Shown here: positions 1 through 64,000 of the stretch, piece by piece
Layout: every line of letters starts with the position of its first letter
Position numbering within the stretch: the first letter of the stretch is position 1
Assembly (NCBI GenBank): GCA_001599355.1
Contig: BCGQ01000009.1
Coordinates: 434,001-498,000, forward strand
Length of the DNA: 64,000 bases
DNA from: Nakazawaea peltata
Taxonomy: Eukaryota; Ascomycota; Pichiomycetes; Alaninales; Pachysolenaceae
Direction: 5' to 3'
Notes under the pieces: model-generated
The model's input: the letters and a program-made list of their open reading frames with translations, nothing else
What the model was told of the DNA's origin: nothing
The model's database searches: none
Position numbers and translations under genes: made by a program

Positions 1-672
1 ATCAAAATCTCCACAGAAGAAAATACTCCATGGATCTTGTTCTCCCCACCCCCCTGTTAATGTGGTGTTCCCTGTATAATACTTAAATGAAGTTGAATTA
101 TTTTCAAAATGGGCTTCTACATGACCCCCTACAAAATATTGTGTCCACCATGGCCTCTGAGGGGCTATCAAATGCAGCGAACCATTCACGATAATTTGGA
201 TATCCTGCTCTGTATTATTAAAATGGTACTGGTAAATTCCAGACCTATTCAGCAGAGCTAATTCGACGTCAATTCCAGAATCGAAAAATGTATGATAATA
301 TCCAGGATACGCTTCATCTGGTTTTAAATTTCTAGTTTGGTACAGTTGGGTAGTATAATCGATATTTCCAACATATGGAAGTTGCAGAGCGACTCCATAT
401 TGAGGCAGCCCTCCAGTTCCGGATTCGTGCATCATAGAAATAGCCACCACTTTCCCTTCTGGAGCATATCCAGAATACAGATCTCCAAAGGGGTAATCTA
501 TGACGTCGACCCCCATTTTGACCATTCCAAAAGGTCTGGTAGAACCGGGGAAAACATTTCCTCCATTGATGGTGCCAAAGAAAGGGTCAACCATCAGAGC
601 TGGATCTTTAAAAGAGAAAGAATCTACCAATCCGAACCATATCAGAAGCAGTATAACTAACATTTTGCCCAT
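1..672 (-). CDS. GH92 alpha-mannosidase, secreted type (partial, cut by left edge)
   Basis: This is the N-terminal part of a glycoside hydrolase family 92 enzyme (Ca2+-dependent exo-alpha-mannosidase); 224 codons are present and the reading frame stays open through base 1. The start chosen is the ATG at 672-670, giving MGKMLVILLLIWFGLVDSFS, a clear signal peptide, so the protein should enter the secretory pathway; the ATG at 663 would also serve. After the signal come GH92 N-domain landmarks: DPFFGTINGGNVFPG, TRPFGMVKMG, LYSGYAP and SMMHESGTGG. Several N-x-S/T sites are visible. It lies head to tail behind a full-length paralogue (1684-4056) and resembles it at roughly 60 percent by eye over the shared part. 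The catalytic C-terminal domain lies outside the window, so activity cannot be judged. GH92 is not found in baker's yeast. Confidence 0.88.
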   Translation of the reverse strand, partial: MGKMLVILLLIWFGLVDSFSFKDPALMVDPFFGTINGGNVFPGSTRPFGMVKMGVDVIDYPFGDLYSGYAPEGKVVAISMMHESGTGGLPQYGVALQLPYVGNIDYTTQLYQTRNLKPDEAYPGYYHTFFDSGIDVELALLNRSGIYQYHFNNTEQDIQIIVNGSLHLIAPQRPWWTQYFVGGHVEAHFENNSTSFKYYTGNTTLTGGWGEQDPWSIFFCGDFD

Positions 673-856
673 CAAAAGACTAACAAAATTAATATCTTTA
701 CTACACGAAAATATATATATAAAATTCTAACATTTGAACTAATTGTTGGTGTAATCCCCTCACCTCTCATTAAGCTGTCCCGTTATTATCTGATTATTTG
801 GATGCTTCTGTAAGCTTATAAAAAAGGGATATTATTTTTGTATGTGAGTACGATTA

Positions 857-876
857 TTGCCCTTTTTGAAGGGCAA
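857..876. repeat. Perfect hairpin, TTGCCCTT / AAGGGCAA
   Basis: Arms of 8 bp (857-864 and 869-876) flank a 4-nt loop, about 185 nt upstream of the partial GH92 start. The arm sequence recurs in a second hairpin 100 bp away. It could be a dyad binding site for a regulator or an RNA hairpin; the sequence does not decide. Confidence 0.6.
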
Positions 877-961
877 GTTTTCGTCAATACAATAAAAACA
901 TTGCTTTTTTTCGATTAAAGCTTTTTTGATTGTATTTTAGTGTGGGAAAAGGGAGTGAGAA

Positions 962-980
962 AAGGGCATTTTATGCCCTT
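962..980. repeat. Perfect hairpin, AAGGGCAT / ATGCCCTT
   Basis: Arms of 8 bp (962-969 and 973-980) flank a 3-nt loop, about 290 nt upstream of the partial GH92 gene. It shares the AAGGGCA / TGCCCTT core with the hairpin at 857-876, which suggests a paired cis element. Confidence 0.6.
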
Positions 981-1477
981 AAAAACTGAAGTGAGGCATA
1001 TTTTTTTAGATTATACAAAAATATGTAATATTTAGAAGCACTGTAAGTAGACTTTCCGCGATATTATGACCCCCCAACAGCTGATCCTTCCTAATCTGGT
1101 TTTGGTCATCCCTAGATTTCCAAGACTTCTCCGGGATCTAACAGCGTCTAATAGTCTTGTCAACCGCTTTTCTTATATTGTATTCTTCTGCTTTTCGCGT
1201 TAATATGTATAGACGAACGCGGGGCTTCCCTCAGACAATAGACCTTGAACATTTTAGTACTACAACTGGGGCGTCAGACGTGCATACGATTGTGTTAGAG
1301 ATACGCTTACAGAATATAGAGTGACCAGTATTCTTTAGTTATTCACGCATTATTTTTTAGCTGCTTAGAATGGGTACAGATCTAAAATAGTCTGGATTTT
1401 TAGGCAGAATTTTAGATAAGCCTAGTGAGTCGTGTGAGTGGACCTTCTCATACATTGTGTATTCTCCATCCTCGATA

Positions 1478-1560
1478 CATTCTCCATTCTCCATTTTCCA
1501 TTCTCCATTCTCCATTCTCCACTCCCATTCCCTTACATTCTCCATTCTCCATTCTCCATG
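1478..1560. repeat. CCATTCT minisatellite
   Basis: Roughly ten imperfect copies of a 7-nt unit, CCATTCT, with single-base variants (CCATTTT, CACTCCCATTC). It lies in the spacer 3' of the full-length GH92 gene. It looks like slippage-prone simple sequence. Confidence 0.8.
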
Positions 1561-1683
1561 CATTGTACATTCCCATAGATTCTAACCTCCATCTCTCCCT
1601 TCCATACAATACTCTCCCCTACATTCCTACACTCTCTATATTAATTATCTATCTCGTTATAAGCTAAGATTTCTAAATAAATA

Positions 1684-4056
1684 TTAAATTAAAGAGTAAT
1701 GACCTGGACTTGGTGGAACATCTCCAGATTCCCAAACTGTTGGTTCACTACCTAACTCGAAATGAATAGAACCTCCATGAGCAAACAAATCCTCATGGCT
1801 GACCCAGTTCTTATTCCATCTTTGACCATTGACAGTAACAGATTGGACATAGAAATCGGTCTCAAAGTTATCACTATTAGCAGTGATTTGTAATTTTCTA
1901 TTTCTGTCACCATCGACGTAGATAGTAACAGAAGGAGCAAATGGAGCCAGAAGTAAGTATGTAGAAGTAGCAGAGACAGGGTAAATACCAATCAAAGACC
2001 AGAATAACCACAGTTGCATAGCTCCGGCATCGGAATTACCTGGTAATCCAGAAGCTCCAGTGGTGTACTTGTTATTGATCAAGTATCTGATAGTCTCAAC
2101 GGTACGGTATTGACGGTTAACAAAGTTGTACATGAATGGGGTCAAGAAACTTGGCTCATTTCCAATATCAGCCAACGAATCACCGTATAATCCAAACATA
2201 TCGTCTAATCTTTGAGAGAAAGTGTCGTTTGAACCGATGAAACTGAGCAAAGTAGCAACATCATGAGGAACAGCCCATCCATACTCAACAGGTTTACCTT
2301 CATATTCGTCATTGCCCCAGTAACAACCTCCACAACTCATTGGATCGTAATTACTGTAGTTGAAAGCTCCATTAGCATCCTTTGGTTGGATGAATCCAGT
2401 GTAATTATAAGACGAGGAAGAAGCTTCTGGGTTCCAGATGTTTTGCCAGTTAGCCGATCTCTTCAAATACTTTTGCAGATCGTCATGTTTACCCAAACCA
2501 GAAGCAACAACGTACAATCCGAAATCATCGTACAGATACTCCATAGTTCTGGTGACAGATCTACTGTAGTTACGGGTAATCCAACCATACTCAAGCCAAT
2601 CTGGTAAAGCACCACGTCCATCAGCATTAGACAGATCAGGAGCAAAACTATCATATTTATAAGGAGGAGCAACTTCGGCATCTTTTTGCATCAGACTGTA
2701 ACCATCTTGCCAATTAATACCATTTCTAACATTTTTAACGTAAGCATCGGCCAACAAGATATCGGCATTACTTCCACCTTGAGTTCTACCATTTTGATTC
2801 AGAGAACGAGCATCTGGCATGAACCCGTCATGTCTATAAGTATCGATTAAACTTCTGACGATCTCGGCACCTACACCACTTGGACTTAAGACGTTGAACA
2901 ATGGGTTCAAACAACGGAAAGTATCCCAAATGGTGAAGAAATCATCATAGTATGGTTCGTCGGAGTCCCAGCCTGGGTTTTCTCCAGTTCTATTAGATGG
3001 CAATAAATGAGCTCCGTATAAAGCAGTATAAAGCCAGTTAGAGATAGTAGCATTATCAGTTTGAACTTGGACCTTATCGAATACGGTCTCATTCCACAAT
3101 CTTCTAGATTCCATAACGGTGTCATCGAGATCCCAACTGGAGAAATCATCCTCAATGTTTTGACAAGCTTGTTCGGTAGAAATGAAAGAAATACCGACTC
3201 TGCTCTTGATGACATTGGAAGAGTTGGCAGGGAATTCGAATACAAAACCAAAAGATCCGTCGGTTTCTAAAGACTGAACGGTAGTTTCAGTAGTACTGTA
3301 ATCAGATTCTTGGAAACCAGTAACGGTGGAAGGAGTGGTGTCGAATTCTCCACAGTAATAGATGGCCCAAGCACTTTGTTCACCCCAACCTCCGGTAATA
3401 GTTGTCTCACCGGTGTATCTATAGTTGGAGTCAACGTCCAAAGTACCATTGACAAAGTACTGAGTCCACCAAGGTCTAGAAGGAGCGACTAAATGCAGAG
3501 AACCATTGACGATAATCTGAGGAGTAGATCCGGTAGGGAAAGTATACTCATAGATACCAGCTCTATCAGCACTAGCAAACTCCAGAGTAATACCACTATC
3601 GAATTCTACTTTGTAATAACCTGGAGACAGGGTATCCAGGGTAGATCTGGTGTTATAAGCTTGAGAGGTGAAGTCGACACTACCAATGTAAGGCAATTGC
3701 AGAGCAACACCATATTCTGGCAGACCACCGGTACCGGATTCGTGCATCATCGAGATCAGAACGACGTCTCCATCTGGAGCATATCCAGAATACAGATCTC
3801 CCAAATCGGAATTGATGACATCGATACCCATCTTGACCATACCGAACGGTCTAGTAGCACCTGGGAAGACATGGCCTCCACCTTCGGTACCAAAGAACAA
3901 GTTAGCTTGATCAATAGGAGCGGTAGTGTTACCGGCAGACCCTCTGAACAGAGAGCTGGCAAAGAGTGACTTAGTTAATGTCGAAAACATATGTATCAGA
4001 CGCTCGGGGTCTTGTAGACTTGCGAGGAAATAGTTAGCTAAGTTCAGGAATACCAT
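1684..4056 (-). CDS. GH92 alpha-mannosidase, full length
   Basis: A 790-residue protein covering the whole GH92 fold (N-terminal beta-sandwich, then (alpha/alpha)6 catalytic domain). The family removes terminal alpha-linked mannose from glycans by an inverting, Ca2+-dependent mechanism. Landmarks are NLFFGTEGGGHVFPG, TRPFGMVKMG, SMMHESGTGG near the N-terminus, DTFR and SNADILLADAY in the middle, IGNEPSF, and GLPGNSDAGAMQLW near the C-terminus, the last matching the GNxDxG region that holds the catalytic base. The ATG at 4056 gives an N-terminus (MVFLNLANYFLASLQDPERL) without a typical signal peptide; the next ATG (3990) gives MFSTLTKSLFASSLFRGSAG, also weak. Its neighbour at 1-672 has a strong signal, so the two may act in different compartments. 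A 1.3-kb upstream region may carry its control elements. Linkage specificity cannot be read from sequence. Confidence 0.92.
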   Translation of the reverse strand: MVFLNLANYFLASLQDPERLIHMFSTLTKSLFASSLFRGSAGNTTAPIDQANLFFGTEGGGHVFPGATRPFGMVKMGIDVINSDLGDLYSGYAPDGDVVLISMMHESGTGGLPEYGVALQLPYIGSVDFTSQAYNTRSTLDTLSPGYYKVEFDSGITLEFASADRAGIYEYTFPTGSTPQIIVNGSLHLVAPSRPWWTQYFVNGTLDVDSNYRYTGETTITGGWGEQSAWAIYYCGEFDTTPSTVTGFQESDYSTTETTVQSLETDGSFGFVFEFPANSSNVIKSRVGISFISTEQACQNIEDDFSSWDLDDTVMESRRLWNETVFDKVQVQTDNATISNWLYTALYGAHLLPSNRTGENPGWDSDEPYYDDFFTIWDTFRCLNPLFNVLSPSGVGAEIVRSLIDTYRHDGFMPDARSLNQNGRTQGGSNADILLADAYVKNVRNGINWQDGYSLMQKDAEVAPPYKYDSFAPDLSNADGRGALPDWLEYGWITRNYSRSVTRTMEYLYDDFGLYVVASGLGKHDDLQKYLKRSANWQNIWNPEASSSSYNYTGFIQPKDANGAFNYSNYDPMSCGGCYWGNDEYEGKPVEYGWAVPHDVATLLSFIGSNDTFSQRLDDMFGLYGDSLADIGNEPSFLTPFMYNFVNRQYRTVETIRYLINNKYTTGASGLPGNSDAGAMQLWLFWSLIGIYPVSATSTYLLLAPFAPSVTIYVDGDRNRKLQITANSDNFETDFYVQSVTVNGQRWNKNWVSHEDLFAHGGSIHFELGSEPTVWESGDVPPSPGHYSLI

Positions 4057-5382
4057 GATGAAATGTGAAAAGTTGGGGTATTCCTTGTGACTTTATATGA
4101 TGCAAATCGGGGGCCAATACGTGGGTTCCCCGAGGGTTCAAATTTGAATTTGAGATTGAAAAATTGGGGGTCCGATGATCCCTCGATGTTTTAAGCGTTT
4201 GATAAGCAGGTAACGCGGCAAAAATGAATGTGGATACCAGTTCTAAAGCCGGTTGAGCGTTAAAACAATGCAGGATGGGTCCTAAGTATCCTCACGGAAT
4301 ACATATTATAATGCAATACCTACTTAAGAGTATCCGGTATTATTAATAATGGGTTGAGCAGGGTTGAATTAGCGGAGCCGCGGTTTGAAAATGTACTCCC
4401 TTTCAACTGACTATCGACAGAATATCAACTGAATCTCGACAGAATATCAACTGACTATCAACTAACTATCGACTATCGACTATCGACTAACTATCAGCTA
4501 TCAGCTCTCTATTTACTCCCTTGTATCCCTTAGATAAAATGCTTAATTATCTGCGTCTAATACTTAAGGAAATAATAGGGAAAAAATTTTCTTTTCTTTT
4601 TGCAACGTGCTACGAATCTATGGAAAAAAACCGGATCAGACAGGATAAACACACACGTTGGGGGGGAACGTGACGTAGCGAGGGGGGTCGAGGAGAAATA
4701 ACGTTTATTGTTCCTGAGCTCGTGGGGTTGGCCGAGGATGAATCGAGGTTGCTCGAGGGTAACTTTTGGGCGATCATGTGGGTTCGAGGTACTCAGATCT
4801 TCATTTACTCCCCGATATTCTAACTAATCTTAACATAACAACAATAGATTGTGTAGAGTGATTTGCGATAGTAGGCAGCCGTAAATGTAGTGAGATTTGG
4901 GTTACGAGACTATACATGGTGATTGAGTTTTTGGTATAGTCTACTACTTGGATCTTGGGAATGTGGTTCCCGAGAATTTAACTCGAGTAGTGACTGCCAA
5001 GAATTGATATCAGTGATTTGTCATTTGTGTCTAGTCATTTTCTTTCCTGTCACTCAAAGCCCCAACCGTTTCTAAGGTACAAACATTTTTTCCCTATTTA
5101 AAGTTGGGGGTGATGAGCTTAAAAAAAGGGGGAGCACAATTTTAGACAAGGGTCAAACTTAAACGTGGAGAACAAAAGGGTTCCAAATAAAATATCCCGC
5201 AACAATATCAATTAAAGTGCACATGTGCTGAAGATTCCTACGAGTAAATACTCCACATATGCACAATATCCAAACTACTACAAATAATGCATGCACCTAA
5301 AACTACAACAACATTAAAAGCAATATAATATTAACAACGTTAAAAATATTAAAACAAATCATAACATGCACATAGTGTGGGT
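4057..5382. other. 1.3-kb intergenic region upstream of the full-length GH92 gene
   Basis: No gene, tRNA or conserved open frame is visible. It includes a tandem repeat cluster (4398-4505), G-rich runs around 4660-4690 (a GGGGGGG run and AGGGGGG), and AT-rich sequence towards PTR2. As both flanking genes are on the minus strand, this is the promoter side of the GH92 gene and the terminator side of PTR2. Confidence 0.6.
4398..4505. repeat. Tandem repeats of CAACTGACTATCGACAGAAT and ACTATCG
   Basis: Two or three imperfect copies of a unit of about 20 nt (TATCGACAGAATATCAACTG) pass into a short array of GACTATC units. It lies 340 to 450 nt upstream of the GH92 start. No function is evident. Confidence 0.75.
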
Positions 5383-7176
5383 TTATTTGTTAGCCGAAGC
5401 ATCGTCACTAGAATCGTTAGAAGTCAACTTCTCCTCAGTAGAAGTCTCGTAAATGTTGTCTGAAACGGCAATTTCATCAGCATCCTTCTTAATAATAGCG
5501 TTCATCTCGTCCTCTTGGTTGTTGTAGTGTCTGAAACAGAACCAGAAGAGAAGACCAGCAATGAAACAGGCAACGGCCAAACCAGAGTAAGTCCAAACTA
5601 ACTTAGGATCTTCAGCAGTTGGAGACAAGGCAATACCAATGGCGGCACCAATAGCAGAGGTGAACAAGAAAAGAGACATGATAAAAGACTTCATTCTAGT
5701 TGGAGCCTTGGTGAAAGCATACTCTAAACCGGTAATAGAAGCAAAGATCTCAGATAATCCAATGAATGCATAGGCTGGGGTTTGAAGGGCAACATGGATG
5801 TGGTTTGGAACAGTTCCATCACCACATAATGGGTGGTCGTAACATGGACCAGCTTTGTAGATGTAGTGTTGTAAGACAGCAGCGTAAACCATGGCAGCGG
5901 TACCGAACATGAAACCCCAGAAAATCTTGGTAATTGGCTTGAATTGGATGTTAACCTTTCTCAACAGTGGGTAGATCAATCTGTTACAGATTGGAATGAA
6001 GACAATCAAGGTAATTGGGTCAATGTTTTGCATGATATCGTTTGGAATACCGTGTAACTCCATTTGAGAGGCAGAGAAGACAAAGTTGTTAACCATTTGA
6101 CCGTAGACAATCCAGTAGATTGGGAAGAAGACAAATACCTTACAAGCCTTCAAAGCAACCTTGACTTCATCGACAAAGTCTGGGTTGAACTTGGAGTTCT
6201 CCTTCAGTTTGTCAACGTTCCAGTGTCTAAGACTGATGAAACTAACTTGGAAAGCATTCTTGATAACATTCTTGGATGGAGGAGTCTTGACGTACTTGTT
6301 TCTTCCGAGAATCAAAGCGGCAACACCGACAAAGAAGAAACATAATGGCAACAAGTAAGCAGCCCAGAAACCAATGTGTAATTCCATCTCAGTAGTAGCA
6401 ATAGCACTTAAAGAACCAATGTTAATACATAAATAGAAAATCATGAAAACGGTCTCGATAGTAATCTTTGGGTCGATGATGACCTTGTTACCCTTCTTGT
6501 CTCTAGTAATTCTAGCCTCACCCAATTGGATTTGTTCGGCAATCAATGGAGAAACAGAAGATTTGATACCACCGGCACCCAAACCAATCAAGATAATACC
6601 GACAATGAAACCTCCAGTGGATCCACTGATACTGACAGAGTCGAAAGAAGTGGCGAAAAGAATAGCAATACCCAAGATATCAACAAAGGTGAAGAACATG
6701 ATGGTCTTGTACTTACCCCAGTAAGTATCAGAAATGTAAGCACCCAAAATTGGACAAACGTAACACCAGAATTGGAAGAAATAAGACAAACCGTTAGCAC
6801 CAACAGATCCCAAACCCAACTTACCAGCTGGAGTCGAGTCCATAGTTCTTTGCATATAGTTAGTGAATGGAGCAGTTAAACCATAGTAGGTAAATCTCTC
6901 GGCTAACTCAACAATAGCAACTAAGTAACAAGTAATTGGAATTGGGGCAGAAATTCTCTTCAAAGTTTGCATTTCCAATTCAGTTGGTGGTCTGCCTTCT
7001 TCAAAGTCATCGGCCTCGATGTCCATGTTTCCATCAACGTTAAAGTCGTCGACTGGTACTTTATCAGTCAGGGTCTTTTCGACATCGAAGACAAGAGCAG
7101 CATCACCCTTGCTAGAAACGGCTACGAGTTTCTCACTCTTAGCACTCAGAGTAGATTGAACAGGTTGAATATTCAT
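5383..7176 (-). CDS. PTR2: Di/tripeptide:proton symporter, POT family
   Basis: A 597-residue proton-coupled oligopeptide transporter, close to the usual 600-residue length of yeast Ptr2, for uptake of di- and tripeptides at the plasma membrane. The POT signature ELAERFTYYG (the proton-coupling ExxERFxYY motif) follows a hydrophilic N-tail of about 85 residues. About twelve hydrophobic segments follow, with the family motifs GAYISDTYWGKYKTI and GLGAGGIKSSVSPLIAEQ. The C-terminal tail is acidic. The N-tail has several Lys and Ser/Thr residues, the kind of sites used for turnover by ubiquitin in fungal transporters (inference). The promoter region (7177-8000) holds an inverted pair of GATAAG sites at 7603-7619, in keeping with nitrogen control known for this gene in other yeasts. 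Confidence 0.95.
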   Translation of the reverse strand: MNIQPVQSTLSAKSEKLVAVSSKGDAALVFDVEKTLTDKVPVDDFNVDGNMDIEADDFEEGRPPTELEMQTLKRISAPIPITCYLVAIVELAERFTYYGLTAPFTNYMQRTMDSTPAGKLGLGSVGANGLSYFFQFWCYVCPILGAYISDTYWGKYKTIMFFTFVDILGIAILFATSFDSVSISGSTGGFIVGIILIGLGAGGIKSSVSPLIAEQIQLGEARITRDKKGNKVIIDPKITIETVFMIFYLCINIGSLSAIATTEMELHIGFWAAYLLPLCFFFVGVAALILGRNKYVKTPPSKNVIKNAFQVSFISLRHWNVDKLKENSKFNPDFVDEVKVALKACKVFVFFPIYWIVYGQMVNNFVFSASQMELHGIPNDIMQNIDPITLIVFIPICNRLIYPLLRKVNIQFKPITKIFWGFMFGTAAMVYAAVLQHYIYKAGPCYDHPLCGDGTVPNHIHVALQTPAYAFIGLSEIFASITGLEYAFTKAPTRMKSFIMSLFLFTSAIGAAIGIALSPTAEDPKLVWTYSGLAVACFIAGLLFWFCFRHYNNQEDEMNAIIKKDADEIAVSDNIYETSTEEKLTSNDSSDDASANK

Positions 7177-8586
7177 TTTAAGCGTTGGAAAACAAAATAT
7201 TAATAGTTCTGGTGTCCGGTGAATAGCGTATATATACCCTACAGATGGAGAGTCAACAGACTACAGAAAGTCGTTTCTTTTTCGAATGTTGATAAATGCA
7301 TCTGAACAAATGAAGAAACTTTTGCGTCCAACGCTCTTCTCCTATAGGCCCAAATTATACCCTGATAGAGAGGAGTAATTGTGTGGTTCGATTGTCTCGG
7401 GATTTTCCTGCATGAAAGTCCCCTAGTGTGACTTTTCAAGGTGAGAAAAGGGGAAAAAAAAGAAAAGAAAACCTTAAATTTTCTGCCAGCGAGTGATGAG
7501 CTGCTGGCAGGGTTGCGATGAGGTCATGTGACTAGTTTACGAAATAAAATTCTACAACCACAGACGGTCTTTGGGTATAGTTACCACTACAAGATATGTC
7601 GTGATAAGGATGTCTTATCGATACCAGGTTGTTATTAGAGTGCTTCATTGCTTTGATATCAATTCCTTTCAAGATCCTCCCCTCGATTTTGAAAAATACC
7701 AAGAAAATGACCTCCTCCACTTCTCGCAAATGAAAAATTCTGTCGAATAGAGCGTATATACAATAGAGTGGAGACTGAAGTACGAAAAGTGGCTTGTAGC
7801 TAAGGTTTGTTTTCGACACTAGGGTGCAACATTAACCGTAAACAGAACAAAAAAAAAAAGAAATGCAACATCGACGTAACATTTTTCTGCAATGCCCTTG
7901 ATGCGACTAAGAAATAGAACAAACATTTAGCCGTTCACTCAAGTGGATTTAAGTCACAATAGTTGTTTATGGTCGCTTAACTATGCTAGTTGTGGCTTTT
8001 TTGTAAGGTCCTGACGTAGTGTTCAGCCTTACTCATCTGACTAGTGGACCCTCGATCTGGCATAACTGGAAAAAAAGGAACATGAAAAATTCTATTTTCG
8101 CTTCAGTTACTTAATTAGGAGTCAGAGCATTAAAAGCTCATCGCCCGTTTTAATTCAAACGGTGTAAGCCGTACATATGTCTTCGGAAAATTCCTTCTCC
8201 GGGAGATTCGTATATGCTTTCAGTAAAGGTAAATGAAACAGGAAGCCTGTCCTAGCCTAATGGGTAATTCCGACGCCGACATTACCTCACCTCCATACGG
8301 CATTATACACTCCTCCTTGTTCACTTGGCATTAATTTCCTACTTGCTCCTATAGTGCATAATAGGAGAGGAATTATTTTCTAATAAACTGCTAATATCTA
8401 GACTTTCTTTTAATTACCCAATATAGCATTTCTAGTATAGGAAATATATATATTGATCACTTTTACACTACCCTTTCCTTGGCTGCAAAGAAAAACACCA
8501 AAAATTCAAAGATAAAGTTGAGGCCAAAATGAGATCTTAATTATCTTGAGAGACCGGTCAATCAATCAATTAGAAGATTCTATAAA
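7177..8586. other. 1.4-kb divergent promoter region, PTR2 and VOA1-like gene
   Basis: PTR2 reads left and the VOA1-like gene reads right, so both promoters lie here. Visible elements are a GATAAG inverted pair (7603-7619) and three closely spaced small hairpins at 8125-8206 (GAGC/GCTC, CCGTTT/AAACGG, TCTC/GAGA). An open frame at 7532-7819 on the minus strand has no recognisable features and is probably chance. No tRNA is seen. Confidence 0.55.
7603..7619. promoter_or_regulatory. Inverted GATAAG pair upstream of PTR2
   Basis: GATAAG-5 nt-CTTATC forms a near-palindromic double GATA site about 430 nt upstream of PTR2. Paired GATAAG sites are the usual target of the GATA factors of nitrogen catabolite repression (Gln3, Gat1, Dal80). 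The motif is seen directly; its use is inferred. Confidence 0.5.
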
Positions 8587-9537
8587 ATGAAGGTCAGTGG
8601 ATTGGTTTTGTCTTTGCTGCTAATTGCCAACTCGGCGTATGCTTTCAAGAACACGGCTCCATTGTTCGTTCAAGATTTAAGCGCCGACATTGAGCCAAAG
8701 TTTGCCTACGTCACCAAGCAAGAGAACGTACCAGTTTGTTCATTATTGGGTGAGTCCGGTAAGAAGAACATTGTATTGCAAGTTCCTAATTTGTCGAAGG
8801 ATGACTTTGAGTACAATTCCAAGCACTTATCTGAGTTTGCTAGCTTGGTAAAGCTGGACTTCTTCAAGTACACTCTTTACTACAAGTACAGTGGAAGTGA
8901 AGATATTGCCAGTGAATGTACTGATGTCAATGTTCGTGAGGTTGAACTTGAAGATGGATTGCTGAGCGATTTGTCTGATATCTCTGAAACTTTGGTCGTC
9001 AAATTCCCTCTGCTTTCTCCAAAGGCCTCTAATAGAGGTGAACAATTAGAAGAGCTTGACCAATTTATCGGTCTGCTTATGACTATGAAGAATGAGATCA
9101 AACTTGTTGTTCAAGGATTACCTCAAAAGTCATCTGACACCATCCTGAATAAAGTTTTTGAAGGAATTGATCAAATAATGAAGGGTAATATCTATAAGAG
9201 AGCCGAAACTGAGGAACAAGAGACCACTGGTTTTGAAGAGGCCGAGCAAGAAGTTGCCGATGCTTTCAAAGAGATTCAAGACTTACTTTCTGAAGAAGGT
9301 GATAATGGAGTCACTATTTACAGTTCTGATTCTGACGTTGGATCTTCTGCTTCCAACTCCACCAGTTCTGGTTTATTACATCACTATCAATTCTTCTCTC
9401 CTGGTATCTGGATGGCCACCATTGTTTCGTTTGCATTGCTTAGCATTTTGATAATCCTGTTCCAATGGTTGAACTCATTAAATATCAGTTACAAATCATT
9501 TGAAAAACCAATCGATAACCAAAAGAAGACTCAATAA
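8587..9537 (+). CDS. VOA1: ER membrane protein of the Voa1/Big1 family
   Basis: A 316-residue type I membrane protein. It has a signal peptide (1-19, MKVSGLVLSLLLIANSAYA), a lumenal domain starting FKNTAPLFV, an acidic stretch at about 205-245, one membrane span (about 271-292) and a short tail ending KKTQ, a KKxx ER-retrieval signal. The block around the span (FFSPGIWMATIV...WLNSLNISYKSFEKP) resembles the shared C-terminus of yeast Voa1, Big1 and the animal V-ATPase accessory protein Ac45. Voa1 helps assemble the V-ATPase V0 sector together with Vma21; Big1 is needed for beta-1,6-glucan. VMA21 lies only 1.6 kb downstream, which mildly favours Voa1. Assignment between the two paralogous families needs a tree. 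It ends 10 nt from convergent ERG24. Confidence 0.65.
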   Translation: MKVSGLVLSLLLIANSAYAFKNTAPLFVQDLSADIEPKFAYVTKQENVPVCSLLGESGKKNIVLQVPNLSKDDFEYNSKHLSEFASLVKLDFFKYTLYYKYSGSEDIASECTDVNVREVELEDGLLSDLSDISETLVVKFPLLSPKASNRGEQLEELDQFIGLLMTMKNEIKLVVQGLPQKSSDTILNKVFEGIDQIMKGNIYKRAETEEQETTGFEEAEQEVADAFKEIQDLLSEEGDNGVTIYSSDSDVGSSASNSTSSGLLHHYQFFSPGIWMATIVSFALLSILIILFQWLNSLNISYKSFEKPIDNQKKTQ

Positions 9538-9547
9538 ATTTTATATA

Positions 9548-10879
9548 TCAATATACAAATGGTATAATTTTGTAAGGTACTTTTTGACAGTAGACGTCCC
9601 AATCATCTCCATACTTTTCCTTGCAACTTTTCTCGTCTCTTGTCTGTCTATGGACGAGTAAGAATCCGAAGTAGATGACGTAGAAATAGGTGATAGGAGT
9701 ATTAAATCCAGTTGGAAGACACCAAGCCCATGCTATAATCCAGTCTCCGAAATAATTCATATGCTGACTCAAACCCCACCATCCGTCGATCAATAAGTTG
9801 GTCCCACGTTTCGTCTTGAGACTCTTTAAATGCTGTAATTTTCCTCTACGGAAGTCGTTCTTTTGTTTGTTGGCACTTCTGAAGATGTAGAAGCCAATGA
9901 CTTGAATAGACAATATCACCATTGAATAGAATGGACCAAGTTTTACAGTATTGAAAGACAAGTAACGACATTGTAAAGAGTAATTGAATGGAACCCAACA
10001 AAGATCCCCAAACACTAACATAAATCCGAACCCATCGGTTGCAATATCCATCATAGTAAGAATACCTTCCTCATTAAGAACACCATCGAATACATAAAAC
10101 AGTTGCAACAAATTGACTAATAATAAAGAGTCACTTAAGACACCAGTTGTTAAGTATACGTGATGAAGACAACTTAAGTTAAGCATCAGCCATAACAATA
10201 AACCAGGTCTGGTTTCACAGAACATCTTCATATCCCAGGTCTGCCAGAACAATCTTGGGTTCAATTCACGTCCAATGAACCAATTATACAAATGATCGGA
10301 TGAATTTCCACTGACCAGCAAAATACGTTCCCTAGTTCCCATACCATTTGGTGTTAAAAGAGGAACATAAGATAACAAGTATAGGATTGACGCAAAGATA
10401 TAAGAGAAGATGATCGTCACGTACAACAACTTGTTATAATTTGCGTAGATATATTGCAATTCAGGCATAAGACCATCAGTGGCATAATATCTCAGACAAA
10501 GAACACCCACAAGAGTCAAACTCATTGCTTTACCATTGATCTTATATTCAAGATGGGTCCCATCACGTAACTTGACTCCCTTCGAAGTAAAGCCTGGTAA
10601 TAACCAGGTATCAAGAACCATTAAGCCGAAAAACCATGATAAATAGACAGTCCATGCTTGTTTATCGAAGAAATTTACCCAAAAATCTTCTATGCACTCT
10701 TTATAAAACAATTCCTTGATCTTCTCAATGTCAAAGTTGATCCCATCGACTAAATAATTCTCATTGACCACCATATATAACAAAATGGTGATCAATGGTA
10801 ATCCGGAGCTCAAAGTCAGTGAGCCAATGCTACCGAAAAACTCTTTCTCCACTGTAACTGGATTCAATACTGTTGCCAT
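9548..10879 (-). CDS. ERG24: Delta14-sterol reductase
   Basis: A C-14 sterol reductase of ergosterol synthesis, acting in the ER membrane after lanosterol C14-demethylation; NADPH is the reductant. The protein is strongly hydrophobic with eight or more membrane segments. Family marks are KLRDGTHLEYKINGK, FIGRELNPRL, DIATDGFGFMLVFGDLCWVPF, and the C-terminal block DGWWGLSQHMNYFGDW followed by HRQTRDEKSCKEKYGDDW and the ending KVPYKIIPFVY. An in-frame ATG at 10912 exists, but the ATG at 10879 (MATVLNPVTVEKEFFG) is chosen because it lines up with the start of S. cerevisiae Erg24; this gives 443 residues. ERG4 is the main alternative, but the LEYKINGK block fits the C-14 enzyme better. It is the target class of morpholine antifungals. 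Confidence 0.9.
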   Translation of the reverse strand: MATVLNPVTVEKEFFGSIGSLTLSSGLPLITILLYMVVNENYLVDGINFDIEKIKELFYKECIEDFWVNFFDKQAWTVYLSWFFGLMVLDTWLLPGFTSKGVKLRDGTHLEYKINGKAMSLTLVGVLCLRYYATDGLMPELQYIYANYNKLLYVTIIFSYIFASILYLLSYVPLLTPNGMGTRERILLVSGNSSDHLYNWFIGRELNPRLFWQTWDMKMFCETRPGLLLWLMLNLSCLHHVYLTTGVLSDSLLLVNLLQLFYVFDGVLNEEGILTMMDIATDGFGFMLVFGDLCWVPFNYSLQCRYLSFNTVKLGPFYSMVILSIQVIGFYIFRSANKQKNDFRRGKLQHLKSLKTKRGTNLLIDGWWGLSQHMNYFGDWIIAWAWCLPTGFNTPITYFYVIYFGFLLVHRQTRDEKSCKEKYGDDWDVYCQKVPYKIIPFVY

Positions 10880-11095
10880 GACTACCGTTGCACCTCCACA
10901 CGACCGATCCATCCAGGATTTTTCAGCTGTTAAATATAGTCAGATTTTTATATACGAAGGTACGAAAACACTAAACGAAGAGCATAATAATGGAGTGAAA
11001 AGGAGCGAAAAGGAGCGAAAATAAAAGGCGATTTAGGACGAGTAAGAAGGCAGTTCAAAAGGACAAGTTCAGCAGCCGATAAACTAGAGACAACA

Positions 11096-11445
11096 ATGGC
11101 AGTTGATATCCCAAAGTGAGTACAAGACAATAATGCCAAGTGATTGATCCATTGTTATACTAACTAAATTAGATCTGTTTTGCAAAAGCTTGTGTTCTTC
11201 ACAGCCATGATGATCATAGCCCCTGTGGTCACGTTCTTCGTCTCCCAATGGATTTTTGGTAAGTTTTTCCCCTCACTTCATATAGAGTTCAATATTAACA
11301 GTTGACTATAGGTAAGAATGCGATTATTAGTGGTGGGTTATCGCTGTTGGTCGCCAATATTGTGTTGATTGGTTATGTGATTGCTGCTTTTGCCGAAGAT
11401 ACTGATGAGTCTGTCACTGAATTGAAAACAAAGAAACAACAATAG
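11096..11445 (+). CDS. VMA21: V-ATPase assembly factor Vma21 (three exons)
   Basis: Exons 11096-11115, 11173-11258 and 11312-11445 give a 79-residue protein beginning MAVDIPKSVLQKLVFFTAMM, close to yeast Vma21 in length and order. It has two membrane segments, the family block AIISGGLSLLVANIVLIGYV, then AFAEDTDES, and ends KKQQ, a KKxx ER-retrieval motif. Vma21 chaperones V0 assembly in the ER. Intron 1 (57 nt) starts GTGAGT, has TACTAAC at 11158-11164 and ends TTAG. Intron 2 (53 nt) starts GTAAGT and ends TATAG; its likely branch site is TATTAAC (11293-11299). An earlier AG right after that site would run into a stop, so the later AG is used. The gene is divergent from ERG24 and close to the Voa1-like gene. 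Confidence 0.95.
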
Positions 11446-11651
11446 TTGGTTATTATTGTACATACTAAAATATATATTCAATTTACGTAATCTACTGGTT
11501 TAATGATGTCCCCCTTATCAATTAATTACCCACATTTAAAGAGCGATGCGATAGATTTTTCTCCTAAAGATTTTTTGTAAATTTGATGCTTTTGATTTTG
11601 TTCTTCAATTCGAAGTGAAAGGGAGAAATTTAGAGAGGTGTTCAGTGCACG

Positions 11652-12068
11652 ATGTCGGTTGTTGGTGTGTTGAAAAACAAACTGGATATTGTCAAGTTCA
11701 TCAACGAAAAGAAATGGTCCATAGAGAAACTAGTGGAAGTGGCGACAAAGGGTCGTTCTGGAGAAAGTAAGATTGTAATCGATGAAGCCAAATTTAACTC
11801 TTTAGCTGGATTGAAGATGAGTAAACTGGAGATGGAAGAAGTGTTAAACGAACAGTTTGGATTTATTAAGTGGTTAGATGATATTGAAGTCGTTTCTAAT
11901 GTTCCAAAGTTCACTTATAAAACGAAACCACTGTTGAAATTTAGCGACTTGTTAACAACTAATACACCACAAGAACAAAAAGGAGAACTTGGTTCCGATG
12001 TCGTCAAGACACTCCCTAAAAAGAGATCAGATGACTACTTCATCATAAAAGACTCAAAAGCTACTTAG
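11652..12068 (+). CDS. Possible GatF subunit of mitochondrial Glu-tRNA(Gln) amidotransferase
   Basis: A 138-residue protein with the order expected for GatF (Gtf1): a short helix with KFINEKKWSIEKLV (compare the W-S pattern of GatF), a middle KIVIDEAKFNSLAGL, a helix ending QFGFIKWLDDIE, then KFSDLL and a C-terminal DDYFIIK. GatF joins GatA and GatB to convert Glu-tRNA(Gln) to Gln-tRNA(Gln) in yeast mitochondria. The ATG at 11652 gives no clear mitochondrial presequence and a stop lies just upstream in frame, so either the targeting signal is internal, a short upstream exon was missed, or the assignment is wrong. It converges on MED18 with a gap of 38 nt. The open frame itself is convincing; the name is tentative. 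Confidence 0.45.
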   Translation: MSVVGVLKNKLDIVKFINEKKWSIEKLVEVATKGRSGESKIVIDEAKFNSLAGLKMSKLEMEEVLNEQFGFIKWLDDIEVVSNVPKFTYKTKPLLKFSDLLTTNTPQEQKGELGSDVVKTLPKKRSDDYFIIKDSKAT

Positions 12069-12106
12069 TTGATACAGATGACTATTTCATTATGAAGATT
12101 CAAGAG

Positions 12107-12796
12107 CTATTTAATGGAGTTTATACGAGAATCCATGGATAATCTATCAGGAGTTGTCAATTCGAAAAATCCATTGACTTCCTTTGCAAACATTTCCAAT
12201 TCCTTTTGACTTTTAGAATTATTCTCTAAATCGGTTGCCCTCTTAATGTTAATGTACAGTTTAATGAACCACGTCTTGGTTGGATCTAATAAAGACCCAT
12301 CAGCAAATTGAATTTGATAAAACTCGATGATTATATTGTTGTAGTAAAAACGATCTCCCTTGAACCAGTACTCTTGGTCAAATTCGTATCCCAATTCGTC
12401 TAAATATCCCAATAAGTCATCATGAGCTCCACTATCCACGATACAAGTCTCATAGATGCTCTGCTGACACGCAAACTTCTTTCCCGCTATTGGAATATCG
12501 GCTATTTGTAAGGTCCATAATTTCTCTTTATTGAAGTTTTTCTTTCTTGATTCGTCTGATGTAGTTACACTATTCAATTCACCATCTCCTGAAGAGATCA
12601 ATCTCATTCTATATTGTTCGATTTGGTTTACTTTCCCCAGTTGAAATTCTGGCTTGAATGGATATTTCGGCTTTAGCACTATGTGGTGTAAGTCCATCTT
12701 ACTTGGTGGCATACCTGTAAGCAGTTGCAATGTCTGCAACAGCAACAGATGCTGCGAATTTGGAATTGACGATACTAAAGATAGTTGATGTACCAT
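12107..12796 (-). CDS. SRB5: Mediator head subunit Med18
   Basis: A 229-residue Mediator subunit 18 (Srb5), part of the head module that pairs with Med20 and contacts RNA polymerase II. The start MVHQLSLVSSIPNSQH followed by LQTLQLLTGMPP is the family N-terminal signature. The remainder, with the WTLQIADIP block, IVDSGAHDDLLGYLDELGYEFD and YFKGDRFYY-like strands, fits the beta-barrel of Med18. Length is in the normal fungal range (S. cerevisiae 307 with insertions). It has its own 1.1-kb upstream region shared with the small open frame and SDH1. Confidence 0.85.
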   Translation of the reverse strand: MVHQLSLVSSIPNSQHLLLLQTLQLLTGMPPSKMDLHHIVLKPKYPFKPEFQLGKVNQIEQYRMRLISSGDGELNSVTTSDESRKKNFNKEKLWTLQIADIPIAGKKFACQQSIYETCIVDSGAHDDLLGYLDELGYEFDQEYWFKGDRFYYNNIIIEFYQIQFADGSLLDPTKTWFIKLYINIKRATDLENNSKSQKELEMFAKEVNGFFELTTPDRLSMDSRINSIK

Positions 12797-13160
12797 TACA
12801 GTCTATAGTATTCCTAAGTACTCTTCACAAGCACTTTTCATAAGCGTCTAAGATGGAGCTCAAGGACTCCAAATACTATTTTCGTACTTAATTATGTGAA
12901 GCCCCTAAATTACTTTAATAGGAGATTACAAATTGTCTTGTGTATCATATTATTTTAGGCTTACGAGCATAATACGAGAGTAATCTCAGGCAGAAGATAT
13001 AAAAGGAGTGAATAATTGAATCTCAACGTATTCAGTCGTGTATGGCTCATTTTGGCAATGAGGAGCACTCTACATCCTTCGAGGAACCTAACCTCGGAAT
13101 TTACACCCCTATTCGAATACAGTGGCTTCTCCCACCCCTAGATTCCCGACTCTTCCCCTA

Positions 13161-13388
13161 TTAGAAATCTCCATCCTGTGATTGGCCAATTTCACAATTC
13201 TTCGGTTTCCTAACTTTTTTTTTGTCATCTGTAAAAATCCGGAGAGCTAAAAAAATGATCAATAGAGCAGATGAGCCCAATAGGACGCTTTGTGAATGCA
13301 AACGGAATAACTTCCTGTCGTGTACGATGGAAAGGGGATTGGAAGTTCTAGAGATGATTGTGGTTGCTACTTTGTAGTTTGCGGTCAT
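13161..13388 (-). CDS. Possible small single-span membrane protein
   Basis: An ATG-initiated frame of 75 codons (ATG at 13388) encoding a basic N-terminus, one hydrophobic span (SVLLGSSALLIIFLALRIF, about 33-51) and a Lys-rich tail (DDKKKVRKPK). The shape resembles small mitochondrial inner-membrane proteins such as ATP synthase subunit k, but no diagnostic motif is present, so no function is claimed. The frame lies in the wide MED18-SDH1 spacer with ample room for its own promoter. It could equally be chance. Confidence 0.28.
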   Translation of the reverse strand: MTANYKVATTIISRTSNPLSIVHDRKLFRLHSQSVLLGSSALLIIFLALRIFTDDKKKVRKPKNCEIGQSQDGDF

Positions 13389-13847
13389 TGGTATAGCTTT
13401 CAGTCATCCAATAGTGATCCTGTTTACCCCCCTCCATCCTCGGCTACCTCACCCGGTTTTTTACTAGATAAAGTACATAGTCAGGCATCTCCACCTTTTG
13501 CCCTCTTCTCGTCTTTCATATAGGAGGGAAAAAAATTTTCTGCCCTTTTTCTAAACCTAAGCTATTTGCTACTTAAAACGACAGATCACAAGGTGGATAT
13601 TCCATTGGATCACAATTGACATGTCCTGTAGTCCTATACCGCATTATTCTTGTTCCTATAAACTACTCTAGGTAGATCCAACACCCCCCTCACCCCCTCC
13701 CCTCCTCTTCTGCCTCCGGAAATACCTTCAAATTTGTCCTTTTTTTTCTTGTTTTCCTACTCGCTAGACTGCTATCTGCCCCTGTCTTTACTAGCTCTCC
13801 TTGTTTCCGTCCATGATTTTTCCCTGTTTTTCAATTTTATAAAATCG

Positions 13848-13863
13848 AACTCGAATCCGAGTT
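13848..13863 (+). other. Hairpin in the SDH1 leader
   Basis: AACTCG and CGAGTT form a 6-bp perfect stem with a 4-nt loop, 62 nt before the SDH1 ATG. If it is in the transcribed leader it would be a modest RNA hairpin. Regulation through it is unproven. Confidence 0.35.
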
Positions 13864-13924
13864 ATATATTTATCTTTTTACACATAATACTCGATAATTA
13901 TTTTTAATTGTTCCGAATTCAAAG

Positions 13925-15844
13925 ATGATTAGAAGCATTTGTAAGACTCTGAGTCTCCTGCAAAAGAGTAGCAGATTGTTCCACACCACTGCTGTCTCGA
14001 GACAGATAATAGCAGACAGATTGAACGGTAAGAATGCCGCTTCCATGGTTCAAAAAGACTACCATATTATTGACCATGAATACGATGCCATCGTTGTTGG
14101 TGCTGGTGGTGCTGGTTTAAGAGCCGCTTTCGGTTTACTGCAAGATGGTTTCAAGACTGCTTGTATTTCCAAGTTATTCCCTACCAGATCTCATACTGTG
14201 CTGCTGCAAGGTGGTATCAACGCTGCTTTGGGTAACATGCACGCCGATGACTGGCACTGGCATATGTACGATACCGTCAAGGGTTCTGACTGGTTGGGTG
14301 ACCAAGATCTGATTCACTATATGACCAGAGAGGCTCCAGATTCTATCATTGAGTTGGAGCACTTTGGTGTCCCATTCTCAAGAACCGAGGAAGGACGTAT
14401 CTACCAAAGAGCCTTTGGTGGTCAATCCAAGGAATACGGTAAAGGTGGTCAACTGTATAGAACTTGTGCTGTTGCCGACAGAACTGGACATGCTCTTTTA
14501 CACACCTTGTACGGTCAACTGTTAAGACATAACACTCACTTTTTCATCGAGTTCATGGCCATGGACTTGTTGATGCACGACGGTAAGTGTGTCGGTGTTA
14601 TGGCTTACAACCAAGAAGATGGTACCTTGCATAGATTCAAGGCCCACAACACCGTTATTGCCACTGGTGGTTACGGTAGAGCCTACTTCTCTTGTACCTC
14701 CCTGCACACATGTACCGGTGATGGTTACGCCATGGCCCTGCGTGCTGGTTTGCCATTGCAAGATTTGGAGTTCGTTCAATTCCATCCTTCCGGTATCTAC
14801 GGATCTGGTTGTTTGATTACTGAGGGTGCTAGAGGTGAAGGTGGTTACTTGCTTAACTCTGAAGGTGAGAGATTCATGGAAAGATATGCCCCAACCCTGA
14901 AGGATTTGGCCTCCAGAGACGTTGTTTCTAGATCTATCACTATGGAAATCAACGCCGGTAGAGGTGTTGGTCCAGAAAAGGATCACATGTACTTGCAATT
15001 GTCTCATATTCCAGCTGATATCTTGAAGGAGAGATTACCAGGTATTTCCGAAACCGCTGCTATTTTCGCCGGTGTTGATGTCACCAAGGAGCCAATTCCA
15101 ATTTTGCCAACCGTCCATTACAACATGGGTGGTATCCCAACTAAGTACACTGGTGAGGTTGTTAAGTTAAATGAGAACGGTGAAGATGAGATTGTCGAAG
15201 GTTTGTATGCATGTGGTGAAGTTGCTTGTGCTTCCGTTCACGGTGCCAACAGATTGGGTGCCAACTCTCTTTTAGATTTGGTCGTCTTCGGTCGTGCCGT
15301 ATCGCACACCATCAGAGACAAGAACACTCCAAACACACCTCACAAGGAATTGCCTCTGGACATCGGTTACGACTCTGTCGCTAACTTGGATAAGATGAGA
15401 ACTGCTAACGGTACTAGATCTACTGCTGATATCAGATTGGATATGCAAAAGACCATGCAAAAGCACTGTGCCGTCTTCAGAGACCAAGATATGTTAGACC
15501 AAGGTGTTGAGAAGATCATTGCCGTTGACAAGGACTTTGCCAACATCAAGACTTCCGACAGATCTATGATCTGGAACTCTGACTTGGTCGAGACTTTGGA
15601 ATTGCAAAACTTGTTGACTTGTGCCGTTCAAACCGCCGTCAGTGCCGCTGCCAGAAAGGAATCTAGAGGTGCTCACGCCAGAGATGACTACCCAACCAGA
15701 GATGATGAGAACTGGATGAAGCACTCTTTGTCCTACCAAACCACCTCTGGAGATCTGGTCAAGTTGGACTACAGAGCTGTTATCAGTGAGACTTTGGATG
15801 CCAACGAATGTAAGTCTGTCCCACCAGCTATCAGATCTTACTAA
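13925..15844 (+). CDS. SDH1: Succinate dehydrogenase flavoprotein subunit
   Basis: A 639-residue mitochondrial matrix subunit that oxidises succinate to fumarate with covalent FAD, linking the TCA cycle to complex II. It shows a presequence (first about 35 residues, rich in Arg, Ser, Lys), the dinucleotide fold GAGGAGLRA, the FAD-attachment His in RSHTV (codon 91), the active-site region [24 protein letters not shown], and [22 protein letters not shown] codons at residues 72, 93, 94, 129, 177, 199, 260, 272 and 325 fall where orthologues have Ala (129 and 272 have Ala, Ser or Thr in relatives), for instance [19 protein letters not shown] for [15 protein letters not shown]. This is the clearest proof in the window that CTG reads as Ala. 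Otherwise the protein is full length and intact. Confidence 0.98.
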
Positions 15845-16580
15845 GCTTTAGCATCTCATAGTTTTTTTCTTTTTTTGACCTTATAGTAAAAAAAAAAATA
15901 TTTATATACATTATTTATAATAGTTAGTGCTGTATATGAAGGGATGGTTCTGATGTTACCATTGAGTCATCGACTAATACTATTTATAATATTCATTATT
16001 TAAGGTAATGTAGGGAGAGGGGGTAATGGGACTAGAAGTTAATGTTGGTTGAAAAGTAGATGAACTAGTTAGTTGGTCTGATAGAGAGTTAGAGAGTGGG
16101 TGTAGCAATACATTGAGTTTAAGTATGGTGTTTACCCCACCCCCTTTATATCAATTTAAGGAATCATCAGACTATTTATAGATAATTGTAATTGAAAATG
16201 AAATTAAAAGGGGCTAAATCACATGCAACTTTGAGAAAAGATTAACTTCGGTTTTCGAGTTCCGTGGATTTAGTGCGCTTGATTTATTCCTTCTCAGATG
16301 TTCCGATGCCTTCCCCTCACTTCCGCCTTCAGTCCTCCCCCTTTTCACTTTCACCCCTTTTCTCTCTTTCCTCCCCCTTTCTCCTTTTCTTCTTTTCCTC
16401 CCTTTTTTCCCTTTTCCCTCCCTTTTTACCTCCCTCACTTTTCCCCAGCCCATCCCATCGCTAAATCAAAAAAATTTTCTCTAGCAAAAAAAAGAAAAAA
16501 AATTTTCCATACAAAAATTTTCACATAGAAATTTTTAACTAACGGCGGTTAGCTTAACAGACAGTGTTAATACAATCAAG
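15845..16580. other. Region between SDH1 and NOP7, with a long pyrimidine tract
   Basis: SDH1 terminator and NOP7 promoter. From about 16310 to 16448 the plus strand is almost pure C and T (CCCTTTTCTC-like runs). Between 16468 and 16540 come four AAAATTTTC/T blocks resembling the RRPE element of ribosome-biogenesis promoters, suiting NOP7. Open frames across the pyrimidine tract are low-complexity artefacts. Confidence 0.6.
16468..16540 (+). promoter_or_regulatory. RRPE-like AAAATTTT cluster before NOP7
   Basis: Four AAAA(A)TTTT(C/T) blocks lie within 75 nt, 40 to 110 nt before the NOP7 ATG. AAAATTTT is the core of RRPE, bound by Stb3 in S. cerevisiae at ribosome-biogenesis genes. AT-richness makes chance matches possible, but the density is notable. 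Confidence 0.4.
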
Positions 16581-18311
16581 ATGCTGAGAATAAAGAAGAA
16601 GAACACAACTGGTAACGCCAAGAACTTCATTACCAGAACTCAGGCTGTTAATAAATTACAGGTGAGTCTTGCAGACTTCAGAAGATTATGTATCTTCAAG
16701 GGAATCTACCCAAGAGAACCCCGTAATAAGAAGAAGCTGAACAAAGGTTCCACTCTGCCAGTCACCTTCTACTATGCTAAGGACATTAAGTATTTGATGC
16801 ATGAGCCAATATTGCAAAAGTTCAGAGATCACAAGACTTTCAGTAAGAAATTGACCAAACTGTTGGGTAAAGGTGAAGTTTTCGCTGCTAAGAAATTGGA
16901 GTCCGATAGACCACAGTACAAGTTGGATCATGTTATCAAGGAAAGATATCCTACCTTCATGGATCTGATTAGAGATGTTTCGGATCTGTTGAACATGTTA
17001 TTCTTGTTCAGTAACTTGCCTGCTACCTCCGACAAGATCAGTGCTAAAGTAACAAAGGATTGTGAAAAATTGTGTAACCTGTGGACTATGTACGTTGCTC
17101 GTGAAAGATTGATCAGAAAAGTATTTGTTTCCATTAAAGGTGTTTATTACTCTCTGCAGATCAAGGGCCAAGAAGTGATATGGTTAGTTCCGTTCAAGTT
17201 GCCACAGAATATTCCATCTGACATTGATTTCAGAATCATGTTGACCTTCTTGGAATTCTATTCCACTTTAGTCAACTTCATTTTGTACAAATTATACACT
17301 GGAAGCAATTTGCAATATCCTCCAAAATATGATCCTTCTATTTTGAAGAAGACTGGTGGTTTGTCTTCATTGATTTTGGAATCTTCTGATCTGAAACTGA
17401 CCGATTCCATCTTGGGTCAAGTTCCTGTCGCTTCCACTACTGAATCTGAGCTGACCTTGTCTGCCGAGCAGATTAAGAAGCTGATGCAAGCCGACAAGAA
17501 ACAAGTCCAAGACCAAGAAGACCAAGAAGAATCCACTGAGGACGTTGAAACTGTAGAATTAGATGAGTTTAAAGACTCCTCTTCAAAGAGTACTGGTGAT
17601 ATTTTGGTTCAACCTTCTAAATTCGACAACCCAGTCTCTACTTTATTCGAAGGTAAGGTCTTCTTCGTTGGTAGAGAAGTTCAAATTGAGATCATGGAAC
17701 TTTTAGTTCTTGCTTGTGGTGGACAAATTATTCCTGAGATTTTAGTCGATGCCGATTCCAAGAAGTATGACTTATCAAAGGTAACCCACCAAGTCACCGA
17801 TAGACCAAAGATCACCAAAAAGGTACTGGGTAGAACTTATATCCAACCTCAATGGATCTTCGATTGCATAAACAAACGTCAATTATTACCTGTTTCCAAC
17901 TATGCTCCGGGAGAAACTTTACCACCTCATTTATCTCCATGGGGAGATTCTGTTGGTTACAACCCTGAACTGTCTGATGAAGAGAGTGATGAGGATGAGA
18001 GTGAGGAAGAACTGGAAGAAGAGGAAGAAAAGGAAGACGAGGAAGAGGAAGATGAAGATTTGAAGGCTCAAAAGGAATTAGAGCTGGAAGCTAAGGGCAT
18101 CAAATTCTCTGATATCGACAGTGGAAAGGTCACAAAGAAGAAGAAGGTCACCACTACTGCCGAAGAAGAGAAAGAATTGGCTAAGATCATGATGTCCAAC
18201 AAACAAAAGAAGTTATATAAGAAGATGCAATACGGAATCGAATCTAAACAGGATAAGATTGACCTGTTGAAGAAGAAGAAGAAGCTGTTGAAACTGAAAT
18301 TGCTGAACTAA
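16581..18311 (+). CDS. NOP7: Ribosome biogenesis factor Nop7 (pescadillo)
   Basis: A 576-residue pescadillo orthologue, a nucleolar PeBoW-complex member (with Erb1 and Ytm1) needed for 60S subunit maturation. The N-terminal pescadillo domain (about 1-280) has [22 protein letters not shown] and [15 protein letters not shown] domain follows (about 355-450, with [20 protein letters not shown] and [10 protein letters not shown]), then a long acidic Asp/Glu run (about 475-500) and a Lys-rich coiled-coil tail. CTG codons again sit at conserved Ala sites: KGST-CTG-P for KGSTAP, MD-CTG-IRD for DAIRD, SD-CTG-LNMLF for DALNMLF. The length is close to the 605 of S. cerevisiae. RRPE-like blocks precede it. 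Confidence 0.97.
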
Positions 18312-18520
18312 TTCATATAAGGACAAATAAATGTGATAGAAACTTGATAGTAGTAGTAATTAGTTTACCTGATTTGTAAATTGTGTGTACACGACCAATT
18401 TGTCCCGATTTGGAATTTTGAGTGCACACGACTTTTAAATACTCAGAGCCACAGTTAACTCCATTCCTATATTACTCCCCTACACTAGTCTTACACACCA
18501 ACATAACATTAATACAATTA

Positions 18521-20647
18521 TTATTCAAGCCAATGGATCAAGAAAGACGAAAAGATGGTGATCACCAACAAAATGCATACTCCATTAACTCCATACAGAG
18601 CATCATAACGTACGGCTCTTTTACGTCTGATATTGTAGACTCTCCACAAGTAAGTAGCCAAACTGTACCATAAGACTAAGATACCGGAGATGAAGAAGCC
18701 GACACTCGATAAGATATTCAAGTTGGAGTTACCATAGTTCAACAAGACAGTACCCATGGAACCAATAGTCATGGCAATAGTAGTCCAAGTAAGATAAGTT
18801 CTCTCGGTAGCGAAATATACCTTTGGTTCGACTCTAACTGGGACGGAGATCTTCTTTCCTGGAGGCAGTTTGATCTTGGTATCAAAGACAGTACCCAGAG
18901 GGACCTTATTGAAAGAATGATCTGGTTGTAAGAAGGATCTTACGTATTCGACAAGAGAGAATTCTTGTGGAGCAGGCTCTCCTGTTGGAGATGATAATAA
19001 TGGAGCATTTTCCAGGGAATTCTCGGTGGTGTTTGGTAAGAATTGAACTCTTGAGTCCAAATTTCCACCGACAAATTCTTCTTCATCAATAGAATTGTAC
19101 TGAGAGGTATGAGGCAGTCTTACGATACCGAATTCTTCGTTATTCTTTGGTTTTCTGATATCTACATCCATTTGAGGTAACCAGAATGGAATCAAATCGA
19201 CTTTTTCCGGTAACAAAGTGGCACAACCATGAATGAATTTGGAGAATTTAGGAACCAGCTCTACAAGATGACTGCTGACCAATTCACGAACCCACAGAGG
19301 AGGTTCTTGACCCAATTGAGTTTGTAATTTCACTTCCAAAACGGCGTATGGAAATCTACAAATATCTTTCTCTGGAACTTGAGAGAATGGGAAATCGACA
19401 CCAATATCCATTCTTCTCCAGTTACCATGAGTTCTGTCTTTACCATCGAAGTTGTCTTCTCTAATTAAGGTCAACTCGGTATCTAAAGAGATACGTACAC
19501 GGGCATCACCTGGCAATTGGAACAGAGTTCTGTTATAGAAAGATCTCATAACAGGTCTGAATTTATCTTTGATGACTCTGTATTGAACCTCATTAGCCAA
19601 TCTTTCCAAACTCTCAATCTCTTTAGCACCCTTCTTCTTTTCCTTTCTCATTTTTTCAAAGACTTGTGGTACGGTGAATTTACCTCTCATGAAATCGTTA
19701 ACATTTCTTTCCTTCATTGGGAATCTCAGTTTAACAGACTTCTCACCGGTCCAATCTTCTCTATGTGTCTTACGTTCGACAAAGACATTGTCATTGGACA
19801 TACCACCGTACCATCTTAATCTGATCAGCTCGGCACCTTCGTCCTTCAACAATCTACCATAGTACAAGTCCATCTTGGAGTTGTCATAATAGATAGAAGT
19901 GATAGCACTGTCTTCTTTCTCGAATTCCTTGTTAGCATTGAAGACCAAGACTGGCAAATGCTTCAAAATAATCAACTTCAACTCGGTGATATTATCTGGA
20001 TGAACCCAATACTTGGTAGTTTGTCTGACGAAATTCTGTTGAGATCCACCAGCAGCAGAATCTCCCTTGACTGGGTTACCTCTGGTACGAACCAAATCGT
20101 ACAATTTGGACAATCTGACGATCAACCCATCGTAGTTATCTTTATAGAACAGCTTATTGTTCAAACGAGCCTGGAAAATCGGTTTCAAAATGAAAGCATT
20201 GTTGGTCATCTTGTCGTGCTTCTTCAAAATCTTCTGGAATCCAATGTAATTCAAACGAGAGAACTTCAGCAAATCATGGACATCGGCGATGATATCACTT
20301 AATTCCTTCTCCAAATCTTCGAAATCTTGCTCGTACATCATGAGCAACTCATCATTACCTTCATCGTGGTTCTTGGCGTCATTGTTATTCTGAATCACCT
20401 CATAAACCATCAGCTCGGTGTCCTCCATCCTACGTAAAGTCTCCAGATGTTTCAAGGTGACGAAATTGTACACCTTATCCAAATCTTTCTCGAGGAAACT
20501 GACGAATTCTTCCTCAGCACGGTCGGTCCATTTACCATTGTTGGAAGCCAAACCTTTCTTCAATTGGTACTTCAACTCATCGTACTGAACGTAGTAGTAA
20601 TTGTAGTCCGGGATTAACGAACTTTTCAATGTTTCTCCAAACTTCAT
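18521..20647 (-). CDS. VTC4: Polyphosphate polymerase Vtc4 of the vacuolar transporter chaperone complex
   Basis: A 708-residue protein with three domains: SPX (about 1-160, starts [19 protein letters not shown]; inositol pyrophosphate sensor), the tunnel-shaped polyphosphate polymerase domain (about 195-480), and a C-terminal three-span membrane domain (about 605-705). Catalytic-tunnel motifs include [35 protein letters not shown] and [17 protein letters not shown], where the conserved Lys is present. Vtc4 makes polyphosphate from ATP and feeds it into the vacuole. CTG codons occupy conserved Ala positions (SVK-CTG-RF, AE-CTG-IRLRW, NRT-CTG-FQLPGD, HDL-CTG-KFSRLNY, K-CTG-PPGK). A CACGTG site lies about 150 nt upstream, suiting control by phosphate starvation. 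Confidence 0.97.
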
Positions 20648-20795
20648 TCTGGCGGTGGTTCAATTGTGTCTTCAAGTCTTACTCAACACCCTGAAAAAAT
20701 TCACCTTATATACATAAAGCTCGGTGGTCCCCGTCAGATTTCTCACTCATTGAGCTGAGGTTAAAATTTTGGCTGTATTAAATGCAGGAAGCGAG

Positions 20796-20801
20796 CACGT
20801 G
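20796..20801. promoter_or_regulatory. CACGTG E-box, probable Pho4-type site for VTC4
   Basis: A single CACGTG sits 149 nt upstream of the VTC4 ATG, within GAGCACGTGGAGG. Pho4 binds CACGTGG at PHO genes, including VTC genes, in S. cerevisiae. The site is seen; the factor is inferred. Cbf1-type binding is the alternative. Confidence 0.55.
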
Positions 20802-20839
20802 GAGGCAGCGCAAAAAGGAGAGAAGGAGAAAAGAAGAGA

Positions 20840-20945
20840 GAGAAGAGCAGTGAGCGCAGTGAGCAGTGAGCAGCGCAGTGAGCAGCGAAAAAGCCTACTG
20901 GGCAGCACACTGGCAGCGCAGTTAGCAGCGAGCGAATTGCAGCGC
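20840..20945. repeat. GCAGTGAGC / GCAGCG imperfect tandem repeats
   Basis: At least four GCAGTGAGC-like units and several GCAGCG units are interspersed across about 100 bp, about 200 to 300 nt upstream of VTC4. GC content is far above the flanks. A function in transcription cannot be excluded. Confidence 0.7.
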
Positions 20946-21221
20946 AGCCTACTGAAGAATTCAGTGAAAAACTCAAATTGGGGCTGTCTTATTTGAGGTG
21001 CTGAAAAATTTTGGTAAGAATTAGGTCGTGTGACATAGTACAATTAGATCTAGTTAGGAATCTGGGGTGTCCCATTATCTTATTATGTATTACTCAGAGA
21101 CTAGATATGCCGTAACACTGTATCAAGCTATGCCTGGCGAGATATCACTTTTACCTGTCTCTACAGACCACTACATCCACTAAATATACTATCCTTATAT
21201 CATTTCTTATTTACATGACAC

Positions 21222-22283
21222 CTATTCAAAACTCAGGTCCAATCTTCTATTATTAAGTTGTTTAAGCGTAGCTTGATACAAAAACAACAGAATACTACTT
21301 TGAATACTGGTCCATATGAATCTTGGTCCAACTCCACTGAAAAGTCCTATCACACCTTCCTGTTTAACTAAAGTTTTCAAACTCCCAAATGTAGATGAAT
21401 TCAAAAGCAGTTGACTTGATGAGCTACTTTGTGTTTGTACTCTAGTCTTTATCACATCCAATGGTGTTGTGATCACACCGGCTAATCCTCCTGCACTAGC
21501 TCCTACACCCAATTCTTCTAATACCCCTAATTCTTCTCTATTATGTTTCAAATCAAACAGCCAATCTCTAAACTTCTCGTAAAATGCAAATTGTAACAGC
21601 GAGAATGGTAAATCTCTAACTAATGTCAGTTTATAACCGTAGAAAAGGGCTCCTGGACCTTCTGTTTTGCAAATGGTGGAAATTGCATCAAATGTAGATT
21701 TATAATTGTATCCACTATTGAAATATGGATTATTGAATCGTCCTTGTAATTGTAATCTAGATTTCAATACCTCTGATGGTACGTAGAAAATCGACGATGC
21801 CAGATCTCCCAAGAATCCAGCGGTCAAATGGGTCACCGTATCAGGAACTTTCCAATCTTTGATCATCACTCTCTTTGTATATTCATAAGTCACAAAGAAC
21901 ATAGCTGCACTTGGGAAAGATCCCAACATAAGAGCTCCATAACCTCCGTATAATCCTCTTCTAATACCTTCTTCTTTCATAATAGTCATATACAGAGGGA
22001 AAGTGCTCTTGTATTTCAAAGTAGTCGGAGAACCTTGTTGTCTTGTCTTCACTGTGTCTAAAGAATGCATCACCGTGTCACCAACGGCTCCTCCAAGTCC
22101 TCCAGCAAGTAAACAGTTAAACAAAGGGCTGGTAAAATCCTCTCCATTGTCCCCTTGATCTTCTATAACACCCCCACGACCAGACTCTCCAGCTCCGCCT
22201 CCCACACTCGCCACTCTTTCATCCTCAGTTATATGTACAGGGTGGAACGGGATCGTGGAGCTCAACGAAGCATCGCCATTCAT
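21222..22283 (-). CDS. MME1: Mitochondrial carrier, Mme1-type
   Basis: A 353-residue member of the mitochondrial carrier family with three tandem repeats of two spans each. The signature PxDxxK/R motifs appear as HSLDTVKTR (Ser for Pro), VPSEVLKSR and TPLDVIKTR. The first-repeat context [24 protein letters not shown] and the [16 protein letters not shown] block match yeast YMR166C (Mme1), proposed to export Mg2+ from mitochondria. A hydrophilic N-tail of about 50 residues precedes the first span. The S-adenosylmethionine carrier family is the nearest alternative. The start is the ATG at 22283. Confidence 0.8.
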
Positions 22284-22640
22284 CTTAATCTAACGGCGCC
22301 TCTTCTATATATACGAGAGGTGATAAAAATTCTACCTCAAACCAGTCAATTTTCTCCTATGAATCCAATCAGATATCCCCAAGTACCCTGGCAACTCGAT
22401 TTATCCACCTTTCTCGACCGTTTCCTCTTTGGCCCCTTTTGCTTACGGCCGCTATTCTTTGGCTATTTTCGGGTTAAAGAAAATTTTTCGGGAGCGCTTA
22501 ACTAAAGGGGGAATTTGATGAGCGTTTTACGGTTGTTCAGGGGAGTGCCCTTAAGAGCACTTTACGAATTGTGAAACTCCGGGCCAAGGGCATAAGGCAA
22601 CGAGATGGGGCATGGAAGGGAAGCTGGTTAGTCAAATAGA
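22284..22640. other. Divergent promoter between MME1 and QRI7
   Basis: The 357-nt stretch separates the start codons of MME1 (left) and QRI7 (right). It includes GAAAATTTTTC (about 22480) and GATGAGCG (22518-22525), a combination like RRPE plus PAC, but neither gene is a ribosome-biogenesis gene. It also holds AGTGC-CCTTAAGA-GCACT, a short inverted repeat near 22545. No gene is seen. Confidence 0.5.
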
Positions 22641-23783
22641 ATGGAGGTCAGATTTTCGGTGTCTCGGCGGATGAGTAGTGGTTTTCGACTGCTTCTGCGC
22701 ACAAGTGTCAGGGGTTATAAAGTATTGGCGATCGAGACTTCATGTGATGACTCTTGTGTCGCTTTATTGGATCGGTTCTCTCCAGATGAGCCTCCGAAGC
22801 TCATTGCCCATTTGAAGAGTACTTTGGATTCGAGGGAAACAGGAGGTATTGTGCCCACACAGCTGTTTATTCATCACCAACAGAATTTAGCTCCATTGGT
22901 GGCCCGGATGTGTGAACAATACTCACTCCATTCATCTCCACCTGATGTGATCTGTGTCACTAGGGGACCTGGAATGCCTGGCTCTCTCAATATCGGCTGT
23001 GATACCGCTAAAGGTTTAAGTGTTCTGTGGGGGAAGCCTATAGTTGGAGTACATCATATGTTACTGCATTTATTGATACCACGTATGAAATCTAATGGAA
23101 TTTCTCCAAAGTTCCCATTTTTCAGTTTGTTAATCAGTGGGGGTCATACTATGCTTGTAGAATCTCTCAGCTTGACGAATCATAAGATCATTTGTGATAC
23201 CATTGATATTGCAGCTGGAGATCTGCTTGATAAATCTGCTAGATTACTTGGTTTCAAGGGAAATATGATAGCTAGAGAAATGTCTGAATTCTTGACCTCT
23301 TTCGACTCTTCTACAACTGATAATTCTACAATTGATTTAAAATCTATTCATACCCCACTACAAAATAAACCAGGACGTAAAGATATACAACTGTTTTCAT
23401 TCAGTTCGTTAAATGGGATGGTTCAAAGGACTTTAGAAAAGAACAATATCACCCAAATTAATGATAATCATAGATATATCATCGGATCTCATATAGAAAG
23501 GACTGTTTTCCAACATCTTGTGGATAAAATTAGACTTTCAACCAAGGGGAAAGAAGGAGATCTTGTCATCAGTGGAGGAGTATCGGCTAATATGAGAATG
23601 CGTCAAGAATTAGAATCACAATTACCCCAATTCTCTTTCCATTACCCAGAATTATCTCTATGTACAGACAATGCGGTGATGATTGGCTGGGCAGGAATAG
23701 AATTATATGAACAATTTAATTACACATCCGATTTAGACTTCACCCCGATTAGAAAATGGCCACTTGATGAGATCTTAGTCTGA
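22641..23783 (+). CDS. QRI7: Mitochondrial tRNA t6A threonylcarbamoyltransferase
   Basis: A 380-residue member of the Kae1/TsaD family. It transfers threonylcarbamoyl to A37 of mitochondrial tRNAs that read ANN codons. A basic N-terminus (RRMSSGFRLLLRTSVRGYK) suits mitochondrial import. The ASKHA fold begins VLAIETSCDDSCVALLD; metal-binding His residues lie in GVHHMLLHLL; the phosphate loops are LLISGGHTML and LVISGGVSANMRMRQEL. The ending TDNAVMIGWAGIE is the C-terminal family block with the metal-binding Asp. The mitochondrial Qri7 acts without KEOPS, unlike cytosolic Kae1. Its last 9 coding bases overlap tail to tail with NSE4. Confidence 0.94.
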   Translation: MEVRFSVSRRMSSGFRLLLRTSVRGYKVLAIETSCDDSCVALLDRFSPDEPPKLIAHLKSTLDSRETGGIVPTQLFIHHQQNLAPLVARMCEQYSLHSSPPDVICVTRGPGMPGSLNIGCDTAKGLSVLWGKPIVGVHHMLLHLLIPRMKSNGISPKFPFFSLLISGGHTMLVESLSLTNHKIICDTIDIAAGDLLDKSARLLGFKGNMIAREMSEFLTSFDSSTTDNSTIDLKSIHTPLQNKPGRKDIQLFSFSSLNGMVQRTLEKNNITQINDNHRYIIGSHIERTVFQHLVDKIRLSTKGKEGDLVISGGVSANMRMRQELESQLPQFSFHYPELSLCTDNAVMIGWAGIELYEQFNYTSDLDFTPIRKWPLDEILV

Positions 23784-25040
23784 TTTTCGGTTCCCCAAAT
23801 ACAGCTCTTTGATCTCAAACTGATCGATTAATTTAATCCATGTATCATACTCTAATTTAAAAATCAAATGTGACTTACTCTGACCCGCAGAGATGTACTC
23901 TGGCATTTTACCTTCCATCAGCTCTGGAATCAGAATGAAAGGAAGCCCCAGCTTGTCTTTATAGAGCATAAGTTTGTTATGGTTGATTAAAAAACTCAAA
24001 TAAAACAAGTTTTCCACACTCTGACTATACGAATGGGGGTTAATAATGAATTGGAATAAACTTATAGGCACATCGTCATGTTTTTCCCGGTAGATATTGT
24101 AGCAATGTATCAGTGATTGATAGGTGTCCTTCTCGTTTGATCCCAGTGATAACTCGTCAAGTTGCACCAGTGTAGGTTTAACCAGACCACTTGTCTTCAA
24201 ATAGTCCATTTCTCTTCTTGTGATGTTTCTCTTTTTAATCTCCACTCCTAATGGACCTAACATGAAATCGGTGGAAGCCAGTTTCTTCGATGTTTTGAAG
24301 TATAACAGTCCTAGTTTCTTCCAATTGTAAGAGAAATAAGCAGTGTTCATCAGGTCAGAGTCGGTATTGTTGGGATTAAAGAATAAATTAGTGTCACCGT
24401 CTTCTCCTTCTTCGGATTCTGGACTCACCCTAGAATCCAGTTTGGCATATTTGGCAAATCGTACAAGAAAGTCATCAAAATCTATCCCACTATCCATCAA
24501 CCCTAAGCTAATGTTCGTTACACCGATGGACAGTTGCTCGCTGATCTCTCTGATCAGCTTGGAATCCATGTTTGTGATCTCATTTTGGAAATGAGAGTCT
24601 CCGATCTTCTGCGAGTTCTCATACAAGTGATTCAGCCTCTTCAAGTTCTCTGTAACTAATGTGATATCTCCATCTCTTGCTACTTTGGCTCTTTCTGATT
24701 GAATTTCAGTGGTTAAAGATTTGTAACTTCCATTCAATTCTGTGACGTACTCTTCATACAGTTGTTTGGACATACGAATATCTTCGTATTCATCTTCAGA
24801 TTCACTTTCTTCGCTGGCTGATCCGCTCTCTGATCCGCTCTCTGATCCACTTTCTGATCCACTCTCTGATCCACTCTCTGATTCGCTTTCGGATCCACTC
24901 TCCTCTTTCTCATTAACGCGTCTTCTCTTATCCACCTCCTCTTCTACATCATCTAGATCTCTTTTCACCGCCATTTCGTACGCGACAAACCTTGCCTCTC
25001 CCGTCTTATCTCCTCTCTTCTCTTCGTCGCGCCTCTTCAT
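23775..25040 (-). CDS. NSE4: SMC5-SMC6 complex kleisin Nse4
   Basis: A 421-residue kleisin of the SMC5/6 complex, which handles DNA repair and recombination intermediates. An N-terminal acidic, Ser/Glu/Gly repeat tail (about 45-75) is followed by the Nse3/Smc6-binding helical part (DIRMSKQLYEEYVTEL, with FQNEITNMDSKLIREISEQ) and the C-terminal winged helix that binds the Smc5 head, recognised by FQFIINPHSYSQSVENLFYLSFLI, the family signature. Length is close to S. cerevisiae Nse4 (402). The repeat tail is built from GATCC-rich codon repeats and is likely variable between strains. The stop overlaps the QRI7 stop region. Confidence 0.9.
   Translation of the reverse strand: MKRRDEEKRGDKTGEARFVAYEMAVKRDLDDVEEEVDKRRRVNEKEESGSESESESGSESGSESGSESGSESGSASEESESEDEYEDIRMSKQLYEEYVTELNGSYKSLTTEIQSERAKVARDGDITLVTENLKRLNHLYENSQKIGDSHFQNEITNMDSKLIREISEQLSIGVTNISLGLMDSGIDFDDFLVRFAKYAKLDSRVSPESEEGEDGDTNLFFNPNNTDSDLMNTAYFSYNWKKLGLLYFKTSKKLASTDFMLGPLGVEIKKRNITRREMDYLKTSGLVKPTLVQLDELSLGSNEKDTYQSLIHCYNIYREKHDDVPISLFQFIINPHSYSQSVENLFYLSFLINHNKLMLYKDKLGLPFILIPELMEGKMPEYISAGQSKSHLIFKLEYDTWIKLIDQFEIKELYLGNRKSD
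24815..24903 (-). repeat. Codon microsatellite for Gly-Ser-Glu-Ser in NSE4
   Basis: About six copies of a 12-nt unit, TCTGATCCGCTC on the plus strand, encode GSES repeats in the disordered N-terminal tail of Nse4. The unit keeps the reading frame, so copy number can change without breaking the gene. Confidence 0.8.
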
Positions 25041-25155
25041 ACTGTTTATATTTTAATAAGCGAAATCTGTTTTCGTATTTCGCTCAGCTACATCTGGGTC
25101 AAATTGGGGGTATTCATTAACGTAGGCGGAGTAATTATTTAGGGAGTCATAATAT

Positions 25156-26946
25156 TCATAATAAACTTTTGGTGAACCAGGACTCGAGTCCTCTCTCTTT
25201 GATGAAATTCTCGTTGGTGAGTAAAACATTAAACACTTTAATGTACCTTAAACTCTTACAATTAGAGGTGATTTGCAGATTAATCTGCTTAATTTTACTC
25301 AAGCTCAATTGACTTGGAGTGAGATGGTTCATGTTAAATTCGTAATCCTCAGTACTTTCAACCTCACCATATATTACGTTGTCAATGTAAGAATTATTGT
25401 CTCCCGGTATCATGAATGGAGATACCATCCCATTACTTGCAGTTACATTTGGTGTAGTGATGTTTAGTTTGTCGTTCTTAATCACATTAAATTCCTCGAT
25501 TACCAATTCGAGTAATTCCAAATTAGGTAAATGTGGGAGTACATTGTAAATGAATCTCGAGAGGTTGGAGATGGAGATGGTGATTCGGAGTTTCTTCAAT
25601 TTCTTATGTTTAGTCAATTTACGTTCCAAGATCTTTATTGGAATAGATTTCAACTGGTGGTCATCTGGAGTTGAATAATCTATAATAAGTCTTGTTAAGT
25701 CACGGTGCTTATTGACCAGCTTGAAAAATAAAAGAGGGTCCCAAACCCCTTGGATAGAACATTCTTTGATGTTAATGTATAACTTATCGAGATTTTTGAT
25801 TTGAGAAATCACTTTTGGGAAATCTTTGTAAGTGTCGTAATCGAGATTTAATTCTTTTAGGCTGCCTAAATGTGGTGTTATATTGGCTAACCATTTCAGT
25901 GATTGTAACTCGCTGCAGTCGGTGATGGTTAATTTGCGCAATTTGGTTAAATCGCAGTATCTATGCAATATTTTATGGTCGTCTAAATCGAATATTATTC
26001 CGTCGAAGCACAATTCTGTGATCTTTAACTTTTCTGAGCGATCTGAGTAGGCAAATAAATGTTTGAGAGTATCAATATCAAGATCTAAGGGGGAATTTCC
26101 GTTTAATGATCGCGTGGGACTCGTTGCTCTATTGAACACCATGGAACTGAAATCGTTCTGTTGTAACTCGTTTGTCATTCCATTGTAGAAATACTTATTA
26201 AAACAATCCTGTAAATAGTTGAAATCAATTCCAATCAGATTTACGAGACTATATGTAATGGGGAACTCTGTAGGTTGGTTCTTGCATATCGATAATCTAG
26301 ATACTGTTTTTGGAATCTGAAGGTCATGCAAGTAAACTGATTTACCGACATTTATCAAGGATAACTTATCTAAAGACTGCCAGTTACTGATATCTTTCGA
26401 GAGGTTCATGGCTCCATGTATGTTCTTCTTCTTCTTCTGAGACAGACTGGTGGTGAAATCACCTGTTAACTCATATAATTGATCACATGAGGGTAAAAGA
26501 GTGATCAAAGAATCCAAATTGATGAAACAGGAATGATATTGAAAATCACATCCTTTCAACCTCTTTAATCTTCCAAAAAGATACTTGAAATAATTCAGTA
26601 ACTCAAACTCAATAAAATGATCTGGTAATCTTACAACTTTTATGAAGTTGATCAACCTAATTAAGTCTTCATTGGTCTGTAAGGTTCTGAAAAAGTGCTT
26701 TAACCCATTACAACTTCTGATCACTGTAGATCTGTACTTGGAATTCCCAAAATTAACATAATCATTTGAGTCGACCAACTCCTTGTGGAATACCTGATTA
26801 GTAGAATCAATAACAATCGAGTCATATAACCTGGAAACACATGCCTGGTAAATGCGCTTGTTAGTCAAAATTAAATGGTAGCAATCAGACTGACTCAAAT
26901 ACGACAGTACCACACCAAGTAACTCATGAGGGAGTTTATCTAACAT
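25156..26946 (-). CDS. F-box protein with leucine-rich repeat-like region
   Basis: A 596-residue protein. The ATG at 26946 (MLDKLPHELLGVVLSYLSQSDCYHLILTNKRIYQACVSRLYDSI) opens directly into an F-box (about 1-40), the Skp1-binding module of SCF ubiquitin ligases. The rest is a series of irregular leucine-rich repeats (for example LRKLTITDCSELQSLKWL, GSLKELNLDY, LDKLYINIKECSIQG, LKKLRITISI, LPNLELLELVIEEF), expected to form a substrate-binding arc. I cannot tie it to a specific yeast gene. An upstream in-frame GTG at 26955 is not a plausible start. A TCACGTGA site lies 170 nt upstream (27116-27123). Confidence 0.75.
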   Translation of the reverse strand: MLDKLPHELLGVVLSYLSQSDCYHLILTNKRIYQACVSRLYDSIVIDSTNQVFHKELVDSNDYVNFGNSKYRSTVIRSCNGLKHFFRTLQTNEDLIRLINFIKVVRLPDHFIEFELLNYFKYLFGRLKRLKGCDFQYHSCFINLDSLITLLPSCDQLYELTGDFTTSLSQKKKKNIHGAMNLSKDISNWQSLDKLSLINVGKSVYLHDLQIPKTVSRLSICKNQPTEFPITYSLVNLIGIDFNYLQDCFNKYFYNGMTNELQQNDFSSMVFNRATSPTRSLNGNSPLDLDIDTLKHLFAYSDRSEKLKITELCFDGIIFDLDDHKILHRYCDLTKLRKLTITDCSELQSLKWLANITPHLGSLKELNLDYDTYKDFPKVISQIKNLDKLYINIKECSIQGVWDPLLFFKLVNKHRDLTRLIIDYSTPDDHQLKSIPIKILERKLTKHKKLKKLRITISISNLSRFIYNVLPHLPNLELLELVIEEFNVIKNDKLNITTPNVTASNGMVSPFMIPGDNNSYIDNVIYGEVESTEDYEFNMNHLTPSQLSLSKIKQINLQITSNCKSLRYIKVFNVLLTNENFIKERGLESWFTKSLL

Positions 26947-27115
26947 TTTCCACACTTCTTAAGCTCTCCAAATGTGACTCCTCACCTTCAACCTTTCAAA
27001 CTTTTATACAAATATCCAAAATTTTTTGACCGTGTCATCATTCTCCCCCCTTCATGCAGACCTCGGTCCAATGAAAAATTATCGAAACGATCTACGATTT
27101 TTTTTGTGTGTTTGG

Positions 27116-27123
27116 TCACGTGA
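27116..27123. promoter_or_regulatory. TCACGTGA site upstream of the F-box gene
   Basis: An 8-bp perfect palindrome of the Cbf1/E-box type, 170 nt before the F-box ATG and just beyond the 3' end of the acyltransferase gene. Cbf1 is the usual binder in yeast; function is inferred. Confidence 0.4.
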
Positions 27124-27149
27124 CTTGATGGGATATCGGATGGGGAGAG

Positions 27150-28209
27150 CTAAGCGACGATGGTGCGATCTTTATCACGCCAAGTTGATTCAAGCCACTT
27201 TTCGAGATGTTTGCGTTTTGTGGGGACTCTGGAAAGTAACTTACTGCGAACCTGAATGTGTATCTCGTAAGGGGATGGAGTAATTGAAAAGAGTTGAAGA
27301 AGCGTTGGAGGGCTGGAAGATACCGGTGATTTTTTATGCGGGAACAAAGGGGTGACCGCGGAGGAAACCTCGGAGAGAAGAATAGGTGCTGGGGAATCTG
27401 GTGGGGTATTATTTGATGTTAAATACGAGATTGTAATATCGTAAAGACGAGTAGTTGATGAAAATTCGAGCTGTTGAATCGCATTGTAGAAAGCTGAAAA
27501 TCGCGGATATAATAAATGTTTAAGCTGGGGTAGATAAAATTTCTCGCTCATTTCCGCTTGGAGCTTATGAGATTCTTCTGTGTAAATATTCACCTCAGGA
27601 AAGAGGGCTATCCATTGAGGTTTATTTGAATTCAAAACTTTATCGAAAGTTGCGATATTCAGATCAGGTTCGAGTTCCCAATTTTCATCCGCCGAAATCA
27701 TACTTTTGATAATACTCACATTAGGAATAGACCAGAGTCTATACCAGGTGAAGAATCTAAGTTGAGGCTGCAGAATTCGGTGTAGATCGTATTCTTTATC
27801 TCCTAGAATAGCCATATACTGAAGAGCAAAGTAATCAACCAATGAAAGATGGTTACTGATAAGAAGTGCGTTATCATTCTCCAACTTATCTCCTTCTATA
27901 ACGAATTTAGCCCCTATCAAATTCTTCTAAAAAGTTAGATATATATAATTTATAAATCATTCTCTTAGATCCACAATAGATACTTACAATCAACAAATAA
28001 AGACTTAGTCTCCAAAACAACTCTGACAGAAATCCCTTAATATTTTGATAAACACCAGGAACTAATATTGCCATCCAGATACACGTCATTCTAAAAATAT
28101 GGTACAGCGCTAAATACAGGAGGAGAACCCCTAAAAACAAGTACCCTTTAAGAGAATTGTCCTCACCCCAAATTCCAATATGTTTCAATAATTCTGAGGA
28201 CAAATTCAT
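27150..28209 (-). CDS. PlsC-family acyltransferase, one intron (Cst26/Mum3-like)
   Basis: Exons 28209-27988 and 27926-27150 join in phase 0 to give about 332 residues. The 61-nt intron (27987-27927) starts GTAAGT, has ATCTAAC and ends TTTTTAG. The first part has two hydrophobic spans (GYLFLGVLLLYLALYHIF, MAILVPG). The join restores KNLIGAKFVIEGDKLENDNALLISNHLSLVDY, where NHLSLVD is the NHx4D acyltransferase motif; FPEVN stands for the usual FPEGT-like block. This is the lysophosphatidic/lysophospholipid acyltransferase family, related to yeast Cst26, YDR018C and Mum3, which act at ER and lipid bodies. The substrate is not readable. The start is the ATG at 28209; an upstream TTG is not used. 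Confidence 0.75.
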
Positions 28210-28370
28210 TATCAGCAACCTAAATACTATTTCCAATAATATTTCCAATCAATTAGCCCACTTCTCCTTGTCAGCGGTATCCCTTCTTGATCCCTTCTCG
28301 AGCTCTCTCATCGCCAAAATTCACCCCTTAGCAAAATACAAACATAAAATGAGCATTGTACAACTTTCTT

Positions 28371-28430
28371 GCGATGAGCGTTAAAGCAAAATTTCTTTTT
28401 TTCTATTTTTTTTTTCATTTAAAAATTTTT
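28371..28430 (+). promoter_or_regulatory. PAC plus RRPE pair before MRD1
   Basis: GCGATGAGCG (28371-28380) matches PAC and AAAAATTTTTTT (28421-28432) matches RRPE, in the usual order and spacing before a ribosome-biogenesis gene. They lie 75 to 135 nt before the MRD1 ATG. In S. cerevisiae PAC is bound by Dot6/Tod6 and RRPE by Stb3 under TOR control. Confidence 0.7.
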
Positions 28431-28505
28431 TTCTGTGCTAGTTCTAGAAGGGGATCGAGGGCAGAGCAGAGGTTCAATTGACGGAAGGGATAGCTAAAAG
28501 ACGCG

Positions 28506-31031
28506 ATGTCTCGTTTAATTGTGAAAGGATTACCTAAATACCTCGATGAGGAGAAGTTGAAAAGTCATTTTTCCAAGCAAGGAGACGTTACCGATGTCAA
28601 GTTGATGAAAAATAGAAATGGAGAATCCAGAAGGTTTGCATTCATTGGATACAAGTCAACGGCGGATGCCGAGCTGCTGGTACGGTACTTCAACCAATCT
28701 TATATAGACACTCAGAGGATCTCTGTGGAGTTGGCTAAGAGTTTTGTGGACCCATCTGTGCCATTGCTGTGGAGAGAGAAGAAGAAGTTACAGGAGCAAA
28801 GACTTAAGCAAGAGGCTGAGAAGTTAGAAGAGCAAAGAGTTAGGTTGGAACTGAAAAAACAACCAAAGAAGCAAAAGATTAGTGAGATAATTGATCAAGA
28901 GATCTCTAATGACCCAAAATTGAAAGAATTTATGGAGGTTATGAAGCCTAGTCATGAAGCTAAGAGTTGGGCTAATGATGCTGTAGTGAATGAAGATGGG
29001 GTACCATCTGCCAGGGATTTGGAGATTGCTTTGCTGAAAAAGGATTGGACATATGTGGATGAAAGTGAAGAGGTTAGATCTAGTTTACCTCCGGTCCTGG
29101 TTGTAGACCATCAGGACTCCAGTGATGATGAATATGAGGATTTCAAGGCAAAGACAGTTGAAGATTCAAAGGACCAAGATGACGACGAAGAAATGATGAT
29201 CCCATTGTCTGAGATACCTGATAAAGACGAAAATACCGAAGGAATGACCGATTTCGATTGGTTGAAGAGCAGACAGAAGAGAATCAAAGAAGGTGAAGTT
29301 CAAGAGGAAGAACAAAAACCTGAAGAGACTCCAAAGCCTCTGCCAAAAGAGCCAGAACAGCAAATAAGAGAACCTGCACCTCAACCAGAGGACGAAGGAG
29401 ATAAAGTGATAGCCAAAATTTCCGACACAGGTAGATTGTTCTTGAGAAATATTTCTTACTCAGCCAAAGAGGACGATTTCAGAGAGTTATTCAGTAGATT
29501 TGGAGATTTGGAGGAAGTACATATTGCGGTAGACACCAGAACCGGAAACTCCAAAGGATTTGCATACATTCAATTCAGTGTTCCTCAGGATGCTGTTGAT
29601 CTGTATTTGACTTTGGATAAACAGATTTTCCAAGGTAGATTGTTGCATATCCTTCCAGCTGATGCCAAGAAGTCTCATAGATTAGATGAATTTGAGTTGA
29701 AGAACTTACCATTGAAGAAGCAAAGAGAGTTGAAGAAGAAACTGGAACTGTCAAGAGCTACTTTCAGTTGGAATTCTCTTTATATGAACAATGATGCCGT
29801 TTTGGAGTCTGTTGCTCTGAATATGGGTATTGCCAAGTCCGATTTAATCAACCCTGAGAACAGTTCTTCTGCTGTCAAACAGGCTTTGGCCGAAGCTTCG
29901 GTTATTGGAGATGCCAGAAAATTCTTTGAAGACAGAGGGGTTGATTTGACTTCCTTCGAGAAGAAAGAGAAGGATGACAGAGTTATCTTGGTTAAGAATT
30001 TCCCCTTCGGTACCTCTGTGGACGAGTTGTCTGATTTATTCACTCCTTTTGGTGAGGTCAAACGTCTTGTGATGCCACCAGCAGGAACAATTGCGATTGT
30101 TGAATTCAGAGATCTGCCAAACGGTAGAGCTCTGTTCACCAAGCTCGCATTCAGAAGATTCAAAAAGTCGATCATCTACTTGGAGAAAGGTCCAGAAGGT
30201 TTGTTCACTAGAGAGCCTACTCTGAATGAATCGGTTTCTGAAAAGAGACCCGATGAAGCAGTTGTGGATCTGAAGGAGGCCAAGTTATCTGCTAATGATT
30301 TGATGGAGACTGAGACCGCAGAGGCTGTAGACGATTACTCTGGCCCAACTGTAAGTGTCTTTGTCAAGAACTTAAATTTCAGTACTACAAAGGAACAATT
30401 GACTCTGCATTTCAAACCTTTGGACGGTTTTGTCGTTGGTATTATTAAGACCAAACCAGACTCCAAGAATCCTGGTAAGACTTTGAGTATGGGTTTTGGA
30501 TTTGTTGAATTCAAGACAAAAGAACAGGCTGAAGTGGCCATTAAGACCTTGGATGGAAGTCTTTTGGACGGACATAAGTTGCAATTGAAGTTATCGACAA
30601 GAGCTACCAGTTCCACCAACTCTTCATCCAAACCAAAATCTTCAAAGACTGCCAAGATCATCGTCAAGAACTTGCCATTCGAAGCTACCAGAAAGGATAT
30701 TGTGGAATTATTCTCCAGTTTCGGCCAATTGAAGTCTGCTAGAGTTCCTAAGAAGTTCGACAAGAGTGCCAGAGGTTTTGCTTTCATCGAGTTTTCTCTC
30801 GTTAAAGAAGCAGAACTGGCTATGGACCAATTGAGAGGTGTGCATTTATTGGGAAGAAGATTGGTCATGCAATATGCCAATCAAGAGTCTGATAATGTAG
30901 ACGAAGAGATCGAGAAAATGACTGCTAAGGTCAAGAGACAAGTCGATACCACTAAATTATCGAACCTGTCTAGATTGACCGGTAAGAGAAAGTTGGATCT
31001 TGAAGATGAAGAGGATGATGTTGGATTTTGA
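28506..31031 (+). CDS. MRD1: Pre-rRNA processing RNA-binding protein Mrd1
   Basis: An 841-residue nucleolar protein with five RRM domains, needed for early 35S pre-rRNA cleavages and 18S rRNA production in the U3 processome. RRMs begin at about residues 2 (LIVKGLPKYL), 308 (LFLRNISYSA), 490 (VILVKNFPFG), 617 (VFVKNLNFST) and 717 (IIVKNLPFEA), each with an RNP1-like block such as GFAYIQF, GFGFVEF and GFAFIEF. A charged, partly coiled linker (about 95-290) separates RRM1 and RRM2. The third RRM is degenerate at RNP1, as is usual in this family. Two CTG codons in RRM1 (DAE-CTG-CTG-VRYFN) fit Ala better than Leu. Length is close to 887 in S. cerevisiae. The promoter carries PAC and RRPE. Confidence 0.96.
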   Translation: MSRLIVKGLPKYLDEEKLKSHFSKQGDVTDVKLMKNRNGESRRFAFIGYKSTADAELLVRYFNQSYIDTQRISVELAKSFVDPSVPLLWREKKKLQEQRLKQEAEKLEEQRVRLELKKQPKKQKISEIIDQEISNDPKLKEFMEVMKPSHEAKSWANDAVVNEDGVPSARDLEIALLKKDWTYVDESEEVRSSLPPVLVVDHQDSSDDEYEDFKAKTVEDSKDQDDDEEMMIPLSEIPDKDENTEGMTDFDWLKSRQKRIKEGEVQEEEQKPEETPKPLPKEPEQQIREPAPQPEDEGDKVIAKISDTGRLFLRNISYSAKEDDFRELFSRFGDLEEVHIAVDTRTGNSKGFAYIQFSVPQDAVDLYLTLDKQIFQGRLLHILPADAKKSHRLDEFELKNLPLKKQRELKKKLELSRATFSWNSLYMNNDAVLESVALNMGIAKSDLINPENSSSAVKQALAEASVIGDARKFFEDRGVDLTSFEKKEKDDRVILVKNFPFGTSVDELSDLFTPFGEVKRLVMPPAGTIAIVEFRDLPNGRALFTKLAFRRFKKSIIYLEKGPEGLFTREPTLNESVSEKRPDEAVVDLKEAKLSANDLMETETAEAVDDYSGPTVSVFVKNLNFSTTKEQLTLHFKPLDGFVVGIIKTKPDSKNPGKTLSMGFGFVEFKTKEQAEVAIKTLDGSLLDGHKLQLKLSTRATSSTNSSSKPKSSKTAKIIVKNLPFEATRKDIVELFSSFGQLKSARVPKKFDKSARGFAFIEFSLVKEAELAMDQLRGVHLLGRRLVMQYANQESDNVDEEIEKMTAKVKRQVDTTKLSNLSRLTGKRKLDLEDEEDDVGF

Positions 31032-31269
31032 GTATGTAAACTATGCACCATGAAAACTAATAAACTAAACGATCAAATTGTTCTGTGTAAATCCCTTGAT
31101 CACCCCCAAAATTGGGGGTAATTTTTCTGCGCAACCGGCCCTACTCCGCTCGGATTTTCCCCTCGAGGAGCCGAAAAAGTTGCCCGGAATTTTCCAGCGA
31201 TGGATTTCACTGAGGAATCGATAAGATAGGAGTGAGAAGTAAGGTGAGAAGTAAGGGAATTGGGGCGAT

Positions 31270-32967
31270 ATGATCAGAGGTATTGGTAGAATAGGAGTAA
31301 TTAGGAGAGGAAATGCCAATTTTGGGGTTGGTAGAAGATTTTTAAGTACTAAACCTACTCCCTCATCAGCTGAGGCGGGTCTTCTGCACAAGTTTCTGTT
31401 AGTTACCGCCAGTGTGGCTCTTGGAGCACTTTTGACTCAATATTATTACTATAGAGACCCACCAAAAGGTATTTATCCATTGAATTCGACTGCTCCATTG
31501 AATGAGTTGCTTCCTGTAACCTATCTGAATGAGAAGGAGTTTGAGCAGGGACTTAAAGAGATCGAGGAAATCTTGGGTGAGCAGCATGTTTCTCGTTCCG
31601 TTGAAGATATCGAACATAGAAGTGATTCCTTCTTCAATACTCATAAGGCCAAGCCACATGAACGTCCAAAGGCAGTTGTGTTCCCAGGTTCTACCGAGGA
31701 TGTATCGAAGATCATGAAGGTCTGTCATAAGTATCGTATTCCTGTCGTTCCTTTCAGTGGAGGAACCTCTCTTGAAGGTCACTATGTTCAGACTAGACAA
31801 GGTCTTTCATTGGATATGTCAAGAATGGACAAGATCATCCTGTTCAACAAGGGAGATTTGGATGTTGTATGTGAACCAGGTGTTGGTTGGCAAGATTTGA
31901 ATGCCTTTTTGGAACCTCATGGGTTAATGATCGGAGTCGATCCAGGACCTGGAGCTCATTTAGGTGGAATGAGTGCTTGTTCATGTTCAGGTACTAATGC
32001 TTTCAATTTCGGAACTATGAAGGAGAATGTAATTGCTTTAGAAGTTGTTTTAGCTGATGGAACTGTTATCACTACTAGACAAAGACCTAAGAAAACCTCA
32101 GCTGGTTATAATTTGACCGGTTTATTCATTGGATCTGAAGGTACTTTGGGAGTAGTCACCAGAGTCACCATGAAATTACACAGTAGACCTCAAAATGAGA
32201 GTATCACTGCTGTGACCTTCCCAACTATTAAGGATGCTACTCTTCTGGTAGCTAATATGATCCAAAATGGAATCAAATTGAATGCTGTCGAGTTCTTGAA
32301 CACTGTCATGGTCAAATGCTTGAACGAATCTGGTCAATTGAAAGATCCATACCCTGAAGCACCAATTTTATTATTGAAAATCGGAGGTCTGACCCCGACT
32401 ATCACTAAAGAAACTTTAAAGAGAGTCCAAGCTATCACCAAGCTGAACAATGCCATTTCTTACAGATCAGCTACTACAGAGAAGGAGAAAGATGAGATTT
32501 GGAGTGCTAGAAAGTTGGTTCTTTGGTCGTCGATTGAGTACGGAAAGAAGATTTTGGGACCTAATTCTCAGGTTATTACTACCGATGTCGCCGTCCCAAT
32601 CTCCGATTTGCCTTCTGTCATTCTGGATACCGAAGAAGATATCAACAACTCCGGAATGCTCGCAACTATCCTCGGTCATGTTGGTGACGGTAACTTCCAC
32701 GTCTTGGTCGTGTACGATGACACAAACAAGGACAAGGCGATCGGAATCGCCGATCGAATTGTTGAGAGGGCTGTCGTTAAATATGATGGAACTTGTACCG
32801 GTGAGCACGGTGTAGGAATTGGAAAGAGACAATATTTAAAGATGGAATTAGGTGAGGACTCGATTGATTTGATGAGAAAGATCAAGATAGCAATGGATCC
32901 ACTTCGTATTTTGAATCCTGATAAGATTTTCCAAGTTGATCCTAATGAACCTGTTCAAGATCATTGA
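31270..32967 (+). CDS. DLD1: Mitochondrial D-lactate dehydrogenase (cytochrome)
   Basis: A 565-residue FAD enzyme that oxidises D-lactate to pyruvate and passes electrons to cytochrome c at the inner membrane. The N-terminus is a mitochondrial signal followed by one membrane span (about 36-54, LLVTASVALGALL). The PCMH-type FAD domain (about 130-310) has PVVPFSGGTSLEGH and DPGPGAHLGGMSACSCSGTNAFNFGTM. The C-terminal domain carries GHVGDGNFHVLVVYD and TCTGEHGVGIGKRQYL, typical of the 2-hydroxyacid/D-lactate branch. Dld2/Dld3-type D-2-hydroxyglutarate enzymes are relatives, but the N-terminal span and overall match favour Dld1. Its neighbour MRD1 ends 238 nt upstream on the same strand. Confidence 0.93.
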   Translation: MIRGIGRIGVIRRGNANFGVGRRFLSTKPTPSSAEAGLLHKFLLVTASVALGALLTQYYYYRDPPKGIYPLNSTAPLNELLPVTYLNEKEFEQGLKEIEEILGEQHVSRSVEDIEHRSDSFFNTHKAKPHERPKAVVFPGSTEDVSKIMKVCHKYRIPVVPFSGGTSLEGHYVQTRQGLSLDMSRMDKIILFNKGDLDVVCEPGVGWQDLNAFLEPHGLMIGVDPGPGAHLGGMSACSCSGTNAFNFGTMKENVIALEVVLADGTVITTRQRPKKTSAGYNLTGLFIGSEGTLGVVTRVTMKLHSRPQNESITAVTFPTIKDATLLVANMIQNGIKLNAVEFLNTVMVKCLNESGQLKDPYPEAPILLLKIGGLTPTITKETLKRVQAITKLNNAISYRSATTEKEKDEIWSARKLVLWSSIEYGKKILGPNSQVITTDVAVPISDLPSVILDTEEDINNSGMLATILGHVGDGNFHVLVVYDDTNKDKAIGIADRIVERAVVKYDGTCTGEHGVGIGKRQYLKMELGEDSIDLMRKIKIAMDPLRILNPDKIFQVDPNEPVQDH

Positions 32968-33233
32968 AATAGATTGGATAGAAATATATGTTTAATTTGA
33001 TAGTGTGTAGACCACTCCCCCTCGCCCCCCACATCCCTTTTGACCTATGTGATGAACTTAACGAACTGAGCAATAGAGTAAAAAAGTGAAATATTTTGGG
33101 CGGAGATCAGACAGAGCCTAGGCGGAGCTTTGGCGGAAAACGCGCGGAGAACGCGCGGGGTCCAAGGGCGCGTCGCGATTTGATCGAAATGTAAACATTA
33201 GGAGATGAGCTAGATTAGTCATATACTCAACGG

Positions 33234-35723
33234 ATGAAGATGGTGGGTATTGAGAATGACGAAATGGTTACTGATGCTATGAAAGCTTCGGAAATTTCAA
33301 TTTTGGACCGCCATGAACTGGCTTTGCTGTCTCTGGATCGATCCGATGACCCCTTACAGCTCTATATCGAATACATTGAGTATTTGAGAGAGGCAGGGGA
33401 GGAAAATGGAGATAAACTTGTGGCTTTATTGACAAGATGTGTTCAGACGTTCAAGGATGATGTAACTTATCGATCAGATGTCCGTTTAATGCAGATTTGG
33501 TTCCAATATATCGAGTTTTCAGACTCCCCAGAAGATATCTATTTATACATGTTCAGGAAGCAGATGGGGACACATTTAGGGTGCTTTTATCAGAGTTTTT
33601 GTGATTTATTGGAAAGAAATGGTAATTACCAGCAATGCTATGAGGTATATAAGTATGCTACAAGTATAAAACAACATATTCGTAATGAAGTGTCTCTAAG
33701 AGAACGGTTTGAAGAATTCAAGCTGCGGTTGGTGAGTTATGAAAAATTCACTGGGCTGATAAATAGGGATTCTGTTCCATTTTTAGCATTGCCTAATGGA
33801 CAAAGAGCTTTGAATTCGTCTCCTCCTCGAAAGAAGTTGAAGCAAACACCACATATCATTACTACAGCATTATATCCACCTCAATTAACTATAGTGAATA
33901 TTGAAGGAAAGAAGCCCGAGAAATGGAGATTAAATTTGAATGTCTTGTATACGAATGATGAGGAATTCACCCCAGAGGAGATTTTATGCATGGAGAGGGG
34001 TATATATAGTTCACTGGAGAGTAGCCAAGAGACCGTAGTTCTGTCTCGTAGAGAATCAATTCCGGGAAAGGTTCCTCTTCAAGAAAAATTGGGAAATGAT
34101 ATGAATAAGTCGTCCAATATTGGGTCTGCGGCACCAGAGAGCAATGACAGAGCTGAGGACTCCAGGAAGATAGTCCAAAAAGAATTAGACCAGAGTTATA
34201 ATCTGGATGTAGAAAAGACTGTAGCAGATGACATTGAAAATTGTTCACCGGAGGAAATAAAGCAGGAGAGGGATGTTAAGCCACAGTTTAACCCAGATCA
34301 TAATGTTGATCTGGCTATAAATAATATTAAAATAGAGAGTGGTCAGGCTGTAATAGGTGATAACGTCGTTGTGGCATCCCCTATCCCAGTCAGTGTTCCA
34401 GTTTCAGTCACTACTGCTGAACCCGAAATCCTTTTATCTGAAGATGAAGAACCCGAAGATTTCCAACCTGATTCCCCTCAAACCCCTAAATCCAACCAAA
34501 TATCTTCTGACGTTTTAAGTGGCGATAGTTCTGTTAGAAGAACCAATTTAGTACCGTATCTCACGCCAATCCCTGAATTATCTGAACCTTCAACAACTAA
34601 TCATGGATCTGATCTAATGAGCTCTCCATTTATAGAAGAGCCTGACGATCTGGATAAAATTAAACCTCCTCCAGTAACGACAGATCTCATTATCAACCCT
34701 CTTGACGATGATATAAGATCTCAGATCCTTAGTAGAGAGGGATTGCATAAATATGATGACTACAACGTATATAATCGTGAGATGGGCAAAATTCTGGTTC
34801 TCAAAAGATACTTTGTGACCAATAATCGTAAAGCTGCGGTAGGAGATAAGAAATCCATGTTAGAATTTGACGATGAATTATATTGTGTTCGATCCAAATT
34901 AGGAGAAGGAGGATATGCGACAGTTTACCTCGCTGAGAGTTCGTCTGGATCTATGGATCTGATCAAAATTGAGAAACCTGCTTGTCCATGGGAATATTTC
35001 ATATTGAAACAGATTGAGGAACGGATTCCTCAAATTTGTAAATTTATTGTGACGACAAAGGGGATGAATATCTACAGTGACGAAAGTTACTTGATACTAG
35101 AGTATTTGCATAGGGGTACATTGTTAGATTTAGTTAACCATTTCCGTAGTAAAAATGAGAGTCTTGATGAGAGATTAATCTTGCTGATCATGCACGAGCT
35201 TATAGAAGCTATATGTTGCTTGCACAAAAATGGGATTATCCATGGTGATTTAAAGCCAGATAATTGCATGATCTCTCTTTCTAATCAAGATACTTTGACC
35301 AAGATGATTGATTTTGGTAGAGCCATCGACTTAAATAAACTTCCTAAAGGTGTAAAATTCAAACTGAGTTGGGAAACAGATGAACAGGATTGTCCTGAAA
35401 TGAGAAATGAAGACACATGGGTTTTTGAAGTGGATTATTTCGGATTACTGAATATTCTTCATGTTCTTTTATTCCAAGAACCTATTAAGATTGTCGAAGA
35501 CCCAGAAAGAGGGGGTTATAAGTTGAGAAATTCGATTAAAAGGTATTGGGATGAGGTATGGCTGGTGTTATTCAATGTTTTAATTAATAGTAGACAGTTT
35601 GAGGATGGAATGGCCATTGATATGCTCGAGCATTTAAGAGGAAAGATGCTGAAGAAGCTTGTAAACTCAAGACCTCACTTGGTGAAGATTATCGATAACC
35701 TCAACCATGAGAGAATTGTATAA
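33234..35723 (+). CDS. BUB1: Spindle checkpoint kinase Bub1
   Basis: An 829-residue kinetochore kinase that phosphorylates histone H2A and recruits checkpoint and shugoshin proteins. The N-terminal Mad3/Bub1 TPR domain (about 35-165) is followed by a Bub3-binding (GLEBS-like) block (about 227-256, LYTNDEEFTPEEILCMERG). A long acidic, probably disordered, middle follows. The kinase domain runs from about 550 to the end: glycine loop LGEGGYATVYLAE (from 556), Lys in DLIKIEKP (578), catalytic HGDLKPDN (670) and DFG (693). The HGD form of the loop is usual for Bub1. A second in-frame ATG two codons on is equally possible as the start. An active kinase is expected because all core residues are present. 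MAD3 alone would lack the kinase. Confidence 0.95.
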   Translation: MKMVGIENDEMVTDAMKASEISILDRHELALLSLDRSDDPLQLYIEYIEYLREAGEENGDKLVALLTRCVQTFKDDVTYRSDVRLMQIWFQYIEFSDSPEDIYLYMFRKQMGTHLGCFYQSFCDLLERNGNYQQCYEVYKYATSIKQHIRNEVSLRERFEEFKLRLVSYEKFTGLINRDSVPFLALPNGQRALNSSPPRKKLKQTPHIITTALYPPQLTIVNIEGKKPEKWRLNLNVLYTNDEEFTPEEILCMERGIYSSLESSQETVVLSRRESIPGKVPLQEKLGNDMNKSSNIGSAAPESNDRAEDSRKIVQKELDQSYNLDVEKTVADDIENCSPEEIKQERDVKPQFNPDHNVDLAINNIKIESGQAVIGDNVVVASPIPVSVPVSVTTAEPEILLSEDEEPEDFQPDSPQTPKSNQISSDVLSGDSSVRRTNLVPYLTPIPELSEPSTTNHGSDLMSSPFIEEPDDLDKIKPPPVTTDLIINPLDDDIRSQILSREGLHKYDDYNVYNREMGKILVLKRYFVTNNRKAAVGDKKSMLEFDDELYCVRSKLGEGGYATVYLAESSSGSMDLIKIEKPACPWEYFILKQIEERIPQICKFIVTTKGMNIYSDESYLILEYLHRGTLLDLVNHFRSKNESLDERLILLIMHELIEAICCLHKNGIIHGDLKPDNCMISLSNQDTLTKMIDFGRAIDLNKLPKGVKFKLSWETDEQDCPEMRNEDTWVFEVDYFGLLNILHVLLFQEPIKIVEDPERGGYKLRNSIKRYWDEVWLVLFNVLINSRQFEDGMAIDMLEHLRGKMLKKLVNSRPHLVKIIDNLNHERIV

Positions 35724-35774
35724 AAACGTTACGAAATTTTATAAATTCAAATGTAAATTAAACTAAATATCTAC

Positions 35775-37382
35775 CTATAAAGCGTATCTGAAGTGAGGGT
35801 TCTCGAAATCAGTCAAATCAGCAAACTCCTGGTTCTCCATGAAGATTTCGTCCTCTCCAGCGGCCTTTCTCTCAGCAGCGAGCTTGTCTCTCTTTCTGTT
35901 GTCAAAGAGGTAAGACAGGTACAAGGCCATAAGAATGGCCAAGGATAAAGAGTAACATACAACAATGGAGATCTTGGCACTGTTGTAATGAGGCTCCTCA
36001 TTGGCACGGAAGGTTTGAGGACCTACAATGTTACCGACACAGTAACCGATCAAGAAAATCAGGTTAACGGTGACCTTCTTGGTGTGACCAGCAGTGTTAG
36101 AAGCGAAGATAGAAAGACAACAGATCATACCGACTGGGGAAAGAGTCATCAAGTAATAACCGGCAAGACGGGTCTTCTTTGCTTCGGCAAAGGCCAATAA
36201 ACAAGCGGACATAGTGGTGATCAGGGTCAGGGTGATGGCAAGCAACAATCTGTGAGGGAAGAATCTGTGGAGGTAACCAAATAAGATACAACCTACGATT
36301 TCAACAGCACCACTTGGCATTCCCATTAACAAAGTCTTTGGAGTTGAGAATCCAAAGTCTTGGGACAACAAGATAGAGGAGAAGTTGGTCAAACCACCGT
36401 TTGGAATATCACTGGCAATACCGAACAAGAAACAAAGCCATGTTCTGTAATCCATAAGCAGCTCTTTGAATTGGTGCATCTTGAAATGTCTGTTACCGAA
36501 ACCTTGGTTGTTACCTCTAATTCTTTGGACAACCAAAAGCTTTTCTTCAGGAGTCAAGAACCAAGCGCCAGCTGGAGTGTCTGGAATGTGGAAGAAGAAG
36601 GCAACACCTACAGTGATGGTCATCAAACCACAAATGATGAACAAAATCTTCCAAGCTTCGAAAGAATAAGAATCGACACGAGCGTAAAGACCGTACAGAA
36701 TGGAGTTGTTCAAAATAGTACCGAAACCGTTGAACAGGAACCATAAGTTGGTGACAAAGAATTGTTCAGAAGTCTTGAACCATTGACTGGTCAAGATGGT
36801 CATAGCTGGGGTAACCAGACTCTCTAAAGCACCAAGGACAACACGCAAGAAAATGAAACCAGCGTAGTTAGGAGTAGCATGCAAACACAAGACAATACCC
36901 CAAGCGACAATGAAGATGGCGGCGGTTTTCAGTAATGGGAAATGTTGTAATAAGTAAGAGGCTGGGAATTCAAAGGCCAAATAACCCAAATAGAAACCGG
37001 AACCAACCCAGGTATATTTGTTACCGGTCATATCAAGGTCGGTCTTCAAACCCATAATCAGGGCAGAGGAGTTAGAAATCTTGTCCATGAATTGAATAGA
37101 GTACAAAAGACAAAGCAATGGCAATAAGTACAAACATGATTTGCTGAAAATTCTCTTGTCGGTAGCGGCATCTAATTCGACACCTTCAGCTTCCAAAGCC
37201 AATTTCATGGCTTCGTCTACATCACCAGTGACAGCAACTTCCTTACCAGAAGGAGAAATGATGGTGGTGATAACTGCGGAGGCATCTCCGATTTGACCTT
37301 GAGAGATAGAAGCAACGTTGTGTAAAGTGTTGGACTTTTCGTTGATCAAGTTAGTATCTGAGTTTTCGGATTTATCAGACAT
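35775..37382 (-). CDS. Dal5-family anion:cation symporter (MFS permease)
   Basis: A 535-residue major facilitator of the allantoate permease family (Dal5, Tna1, Vht1, Seo1 relatives), with a hydrophilic N-tail of about 80 residues, twelve predicted spans and a C-tail ending DFENPHFRYAL, typical of Dal5-like fungal permeases. Family blocks include LLPLLCLLYSIQFMDKISN, FVTPAMTI-like SLVTPAMTILTSQW and the loop HIPDTPAGAWFLTPEEK. Substrates in the family include allantoate, nicotinate, biotin, pantothenate and dipeptides; the sequence does not settle which. Two GATAAG sites upstream (37610-37615 and 37828-37833) suggest nitrogen control. The start is the ATG at 37382. Confidence 0.88.
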   Translation of the reverse strand: MSDKSENSDTNLINEKSNTLHNVASISQGQIGDASAVITTIISPSGKEVAVTGDVDEAMKLALEAEGVELDAATDKRIFSKSCLYLLPLLCLLYSIQFMDKISNSSALIMGLKTDLDMTGNKYTWVGSGFYLGYLAFEFPASYLLQHFPLLKTAAIFIVAWGIVLCLHATPNYAGFIFLRVVLGALESLVTPAMTILTSQWFKTSEQFFVTNLWFLFNGFGTILNNSILYGLYARVDSYSFEAWKILFIICGLMTITVGVAFFFHIPDTPAGAWFLTPEEKLLVVQRIRGNNQGFGNRHFKMHQFKELLMDYRTWLCFLFGIASDIPNGGLTNFSSILLSQDFGFSTPKTLLMGMPSGAVEIVGCILFGYLHRFFPHRLLLAITLTLITTMSACLLAFAEAKKTRLAGYYLMTLSPVGMICCLSIFASNTAGHTKKVTVNLIFLIGYCVGNIVGPQTFRANEEPHYNSAKISIVVCYSLSLAILMALYLSYLFDNRKRDKLAAERKAAGEDEIFMENQEFADLTDFENPHFRYAL

Positions 37383-39096
37383 TTTTAATTATGAATAACG
37401 TTTAAAATTGGGGGTGTTTTGGGGAAACGTAAAAGATATTTATATAATAATAAAAAATTGTCGTCGAAGTCAGAGGATCGTTGATAACAGGGCCGATATG
37501 CAAAACGATTAGAAAATTCGAAATGACAAGAATTGCAATCCTAATCGTACAGAATTCCCTATTGTTAATTGATCAAAGTAGCGTATCAGCGACTAGCCCT
37601 CCGGTTTTTCTTATCTCACCGCTCTTGCCCCTATAAGGGAAAAATAAGCTTCGTTAGCAGCGCGCTAAGCTCATCTCTGCCCCTTGGCAGAAGAATATTA
37701 ACTAGGCAAAATCGGAAGTGGGCAAATTTGCTTCCGCATCGAAAAATACTTGAGCTTTATGAGTGGTAAATGGCCGAGAAACGGTCAGATGCTGCTGCAT
37801 AGATTGTATCGGTTTAACGTTGGGGCAGATAAGTTGTAGCGGTTACAAATGCATCGTATTACATTGTGATTCGTGTTTTGTTCGAGCAGCATTTTACTCG
37901 TAGGTAATAGGGAAATATAAGCGATAACACAAAATTTCCTCTTGGCAGCGATGCCCAAGAGACCAATCAGAAGAGGAGATCGACGCATAGAAGGAGAACT
38001 TAAGAGTGGAGAGTGATTCAGTAAGAGGTTGATACAGAGGCGGAGAGCGCTTTCGAGTGCTTGTGAATGGTATACCCCGGTGAACATGATTAGATGATTT
38101 GTGGCGGAAAGGGAGTGGCTACTTTTCTATTCACACACTTTTTGTCTTGAGACCATCATTTATTATCTACCCTGTGTTAATCTTATTTCTTACTTGGCTT
38201 TTGACTCTGTTCAAACCCGCCGCCGCCGCACTTGCAGAAATCTGCCCTCGGCGTTATTTAAAAGATGTCGGACTGATATACCGATTAGGAAACTCATTCG
38301 CGATCAATCAAAAAAAAAATTTGCTGCGCAAAGCAAGATTTGCCCTTTAGTTGTTGCTTCGTTTTCGCGAGCGATCTGAAAAATCTGACCAGATAACCAA
38401 AAGCCCCCATTAGCCTCGGCTTCCACAACCTGCCAAACTATAAAAACCACATAGGGGGTTCGATTTTACAGTTTCCAAAATTTCACGAAATCATTATATC
38501 AGTCGAGATGATCTGATGCGGTCTTGCTAGTTCGAATAATTAACGATTCTGCCCTCGACAAATTTATCTTTTTCCACATTATCACCGCGTGTTTTTTGCT
38601 ATCTTTGTCTAGACTTGCCCTCCGTTATCATGCAAAAAAAAAAAAAGTCGGCTCGGAACGAAGTTTGTTACTCCTGAAAGGTGGGTCTTATCAGTTGCAC
38701 TTCATTTGCGGAAGGTTGATCCAGAATTCCCATGGTTAATCTACGATACTTCAGGGTTTATTGTTGAAAGCTGCAAAGCTGCTAAGTTGCTAAATCGGTT
38801 GCTAAAACCCTCTTTGCTCCGACCATCCTCTCTTCCTAATATACCTATTAAATCATCCCTCTCCTATAATATTCTGACTAGCTTTTTCTCTTTCTATTTT
38901 CAGTCGTGCCCCTGTCGGTATTTGCTGCACGCCGTTCTCGCATTTCAGTTGTGTCAATTTCCGCCGAAGCTGTTTCCGCCACACCTGCTCAGTATTTATT
39001 GTTTTAAAGGTAGTGTGTTGTTTGCTAATTATCCTTTCTAGGCCTTCTGTAAACAAACCTCTTATAGAACTGTTAGTTAAAGAATGATCCACAGGA
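37383..39096. other. 1.7-kb gene-free divergent region, permease and KAR3
   Basis: This is the longest gap in the window. GATAAG occurs at 37610-37615 (minus) and 37828-37833 (plus), suited to the permease. Several TGCCCT(T/C) motifs occur (about 38340, 38550 and 38610), echoing the hairpin core of the GH92 spacer. Poly-A tracts lie near 38310 and 38636. Open frames at 37785-38087, 38099-38379 and 38524-39041 are mutually overlapping, lack domain features and are not called. No tRNA or snRNA signature was recognised. An unrecognised ncRNA, replication origin or large promoter could be present. Confidence 0.5.
37610..37833. promoter_or_regulatory. Two GATAAG sites before the Dal5-like permease
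   Basis: GATAAG on the minus strand at 37615-37610 and on the plus strand at 37828-37833 lie about 230 and 450 nt upstream of the permease ATG. Paired GATAAG sites are the UAS of allantoin and nitrogen-transport genes in S. cerevisiae. The single hexamers are weak evidence on their own. Confidence 0.35.
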
Positions 39097-41244
39097 ATGA
39101 AGGGAGCTAAGGACACAATGTCGAGTACTGGTGATCGTCAAAGCTTAGGCCAGGGGTCATGGAATCGATTTGGTGATGTTTCAGACCTTCCCAAGCCAAG
39201 AAGACCCATTTTACATAGCTCAAATGACGCGATGACGCCCACTAAAGAACGCGATGAGGAAACTTCAACTTCTAGCGGGACTAGGCGGTTCGATATCACG
39301 CCCAGAACTCGTGATAAGATCGTGGAAATAGAAAAGAGACAAAGTGAAGAAGTTAGTGTACTACAGAAACTGATCGCCTCTAAGAGACATGAGGTGGATT
39401 CACTTCGAAACAGAATGATGCAATTGACGACTAGTAAACAGGAGTTGGAATTGGAGCAAGAACTTTTACATGAGCAATTTTATGAAGGTGTGAGGAGAGC
39501 TACGACAAAAGAGAATGAATTGGGGTCTTTAGACTCGGAATTGGATCAAGATCTCGCCAACTTGGGCCTGTCTCTGCTGCTTCATAAGAGGGAACTTGAG
39601 TTGAATCATGAGTCGAATATCCTGAAATTAACGACCACCTTTGAGGCTAAAGTGGATGAGACATTGAGAAATAAGGTGAAGATCATGGAACTGCAAAAGA
39701 AACAGCTTTATAGTGACCTTGAGGCTGTGCTGGCCCAAATAGAACTGATTCGATCTGAGGAAGAGCTGAAGAAGACAGAAATCCAGCTGAATTATAACAC
39801 TCAGTTAGCTGAAATGAAGGGAGAGGTAGCATCTGCGACTGAAGTATTGAAGCGTGAAGCTCAGGTGCTCGATCTGGAGCTCAAAATCATGCAAGACTTT
39901 GTCGATTGTCATTCAAAATTACATGAAAAGATTTCCAATGAAAATAGAGACTTAAAATTACAACTTGAGAAGCAGGATAGCGCCAAAATGGCATCTGTTG
40001 AACGTCAAATGCATATAGATACTCAGATTAGTCAAATTCAAGATCAAATTCATCAGTTAAATGCCGATACAGAGCTGTCAAATCTGGAAATTCAATTATC
40101 CAAACGAGCTCTGGACGAATTAGAGGACAAATTTGAGGCTGAGCAACATAAAAGAAGGCATCTTAATAACTTATTACAAGATTTAAAGGGAAATATTCGA
40201 GTTTTCTGTCGGTTAAGACCTGCATTATCACCATCGTTGGCATTATCTAAGTTTGAATTCCCTGAGACCCATGAAAATTGTGAACTGATCATGATAACTA
40301 ACCCAAATATCAAGGTACAACAACAACCTAAGCGTCATCTCTTCAAATTCGACAAAGTTTTTGATACTAATGCATCTAATAATGACATTTTTGAGGAAAT
40401 ATCTCCCCTAATTCAAAGTTGTATCAACGGTTACAATATTTGCCTCTTTGCATATGGACAAACAGGATCTGGAAAGACATATACTATGTCTGAACCAGGT
40501 ATCGGAATGATTCCTCGGGCCGTCCATCAAATCTTCGACGACATCAGTACATTTTCTCAGCTCAAGAACCAACCATGGGACTATAAATTGAAGGGTCAGT
40601 TTTTGGAAATATATAATGAGAATATCGTAGATTTAATTAGTTCAAAATATGACCCTAGCAGACGTCATGAGATTCGTCATGATCAAGCTACAATGCGTAC
40701 AACGATTACAGGACTTACCGAAGTGGATTTACAAAGCTCAGAGCAAGTGGATGAGTTACTTCGTAGAGCTAATAAGAACAGATCGACTCTGTCTACAAAA
40801 TCAAATGAGCATTCGTCTCGTTCACATTCGATTTTCATTTTGAAAATCGATGGAATCAACCGTGAAACTGGTCTGCATACCTCTGGTGTTCTTAATCTTG
40901 TAGATTTAGCTGGTTCGGAACGTTTAGCTCAATCAATGGCAACGGGAGAAAGGTTGAAAGAGACTCAGCTGATTAATAAATCGCTCAGTGCTTTAGGGGA
41001 TGTGATTTCTCTGTTGAAACTGCGCTCCAATCTGCGTCTGCCGGTCCTGCAATCTGGTCAACAACTTTCCCATCACATTCCTTTCCGTAATTCTAAGCTT
41101 ACTTACTTACTCCAGTATTCTCTCAGTGGAAACAGTAAGACATTGATGTTTGTGAATGTCTCTCCAATGCAACTGCATTTCTCTGAGACTCTTAATTCAC
41201 TCAGATTTGCTATGAAAGTTAATAATACTGCTATATCTAATTGA
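39097..41244 (+). CDS. KAR3: Kinesin-14 motor Kar3
   Basis: A 715-residue minus-end-directed kinesin with a C-terminal motor, acting in karyogamy and spindle function. Order: a basic N-tail (about 1-70), a long coiled coil (about 75-355), the neck NIRVFCRLRP (from about 366) and the motor domain. The motor has P-loop GQTGSGKTYTM (from about 454), switch I NEHSSRSH and switch II LVDLAGSER. The neck-first layout marks kinesin-14. Length is close to S. cerevisiae Kar3 (729). The coiled coil would pair with a Cik1/Vik1-type partner (inference). A short upstream ATG (39083) in another frame is noted but the ATG at 39097 is the natural start. A second ATG, eight codons on (39118), is also possible. 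Confidence 0.96.
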   Translation: MKGAKDTMSSTGDRQSLGQGSWNRFGDVSDLPKPRRPILHSSNDAMTPTKERDEETSTSSGTRRFDITPRTRDKIVEIEKRQSEEVSVLQKLIASKRHEVDSLRNRMMQLTTSKQELELEQELLHEQFYEGVRRATTKENELGSLDSELDQDLANLGLSLLLHKRELELNHESNILKLTTTFEAKVDETLRNKVKIMELQKKQLYSDLEAVLAQIELIRSEEELKKTEIQLNYNTQLAEMKGEVASATEVLKREAQVLDLELKIMQDFVDCHSKLHEKISNENRDLKLQLEKQDSAKMASVERQMHIDTQISQIQDQIHQLNADTELSNLEIQLSKRALDELEDKFEAEQHKRRHLNNLLQDLKGNIRVFCRLRPALSPSLALSKFEFPETHENCELIMITNPNIKVQQQPKRHLFKFDKVFDTNASNNDIFEEISPLIQSCINGYNICLFAYGQTGSGKTYTMSEPGIGMIPRAVHQIFDDISTFSQLKNQPWDYKLKGQFLEIYNENIVDLISSKYDPSRRHEIRHDQATMRTTITGLTEVDLQSSEQVDELLRRANKNRSTLSTKSNEHSSRSHSIFILKIDGINRETGLHTSGVLNLVDLAGSERLAQSMATGERLKETQLINKSLSALGDVISLLKLRSNLRLPVLQSGQQLSHHIPFRNSKLTYLLQYSLSGNSKTLMFVNVSPMQLHFSETLNSLRFAMKVNNTAISN

Positions 41245-41642
41245 ATGATAAATTAAAGAGAATTTTGATTGTAGATTCATAATATTAGGCAGATGTGACG
41301 ATATTGAGTAACTTTTTGACTACCTGGTATGTCGTTTTTATTTAACTTCGTCAACTTTTTGTAAATTTGTAATTTTGGCACGTGACTTCAATAGTGGGAA
41401 TTCAATTGGGGATGATCGAAATACGTAAGAGAAGTGAGAGCAGTCCAATAGTTTATGTAGTATCCAATTTCATCTAATAGCCAGTAATACAGATCTCTCC
41501 ATCACTCACATCCCCTCACGTGATAATGTCATAACCCCAAATCTCCATCTATTTGTAGTCTGCTCACGTGATCAGATCTGATCAGATTCAAATTTACCTT
41601 TAACTTGACCTCAGATCATCTATATAACTAACAAACTCCCAA
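41245..41642. other. KAR3 terminator and upstream region of the helix-hairpin-helix gene
   Basis: The 398-nt stretch has three CACGTG sites (41379-41384, 41517-41522, 41565-41570), the last two inside TCACGTGA. The third overlaps a 16-bp perfect palindrome, TGATCAGATCTGATCA (41569-41584). This is much denser than elsewhere in the window. No gene is seen. Confidence 0.7.
41517..41584. promoter_or_regulatory. CACGTG pair with adjoining 16-bp palindrome
   Basis: TCACGTGA at 41516-41523 and 41564-41571 are Cbf1-type palindromes 60 to 130 nt before the downstream ATG. The palindrome TGATCAGATCTGATCA at 41569-41584 overlaps the second by three bases. The layout suggests a complex operator for the gene at 41643. 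Confidence 0.5.
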
Positions 41643-42353
41643 ATGGATAAATTATTGATAGAGAAAGGAGAGCTGTTGTATGGACCCCTTGTAGATTCGC
41701 TTGGAGCCGGGAAATTGTACTCAGCAGACGAGTTGACTTTCGCCGAACTCGATCAATGGAGATTTGATGAGTATCCTGAGCAATTGCTGACGCGTTATAA
41801 GGCCAATAAGGGCGTAACATGGGTCGAAAAGACCGAGTTAGTCAAATTGGTAGATTGGAAGTTGATGAAAGGCAAGTTTCGCCCCACAATTAGACCTCTT
41901 GTACAGTCAAACAGCCCTGAACTGGTCATCGAATGCTCTAAAGAGCTGTTCAAGCTTCTATTAGAGGACAAAACTCGGCTGCTGCTCGAGAAAGTGTGTG
42001 AACTCCGTGGAATTGGTCCCGCTACAGGTACATTGATACTCTCTGTACTGAGTAAAATTGCTGCTAAAGGCACCAAATTCACCGTTCCCCTCTTCTTTTC
42101 AGATGAGAGCTATTTATGGTTCAATCCAGACCAGAAGAAGATCAAATATACATTGAAGGAGTACCTTGATCTCCATTTACTGAAGCTGAAGAAGATAGTT
42201 GGTCCTTCTGGAGATTTAAATGCTGTCGAGAGAGCTACATGGGCTATAAAGAAGAAGCAGAATCTTGATCCAAAGTTCGGGATCGAGCCACATTTCTTAA
42301 CTAATTATGATGAATATATACAGGGGGTGAAGAAGACAAAGAAGGATAAATAG
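41643..42353 (+). CDS. Conserved fungal protein with a helix-hairpin-helix motif, function unknown
   Basis: A 236-residue protein of a family that I recognise as widespread in fungi but without an assigned role. Visible blocks are AELDQWRFDEYPEQL, VEKTELVKLVDWKLMKGKFRPTIRPLVQSN and LRGIGPATGTLILSV (about 125-139), a helix-hairpin-helix like those of DNA glycosylases and other DNA-binding proteins, followed by PLFFSDESYLWF. With CTG as Ala, TR-CTG-CTG-LEKVCELRGIGPATG becomes TRAALEKVCELRGIGPATG, which fits the helix better. A Lys-rich tail ends it. The HhH suggests nucleic-acid binding; no catalytic residue is evident. A cluster of CACGTG sites lies immediately upstream, and COX18 converges on it with a gap of 18 nt. 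Confidence 0.8.
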   Translation: MDKLLIEKGELLYGPLVDSLGAGKLYSADELTFAELDQWRFDEYPEQLLTRYKANKGVTWVEKTELVKLVDWKLMKGKFRPTIRPLVQSNSPELVIECSKELFKLLLEDKTRLLLEKVCELRGIGPATGTLILSVLSKIAAKGTKFTVPLFFSDESYLWFNPDQKKIKYTLKEYLDLHLLKLKKIVGPSGDLNAVERATWAIKKKQNLDPKFGIEPHFLTNYDEYIQGVKKTKKDK

Positions 42354-42371
42354 AGAACAATGTCTAGTATA

Positions 42372-43361
42372 TTATAAGCCTTTGACCAACGGCTTTGAAT
42401 CCTTCAAAGCTTTCTGGAAATTGGTATTACTATATGGTGTATAATTTAAAGGCAAGTATCTATCCATCAAGATGTTCTGTAGCAATGAGAAAGCGTTTGA
42501 ACTGATCCAATATAATCCTAAAGCCGCAGGCAGTTGAGTGGCCATGACGATCAAAAATACTATAGAATACCTACTTAAGTTGATCATAGAATCGAACAAG
42601 GTGGGTCTATAAGAGACGGCTTTGCCTCTATTGGTCAAATTCATCAATCTAATTGTCCTATTATTCCACTCAACGTTCGATAACAGTAATAATCCTAATA
42701 CAAATGGCATTAAACTGTATGGATCAGGCATAGTCAAATCTGTCAAATAATGAGGGAATCCCTCGAGTCTTAAGGTAGGATCCAATACCTTCAGAGACAG
42801 TCCTGTGATCAAATCCGTCTTCCAGCCGGTCAAATTCCTGAATGACATCGACATAGTGACCCATAATGGGACTTGAGTAATTGGCAAGACAAAGTTCTTC
42901 CATACTTGGATTCCCTCAGCTTTGAAGAGCTGTTTCTGTCTTCTTCGCACCTCCTTCACACTAAGCAAGACTATTTTATCGTAATTCAATGACTCTCTAG
43001 GCAATACCAGGTCGGTACTCCGAGGCTGTTGCTGTTGCAGCAGTAATCTGTATCTTGTGACTGGTCTCATGGCATTTATTAACGGTCTTAACAGGTTCTG
43101 CTTCTGTAATCTGATACGATTAAGAACCAGGAGCGGCAGAGTGAACACTCCTCTGAGCGTAAACGTGAAAACTGGAATGAAAATATACCATGGAAGACCA
43201 GAAACTGTATGGATATATTGTAAGTTATCGGTGCAAGTCTGGATGAATGACAGGAATGAACGGGTGGGGGTCGAAAAACCGAGATTTGTTGACTTTTTCA
43301 AGATAAAAGGAGATCTCACATTCCTAAAGACCACTCCTGGACTAGAAAATGGCCGAATCAT
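42372..43361 (-). CDS. COX18: Mitochondrial inner-membrane insertase Cox18
   Basis: A 329-residue member of the Oxa1/YidC/Alb3 family. An N-terminal mitochondrial signal (MIRPFSSPGVVFRNVRSPF) precedes five hydrophobic segments; TVSGLPWYIFIPVFTFTLRGVFTLPLL opens the insertase core. Helical-hairpin residues and a Gln/Leu-rich loop (LLLQQQQPRS) follow, then FVLPITQVPLWVTMSMSFRNLTGW. Cox18 exports the C-terminal tail of Cox2 for complex IV assembly. Oxa1 is a larger relative with a C-terminal ribosome-binding coil, which this protein lacks; hence Cox18 is preferred. It is divergent from SPT4 (247 nt apart). Confidence 0.85.
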   Translation of the reverse strand: MIRPFSSPGVVFRNVRSPFILKKSTNLGFSTPTRSFLSFIQTCTDNLQYIHTVSGLPWYIFIPVFTFTLRGVFTLPLLVLNRIRLQKQNLLRPLINAMRPVTRYRLLLQQQQPRSTDLVLPRESLNYDKIVLLSVKEVRRRQKQLFKAEGIQVWKNFVLPITQVPLWVTMSMSFRNLTGWKTDLITGLSLKVLDPTLRLEGFPHYLTDLTMPDPYSLMPFVLGLLLLSNVEWNNRTIRLMNLTNRGKAVSYRPTLFDSMINLSRYSIVFLIVMATQLPAALGLYWISSNAFSLLQNILMDRYLPLNYTPYSNTNFQKALKDSKPLVKGL

Positions 43362-43608
43362 CGTACTTTATTTCCAAGACCACCTTATGATGAACTGGTC
43401 GAGATGAGATTTGAAGGTGAAAAATCGAGATGGAACATCATTACACCAATAGAAAAAAAAATCACGTCGGAAAATTTAAGAAATTTGGTGTCACGATGTT
43501 CTGTTCGTCGATGTCGGTGGCGAGCACTTTACTAATTAAATCCAAAGTCTCATATAAAAAAGATCGAGCCAACTTTTCAACGGCGACAAGAGACGAGTAT
43601 CCAGAATC

Positions 43609-43941
43609 ATGAGTTCCAGAGAGAGAGCATGCATGTTATGTGGCATTGTTTTGCCATTCAAGGACTTTGTTTCGAAAGGATGTCCGAACTGTGAGAGTGT
43701 TTTGAAGTTTTTGGATGAGGATGAGTCGGTGGCTAAGTACTGTACTTCACCTTCTTTTGAAGGGTTAGTTGCATTATGTGAGCCATCGAAGAGTTGGGTT
43801 GGAAAGTGGCTTCGAGACGATAAATTCACTCCAGGATTGTATGCGGTCAAAGTTAGTGGTAAATTACCTGCGGATATGATTTCTAGCTTGAGGGAGCAGG
43901 GTATTATATACAGACCTAGAGATGGAAGTGCTGCTGATTAA
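43609..43941 (+). CDS. SPT4: Transcription elongation factor Spt4
   Basis: A 110-residue zinc protein that forms DSIF with Spt5 on RNA polymerase II and I. The four zinc Cys are C8, C11, C25 and C28 (RACMLCGIVL, KGCPNCESVL). After these come the Spt5-binding beta-sheet and helices including PSFEGLVALCEPSKSWVGKWLRDDKFTPGLYAVKVSGKLP, the strongest family block. Length equals the usual 100 to 115. It starts at the ATG at 43609, just downstream of COX18 in divergent orientation. Confidence 0.97.
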   Translation: MSSRERACMLCGIVLPFKDFVSKGCPNCESVLKFLDEDESVAKYCTSPSFEGLVALCEPSKSWVGKWLRDDKFTPGLYAVKVSGKLPADMISSLREQGIIYRPRDGSAAD

Positions 43942-44046
43942 ATGTATGGTGGAAAATAGAATTGAGAGGGATGTATGAGATGATGAAGAGACTACTATGT
44001 ATCTTATCGTGAATCCTCTATTATTAAAATGTATATTAATATATAT

Positions 44047-44709
44047 TTATGAGAAACATTGAGTGACGACTCGCTGAATAATTCCCCCTTGTGGAGGGTC
44101 AAGAGGCGTAAGTTCCGTTTGTAGCAGAGTATCTATACATTGGTTCAATTGTACCGTAGAATAATTATCATCGCAATATACCAACTGATGAAGCTTCAAA
44201 AATTCATTTATAATATCAAGCTGGTGAGAGTCACTGAGTTTATCATTATTAAGCACGATCAATTTCTTGTCAAGACGTAAGGAATCCAAAATAGACCCAG
44301 ATCCACCATGAGAAATGACGAGATCCACCTTCTGAGTGTAGTTTTCAGAAAGTTGTTTATCAAAGTTGATACCTTCAATTGAAAGAGGACCAAATTTGAC
44401 ATTCAAAGTGACCTTCCCATCATCAGAGACGGTACTAGGACCTGCCTGGCACCCTAATTTCTCTATTTGAGTCTCAAATAACCTTCTTCCCACCGGTTGT
44501 GTTCCAAATTGCACTATTAATCGCGTAAACCCTTTCTGTATCAAATGATTAACAACCTCTTCTTCAAGGACCAACTCCACAAGCGACTCAAAAGTCACGG
44601 TAGCTCCAGTAGTGACTAGAACGGAGCGGTCCGTTGACTGCGCGGCGTCTGTCCCACTCATCTTCAAAGTAGTCTTGTTGTCCGTTCTTCTGCTCATTTT
44701 CTCATCCAT
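44047..44709 (-). CDS. ALG13: UDP-GlcNAc transferase catalytic subunit Alg13
   Basis: A 220-residue cytosolic partner of membrane Alg14. Together they add the second GlcNAc to dolichol-PP-GlcNAc on the ER. Family marks are VLVTTGATVTFESLVELVL at the strand-1 loop, GFTRLIVQFG, and the UDP-GlcNAc-binding DLVISHGGSGSILDSLRLDKKLIVLNNDKLSDSHQLDI. The usual phrase VPN appears here as VLNN. The ATG at 44709 gives about 25 extra N-terminal residues; an inner ATG (MSGTDAAQ, 44661) is also possible. It is divergent from APL6, with 186 nt between start codons. Confidence 0.92.
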   Translation of the reverse strand: MDEKMSRRTDNKTTLKMSGTDAAQSTDRSVLVTTGATVTFESLVELVLEEEVVNHLIQKGFTRLIVQFGTQPVGRRLFETQIEKLGCQAGPSTVSDDGKVTLNVKFGPLSIEGINFDKQLSENYTQKVDLVISHGGSGSILDSLRLDKKLIVLNNDKLSDSHQLDIINEFLKLHQLVYCDDNYSTVQLNQCIDTLLQTELTPLDPPQGGIIQRVVTQCFS

Positions 44710-44895
44710 TTCACCTTTAATTGTCCGCTACTCGCACCTTGTCTCATTTAGACGAGTCTCAAAAGCAAATTGCGAATTTTTAAGAACAAATCAAAACTTG
44801 ATAACTAAATTTGTGTCGAGCATAGGGGATATTTTCTACTTGATTATAGGGCCTTGAACGTTGATTTCCAGTCGGATCCACCAAATATAGAAACC

Positions 44896-47403
44896 ATGAC
44901 AGATTTGACTCGGAATTTGACTAATCTTTTCGAAAGCGCCCGTGACGTTGCTTCACTGGCATCGTCGAACTTAATCGCCGACCAAAATGGACTCAATTTG
45001 AACATCTCCATAGAGGAACTCCAACGTTTACTCGAGAGTAGGTCTTCGAAAGATGTCTTGGTGGGATTGAAGACATTAGTATCGCTCATGTCAATGGGTC
45101 GTCATGATGATGATTATTTCGTTGCCTTCTTCCCCAGTGTTGTCAAGAATATTTCATCTCAAAACGTCTCAGTTAAGAAACTCGTCTACGTTTATTTACT
45201 TCGATTCAACCATTTGTCACCAGATACTGCTTTACTTTCGATCAATGCTATTCAGAAGGGTACTCTTGATAAAGATCCGGTCATGAGAGCCTTGGCTGTG
45301 CGTACCTTGAGTGGGATCCAGATCCCTCTGATCATTCCTATTTTGGTGTTAAGTATTAAGAAATGTGTTGGGGATACTTCACTGTTTGTTCGTCTGTCAC
45401 TGCTGATGGCTCTTTCGAGGTGTTTCAAATTGGAATATCAGTTTAATGGACTGTCATCGCCGGTCATAAGTCAATTGAGACTGCTATCTTATGAATTATT
45501 ACTGGATGCCGATCCTAGAGTCTTGGGGAAGGCCATTGTACTGTTCCAGCAGATTCATGGACGTAATTATGCTGGTCTTCACCGCTATTTCCATCACATA
45601 GTGCTGAATATCAGTTTTTTGGATTCTTGGCTGCAGACTGCTGCTGTCGATATACTTACGGACTACTGTAGAGTTTATTGTCCTAAGGTTATTGATGGGG
45701 CATCAGAGGGCTCCGACTTGGATTTCCAAGACTCTAACTCCGATACTCTCACCTTCCTTGCATCTCTTAAACCTTTAGTGTATTCTCAATCCACAGATGT
45801 TGTTGTTGCTGTTTCGAGACTGTATATGAGCCTTGGTACGGCTCTGTTATTCCATGATTCGAAGCTTCTGGTGGCTCTTGTTCGAGTTCTTAGGTCTTCT
45901 GATGTTCAGACAACCCTTCTTGTGCTGCAACAAATACTTTTACTCTCGCAGATCGACCTGTCGCTCTTCCAACCTTATTTCACTCACTTCTTTGTATCTC
46001 CTACAGACTCTATCAAGCTTGCGGTGGTTAAGCTTCGGATTATCGGGCTTCTTGCAGACCAAAGCAATTCCAAGACCTGTCTTTCCGAGCTTCGTTACTA
46101 CGTCCGCTCCAGCTCTCTCCCACAGGTTGCTTTAGAGGCCGTGAAAGTTCTTACAAAGATCCTTTCTCGTTTAGATGATTCCGAATTGAACTCTAGTACT
46201 CTTCGTTGGTGCTTCTCTCAAATCAACCGTAGAGATGCTTCCCCAGCTCTCGTCAATGAACTCTTGGTTTGTATTCGTCATATCATGTCTCAAGACCCTG
46301 GCCGTCATGCTGATATTCTCTTACAGTTGGTATCAAAATTGCTCTTTGCTTCTAATAATCTTAACTCATCTTCTAAGACTTCAGTGGTTTGGCTTGTTGG
46401 TGAGTTTGTCAATCAGGGCTTACTTGCTGCTGGGGAGTACATTCCTGATATCTTAAGAGTTCTCATCAGTCAGACATTCTACCACTACGATTCCTCTGCA
46501 GAGAAGGCCCGTCTTGAGACTCTTAATTTAGCTGCTAAGTGCTGGTGTAAAGAGATTTACGATTGGAAGAATGGGAATGAGTCGTTATTTAATGGATCAG
46601 AAGAAGCCGAAGGGCTTTTGGAGAATCTGATTGAGCAATTGATCGCAGAGTCTCCTCTTTTGAAACTCTTTTCTTATTGTTTATACCTTGGAAAGCTGGA
46701 CGAATCGCTTGATATACGTAATGAGACACGTAAGTATGCAGCTTTGTTACCGTTTGTTGATTTAAATGGTGGTTCTACTTATGATACTGGAGAGTTTATC
46801 CGTAAAATCACATCGAATGTTGATATGGCAGCTTTGATTTTACTCAGTGAGAAGCCGACCGCTTCGCTTGATATACTGAATGGAGGTTCGTTGGCTCAAA
46901 TTCTTCAATATGATCAGTTCCTCAATTCTTGTTTGAAACAGTATAATATGACTGAGAATTGGGGACTGGAGCCGGCTTCTAATAAGGTGAGAATTACCGA
47001 TCTTCAAATCAAGCATTATGATCAGGTGGTAACAGCTGTTTCTTCATCTCAAGTTGGATCTTCTCGTTATACTGGATTTGGTAATCAGGATATTGGAACT
47101 AGCAGGACACTGTCACCGGTTAGTATGGGAGGAGCTGCCGTCTCTGCTGCCGCCGCTACCACCGCTACGGGTGCTGCTAAAGGTCTGAATAAGTATAAAT
47201 TACAGAGTTTAGATGAATTCTTTGCCAGTGATGAGGAGGAAGAGGAGGAGGAAAGTGAGAGCGAAGAGGAAGAAAGTGAAGAAGAGGAGGAAGAGGAAGA
47301 AGAAGAGGAGGAGGAGGAGGGTGATGACACTGAGGAAGGTGATGACGATAAGGAGTCGGAATCGGACTCTGACTCAAATGAGCTGTCAAAAATGATTAAA
47401 TAG
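44896..47403 (+). CDS. APL6: AP-3 adaptor beta subunit
   Basis: An 835-residue beta3-adaptin of the AP-3 complex, sorting cargo from Golgi to vacuole. The start is the ATG at 44896 (MTDLTRNLTNLFESARDVASLASSN); an upstream in-frame TTG at 44854 is not a plausible start. The adaptin trunk of helical repeats (about 35-560) carries SSKDVLVGLKTLVSLMSMGRHDDDYFVAFFPSVVKNISSQNVSVKKLVYVYLLRF, as in Apl6. A hinge follows, then a very acidic C-terminal Glu/Asp/Ser run (about 775-830), encoded by GAGGAA repeats. The acidic hinge is typical of AP-3 beta and separates it from AP-1 and AP-2 beta. Confidence 0.93.
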   Translation: MTDLTRNLTNLFESARDVASLASSNLIADQNGLNLNISIEELQRLLESRSSKDVLVGLKTLVSLMSMGRHDDDYFVAFFPSVVKNISSQNVSVKKLVYVYLLRFNHLSPDTALLSINAIQKGTLDKDPVMRALAVRTLSGIQIPLIIPILVLSIKKCVGDTSLFVRLSLLMALSRCFKLEYQFNGLSSPVISQLRLLSYELLLDADPRVLGKAIVLFQQIHGRNYAGLHRYFHHIVLNISFLDSWLQTAAVDILTDYCRVYCPKVIDGASEGSDLDFQDSNSDTLTFLASLKPLVYSQSTDVVVAVSRLYMSLGTALLFHDSKLLVALVRVLRSSDVQTTLLVLQQILLLSQIDLSLFQPYFTHFFVSPTDSIKLAVVKLRIIGLLADQSNSKTCLSELRYYVRSSSLPQVALEAVKVLTKILSRLDDSELNSSTLRWCFSQINRRDASPALVNELLVCIRHIMSQDPGRHADILLQLVSKLLFASNNLNSSSKTSVVWLVGEFVNQGLLAAGEYIPDILRVLISQTFYHYDSSAEKARLETLNLAAKCWCKEIYDWKNGNESLFNGSEEAEGLLENLIEQLIAESPLLKLFSYCLYLGKLDESLDIRNETRKYAALLPFVDLNGGSTYDTGEFIRKITSNVDMAALILLSEKPTASLDILNGGSLAQILQYDQFLNSCLKQYNMTENWGLEPASNKVRITDLQIKHYDQVVTAVSSSQVGSSRYTGFGNQDIGTSRTLSPVSMGGAAVSAAAATTATGAAKGLNKYKLQSLDEFFASDEEEEEEESESEEEESEEEEEEEEEEEEEEGDDTEEGDDDKESESDSDSNELSKMIK

Positions 47404-48064
47404 AATAATAGAAGAAAATATTTTATTTTAATAATTCTGGATGTATTGGGATAGTTATTTTAATCGATATCTAGGGGGCGGGGGGTCATGATGGAGCTTT
47501 GATGAAGTACAGAATCATCTAAGGATTCGATGTCAGCATCCAGCTATTTACTTATTTGACCTTATTTGACCCATTAATGATTTGGGTTTGATTTATGAAG
47601 GGTAGGTCAATAATATCTTGTAAAAATATCTCCTTATTTGTAGTAAGACTAACCCTTAATGTGGAAAAGGGGTATTTTTGGCTTTTATATGATTTTCTAA
47701 TTGAAGCGCAAGACGTTTAAGGGAAAGGAGGCAATTATTCTGAAAACCAAAAGGGGGAAACACGTAAAGGGGTTACAATTATTCTGAAAAAAAGGCAATA
47801 AGAAATTAAGGGCAACTCTAAATGGAAGTGAGAAGCGAAAAGATCGAACAATAAATCCTAAAGGGATCCTTTAATTAACCCTAAAGGGGTTATTTAAATA
47901 ACCCTATAAATTATCTCAATTACCCCAAAAAATCCCCATAATAACCATACAACCTCTAATAATCCCAAAGGCCATCTCATCTACTACATCCATCCACTAC
48001 ATCCATTCTCATAATATACACATCTATTCTCATACACAACCCCTCTTATGCCTTGAGGTATCCT
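47404..48064. other. Convergent 3' region of APL6 and HSH155
   Basis: Both genes end towards this 661-nt stretch. It is AT-rich, with a perfect 18-bp palindrome GGGTTATTTAAATAACCC at 47887-47904 and repeated ACCCTA / CCTAAAGGG blocks around it, and a G-rich run near 47476. It probably supplies the polyadenylation sites for both genes. No gene or RNA was recognised. Confidence 0.6.
47887..47904. repeat. 18-bp perfect palindrome
   Basis: GGGTTATTTAAATAACCC reads the same on both strands and sits in the shared 3' region of two convergent genes. It may be a bidirectional 3'-end element or a cruciform-forming site. The function is unknown. Confidence 0.6.
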
Positions 48065-51000
48065 CTATATCCAAATCTCCATCTCATCAATAACTCCCCC
48101 CTCAACTATATCAACAGCAGGGTAATAAGGAACTAGCGCATCAGCCCCCTGTACGTACATGGAATTAAATACCTTCCAATACGCGCTGCGCACCTTGCGC
48201 GCAGGGTGGAACAACCCCAGAAGAACATGGTTCATCACAACACCAACCCCGACATTGCAGCGCACCAGATCGATACTCTCCATGATTCTAGAGATCACAT
48301 GAGGAGATGTCTCAAAGATATTAGGTAAGATCAAGTTCAAGAAGTGAATAAACACATCTTCTAATCCTCTACCGACACAACCAAGAGCCATATGACGAAC
48401 TACGGTAGCGGCTGTTTGTCTATGAACTAAATCTCTGTCAGTTAAAGCGTCTTCAAGTAAAGGAACCATCGAATAGATGTACTCTTGCTCTATTCCATCA
48501 CTCAAATACTCAAAGATGAACGTCAAAGCTTTCAATACACCGTTCTGTACATTCTTCTCAGGGGTTCTGTATTCATTCATCAACAGAGGTATAACGGTGA
48601 AAGGTTGACAAGTTTCAGCTACAATGGCGATGGCAACAGCGGTACACACTCTCAATTGACGTTCTTGAACTTTCAAATTGTCTAATAATGTAGCTAAAAC
48701 ATCTTGAGGACCAACTGCTTTGGCAAGGAACCCGAATGTCAGGTTAGCTGAACGTCTGATGGATTTACGAGGACTCTTGAGCATCTCAAGAAGTTCGAAA
48801 CAGATTCTCATCCATTCACGAGCATTAACAAACTCAGGTCCACGATCAGCAATGAGTCCAATCAATTTGATGGTCAGTTCTTGCACTTTCTCATGCCTGT
48901 TCTTCAAGATCGGTGTCAAAGTAGGTAAGATTGTAGATACAGGAGGGTTAATACCATCAATATCACTAACCGAAACAATAGTCAGTAAAGCATTCAAAAG
49001 AGATCCCAACACATCAGGGTAAACTTCTCCTAAGGATTCGTATAAAATGTTAGATAATCTCGAAAGAATGTCATCTCCACCACATTTCTTCACTACAGGT
49101 ACCACCAATTCGATCAAATCGGCAGATTGCTGTCTATTCTCTGGAGATTTATGTTTTAATCTGTATAATATCACCGTAATTATAGCTGTTAAGTGAGGTT
49201 TGACTCTGGATCCCAAAGCATTGACTACGGTACCAAATCCATGCAAAAAAACGGCATCTTGAGACGATTGTTCTTGGTATGCGAGAACCACTCCATCCAA
49301 GAGCAAGTCTACACTCCTATCGGAGAGATCTACAGCCCCCAATTGGGCCAAGATCTTATCTATCAGCTCCATAGTCACTTTACGAAGAGACTCGTTGGGA
49401 TCTTTCAAATTTATAAGGATTCGGTCAACAATCTCAGAGACTCCACACTTCACACTCAAGTGGTAGGTGGTTTCTACTAATAATCCACTAATTTTACGGT
49501 CCAGGCTGATTCTTCTAGTCCAGAAATGCTCGAAGAAATCATCCAACAGCTTTTCTTTCAAGAATTTCTTATCGACACCTTCAGTGGAACAGCATTGTTG
49601 GACGATTTTCAAGCAAGTTCTCCTCATTTCATCGTCTTGGGTACGGAATTGTCTAATAAGTACATGGAAGACCTCTTTAGAGTAATGATTAGCGTATTCT
49701 GGATCCATTAATGGGATGATGAATCCCATAGCTTTCAAAAAAGCAGCTAAAGATTTACCTCTATGTCTTTTAATGCCCTCCCAAAGAGGCTCTAAGACGA
49801 CTTCGAACGACTCGATACCGAAGGGAGCAGCAGACTCAGCCAAAGCTGCTAAAGCCAAAGCAGAAATGGTCCGTACGGGAAGTTGAGGATCTTCCAAACC
49901 AAGAGAAACACAATCCACAAGCTCATTTAAATATGGCAAGACATTACTTCCAATAAGACCAGCAATCTGTTGAATGATCTTGATACCGGTATGACGAGCC
50001 TGCCAGCTCTTCTTGGATCCACATACTGCTTTTAAGAATGGAATAAGAGATGGAACACCTAACGCATGAGCCACTACGGCAAATGTTTTAGTAGTTAAGT
50101 TCCTTACATACTCGTCACCGGAGTCAATATCTGGACGTAATGTCGAGATCATATGAGGTAATCCAACAGCTTTACTTAAATTGGAGAGGATCTCACGAGC
50201 CTCATTCCTTGAGAAATAGTCAGGGTCAATAAGTAATGGTGAGATCACAGTAAGGATTCTTCTAGTATCTGGCTTGACCTCTTCTCCCAATTTATATAAA
50301 ATACGATCGACTAATTTTACAAGTAAATGACGTTCTTGGTCGTCAAGAGTTGGTTCTTTTAACAATGGTAAAATTTGATCAAAAATTAATGAAGAACCGA
50401 ACGTTTTTGTGTTATCTGTCAAGGTCCTCATGGCACCTTTACGGATCTGAGGAGATCCATTCTTGATTCTGAGGATCAACTTGACCGATCTACGACTCTT
50501 TTGTTGCTCTGCTGTGAGTTGACTATCCTCAATTTGGGTCAAAGAAGACTGGAAGTGCTTGACATCATGGTCTTTTAAGAATTGTAAATCATTCGGCACT
50601 TCTGCTGTTGGATTCTGGATAAGGAACTCTTTACCCAACGTACTTTCCTCTGGTATGCTATATCCTTCATTTTTAGGTGGTTCTGTCCAGTCTGGTGGCT
50701 GTTCATTCAATGGTTGGTAATCTTCTGGTACTTTCATCACTTCATAACCTGGTGGTAATAATAAATCCAAGATCTTTGGTGTCATAGGGATGCCTTCGAT
50801 AACCGGGAAATCCAATTTTTCAAACAGCAGTTCCCAACGGGAAGTTTGAAGTACTGCCGGGAGACCTTCTTCATCTTGGTCTTGACGCCTCTTCTTGTGG
50901 AGATGCTCTGAATCAGATTCCCCATCTTCAATCGGTTCTTCAGCGGTAGACTCACGTTCCTTAGTACTTATTCTTTCTCTATAACTTCCAGACCCATTAT

Positions 51001-51208
51001 CACGGTCATAACTACGATATTTCTGCTTCTGATAATCATCTTCTTGAGAGACTCTTTCCTTCCCTTGAGCTCTCAGAGCTAATGGGTCAAAATCTTGACC
51101 ATCTTCTTGAAGTTCGCGACGAAATTCCTCTGGAACAGTGTACTGACGCAGTCGCTTCTTTCCCAGTAACACCTCGTCCTCTTTGTTATACGGAATGACG
51201 CTCGACAT
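48065..51208 (-). CDS. HSH155: U2 snRNP splicing factor SF3B1 (Hsh155)
   Basis: A 1047-residue HEAT-repeat protein of the SF3b complex that clamps the branch-point duplex in the spliceosome. The N-terminal part (about 1-230) is charged, with a U2AF-ligand-like W motif (SRWELLFEKLDFPVIEGIPMTPK) and the region TPKILDLLLPPGYEVM. About 20 HEAT repeats run from about 240 to the end, including ERHLLVKLVDRILYKL, KSWQARHTGIKIIQQIAGL, EYANHYSKEVFHVLIR, TLTPILKNRHEKVQELTIKL, REWMRICFELLEMLKS and GLFHPARKVRSAYWKVFNS near the C-terminus. Repeats closely match human SF3B1. It is slightly longer than the 971-residue S. cerevisiae form. Introns in this window with TACTAAC are its natural substrates. Confidence 0.96.
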   Translation of the reverse strand: MSSVIPYNKEDEVLLGKKRLRQYTVPEEFRRELQEDGQDFDPLALRAQGKERVSQEDDYQKQKYRSYDRDNGSGSYRERISTKERESTAEEPIEDGESDSEHLHKKRRQDQDEEGLPAVLQTSRWELLFEKLDFPVIEGIPMTPKILDLLLPPGYEVMKVPEDYQPLNEQPPDWTEPPKNEGYSIPEESTLGKEFLIQNPTAEVPNDLQFLKDHDVKHFQSSLTQIEDSQLTAEQQKSRRSVKLILRIKNGSPQIRKGAMRTLTDNTKTFGSSLIFDQILPLLKEPTLDDQERHLLVKLVDRILYKLGEEVKPDTRRILTVISPLLIDPDYFSRNEAREILSNLSKAVGLPHMISTLRPDIDSGDEYVRNLTTKTFAVVAHALGVPSLIPFLKAVCGSKKSWQARHTGIKIIQQIAGLIGSNVLPYLNELVDCVSLGLEDPQLPVRTISALALAALAESAAPFGIESFEVVLEPLWEGIKRHRGKSLAAFLKAMGFIIPLMDPEYANHYSKEVFHVLIRQFRTQDDEMRRTCLKIVQQCCSTEGVDKKFLKEKLLDDFFEHFWTRRISLDRKISGLLVETTYHLSVKCGVSEIVDRILINLKDPNESLRKVTMELIDKILAQLGAVDLSDRSVDLLLDGVVLAYQEQSSQDAVFLHGFGTVVNALGSRVKPHLTAIITVILYRLKHKSPENRQQSADLIELVVPVVKKCGGDDILSRLSNILYESLGEVYPDVLGSLLNALLTIVSVSDIDGINPPVSTILPTLTPILKNRHEKVQELTIKLIGLIADRGPEFVNAREWMRICFELLEMLKSPRKSIRRSANLTFGFLAKAVGPQDVLATLLDNLKVQERQLRVCTAVAIAIVAETCQPFTVIPLLMNEYRTPEKNVQNGVLKALTFIFEYLSDGIEQEYIYSMVPLLEDALTDRDLVHRQTAATVVRHMALGCVGRGLEDVFIHFLNLILPNIFETSPHVISRIMESIDLVRCNVGVGVVMNHVLLGLFHPARKVRSAYWKVFNSMYVQGADALVPYYPAVDIVEGGVIDEMEIWI

Positions 51209-51573
51209 TATGGTGGTGAACTAGTGTTCTTGCCTTAGTTTGTTAGGTTAAAATTTTTAAAAGAATTAAATGATAATGCTCTGGATTTACAAATAAATAT
51301 AGAGTTAATTTCTCCATACAAATTTCTCCATACAAATTTTGTAGGAGAATTTTCTCCAAAGGTTGTGGGAGTAAATTTTATATATTTTGCTCATCTCATC
51401 TCTGCCCATTTTTCCCCATACTTTGCTCATCTTTTGCCTTTCTTAAAATTTTTCATTTGCTCCTCCTCGCTCACTTGCTCATCATTTACGAATCTTCCCA
51501 ACACGTTAAATCAAAACACGTTGAAAGACTCGTACTTCACAGATAGGTTAGCGGTTACCGGATACTCCTGAAG
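51209..51573. other. Divergent promoter, HSH155 and GPI16
   Basis: The 365-nt stretch holds two adjacent perfect copies of AATTTCTCCATACA (51307-51320, 51321-51334) and, 10 nt further on, the inverted repeat GGAGAATTTTCTCC (51344-51357). Further right are pyrimidine-rich TTGCTCAT blocks. An open frame at 51365-51571 is low-complexity and not called. Confidence 0.6.
51307..51334. repeat. Tandem 14-bp duplication AATTTCTCCATACA
   Basis: Two exact copies are directly adjacent, between HSH155 and GPI16. They form a duplicated TCTCC half-site next to the GGAGAA/TTCTCC dyad at 51344-51357, so three TCTCC elements lie within 50 bp. This could be one regulatory site array. Confidence 0.6.
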
Positions 51574-53289
51574 ATGTTCATTCCATACCTCCTACTCTGG
51601 CTCATCCCAGTATTCGCGTCTTACAATGAAAATCTCATCATAAGGCCATTACCCAATCAACATTTATTGACCTCATTCCAATTCAATCTCAAATCTGATC
51701 CATATGCCATCTCAGATACTCAATCTGTAAGGCATTATGGAGACTTCCCCAAATCATTACCACCCGTGTTACAGTCGACTAACACCAAAGAACTTCATCT
51801 TCGTTTTGCTCAAGGCTGGTATGACTCCGACGTATGGGGAGCCCTTCCATATGACGGGTTTAAAAGTGGTGGAACTGGTGTTGAAGTATGGGCTACATTA
51901 GCTGCTGAAACTGAGTCGGAGCTCCAACTGCATTGGACTCGTCTCACCAATTCATTGTCACTGTTATTCTGTGCCTCTTTGAATTTCGTCAACTCCCAAA
52001 CCACAACGTCTCCTAAGAACACCTTCGTGTCCAATTCTGAGACTTTGATTGGGCCAAATGAAAAATTGTACTTACTTAGGAGTGCTTTACCTCGTGAACC
52101 TGTTTGTACCGAGAACTTGACTCCTTTCTTGAAATTGATCCCAACTAAAGGTCAGGCCGGTATTGCTGCCCTTCTTGACGGCCACAAGATGTTCAATGCC
52201 GAGTGGAACTCGATGTCCATCGATATCACCACAGTATACAATGAGACAGATTCAACATACCACTACGACATGGACTTATCCATTGATATGATCATGAATG
52301 TGCCCAAGAAATTAGAAATTAACCGTAACCCAATTATTAAACCTATTCCTGGAGATCAATTAGTCTGTGATCTTTCTAAGAAGCATGACCTGTACAATTG
52401 CTTCCCATTAATGAACCAGGGTCATTTACTTGTAGATTTGTATCAATTATTTGGTAAATATTTGGGTGGATCTGTTCCTTTGACCGGTGAACATCCTTCT
52501 AGTGTCTGTGTAGTCTCTGATGGGGCTTTTTGGGATGTCAAGGGGTATAAAGTGGGTGAGAATTGGAAATCACAAGTACTTGTGTCGTCGGAACCTGACT
52601 CACAAACAAAATGTTTCAATTTAGATACTCCTTCCACTTATAATATCGTCTTAAGTACTGATAATTCGACCCAAGTCGCTGGTTATACCCATCCTCCACT
52701 CAAAATCTCCCGTTCTTTATCTGGATACTCCCAAGATTCAGCTTCTATGAGAACCACTTTCAAGAATCCAGGCTCGGAAGATAAAAAAGTAGTCTATTTC
52801 GAGACTGTCCCATGGTTCTTGAGGATTTATTTATCATCTTTAAAGCTTGTAGGCTCTGAAATTGAAGATTTCTATTACAGTCCATCTCGAGACAGAGTTC
52901 GTCCTGGTCACCTCGAGATTGTATTGACTGTTCCTGCCAATTCTACTGTTTCTATGAGCTATGAATTCGATAAATCTTTGCTTTTGTTAGCTGAATATCC
53001 TCCAGATGCCAATCACGGGTTCGATATCGAACCTGCCGTGGTCACAGTGCTTGGAGATAAACCTTATCAACTTAGAACTACCTCTCTTTTAGTCACCTTA
53101 CCTACTCCTGACTTCAGTATGCCATATAATGTGATTATATTGACTGGAACGGTGACTTCGTTGGTCTTCGGAGCTATTTTCCAGATGTTATTCAAGAATG
53201 TCATAACTACAGAGGAATATGAGTTACTCCTGAAACAACCTAAACTTCTTCAAAGGTTGAAGTTGAAGTTAATGGGTAAGAGGGGTTAG
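51574..53289 (+). CDS. GPI16: GPI transamidase subunit Gpi16 (PIG-T)
   Basis: A 571-residue ER membrane subunit of the transamidase that attaches GPI anchors. A signal peptide (1-17, MFIPYLLLWLIPVFASY) is followed by the lumenal domain opening ENLIIRPLPNQHLLTSFQF, then SVRHYGDFPKSLPPVLQSTNTKELHLRFAQGWYD, the family block. One membrane span lies at about 525-545 (VIILTGTVTSLVFGAIF), followed by a short Lys-rich cytosolic tail. A conserved Cys in ALPREPVCTENLTPF may be the one linked to Gpi8 (inference). Length is close to S. cerevisiae (610). Confidence 0.95.
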   Translation: MFIPYLLLWLIPVFASYNENLIIRPLPNQHLLTSFQFNLKSDPYAISDTQSVRHYGDFPKSLPPVLQSTNTKELHLRFAQGWYDSDVWGALPYDGFKSGGTGVEVWATLAAETESELQLHWTRLTNSLSLLFCASLNFVNSQTTTSPKNTFVSNSETLIGPNEKLYLLRSALPREPVCTENLTPFLKLIPTKGQAGIAALLDGHKMFNAEWNSMSIDITTVYNETDSTYHYDMDLSIDMIMNVPKKLEINRNPIIKPIPGDQLVCDLSKKHDLYNCFPLMNQGHLLVDLYQLFGKYLGGSVPLTGEHPSSVCVVSDGAFWDVKGYKVGENWKSQVLVSSEPDSQTKCFNLDTPSTYNIVLSTDNSTQVAGYTHPPLKISRSLSGYSQDSASMRTTFKNPGSEDKKVVYFETVPWFLRIYLSSLKLVGSEIEDFYYSPSRDRVRPGHLEIVLTVPANSTVSMSYEFDKSLLLLAEYPPDANHGFDIEPAVVTVLGDKPYQLRTTSLLVTLPTPDFSMPYNVIILTGTVTSLVFGAIFQMLFKNVITTEEYELLLKQPKLLQRLKLKLMGKRG

Positions 53290-53419
53290 ATAGTGAATAA
53301 ATAAGAAGTATTGTACTAAGTTTAGATGATTCTGAGAGAGTCTGTAGTGGAAGTAGTGGTTTATGGATGTGTTCTAGCAGTGTACGTTCTCTCAATGTTC
53401 CAGTCTGCTCTGGTATGCC

Positions 53420-53495
53420 CTAGTCTACTTTAATCTACCTCAATCTACCTTATACTACCTTGATCTACTCAATCTCAATCTACTCAATCTACTCA
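53420..53495. repeat. AATCTAC(C/T) repeats after GPI16
   Basis: Eight or so imperfect ATCTACCTC / ATCTACTCA units lie between the convergent ends of GPI16 and BUD32. They lie in the shared 3' region and may overlap poly(A) signals. No coding potential is seen. Confidence 0.7.
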
Positions 53496-53534
53496 TATCA
53501 CAATTACTTCTACCATCTCTCTATTAAATATACA

Positions 53535-54317
53535 TCACCCCAACATACTTCTCTTCCTACCTCTCATCCTAACATCCAGTAACCTTCTAATAGTATCCAC
53601 ATACTTCTTATTCAGCTTCCCCCTCATATGCTCCTCCTCATACCCCTCCAAAAGCCACTCATTATATTTAGCAGCATGGATAGGATGAGTACTGATCAAA
53701 GCACGCTCTAAAACATACAAATCTACCAGCTTATCTTCGCTCAAATTTGAATATGAACTTAATCCAAAGTCAATTAACGAAGGTTGGCTCTGGTTTTCCA
53801 CTAAAATGATATTTGAAGACGTCAAATCCCCATGAATGATATCTGATAAGTGCAATTTGGCTACTTCAGCCCCAACCTTCTTCATCACCAGTTCCACATC
53901 TGCGCTAATATCATTCCCAAGCTTCTCAAGCATCCAAAGCCAGTTTTTCAATGAGCTCACTTCACCATTTCCCATCTTATCACCGATTTGTTCCATCCAA
54001 ATGATCCCATTTGGAGCATCGCAACAGATCAACTTCGGCACATTGATACCTAATTGGTACAATTTGCTGATTAATTTGGCTTCGGAGATCGTCCGTGATC
54101 TATTAATACTGGCATCGAGTTTAGGGTGTCGATATGGCTTGGGTGGACGATATTTGACAATGTATTTAGATGATCCCAAGCTTTTGGAAGAGTAATTTGG
54201 AGGGAGATAAGGATGGCAGTCGGTCTCAAAGACCACCAGTTCAGCACCCTGAGATATTACATGCAAAGGGATGTTCTGCAAGTGAGACTGAGCAACTGCA
54301 ACGATTTCCAGACTCAT
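53535..54317 (-). CDS. BUD32: KEOPS/EKC complex kinase-ATPase Bud32
   Basis: A 260-residue atypical small kinase (PRPK family) of the KEOPS complex, which with Kae1 makes t6A on cytosolic tRNAs. The N-lobe Lys motif is YIVKYRPPKPYRHPKLDASI, followed by the family helix RSRTISEAKLISKLYQLGINVPKL. The catalytic loop IIHGDLTSSNIIL and LIDFGLSSYS are present, and the protein ends RRLLDVRMRGRKRSMLG, the basic C-tail used in tRNA binding. Length matches S. cerevisiae Bud32 (261). The 374-nt stretch upstream carries an AAACCG motif cluster. QRI7 at 22.6 kb serves the same modification in mitochondria. Confidence 0.97.
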   Translation of the reverse strand: MSLEIVAVAQSHLQNIPLHVISQGAELVVFETDCHPYLPPNYSSKSLGSSKYIVKYRPPKPYRHPKLDASINRSRTISEAKLISKLYQLGINVPKLICCDAPNGIIWMEQIGDKMGNGEVSSLKNWLWMLEKLGNDISADVELVMKKVGAEVAKLHLSDIIHGDLTSSNIILVENQSQPSLIDFGLSSYSNLSEDKLVDLYVLERALISTHPIHAAKYNEWLLEGYEEEHMRGKLNKKYVDTIRRLLDVRMRGRKRSMLG

Positions 54318-54691
54318 ATTTAGTGAATTAGATGTGATTGTGAACAGTTGAATTGATTGAATTTATGAAGAAAATTTTTAGAAGCTGACCTCGGGTAAAC
54401 CGGGGAAGATGTGGTGAGAAACCGTAGATTGAGAAGAAAACTGAAAACAGATTTGATGAAATCCCCGCTTAAACCGTACACAAAATACTTACGAAAATTC
54501 TCAGTTACCCCTGATAAACCGAAATACAATTCTTCAATCCCCGCATAAACCGTACCATCTTTAAGAGGGGCAAGCAAAGTGGGGCTCAAACCACCGACAA
54601 CATGAAATGAAAAATCAAATTTTACAAACTTAATCCCCCTCATTACAGCATTCTACATATCTCAATTATCAATATCTCTTAAATTATAGAC
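54318..54691. other. BUD32 upstream region with repeated AAACCG motifs
   Basis: The 374-nt stretch between MES1 (3' end at 54692) and BUD32. It contains five AAACCG cores, three of them in the longer frame CCCC(G/T)NNTAAACCG (listed separately). An open frame at 54320-54643 minus spans all of it but has no signal, domain or family block, and most of it is the repeats. It is not called as a gene, though a GTAAGT at 54494-54489 on the minus strand would allow splicing. Confidence 0.6.
54388..54556 (-). promoter_or_regulatory. Cluster of five AAACCG elements
   Basis: Elements: GACCTCGGGTAAACCGGGG (54388-54406), AAACCGTA (54419-54426), CCCCGCTTAAACCGTAC (54463-54479), CCCCTGATAAACCGAAA (54508-54524) and CCCCGCATAAACCGTAC (54539-54555). 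All are in the same orientation. They lie 70 to 240 nt before the BUD32 ATG. The conserved half AAACCGTA plus upstream CCCC suggests a bipartite binding site. I know no yeast factor with this consensus. Confidence 0.55.
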
Positions 54692-56929
54692 TTAAACTCC
54701 ACTACCACCACCATACTTAGCTCTCCATTCCTCGATCTTCTTCTCATCAATTCTCTTGAACAAGTATTGAGGTTTACCGATACAATGACCAGCTTGCAAA
54801 ACAAGTTCGAAAGTATCGTTGATCTTCAAAGCAGGAGTATTCAAGATTTGATCGATTTGTTGACTGGTTTCAGGCATGAATGGTGATATAAGAGTACCTA
54901 CTAAAGCGATTAAGTTCAATCCAATACCAACGACGGCATCACACTTGTCTGGAGTTTGTTCATACAACGAGTTGTCCAATTTGTTTTCTTGCAAGAATTG
55001 GTTACCTCTTGAAGAGATGGCCATAGCGATTTCCAAACCTTTCTTCAAATGAACAGCTTCCATCTCCTCAACGTATTGACTCAATAAAGCATTGACGTCC
55101 TTGACGGTGGATTCATAAGTAGGACAATTCTTTACATCGAATGAAGGAATGACACCATTATACTTAGCAACGACAAACTTGGTCAATCTGTTGACAAAGT
55201 TACCCAAGTTGGCCAACAATTCATTGTTATTCTTAGCGACGAATTCATCCCAAGAGAATTGAGAGTCCGAAGCCTCTGGTCTGATACTGGTCAAGTAGTA
55301 TCTCCATACAGAAGGAGGAATTCCAGTGTCCTTAGCACTATTTCCAAAGACACCGACGTTTCTAGACTTAGAGAACTTACCGTTCTCGTATTGTAAATAT
55401 TCGGTAGTACTCAAGTGATGTAACATAGTCCAGTCTTCACCGGTACCGAGCTCAGAAGCTGGGAAGACTACAGTATGGAATGGTACGTTATCCTTACCCA
55501 TAAATTGGTACAAATCTACGTTTTCTGGGTTCTTCCACCACAGTTTCCAGTTATCTTGGTCATAGTTGGCGGTGATAGAGATATATCCGATTGGAGCATC
55601 GAACCAAACGTATAATACCTTGTTCTTGAACTCTTCTAATGGGACAGGAGTACCCCAGACCAAATCTCTGGTGATACAACGAGGTTGTAAGCCTTCTTTC
55701 AACCAAGAATTGGTGATAGTCTTGGAATTCTTAGACCAATCTCCCTTCTCACTAGCCTTAGCAACCCATTCTCTGACTTGAGGTTCCAATTTATCCAATG
55801 AAAGGAAACAATGGTCGGAGTTCTTTGGCTCTGGAGTTCCATTATCCAATTTACAACGTGGGTTGACCAATTCGAATGGGTTCAAAAGAGTTCCACACTT
55901 GTCACACTGATCTCCTCTTGCGTCTTCATATTGACATTTAGGACATTCTCCTTCGACGTATCTGTCGGCCAAGAATCCGTTATGGACAGGACAATACAAT
56001 TGCTTCATGGACTGTTTCTCAATGTATCCATTGTTGTACAATTTCATGAAGATATCTTGAGCAATCTCGGTTTGTAATGGAGTGGTAGTTCTACCGAAAT
56101 GATCGAATCCAATTTGGAACCACTTGTAAACTTCCGAATGAACTTCATGATATTTATCACACAATTCTTGAGGAGTGACTTTGTCAGCAAGAGCTTTGGT
56201 CTCGGTGGCAGTACCATACTCATCAGTACCACAGATGAACAATGAGTTGTAATTTCTAGCCTTACAATAACGAGCGTATAAATCAGCACTTAAAACAGAA
56301 CCGACAATGTTACCTAAATGAGGAACATTATTGACATATGGTAAAGCCGAGGTGATTAAGATGTTACGTTCACCTTTCTGAGGTACTATTTTCTCTCCGG
56401 CCAAATATTGACTCTTAACAACGAAACCATCACCCAATTTTTGAGCTCCGGTGTTCTCTTCTTTAGCTCTGGCGACCTTGGTAGTTGAGTTAACGAGGTC
56501 GATAGCAGCGGCCACACCGTCCAATTGGGCAAATTCCTTGTACCAGGAAGGTTGAGCACCTTCGTTCTTGGAAACATAAGGATACAATCCAGAGAAAGCG
56601 ATCACCAGCTCGGCACTTTTCAATTCTTCAACCTTCTCAAACAGAGTCAAATCCACTTCCTTCTTGGTGTAAGGCCATAAATCGGACTCCTCATGCAGGA
56701 TGACAGAAGAAGCAGCATATGGAGAAGTGTCCTTACCGCCATTGGAAGCCAATAACTTAACAACAGCATTGGCCTCGATCAACTCCAAACTCTTGGACTT
56801 GTATAAGACAGTCAGATCCTCATCGTTAGTGAGCTTTAACGATGGGGCGAAAAGCAGGGCCAGGATGGCCAATTTCAAATTTGTGACGAATGTTTTTGGA
56901 TCGCTACCTTGAGCGGCGAACAAAGACAT
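54692..56929 (-). CDS. MES1: Cytosolic methionyl-tRNA synthetase
   Basis: A 745-residue class I synthetase. The GST-like N-domain (about 1-170) binds the Arc1 cofactor in yeast. The catalytic core starts NILITSALPYVNNVPHLGN (HIGH motif as HLGN, about 204) and has a zinc-binding insertion with CPVHNGFL, CPKCQYEDARGDQCDKCG. The KMSKS loop appears as FSKSRNVGVFG (about 518). The anticodon-binding domain ends with QTPDKCDAVVGIGLN and IDQILNT. Length agrees with S. cerevisiae Mes1 (751). The start is the ATG at 56929. It is on the same strand as BUD32, which follows downstream. Confidence 0.97.
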   Translation of the reverse strand: MSLFAAQGSDPKTFVTNLKLAILALLFAPSLKLTNDEDLTVLYKSKSLELIEANAVVKLLASNGGKDTSPYAASSVILHEESDLWPYTKKEVDLTLFEKVEELKSAELVIAFSGLYPYVSKNEGAQPSWYKEFAQLDGVAAAIDLVNSTTKVARAKEENTGAQKLGDGFVVKSQYLAGEKIVPQKGERNILITSALPYVNNVPHLGNIVGSVLSADLYARYCKARNYNSLFICGTDEYGTATETKALADKVTPQELCDKYHEVHSEVYKWFQIGFDHFGRTTTPLQTEIAQDIFMKLYNNGYIEKQSMKQLYCPVHNGFLADRYVEGECPKCQYEDARGDQCDKCGTLLNPFELVNPRCKLDNGTPEPKNSDHCFLSLDKLEPQVREWVAKASEKGDWSKNSKTITNSWLKEGLQPRCITRDLVWGTPVPLEEFKNKVLYVWFDAPIGYISITANYDQDNWKLWWKNPENVDLYQFMGKDNVPFHTVVFPASELGTGEDWTMLHHLSTTEYLQYENGKFSKSRNVGVFGNSAKDTGIPPSVWRYYLTSIRPEASDSQFSWDEFVAKNNNELLANLGNFVNRLTKFVVAKYNGVIPSFDVKNCPTYESTVKDVNALLSQYVEEMEAVHLKKGLEIAMAISSRGNQFLQENKLDNSLYEQTPDKCDAVVGIGLNLIALVGTLISPFMPETSQQIDQILNTPALKINDTFELVLQAGHCIGKPQYLFKRIDEKKIEEWRAKYGGGSGV

Positions 56930-57305
56930 GTTAGTTGTGATATTGAGTAGTTGAAAGGAAGTAATCCACCGGTCGTTAACTCCACGTTTCGTTGAGTCTC
57001 AGGCTGATCGAGTTGAGTCATCTAAGGTGGAAAAATTTGCTGGTGATTAGGGGGATTTGCACGACTTTTGGATTGTGGAGGAGGACGGGGAAGAGCTGAG
57101 GATGCCGAGACAGTGGCAGGGGATTGTATGTCCAGATGTATCTCCAACATTCCTCCACCATTGCTCCAATACTACCATACTACATACTACATACTACATA
57201 CTACAGTACTACTACCATACTACAATTCCCCAATACACCTCATAATATCATTATCTATACTCCCTCATTACATCGTAACACCAACCATTATTATCCAAAT
57301 TTGCA
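56930..57305. other. MES1 promoter with a CATACTA repeat
   Basis: The 376-nt stretch is the upstream side of MES1 and the 3' side of the small spliced gene. A TACATAC / CATACTAC microsatellite covers 57168-57229. Open frames at 57057-57366 are repeat translations on the wrong strand. Nothing else is seen. Confidence 0.6.
57168..57229. repeat. CATACTA microsatellite
   Basis: About seven imperfect CATACTA units (CATACTACATACTAC) lie upstream of MES1. This is simple sequence, likely to vary in length. Confidence 0.75.
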
Positions 57306-57667
57306 CTACCTTTCATTCTTCTTAGGTACTAACACGTTCTTATCAAAGAGGCCAGGGGCAACATGATTCAATGTCCGTTTCTCCCACTCTGGATAATCTT
57401 TAGATGGCACCATTGACTCCTTTATACTATTCTTCAACCCATTTAACTCCAATTTATTGGACTCGATCAGCTTTCCGAGTCTTTCTGCCTCCAATTTAGG
57501 CAGCTGTAATTCTGAGTCGTACCCAAAAGGTAGTGTGACAGCTTTGGCTGTGGTGTGTTTGTTAGGAGTGATGATTAAGGGAATTTGTTGTAGAATTGGG
57601 TTTGCTGAGTCGTTAGTATGGCGCGGTGGGGGGAAAAACCGTTAAACTTACCTCTTTCTTCTGTCAT
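57306..57667 (-). CDS. Small spliced gene, 104 residues, function unknown
   Basis: Exon 1 (57667-57652) encodes MTEER plus one base and exon 2 (57604-57306) the rest. The 47-nt intron (57651-57605) has GTAAGT, TACTAAC (57618-57612) and CAG 7 nt beyond the branch A, all canonical. The join gives MTEERANPILQQIPL and continues without a stop to KNVLVPKKNER. Features are LEAERLGKLIESNKLELNGLKNSIK (a likely short coiled coil, about 48-70) and the C-terminal WEKRTLNHVAPGLFDKNVLVP, which looks like a conserved fungal motif, though I cannot name the family. No signal peptide or span. The gene is short, so the splice signals are the strongest evidence. It could be a coiled-coil subunit of a larger complex (inference). 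Confidence 0.8.
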
Positions 57668-57926
57668 TGTAAATAGTGTAGATTGGCTTGTAGTGATCAG
57701 AGAAAATTTAGGTGAATTATGGGGATTTATCTGGGTGCGCTGGAGGGGAGTTGAGCGGACTGGGCGGACACCTGGGCAGACATCTGGGAGGGGGAATTGG
57801 GGGGGACCTCTGGGAGGGGGTGCGCTGGAGTATCCTGGACGTGCCAGATACGCTGTCTGCCCTGGCTACACTAAGTACACTACAAATCTACCAATATACT
57901 TAATCTTCTTTTATTATTCAATATCT
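57668..57926. other. Spacer between two minus-strand genes, G-rich
   Basis: Promoter side of the small spliced gene. It has GGGGGG and GGGAGGGGG runs at about 57790-57825 and otherwise no gene. Open frames on the plus strand across it (57618-57965) are Gly/Trp-rich and not credible. Confidence 0.5.
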
Positions 57927-59138
57927 CTAAGCATTAGATCTCTTTGCGGCCGTAGCTGCTGCTAATACACCTGGTAATTCCTCATTACCAACATTGTACA
58001 TCAACTTAACTCCCAATATCGTAGCAATTCCCATGAATACACTGAACCAAAGGAATAAATTGAACTCGACACTGACATCCTTCTTGGAACAATCAGATCC
58101 TTGCCAATAAGTAGTCGATTTGGTGGTGGAATTATATGAGGCAGTACAAGAACAAGACCAACAATCTCCACTCTTAGAACATACACCATGGTTAGAACAT
58201 GAAGAGGTAGAGATCAAACATGATTCCTCAGAAGTATAACATCCAGAAGAAGCAGCAGTCGAATCTCTCTTGTGCAAGTTAAGAGTAGAAGGTTTGGAAG
58301 CGAAATCGAATTCCTTTTCTTGAGTTGGAACAACGATAATGATGGATTCTAAACCAGAATTAGAGGTGTCGATCAAGTTTTGGTGAATCAAATTGGACAA
58401 AATCTTGACTGAGTTGGTATAAGTCTTCGAATTGATACCAGTTTTCTTCCAAACCGAAGCCAAAGATTTCAAATTGGCAATAACTTTAGAAGCTTCGACA
58501 TGAGAATCTTCCAAAAGGAACTTCAATTGAGACAACTCATTGATATAAGACTCATCATTAATAGAATGAATGGAGTCATCGCTAGACTCAACCTGTGAGT
58601 GGAAAGCGCTCTTGACGTCAGCCCAAAGATCTCTCAATTTATGGTTGTGCTCAGAAGACAATTTGAAGTAGTGACTCCAGATTTCGCCCAAAGAGAAACT
58701 TGATTCTTCAGAGGCTCCAACAAGGTTAATAGAGTCGGATAACTTGTTAACAGACTCAGAATCATATTCATTAGGCAAATTGGCCAAGAATTGTTCCAAA
58801 TCTTTGGAATGCTCGGCGCTAAAGAGCGGAATTTGCTCGGTTAAAAAGTCATCGTCGGAGACTCCTTGTACGATCAACACCATCTTCTGAGGGGCTTCAG
58901 ATGCAAACAAGGTATCTTGACCAACACTCAAGGAATCGATATCATCCAATTGATCCAAGTCGTACTTATCAGAGATACCCAATTGGTTGGCCAAATTCAA
59001 CACGGCGTCACCCGAAGACAACTCGGTGGTGGCAGCTTGGGTGGAACGTGAACGAGGGAATTTGTATACTTTTACGGCCAGACCTTCGGTTGCTGTGGCT
59101 AAGGCGCCAGCCATATATAATAAACTCGATACTTTCAT
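57927..59138 (-). CDS. Vps3844-domain ER/vacuolar membrane protein (DUF3844)
   Basis: A 403-residue type I membrane protein. The ATG at 59138 gives the signal peptide MKVSSLLYMAGALATATEGLA; an upstream in-frame TTG at 59150 is not a start. A long lumenal part has no strong motif. The C-terminal Cys-rich module CYTSEESCLISTSSCSNHG followed by GDCWSCSC and GSDCSKKDVSVEFNLFLWF is the signature of the Vps3844 family, an EGF-like domain directly before the membrane span (about 365-382). A short cytosolic tail ends it. The family has been linked to vacuolar sorting in yeasts by name but its biochemistry is poorly known. Cys pattern and span agree with the family. Length is typical. Confidence 0.8.
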   Translation of the reverse strand: MKVSSLLYMAGALATATEGLAVKVYKFPRSRSTQAATTELSSGDAVLNLANQLGISDKYDLDQLDDIDSLSVGQDTLFASEAPQKMVLIVQGVSDDDFLTEQIPLFSAEHSKDLEQFLANLPNEYDSESVNKLSDSINLVGASEESSFSLGEIWSHYFKLSSEHNHKLRDLWADVKSAFHSQVESSDDSIHSINDESYINELSQLKFLLEDSHVEASKVIANLKSLASVWKKTGINSKTYTNSVKILSNLIHQNLIDTSNSGLESIIIVVPTQEKEFDFASKPSTLNLHKRDSTAASSGCYTSEESCLISTSSCSNHGVCSKSGDCWSCSCTASYNSTTKSTTYWQGSDCSKKDVSVEFNLFLWFSVFMGIATILGVKLMYNVGNEELPGVLAAATAAKRSNA

Positions 59139-59752
59139 TGTTGCTTTCAATGAATGTCCTGAACCTTTGGCTTGTAATTTTGAATAGGAGCGGTTTCGGT
59201 GTGCTTTGAGTTTTTTGGGTGAATTTTGCAGCAGGTCGTGTACGGTTAATTCTTGAATAGGAAATGGTGTTGTATTTTCGTATATTGCTACGGTAGAGAG
59301 TTAAGTATGGTGATGAGGATGGTTAGTGAAAGTAGGATAGTATGATGGTTGGGGAGGATAGTTGGGAGGAGGATAGTGGCATAGTAGGAAGTATTCAGGT
59401 AGGAGTAATGGTATAGTAATATAGTGGTAGTAGTGCAGTATTCTAGTATAGTATTCTAGTATAGTGCTTTAGTGTAGTGTTCCAGTATAGTCTTTTAATA
59501 GTATAGTATTCTACAGCATAGCATTGGAAAGTAATAATCTGCTCATGATCTTCTACACCATTCAGTCAATATATTTATTATGCTAATCATCGACAGCTCG
59601 AAGAACTGGTAAAAGTGGAATCTCGAACGTCTTAGGTTGTTGTGTCATTGTTTTAGGCAACTGTTTAGGTTCTCCCCTTGTTATACCCAAACCATGATTA
59701 ATATGGCCTAAACCAGGAGTCTGAGGCCAGTTGGTAAACATGAATATGATAA
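59139..59752. other. 614-nt spacer with TAGTATAG repeats
   Basis: The region is the promoter side of the Vps3844-domain gene and the 3' side of the UPF0390 gene. It is rich in GGATAGT units (59330-59390) passing into TAGTATAG / TTCTAGTATAG repeats (59409-59515). Open frames on the plus strand are not credible. No RNA gene is seen. Confidence 0.6.
59409..59515. repeat. TTCTAGTATAG / GTATAGT repeats
   Basis: An array of imperfect 8-to-11-nt units (AGTATAGT, TTCTAGTATAG, GTGTTCCAGTATAG). It lies 270 to 380 nt upstream of the Vps3844-domain gene. Low complexity, likely unstable in length. Confidence 0.7.
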
Positions 59753-60028
59753 TTATTTCTTAGCAGCAGCGGCTTTCTTCTTCTCAGCTCTCTCTAATTG
59801 TCTTCTGGATCCTTTGATTAACTCCAAATGTCCAACTCTACTAGCAATTAACTTCTCTGTATTAGAAGTCAAGACCGAGTTATGCACTTTGTTTAATTTG
59901 GCTGATACTTTATTGGATTCACCTTTCTTCAGTTTGTAGATTTTTGGGGCGGCAGCTTTAGGGTTAATTTGTTTCTTGGTGACTCTAGCTGGTTTCTTGG
60001 ACTTTAATTTTAAATTTCCTTGCAGCAT
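59753..60028 (-). CDS. UPF0390 family small basic protein
   Basis: A 91-residue, very basic protein (Lys/Ala-rich) of the UPF0390/DUF2462 family: N-terminal MLQGNLKLKSKKPARVTKKQ, a middle KKGESNKVSAKLNKVHNSVLTSNTEKLIASRVGHLELIKGSRRQ, and a Lys/Ala tail. Family members are small and uncharacterised or nucleolar; the composition suits binding to RNA or ribosomal particles (inference). The upstream region has GATGAG and two AAAATTTTTGCTC blocks, the PAC and RRPE cores of ribosome-biogenesis genes, supporting that role. The ATG at 60028 is the only good start. Confidence 0.8.
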   Translation of the reverse strand: MLQGNLKLKSKKPARVTKKQINPKAAAPKIYKLKKGESNKVSAKLNKVHNSVLTSNTEKLIASRVGHLELIKGSRRQLERAEKKKAAAAKK

Positions 60029-60561
60029 GACGGCGGATGGGTGTAACTAATGAAGTCGTTAATACCAGCGATAAGAAGGGGATGAGTTAAATAAAATTTT
60101 TGCTCTAGAAAAATTTTTGCTCGGTAAATACGAATTTATTAGGAAGGGAATAAGAGGTGACCTTGATGAGTCAGGTTTAGGCGCGGAAATAATTGGGATG
60201 ACCGTGACTTTACCGTAGAGGAAGTGTAGAACAGCAGAGTTTGATATTGAGAGATTGAACTACGTGGAGCGTTCAAAAGCCACCATCTGTATCACCTATA
60301 TAATACCCATCTCCAAATATACTACTCTTATATATAGAAGTCAAACTCTAAATATAATACCCAAACTCTAATACCCTCGCTTGTTCCCAATGTCATCGCA
60401 AACAGAGTTAATTTTTTTTTAACTCTGTCCAATTTAAATTTTTTCAAATCTCCCTCCCATATAAATCCCCCCCATAATCTGCGTGGAGACTGAAATTTTT
60501 TTTTTAAGCTTCTTGTAGGCTGTAGAGCTTTAGTAAATTTAAGAATCTCACAAGTTGGAGA
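60029..60561. other. Divergent promoter, UPF0390 gene and ADE6
   Basis: The 533-nt stretch has GATGAG (60071-60076) and two AAAATTTTTGCTC blocks near the UPF0390 start. In the middle are AT-rich runs, and near ADE6 are poly-T and AAATTTTT stretches (60405-60510). No TGACTC site, the usual Bas1 core of ADE genes, was seen on inspection, though this was not searched exhaustively. No gene is seen. Confidence 0.55.
60071..60112 (-). promoter_or_regulatory. PAC-like and RRPE-like cluster before the UPF0390 gene
   Basis: GATGAG (60071-60076) with AAAATTTTTGCTC (60083-60095) and AAAAATTTTTGCTC (60099-60112). The duplicated AAAATTTTTGCTC is an exact 13-nt repeat separated by 3 nt. It matches the PAC plus RRPE layout and lies 40 to 85 nt before the UPF0390 ATG. 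Confidence 0.5.
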
Positions 60562-63500
60562 ATGTCTGTATCCAACGACAACTTATTGATCTTGCCTGGA
60601 CCCCAACTGTTATCTCAGTTCAGGGTTGCCAGCTTGATTTCCGAGATCAACAAATCGGTTAATTCTGACGTTGTTATCTCCATCACCTCTGCTTATGCCC
60701 ACTATATCAATTTGAAGGACTCTGTTAAGAGTTTGGATGATGAATATTCGGAGAAGTTGGCCAATTTGTTGAAATATGATCAACAATTGGGTTCCGATGA
60801 TCCTTTGAAAGCCTTGATCCCATTGATGAAGGGTAATGAGGAAGCTCAAGCTGCCTCTTTGAAGGAAAATCAGTACGTTCTTAGAGTTTTACCAAGAGCC
60901 GGTACTATTTCTCCATGGTCTTCAAGAGCCACTAATATCATTGAGGCTTGTGGTCTTGGGTCTCATGTTGACAGAATTGAGAGAGGGTTAGTTGTCTTGA
61001 TCACTTTGAGACCAGGTTTCCCAATTATGGATTATTTAAAGGCTGAGAATTTCAAGAGTTTGAGTGCTATTTTCGATAGAATGACCCAAACTTTGTATTA
61101 TGATTCTTTACCTTCATATGAGGATTTGTTTGAGCAACACTCTCCAAAGCCATTGGTCACTGTAGATTTGTTGTCTACTGACGAGAATTTGTTGAAACTG
61201 AACAAAGAAATGGGTTTGGCTCTTGACCAAGGTGAAATCGACTATTTGATCAATGCCTTCAAGAACACTATTGGTAGAAACCCCTCCGATGTCGAGTTGT
61301 TCATGTTTGCTCAAGTTAACTCTGAGCATTGTAGACATAAGATTTTCAATGCCGACTGGACTATTGACGGTGAGAAGAAAGACTGGTCTTTATTCAAGAT
61401 GATCAGAAACACCGAACTGAAAAATGGCCAATACACTATTAGTGCTTATAGTGACAATGCTGCTATTTATCAAGGACACGAGGGATTCTTCTACAATCCA
61501 GATTGGAAGACTAAGACATGGACTTCTCAGAAGGAATTGGTCCATACTTTGATCAAGGTCGAGACTCATAACCATCCAACTGCCGTTTCTCCATTTGCCG
61601 GTGCTGCTACTGGTTCTGGAGGTGAGATCAGAGACGAAGGTGCTGTCGGTAGAGGATCTAAATCTAAGGCTGGTTTGAGTGGATTCAGTGTTTCGGATTT
61701 AATAATTCCTGGAGCCCAACAACCTTGGGAAATGGATATTGGAAAGCCAAACCATATTGCTTCTTCCTTGGATATTATGATCGAGGGTCCTTTGGGTTCT
61801 GCTCTGTTCAACAACGAATTTGGTAGACCTTGTATTAATGGTTATTTCAGAACCTTGACCACTGAGGTCACTAACTCTAAAGGTGAGTCTGAGATCAGAG
61901 GTTTCCACAAGCCAATTATGTTAGCCGGAGGTATGGGAGCTGTCAGACCTCAATTGGCTCTTAAAGAAGACTTCAAAATCTCTGCTGGAGCTGCTATTAT
62001 CGTCTTGGGTGGTCAATGTATGTTGATCGGTTTAGGTGGTGGTGCCCTGTCCTCAGTCGCCAGTGGAGAAGGATCAGCTGATTTGGATTTCGCCTCAGTT
62101 CAAAGAGGTAACCCAGAGATGCAAAAGAGACTGCAATTTGTTATCGACTACTGTACTTCCCTTGGAGCTGAGAACCCTATCCAATCGATCCATGACGTCG
62201 GAGCTGGTGGTTTATCTAATGCCTTGCCTGAATTAGTCCATGACAACGGTTTAGGTGCTCGTTTCGAGTTGAGAGATATCTTATCTTTAGAGCCAGGTAT
62301 GTCTCCAATGGAGATCTGGTGTAACGAATCTCAAGAAAGATATGTATTGGGAGTTGCTCAGAAAGATTTACCATTATTTAAAGAGATTTGTGAGAGAGAG
62401 AGAGCTCCATTCGCCGTCGTTGGTCATGCTACTTCTGAAGAACGTTTGGTATTGACCGATAAACTTTTCAATACTACACCAATCGATTTGGAGATGAGTG
62501 TTCTTTTCGGTAAACCTCCTAAGATGTCCAGAAGTGATAACTCTGCTCCACTTCAGTTATCTCCTGTGTCTTTGACTCCATCCTTGACTGTCGACGATGC
62601 TTTGACCAGAGTCTTGCAATTGCCTTCTGTAGGTTCCAAATCTTTCCTCATCACTATTGGTGACAGAACTGTCAGTGGGTTGATTGACCGTGACCAATTC
62701 GTTGGTCCATGGCAAGTTCCAGTTGCCGATGTCGGTGTCACTGCTACCTCTTTAGGTGAAGGAATCTTGACTACTGGTGAAGCTATGCTGATGGGTGAGA
62801 AACCAACTTTAGCTTTGATCTCGGCTCTGAGTAGTGCTAAGATGTGTGTCCTGGAAGCTTTGCTTAATGTGTTTGCTGCCGATATTAAGGCTCTTGATAC
62901 CATTAAGTTATCAGCTAACTGGATGTCTCCAGCTTCTCATCCTGGTGAAGGTGCTGCTTTGTATGAAGCTGTCCAACTGATCGGTTTGGATTTATGTCCA
63001 GAATTGGGTGTTTCCATCCCTGTAGGTAAGGATTCTATGTCTATGAAGATGAAATGGGAGGACAAGGAAGTCGTTGCTCCATTGTCTCTTGTCATTACTG
63101 CTTATGGTCCAGTTATGGACACTACTAGGACTTGGACTCCGCAATTACAAAAGGTTGAAGAGCCAACCGTTTTGGTCTTGGCCGATTTGGCTCTGGGTGT
63201 CTCTAAGGCCCTTGGAGGTTCCGCTTTGGCCCAAGTATATAATCAAGTAGGAGACTCTGCTCCAACCGTTCATTCTTCAGCTGTCTTGAAGAAGTTCTTG
63301 GAGTTCCTCGTGGTTTTACATAACTCCTTCGAAGTCCTTGCTTATCATGACAGATCTGATGGTGGTTTGATCGTCACTTTATTGGAGATGGCCTTTGCCG
63401 GTAGATCTGGTTTGGAGATCAGTTTACTGTCGGAGGATGTATTTGGAGAATTGTTCAATGAGGAATTGGGTGCCGTCTTCCAAATCAAGAAATCTGCTTA

Positions 63501-64000
63501 CGATGAGTTTATCCAATTGGCTTCTAAGAATGGCTTGAGTTCTCACATCTTCTCTGTAGTGGGAAGCCCAGTCTTTGACTCTAAGCAAACCATTAGTATC
63601 TCGTCGGCCTCTGGTGCCTCTGTTTTCGAGGGCTCTAGAGCTAAATTACAACAGTTGTGGTCTAACACTTCTTATCAAATCCAAAAGTTGAGAGATAATC
63701 CATACAGTGCCGAACAAGAGTACCTGAACATTCTGGATAACAATGACCCAGGTCTTAGCTACAAATTTGACTTTGAGTTCTTGGATTTGAACTTTGAGTC
63801 TAGACCAAAGGTTGCCATCTTGAGAGAACAAGGTGTCAATGGTCAACAAGAGATGGCCTGGTGTTTCCAAGAAGCTGGTTTCGAGTCGGTAGACGTACAT
63901 ATGACCGATATTATCAGTGGTTCTATTACATTGAAGGACTTTGTGGGTATTGCTGCTTGTGGTGGTTTCTCCTACGGTGATGTCTTAGGTGCCGGTAACG
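60562..64000 (+). CDS. ADE6: Phosphoribosylformylglycinamidine synthase (partial, cut by right edge)
   Basis: The first 1146 residues of a protein of about 1350. It is the fourth purine-synthesis step, turning FGAR and glutamine into FGAM with ATP. The N-terminal PurS-like part is followed by the first synthetase half with FMFAQVNSEHCRHKIFNADW, THNHPTAVSPFAGAATGSGGEIRDEGAVGRGSK and GAGGLSNALPELVHD, then the second half with HDRSDGG. The window ends at the start of the C-terminal glutaminase domain (VAILREQGVNGQQEMAWCF, ACGGFSYGDVLGAGN), before the catalytic Cys. The CTG at 62047-62049 (codon 496) reads GGGA-CTG-SSVASGEG where others have GGGAASSVASGEG, again Ala. The gene is intact as far as it goes. 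Confidence 0.98.
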   Translation, partial: MSVSNDNLLILPGPQLLSQFRVASLISEINKSVNSDVVISITSAYAHYINLKDSVKSLDDEYSEKLANLLKYDQQLGSDDPLKALIPLMKGNEEAQAASLKENQYVLRVLPRAGTISPWSSRATNIIEACGLGSHVDRIERGLVVLITLRPGFPIMDYLKAENFKSLSAIFDRMTQTLYYDSLPSYEDLFEQHSPKPLVTVDLLSTDENLLKLNKEMGLALDQGEIDYLINAFKNTIGRNPSDVELFMFAQVNSEHCRHKIFNADWTIDGEKKDWSLFKMIRNTELKNGQYTISAYSDNAAIYQGHEGFFYNPDWKTKTWTSQKELVHTLIKVETHNHPTAVSPFAGAATGSGGEIRDEGAVGRGSKSKAGLSGFSVSDLIIPGAQQPWEMDIGKPNHIASSLDIMIEGPLGSALFNNEFGRPCINGYFRTLTTEVTNSKGESEIRGFHKPIMLAGGMGAVRPQLALKEDFKISAGAAIIVLGGQCMLIGLGGGALSSVASGEGSADLDFASVQRGNPEMQKRLQFVIDYCTSLGAENPIQSIHDVGAGGLSNALPELVHDNGLGARFELRDILSLEPGMSPMEIWCNESQERYVLGVAQKDLPLFKEICERERAPFAVVGHATSEERLVLTDKLFNTTPIDLEMSVLFGKPPKMSRSDNSAPLQLSPVSLTPSLTVDDALTRVLQLPSVGSKSFLITIGDRTVSGLIDRDQFVGPWQVPVADVGVTATSLGEGILTTGEAMLMGEKPTLALISALSSAKMCVLEALLNVFAADIKALDTIKLSANWMSPASHPGEGAALYEAVQLIGLDLCPELGVSIPVGKDSMSMKMKWEDKEVVAPLSLVITAYGPVMDTTRTWTPQLQKVEEPTVLVLADLALGVSKALGGSALAQVYNQVGDSAPTVHSSAVLKKFLEFLVVLHNSFEVLAYHDRSDGGLIVTLLEMAFAGRSGLEISLLSEDVFGELFNEELGAVFQIKKSAYDEFIQLASKNGLSSHIFSVVGSPVFDSKQTISISSASGASVFEGSRAKLQQLWSNTSYQIQKLRDNPYSAEQEYLNILDNNDPGLSYKFDFEFLDLNFESRPKVAILREQGVNGQQEMAWCFQEAGFESVDVHMTDIISGSITLKDFVGIAACGGFSYGDVLGAGN

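Follow-up and report, generated by a model that had tools for sequence, protein, structure and literature searches.

The window analysed here, a 64-kb stretch of DNA, comes with a probability of about 97% from the nuclear genome of a yeast that belongs to the CUG-Ala group of budding yeasts (order Alaninales: Pachysolen, Nakazawaea and Peterozyma), in which CUG is translated as alanine according to NCBI translation table 26. The occupation of alanine positions by CTG codons is a clear signal and is confirmed as an observation, which supports the reading proposed in a first-pass annotation of this sequence; the code itself is not new, having been described in these three genera (PMC5951914). 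As that work also covers the clade and how its CUG-reading tRNA arose, the practical message is that such contigs should be annotated with table 26. Reassignment of sense codons is rare in nuclear genomes. The 27 listed open reading frames contain 280 CTG among 14,494 codons, so that annotation with the standard code would insert wrong leucines at about 2% of residues. With table 26 applied, the leucine content of these 27 reading frames falls from 11.8% to 9.9% and that of alanine rises from 4.9% to 6.9%.

Residues found opposite CTG codons

Four genes, SDH1, ADE6, a DLD1-like and a QRI7-like gene, were compared with bacterial relatives after masking each CTG as X. SDH1 was represented by the best 80 among 585 confirmed loci; for the other three genes, relatives came from 24 of the genomes that carry these 80 loci: 13 of 30 loci for ADE6 (near-full-length matches only), all 30 loci for the DLD1-like protein, many of them possibly paralogues at about 30% identity, and 28 of 30 loci within the E-value threshold for the QRI7-like protein. 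GH92 relatives sought in the 24 genomes gave weak partial matches in two and were not used. Alanine was the commonest residue at 21 of the 35 alignable CTG sites, followed by serine, leucine and proline with two sites each, the rest being divided among other residues. Among 20 possible readings of the masked codon, alanine obtained the highest summed score (+55.2), with serine second (-23.8) and leucine at -39.1. In the same comparison alanine was commonest at 68 of 100 GCT and 38 of 63 GCC sites, and leucine at 92 of 125 TTG sites; judged against these GCT and GCC values, CTG acts as an alanine codon. A version restricted to the 11 sites of SDH1 (best 80 of 585 loci) led to the same outcome for CTG (alanine 21.2, leucine -36.9). 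Alignment did not place a majority of CTG sites on leucine or serine, the pattern that the first-pass annotation had named as speaking against its reading.

The intact SDH1 reading frame, encoding the succinate dehydrogenase flavoprotein (13925..15844, forward strand), carries 13 CTG codons, at residues 9, 12, 72, 93, 94, 129, 177, 199, 260, 272, 325, 478 and 611, and every residue number listed earlier for this gene is indeed a CTG. In the best solved relative, 9qdl_A (76% identity over aligned residues, with masked sites scored as differences), alanine stands at 72, 93, 94, 177, 199, 260 and 325, exactly the seven sites for which conserved alanine had been claimed, serine at 129, 272 and 478, and proline at 611; residues 9 and 12, in the presequence, are unaligned. 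Among the bacterial proteins (best 80 of 585 loci) alanine is commonest at eight of the 11 alignable sites, namely 72 (75/80), 93 (79/80), 94 (80/80), 129 (78/80), 177 (70/80), 260 (80/80), 325 (74/80) and 478 (22/79), and other residues are commonest at 199 (serine), 272 (leucine) and 611 (lysine). The adjacent codons 93 and 94 (14201..14206, forward strand) thus face an Ala-Ala pair in 9qdl_A and almost invariant alanines in bacteria, and codon 260 (TS-CTG-HTCTGDG; 14702..14704, forward strand) falls on a position that is alanine in all 80. The suggestion that relatives have alanine, serine or threonine at 129 and 272 holds for the former site; at 272 it is borne out by serine in 9qdl_A and threonine in 1yq3_A, and contradicted by leucine in 71 of the best 80 of 585 bacterial loci. 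With leucine prevailing at 272 and 59 of these 80 loci having serine at 199 (alanine in 9qdl_A), the statement that no CTG site fits leucine or serine as well as alanine was too strong.

Downstream lies the intact NOP7 (Pescadillo) gene (16581..18311, forward strand), which has 20 CTG codons, well above the minimum of four given earlier. Against its best solved relative, 11aa_n, 16 of them are aligned, nine facing alanine, one leucine (residue 502) and six other residues, and four are unaligned. VTC4, an intact reading frame with SPX, VTC and DUF202 domains (18521..20647, reverse strand), contains 14 CTG rather than the five first reported, although all five named sites are opposite alanine; in 8i6v_E alanine faces six CTG (127, 274, 307, 375, 545 and 594), serine one and leucine none. 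ADE6 (FGAR amidotransferase; 60562..64000, forward strand) is truncated by the window end and has 14 CTG within the window, where the first-pass annotation had counted only one; among the 13 bacterial relatives (13 of 30 loci), alanine leads at eight of these sites.

A TsaD-family protein (22641..23783, forward strand), which we take to be QRI7-like, has seven CTG, five of them alignable, and three lie in alanine columns of the 28 bacterial loci used out of 30 (residue 75, 28/28; 129, 16/28; 195, 27/28). The FAD-linked oxidase at 31270..32967 (forward strand), presumably DLD1-like, has eight CTG, with alanine commonest in bacteria at two of the five alignable sites. A KAR3-like kinesin (39097..41244, forward strand) carries 24, of which 11 are aligned, and alanine is found opposite residues 327, 565, 593 and 639. 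A weak or contrary case is the HSH155/SF3B1-like gene (48065..51208, reverse strand; 14 CTG), in which alanine and leucine each face one of the 11 CTG aligned with human SF3B1.

In total, 63 of 85 CTG sites could be aligned with five solved relatives, and the residue opposite was alanine at 27, serine at seven and leucine at two. Other leucine codons (n=304) face alanine in 2% of cases (Fisher p = 9e-19). A protein with five RRM domains (28506..31031, forward strand; 18 CTG), assumed to be MRD1-like, was excluded from this tally, its top PDB alignment being with poly(A)-binding protein, a generic RRM protein.

All 27 genes with Pfam matches were also scored with CTG translated as alanine, leucine or serine; one further protein of the 28 scanned, at 41643-42353, had no Pfam match. 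Translation as alanine exceeded leucine by 193.6 bits and serine by 91.8 bits in total. Alanine scored higher than leucine in 22 genes, with three in favour of leucine and two ties, and higher than serine in 20, with five in favour of serine and two ties. Gains came from the MRD1-like protein (19.3 bits over leucine, 13.0 over serine) and from the Adaptin_N domain (18.5 bits over leucine) of an Adaptin N-terminal protein with 24 CTG (44854..47403, forward strand), which is presumably AP-3 beta-like. The totals count the principal, mostly non-overlapping domains of each gene as chosen by the authors, and exclude overlapping or weaker rows; for HSH155 the top HEAT family alone was counted and the other HEAT families were left out. 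Among the excluded rows, Microtub_bd of KAR3 (1.4 bits) and BRCT of NOP7 (1.3 bits), which overlap stronger domains, favour leucine, and the rows for Cnd1 (adaptin-like protein) and for the small FAD families (SDH1) score better with alanine.

Alternative readings of CTG

One alternative is that CUG is decoded ambiguously, mostly as alanine with a minor share of another residue, giving a statistical proteome. Alanine is indeed less frequent opposite CTG than opposite GCN codons in the solved relatives (27/63 versus 104/164, p = 0.007), a difference that is consistent with young codons at less conserved sites and would also fit some ambiguity, and PMC5951914 itself points out that its spectra leave room for other residues being incorporated at a low level. 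Against this, leucine is not in excess at CTG (2/63) over GCN (2% of 164; p = 0.62) in these relatives, and in the bacterial comparison the alanine share of CTG equals that of GCC, and ambiguous decoding appears very unlikely.

Serine, as in the code of the Ser1 or Ser2 clade, is the second-best reading. NCBI table 12 (CUG-Ser, Ser1 clade) likewise describes a reassignment of CUG in budding yeasts. Serine is slightly ahead of alanine, by 0.1 to 1.1 bits, in the Pfam scores of MES1, PTR2, NSE4, an acyltransferase and an OXA/COX18-like protein, and the bacterial serines at SDH1 199 point the same way. Genuine serine codons, however, face serine in 45% of cases (n=207) in the solved relatives, as opposed to 11% of the 63 CTG (p = 2.5e-7). 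With this frequency and a negative bacterial score, CTG was rejected as a codon of serine positions; serine fits the CTG of the window clearly worse than alanine does, which distinguishes it from table 12 and makes a serine code highly improbable.

The change to alanine could also have occurred independently in a yeast outside Alaninales, which is equally improbable: PMC5951914 describes one CUG-Ala clade only, and the available text of a Codetta survey of 462 species likewise gives a single one. The assignment of the window to the Pachysolen/Nakazawaea/Peterozyma clade follows from its being the sole nuclear CUG-Ala clade described in the literature, as far as the available text of these sources goes. 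Taken together, there is a slight chance that the window comes from a yeast outside the described clade with its own CUG-to-Ala change, or from a member of the clade that still decodes CUG ambiguously.

The weakest alternative, ordinary leucine with alanine matches arising from chance or site selection, draws on the leucines at SDH1 272, NOP7 502 and ADE6 1058 (commonest, in 5 of 13 bacterial relatives) and on slightly higher leucine scores for PTR2 (1.2 bits), an F-box protein (3.2) and an ALG13-like protein (1.2), but is hardly credible given its negative bacterial score and leucine opposite only 2 of 63 CTG compared with 72% of 304 other leucine codons (p = 2e-26).

Possible origin of the alanine code

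Alanine tRNAs are marked by the identity element G3:U70. No tRNA genes were found within the 64-kb window, nor were any Rfam matches, including rRNA. According to PMC5951914, the ancestral tRNA-Leu(CAG) was eliminated in the clade, and CUG is read by a tRNA-Ala whose anticodon mutated to CAG. By extension, the yeast of the window would have lost tRNA-Leu(CAG) and would read CUG with such a mutated tRNA-Ala, for which the usual alanyl-tRNA synthetase may supply the amino acid. Former leucine sites would have exchanged their CTG codons for other leucine codons, and new CTG codons would then have arisen at alanine and neutral sites. The GC content of the window, 38-42% per 4-kb piece, is close to the 42.3% given for Nakazawaea ambrosiae in PMC10106607, a similarity that proves nothing.

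Meaning of the other codons

In the bacterial comparison of four genes, 43 other codons had at least 10 aligned sites, and in every case the standard residue was the best one; with CTG read as alanine, no difference was found from table 26, the code of Pachysolen tannophilus and of the Ala-clade genera Nakazawaea and Peterozyma. Another 17, rarer codons had 0 to 9 sites each, and seven of these, CAG, ATA, AGC, GCG, CGG, TGC and ACG, gave a non-standard best residue on one to nine sites each. Many such sites of the first five are variable, and some fall on other residues conserved in bacteria, such as GCG 30 (Gly, 28/28) and ATA 285 (Phe, 26/28) of the QRI7-like protein and CAG 174 (Pro, 21/30) of the DLD1-like protein. 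In the solved relatives the standard residue is commonest for CAG (12/27), ATA (5/16), AGC (4/8), GCG (3/4) and CGG (2/3); ACG matches it at one of six sites. TCG was borderline in the bacterial comparison (serine 9.0, alanine 8.4, with alanine commonest at 7 of 14 sites), and its reading as alanine was dropped because serine dominates at ADE6 378 and 542 (11 of 13 bacteria each) and exceeds alanine in the solved relatives (8/19 versus 2/19). The SDH1-only version gave non-standard best residues for CTT, AAT, GTA and TCG, on one to three sites each, and all four became standard when the four genes were used. All three stop codons terminate the 27 listed reading frames, TAA in 11, TAG in nine and TGA in seven.

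Genes of the window and their CTG codons

The 64,000 bases of the window contain no N, the GC content of its 4-kb pieces lies between 38 and 42%, and both strands carry long, yeast-like nuclear ORFs. The 27 listed ORFs contain 280 CTG codons out of 14,494. According to Pfam, SDH1 (13925-15844, + strand) encodes the flavoprotein of succinate dehydrogenase, NOP7 (16581-18311, +) a Pescadillo protein, and VTC4 (18521-20647, - strand) an SPX-VTC-DUF202 protein; these genes have 13, 20 and 14 in-frame CTG codons, respectively. ADE6 (60562-64000, +), the FGAR amidotransferase gene interrupted by the window end, was counted separately. The first-pass annotation had mentioned a single CTG in it, but 14 were counted in the portion lying within the window, all of them additional to the 27-ORF tally, and ADE6 ranks among the best additional tests of the CTG-as-Ala code.

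Alignment evidence for the meaning of CTG

For comparison with bacterial relatives, CTG was translated as X before alignment, so that the answer was not built in. The relatives aligned comprised 80 bacterial sequences for SDH1 (the best 80 of 585 loci), 13 for ADE6, 30 for the DLD1-like gene of an FAD-linked oxidase (31270-32967, +) and 28 for the QRI7-like gene of a TsaD-family protein (22641-23783, +). The relatives of the last three genes were retrieved using the Leu reading of CTG, and any resulting bias would therefore act against Ala. At the 35 CTG sites of the four genes for which enough sequences aligned, the commonest residue was Ala in 21 cases, Ser, Leu and Pro in two cases each, and other residues in the remainder. 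Summed over these genes, the score for CTG was +55.2 for Ala, -23.8 for Ser, -29.6 for Gly and -39.1 for Leu. Among the other codons, the standard residue scored best for all 43 that had at least 10 sites; for the remaining 17 sense codons the number of sites ranged from 0 to 9. Ala was the commonest residue at 68 of 100 GCT and 38 of 63 GCC sites, and Leu at 92 of 125 TTG sites.

SDH1, NOP7, VTC4, the SF3B1-like HSH155 (48065-51208, -) and a KAR3-like kinesin (39097-41244, +) were aligned with their best PDB relatives among the matches listed, which placed 63 of their 85 CTG codons opposite a residue of a solved relative. Ala faced 27 of these 63 codons, Ser 7, Gln and Glu 5 each, Asn 4, Pro 3 and Leu 2, the remainder being opposite other residues. 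At the other Leu codons of the same alignments (n=304), Leu was faced in 72% and Ala in 2% of cases, and at GCN codons (n=164) Ala was faced in 63% and Leu in 2%. By Fisher's test, CTG differs from the other Leu codons both in the frequency of Ala (p = 9e-19) and in that of Leu (p = 2e-26), and from Ser codons in the frequency of Ser (p = 2.5e-7). The weak gene in this set is HSH155, where comparison with human SF3B1 gave one Ala and one Leu among 11 aligned CTG codons.

Twenty-eight proteins were also scored against Pfam with translation tables 26, 1 and 12, in which CTG is read as Ala, Leu and Ser, respectively, and 27 of them matched; gene scores are sums over principal Pfam domains picked by the analyst. 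Reading CTG as Ala gained 193.6 bits over Leu, with a higher score in 22 genes, a lower one in 3 and a tie in 2; over Ser the gain was 91.8 bits (higher in 20 genes, lower in 5, tied in 2). SDH1, NOP7 and VTC4 together contributed 39.5 and 26.5 bits of these gains, respectively. The first-pass reading of CTG as alanine is thus upheld by the masked bacterial alignments, by the solved relatives (Ala 27/63 vs Leu 2/63 and Ser 7/63) and by the summed Pfam score, which is higher for Ala than for either alternative.

The narrowest margin among the 43 codons belonged to TCG, for which bacteria have Ala as the commonest residue at 7 of 14 sites in SDH1, ADE6, the DLD1-like and the QRI7-like genes. Conservation of Ser in certain columns, together with the solved relatives, argues that TCG remains Ser.

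Decoding of CUG and the known code

At the level of sequence comparison, the meaning of CTG is shown by the alignments; ARAGORN and Rfam found no tRNA genes in the 64,000 bases. The PDB relatives gave no sign of residual Leu decoding, since Leu at CTG (2/63) was not above its level at GCN codons (p = 0.62). Ala was rarer at CTG (27/63) than at GCN (104/164; p = 0.007). This lower share is read as reflecting younger CTG codons at less conserved positions, and such a gap was absent in the bacterial comparison, where Ala was the commonest residue at 21/35 CTG and 38/63 GCC sites. Any departure from wholly unambiguous CUG decoding in this contig is improbable.

The CUG-Ala code of the window is already known. 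It is NCBI table 26, and the clade using it was delimited in PMC5951914; a Codetta survey of 462 yeast species (PMC8629427) lists a CUG-Ala clade, and PMC11540330 gives the clade the order name Alaninales, in which NCBI taxonomy places Pachysolen and Nakazawaea.

Other genes of the window

Several further genes were named on the basis of their Pfam families, and are presumably QRI7, MRD1, DLD1, MES1, AP-3 beta, ALG13, COX18/OXA, BUD32 and ERG24/ERG4. A GH92-family glycosidase gene (1684-4056, -) contains 18 CTG codons, and a weak match to it was found in 2 of the 24 proteobacterial genomes searched. An ORF of 236 residues with nine CTG codons (41643-42353, +) had no Pfam matches under tables 26, 1 and 12. 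The window also encodes a VOA1/Ac45-type V-ATPase accessory protein (8587-9537, +) and a Vps3844-type vacuolar protein (57927-59150, -). The latter ORF and those at 25156-26955 (-), 27150-27920 (-) and 44854-47403 (+) begin with GTG or TTG, and probably have either their real start or a 5' exon located elsewhere.
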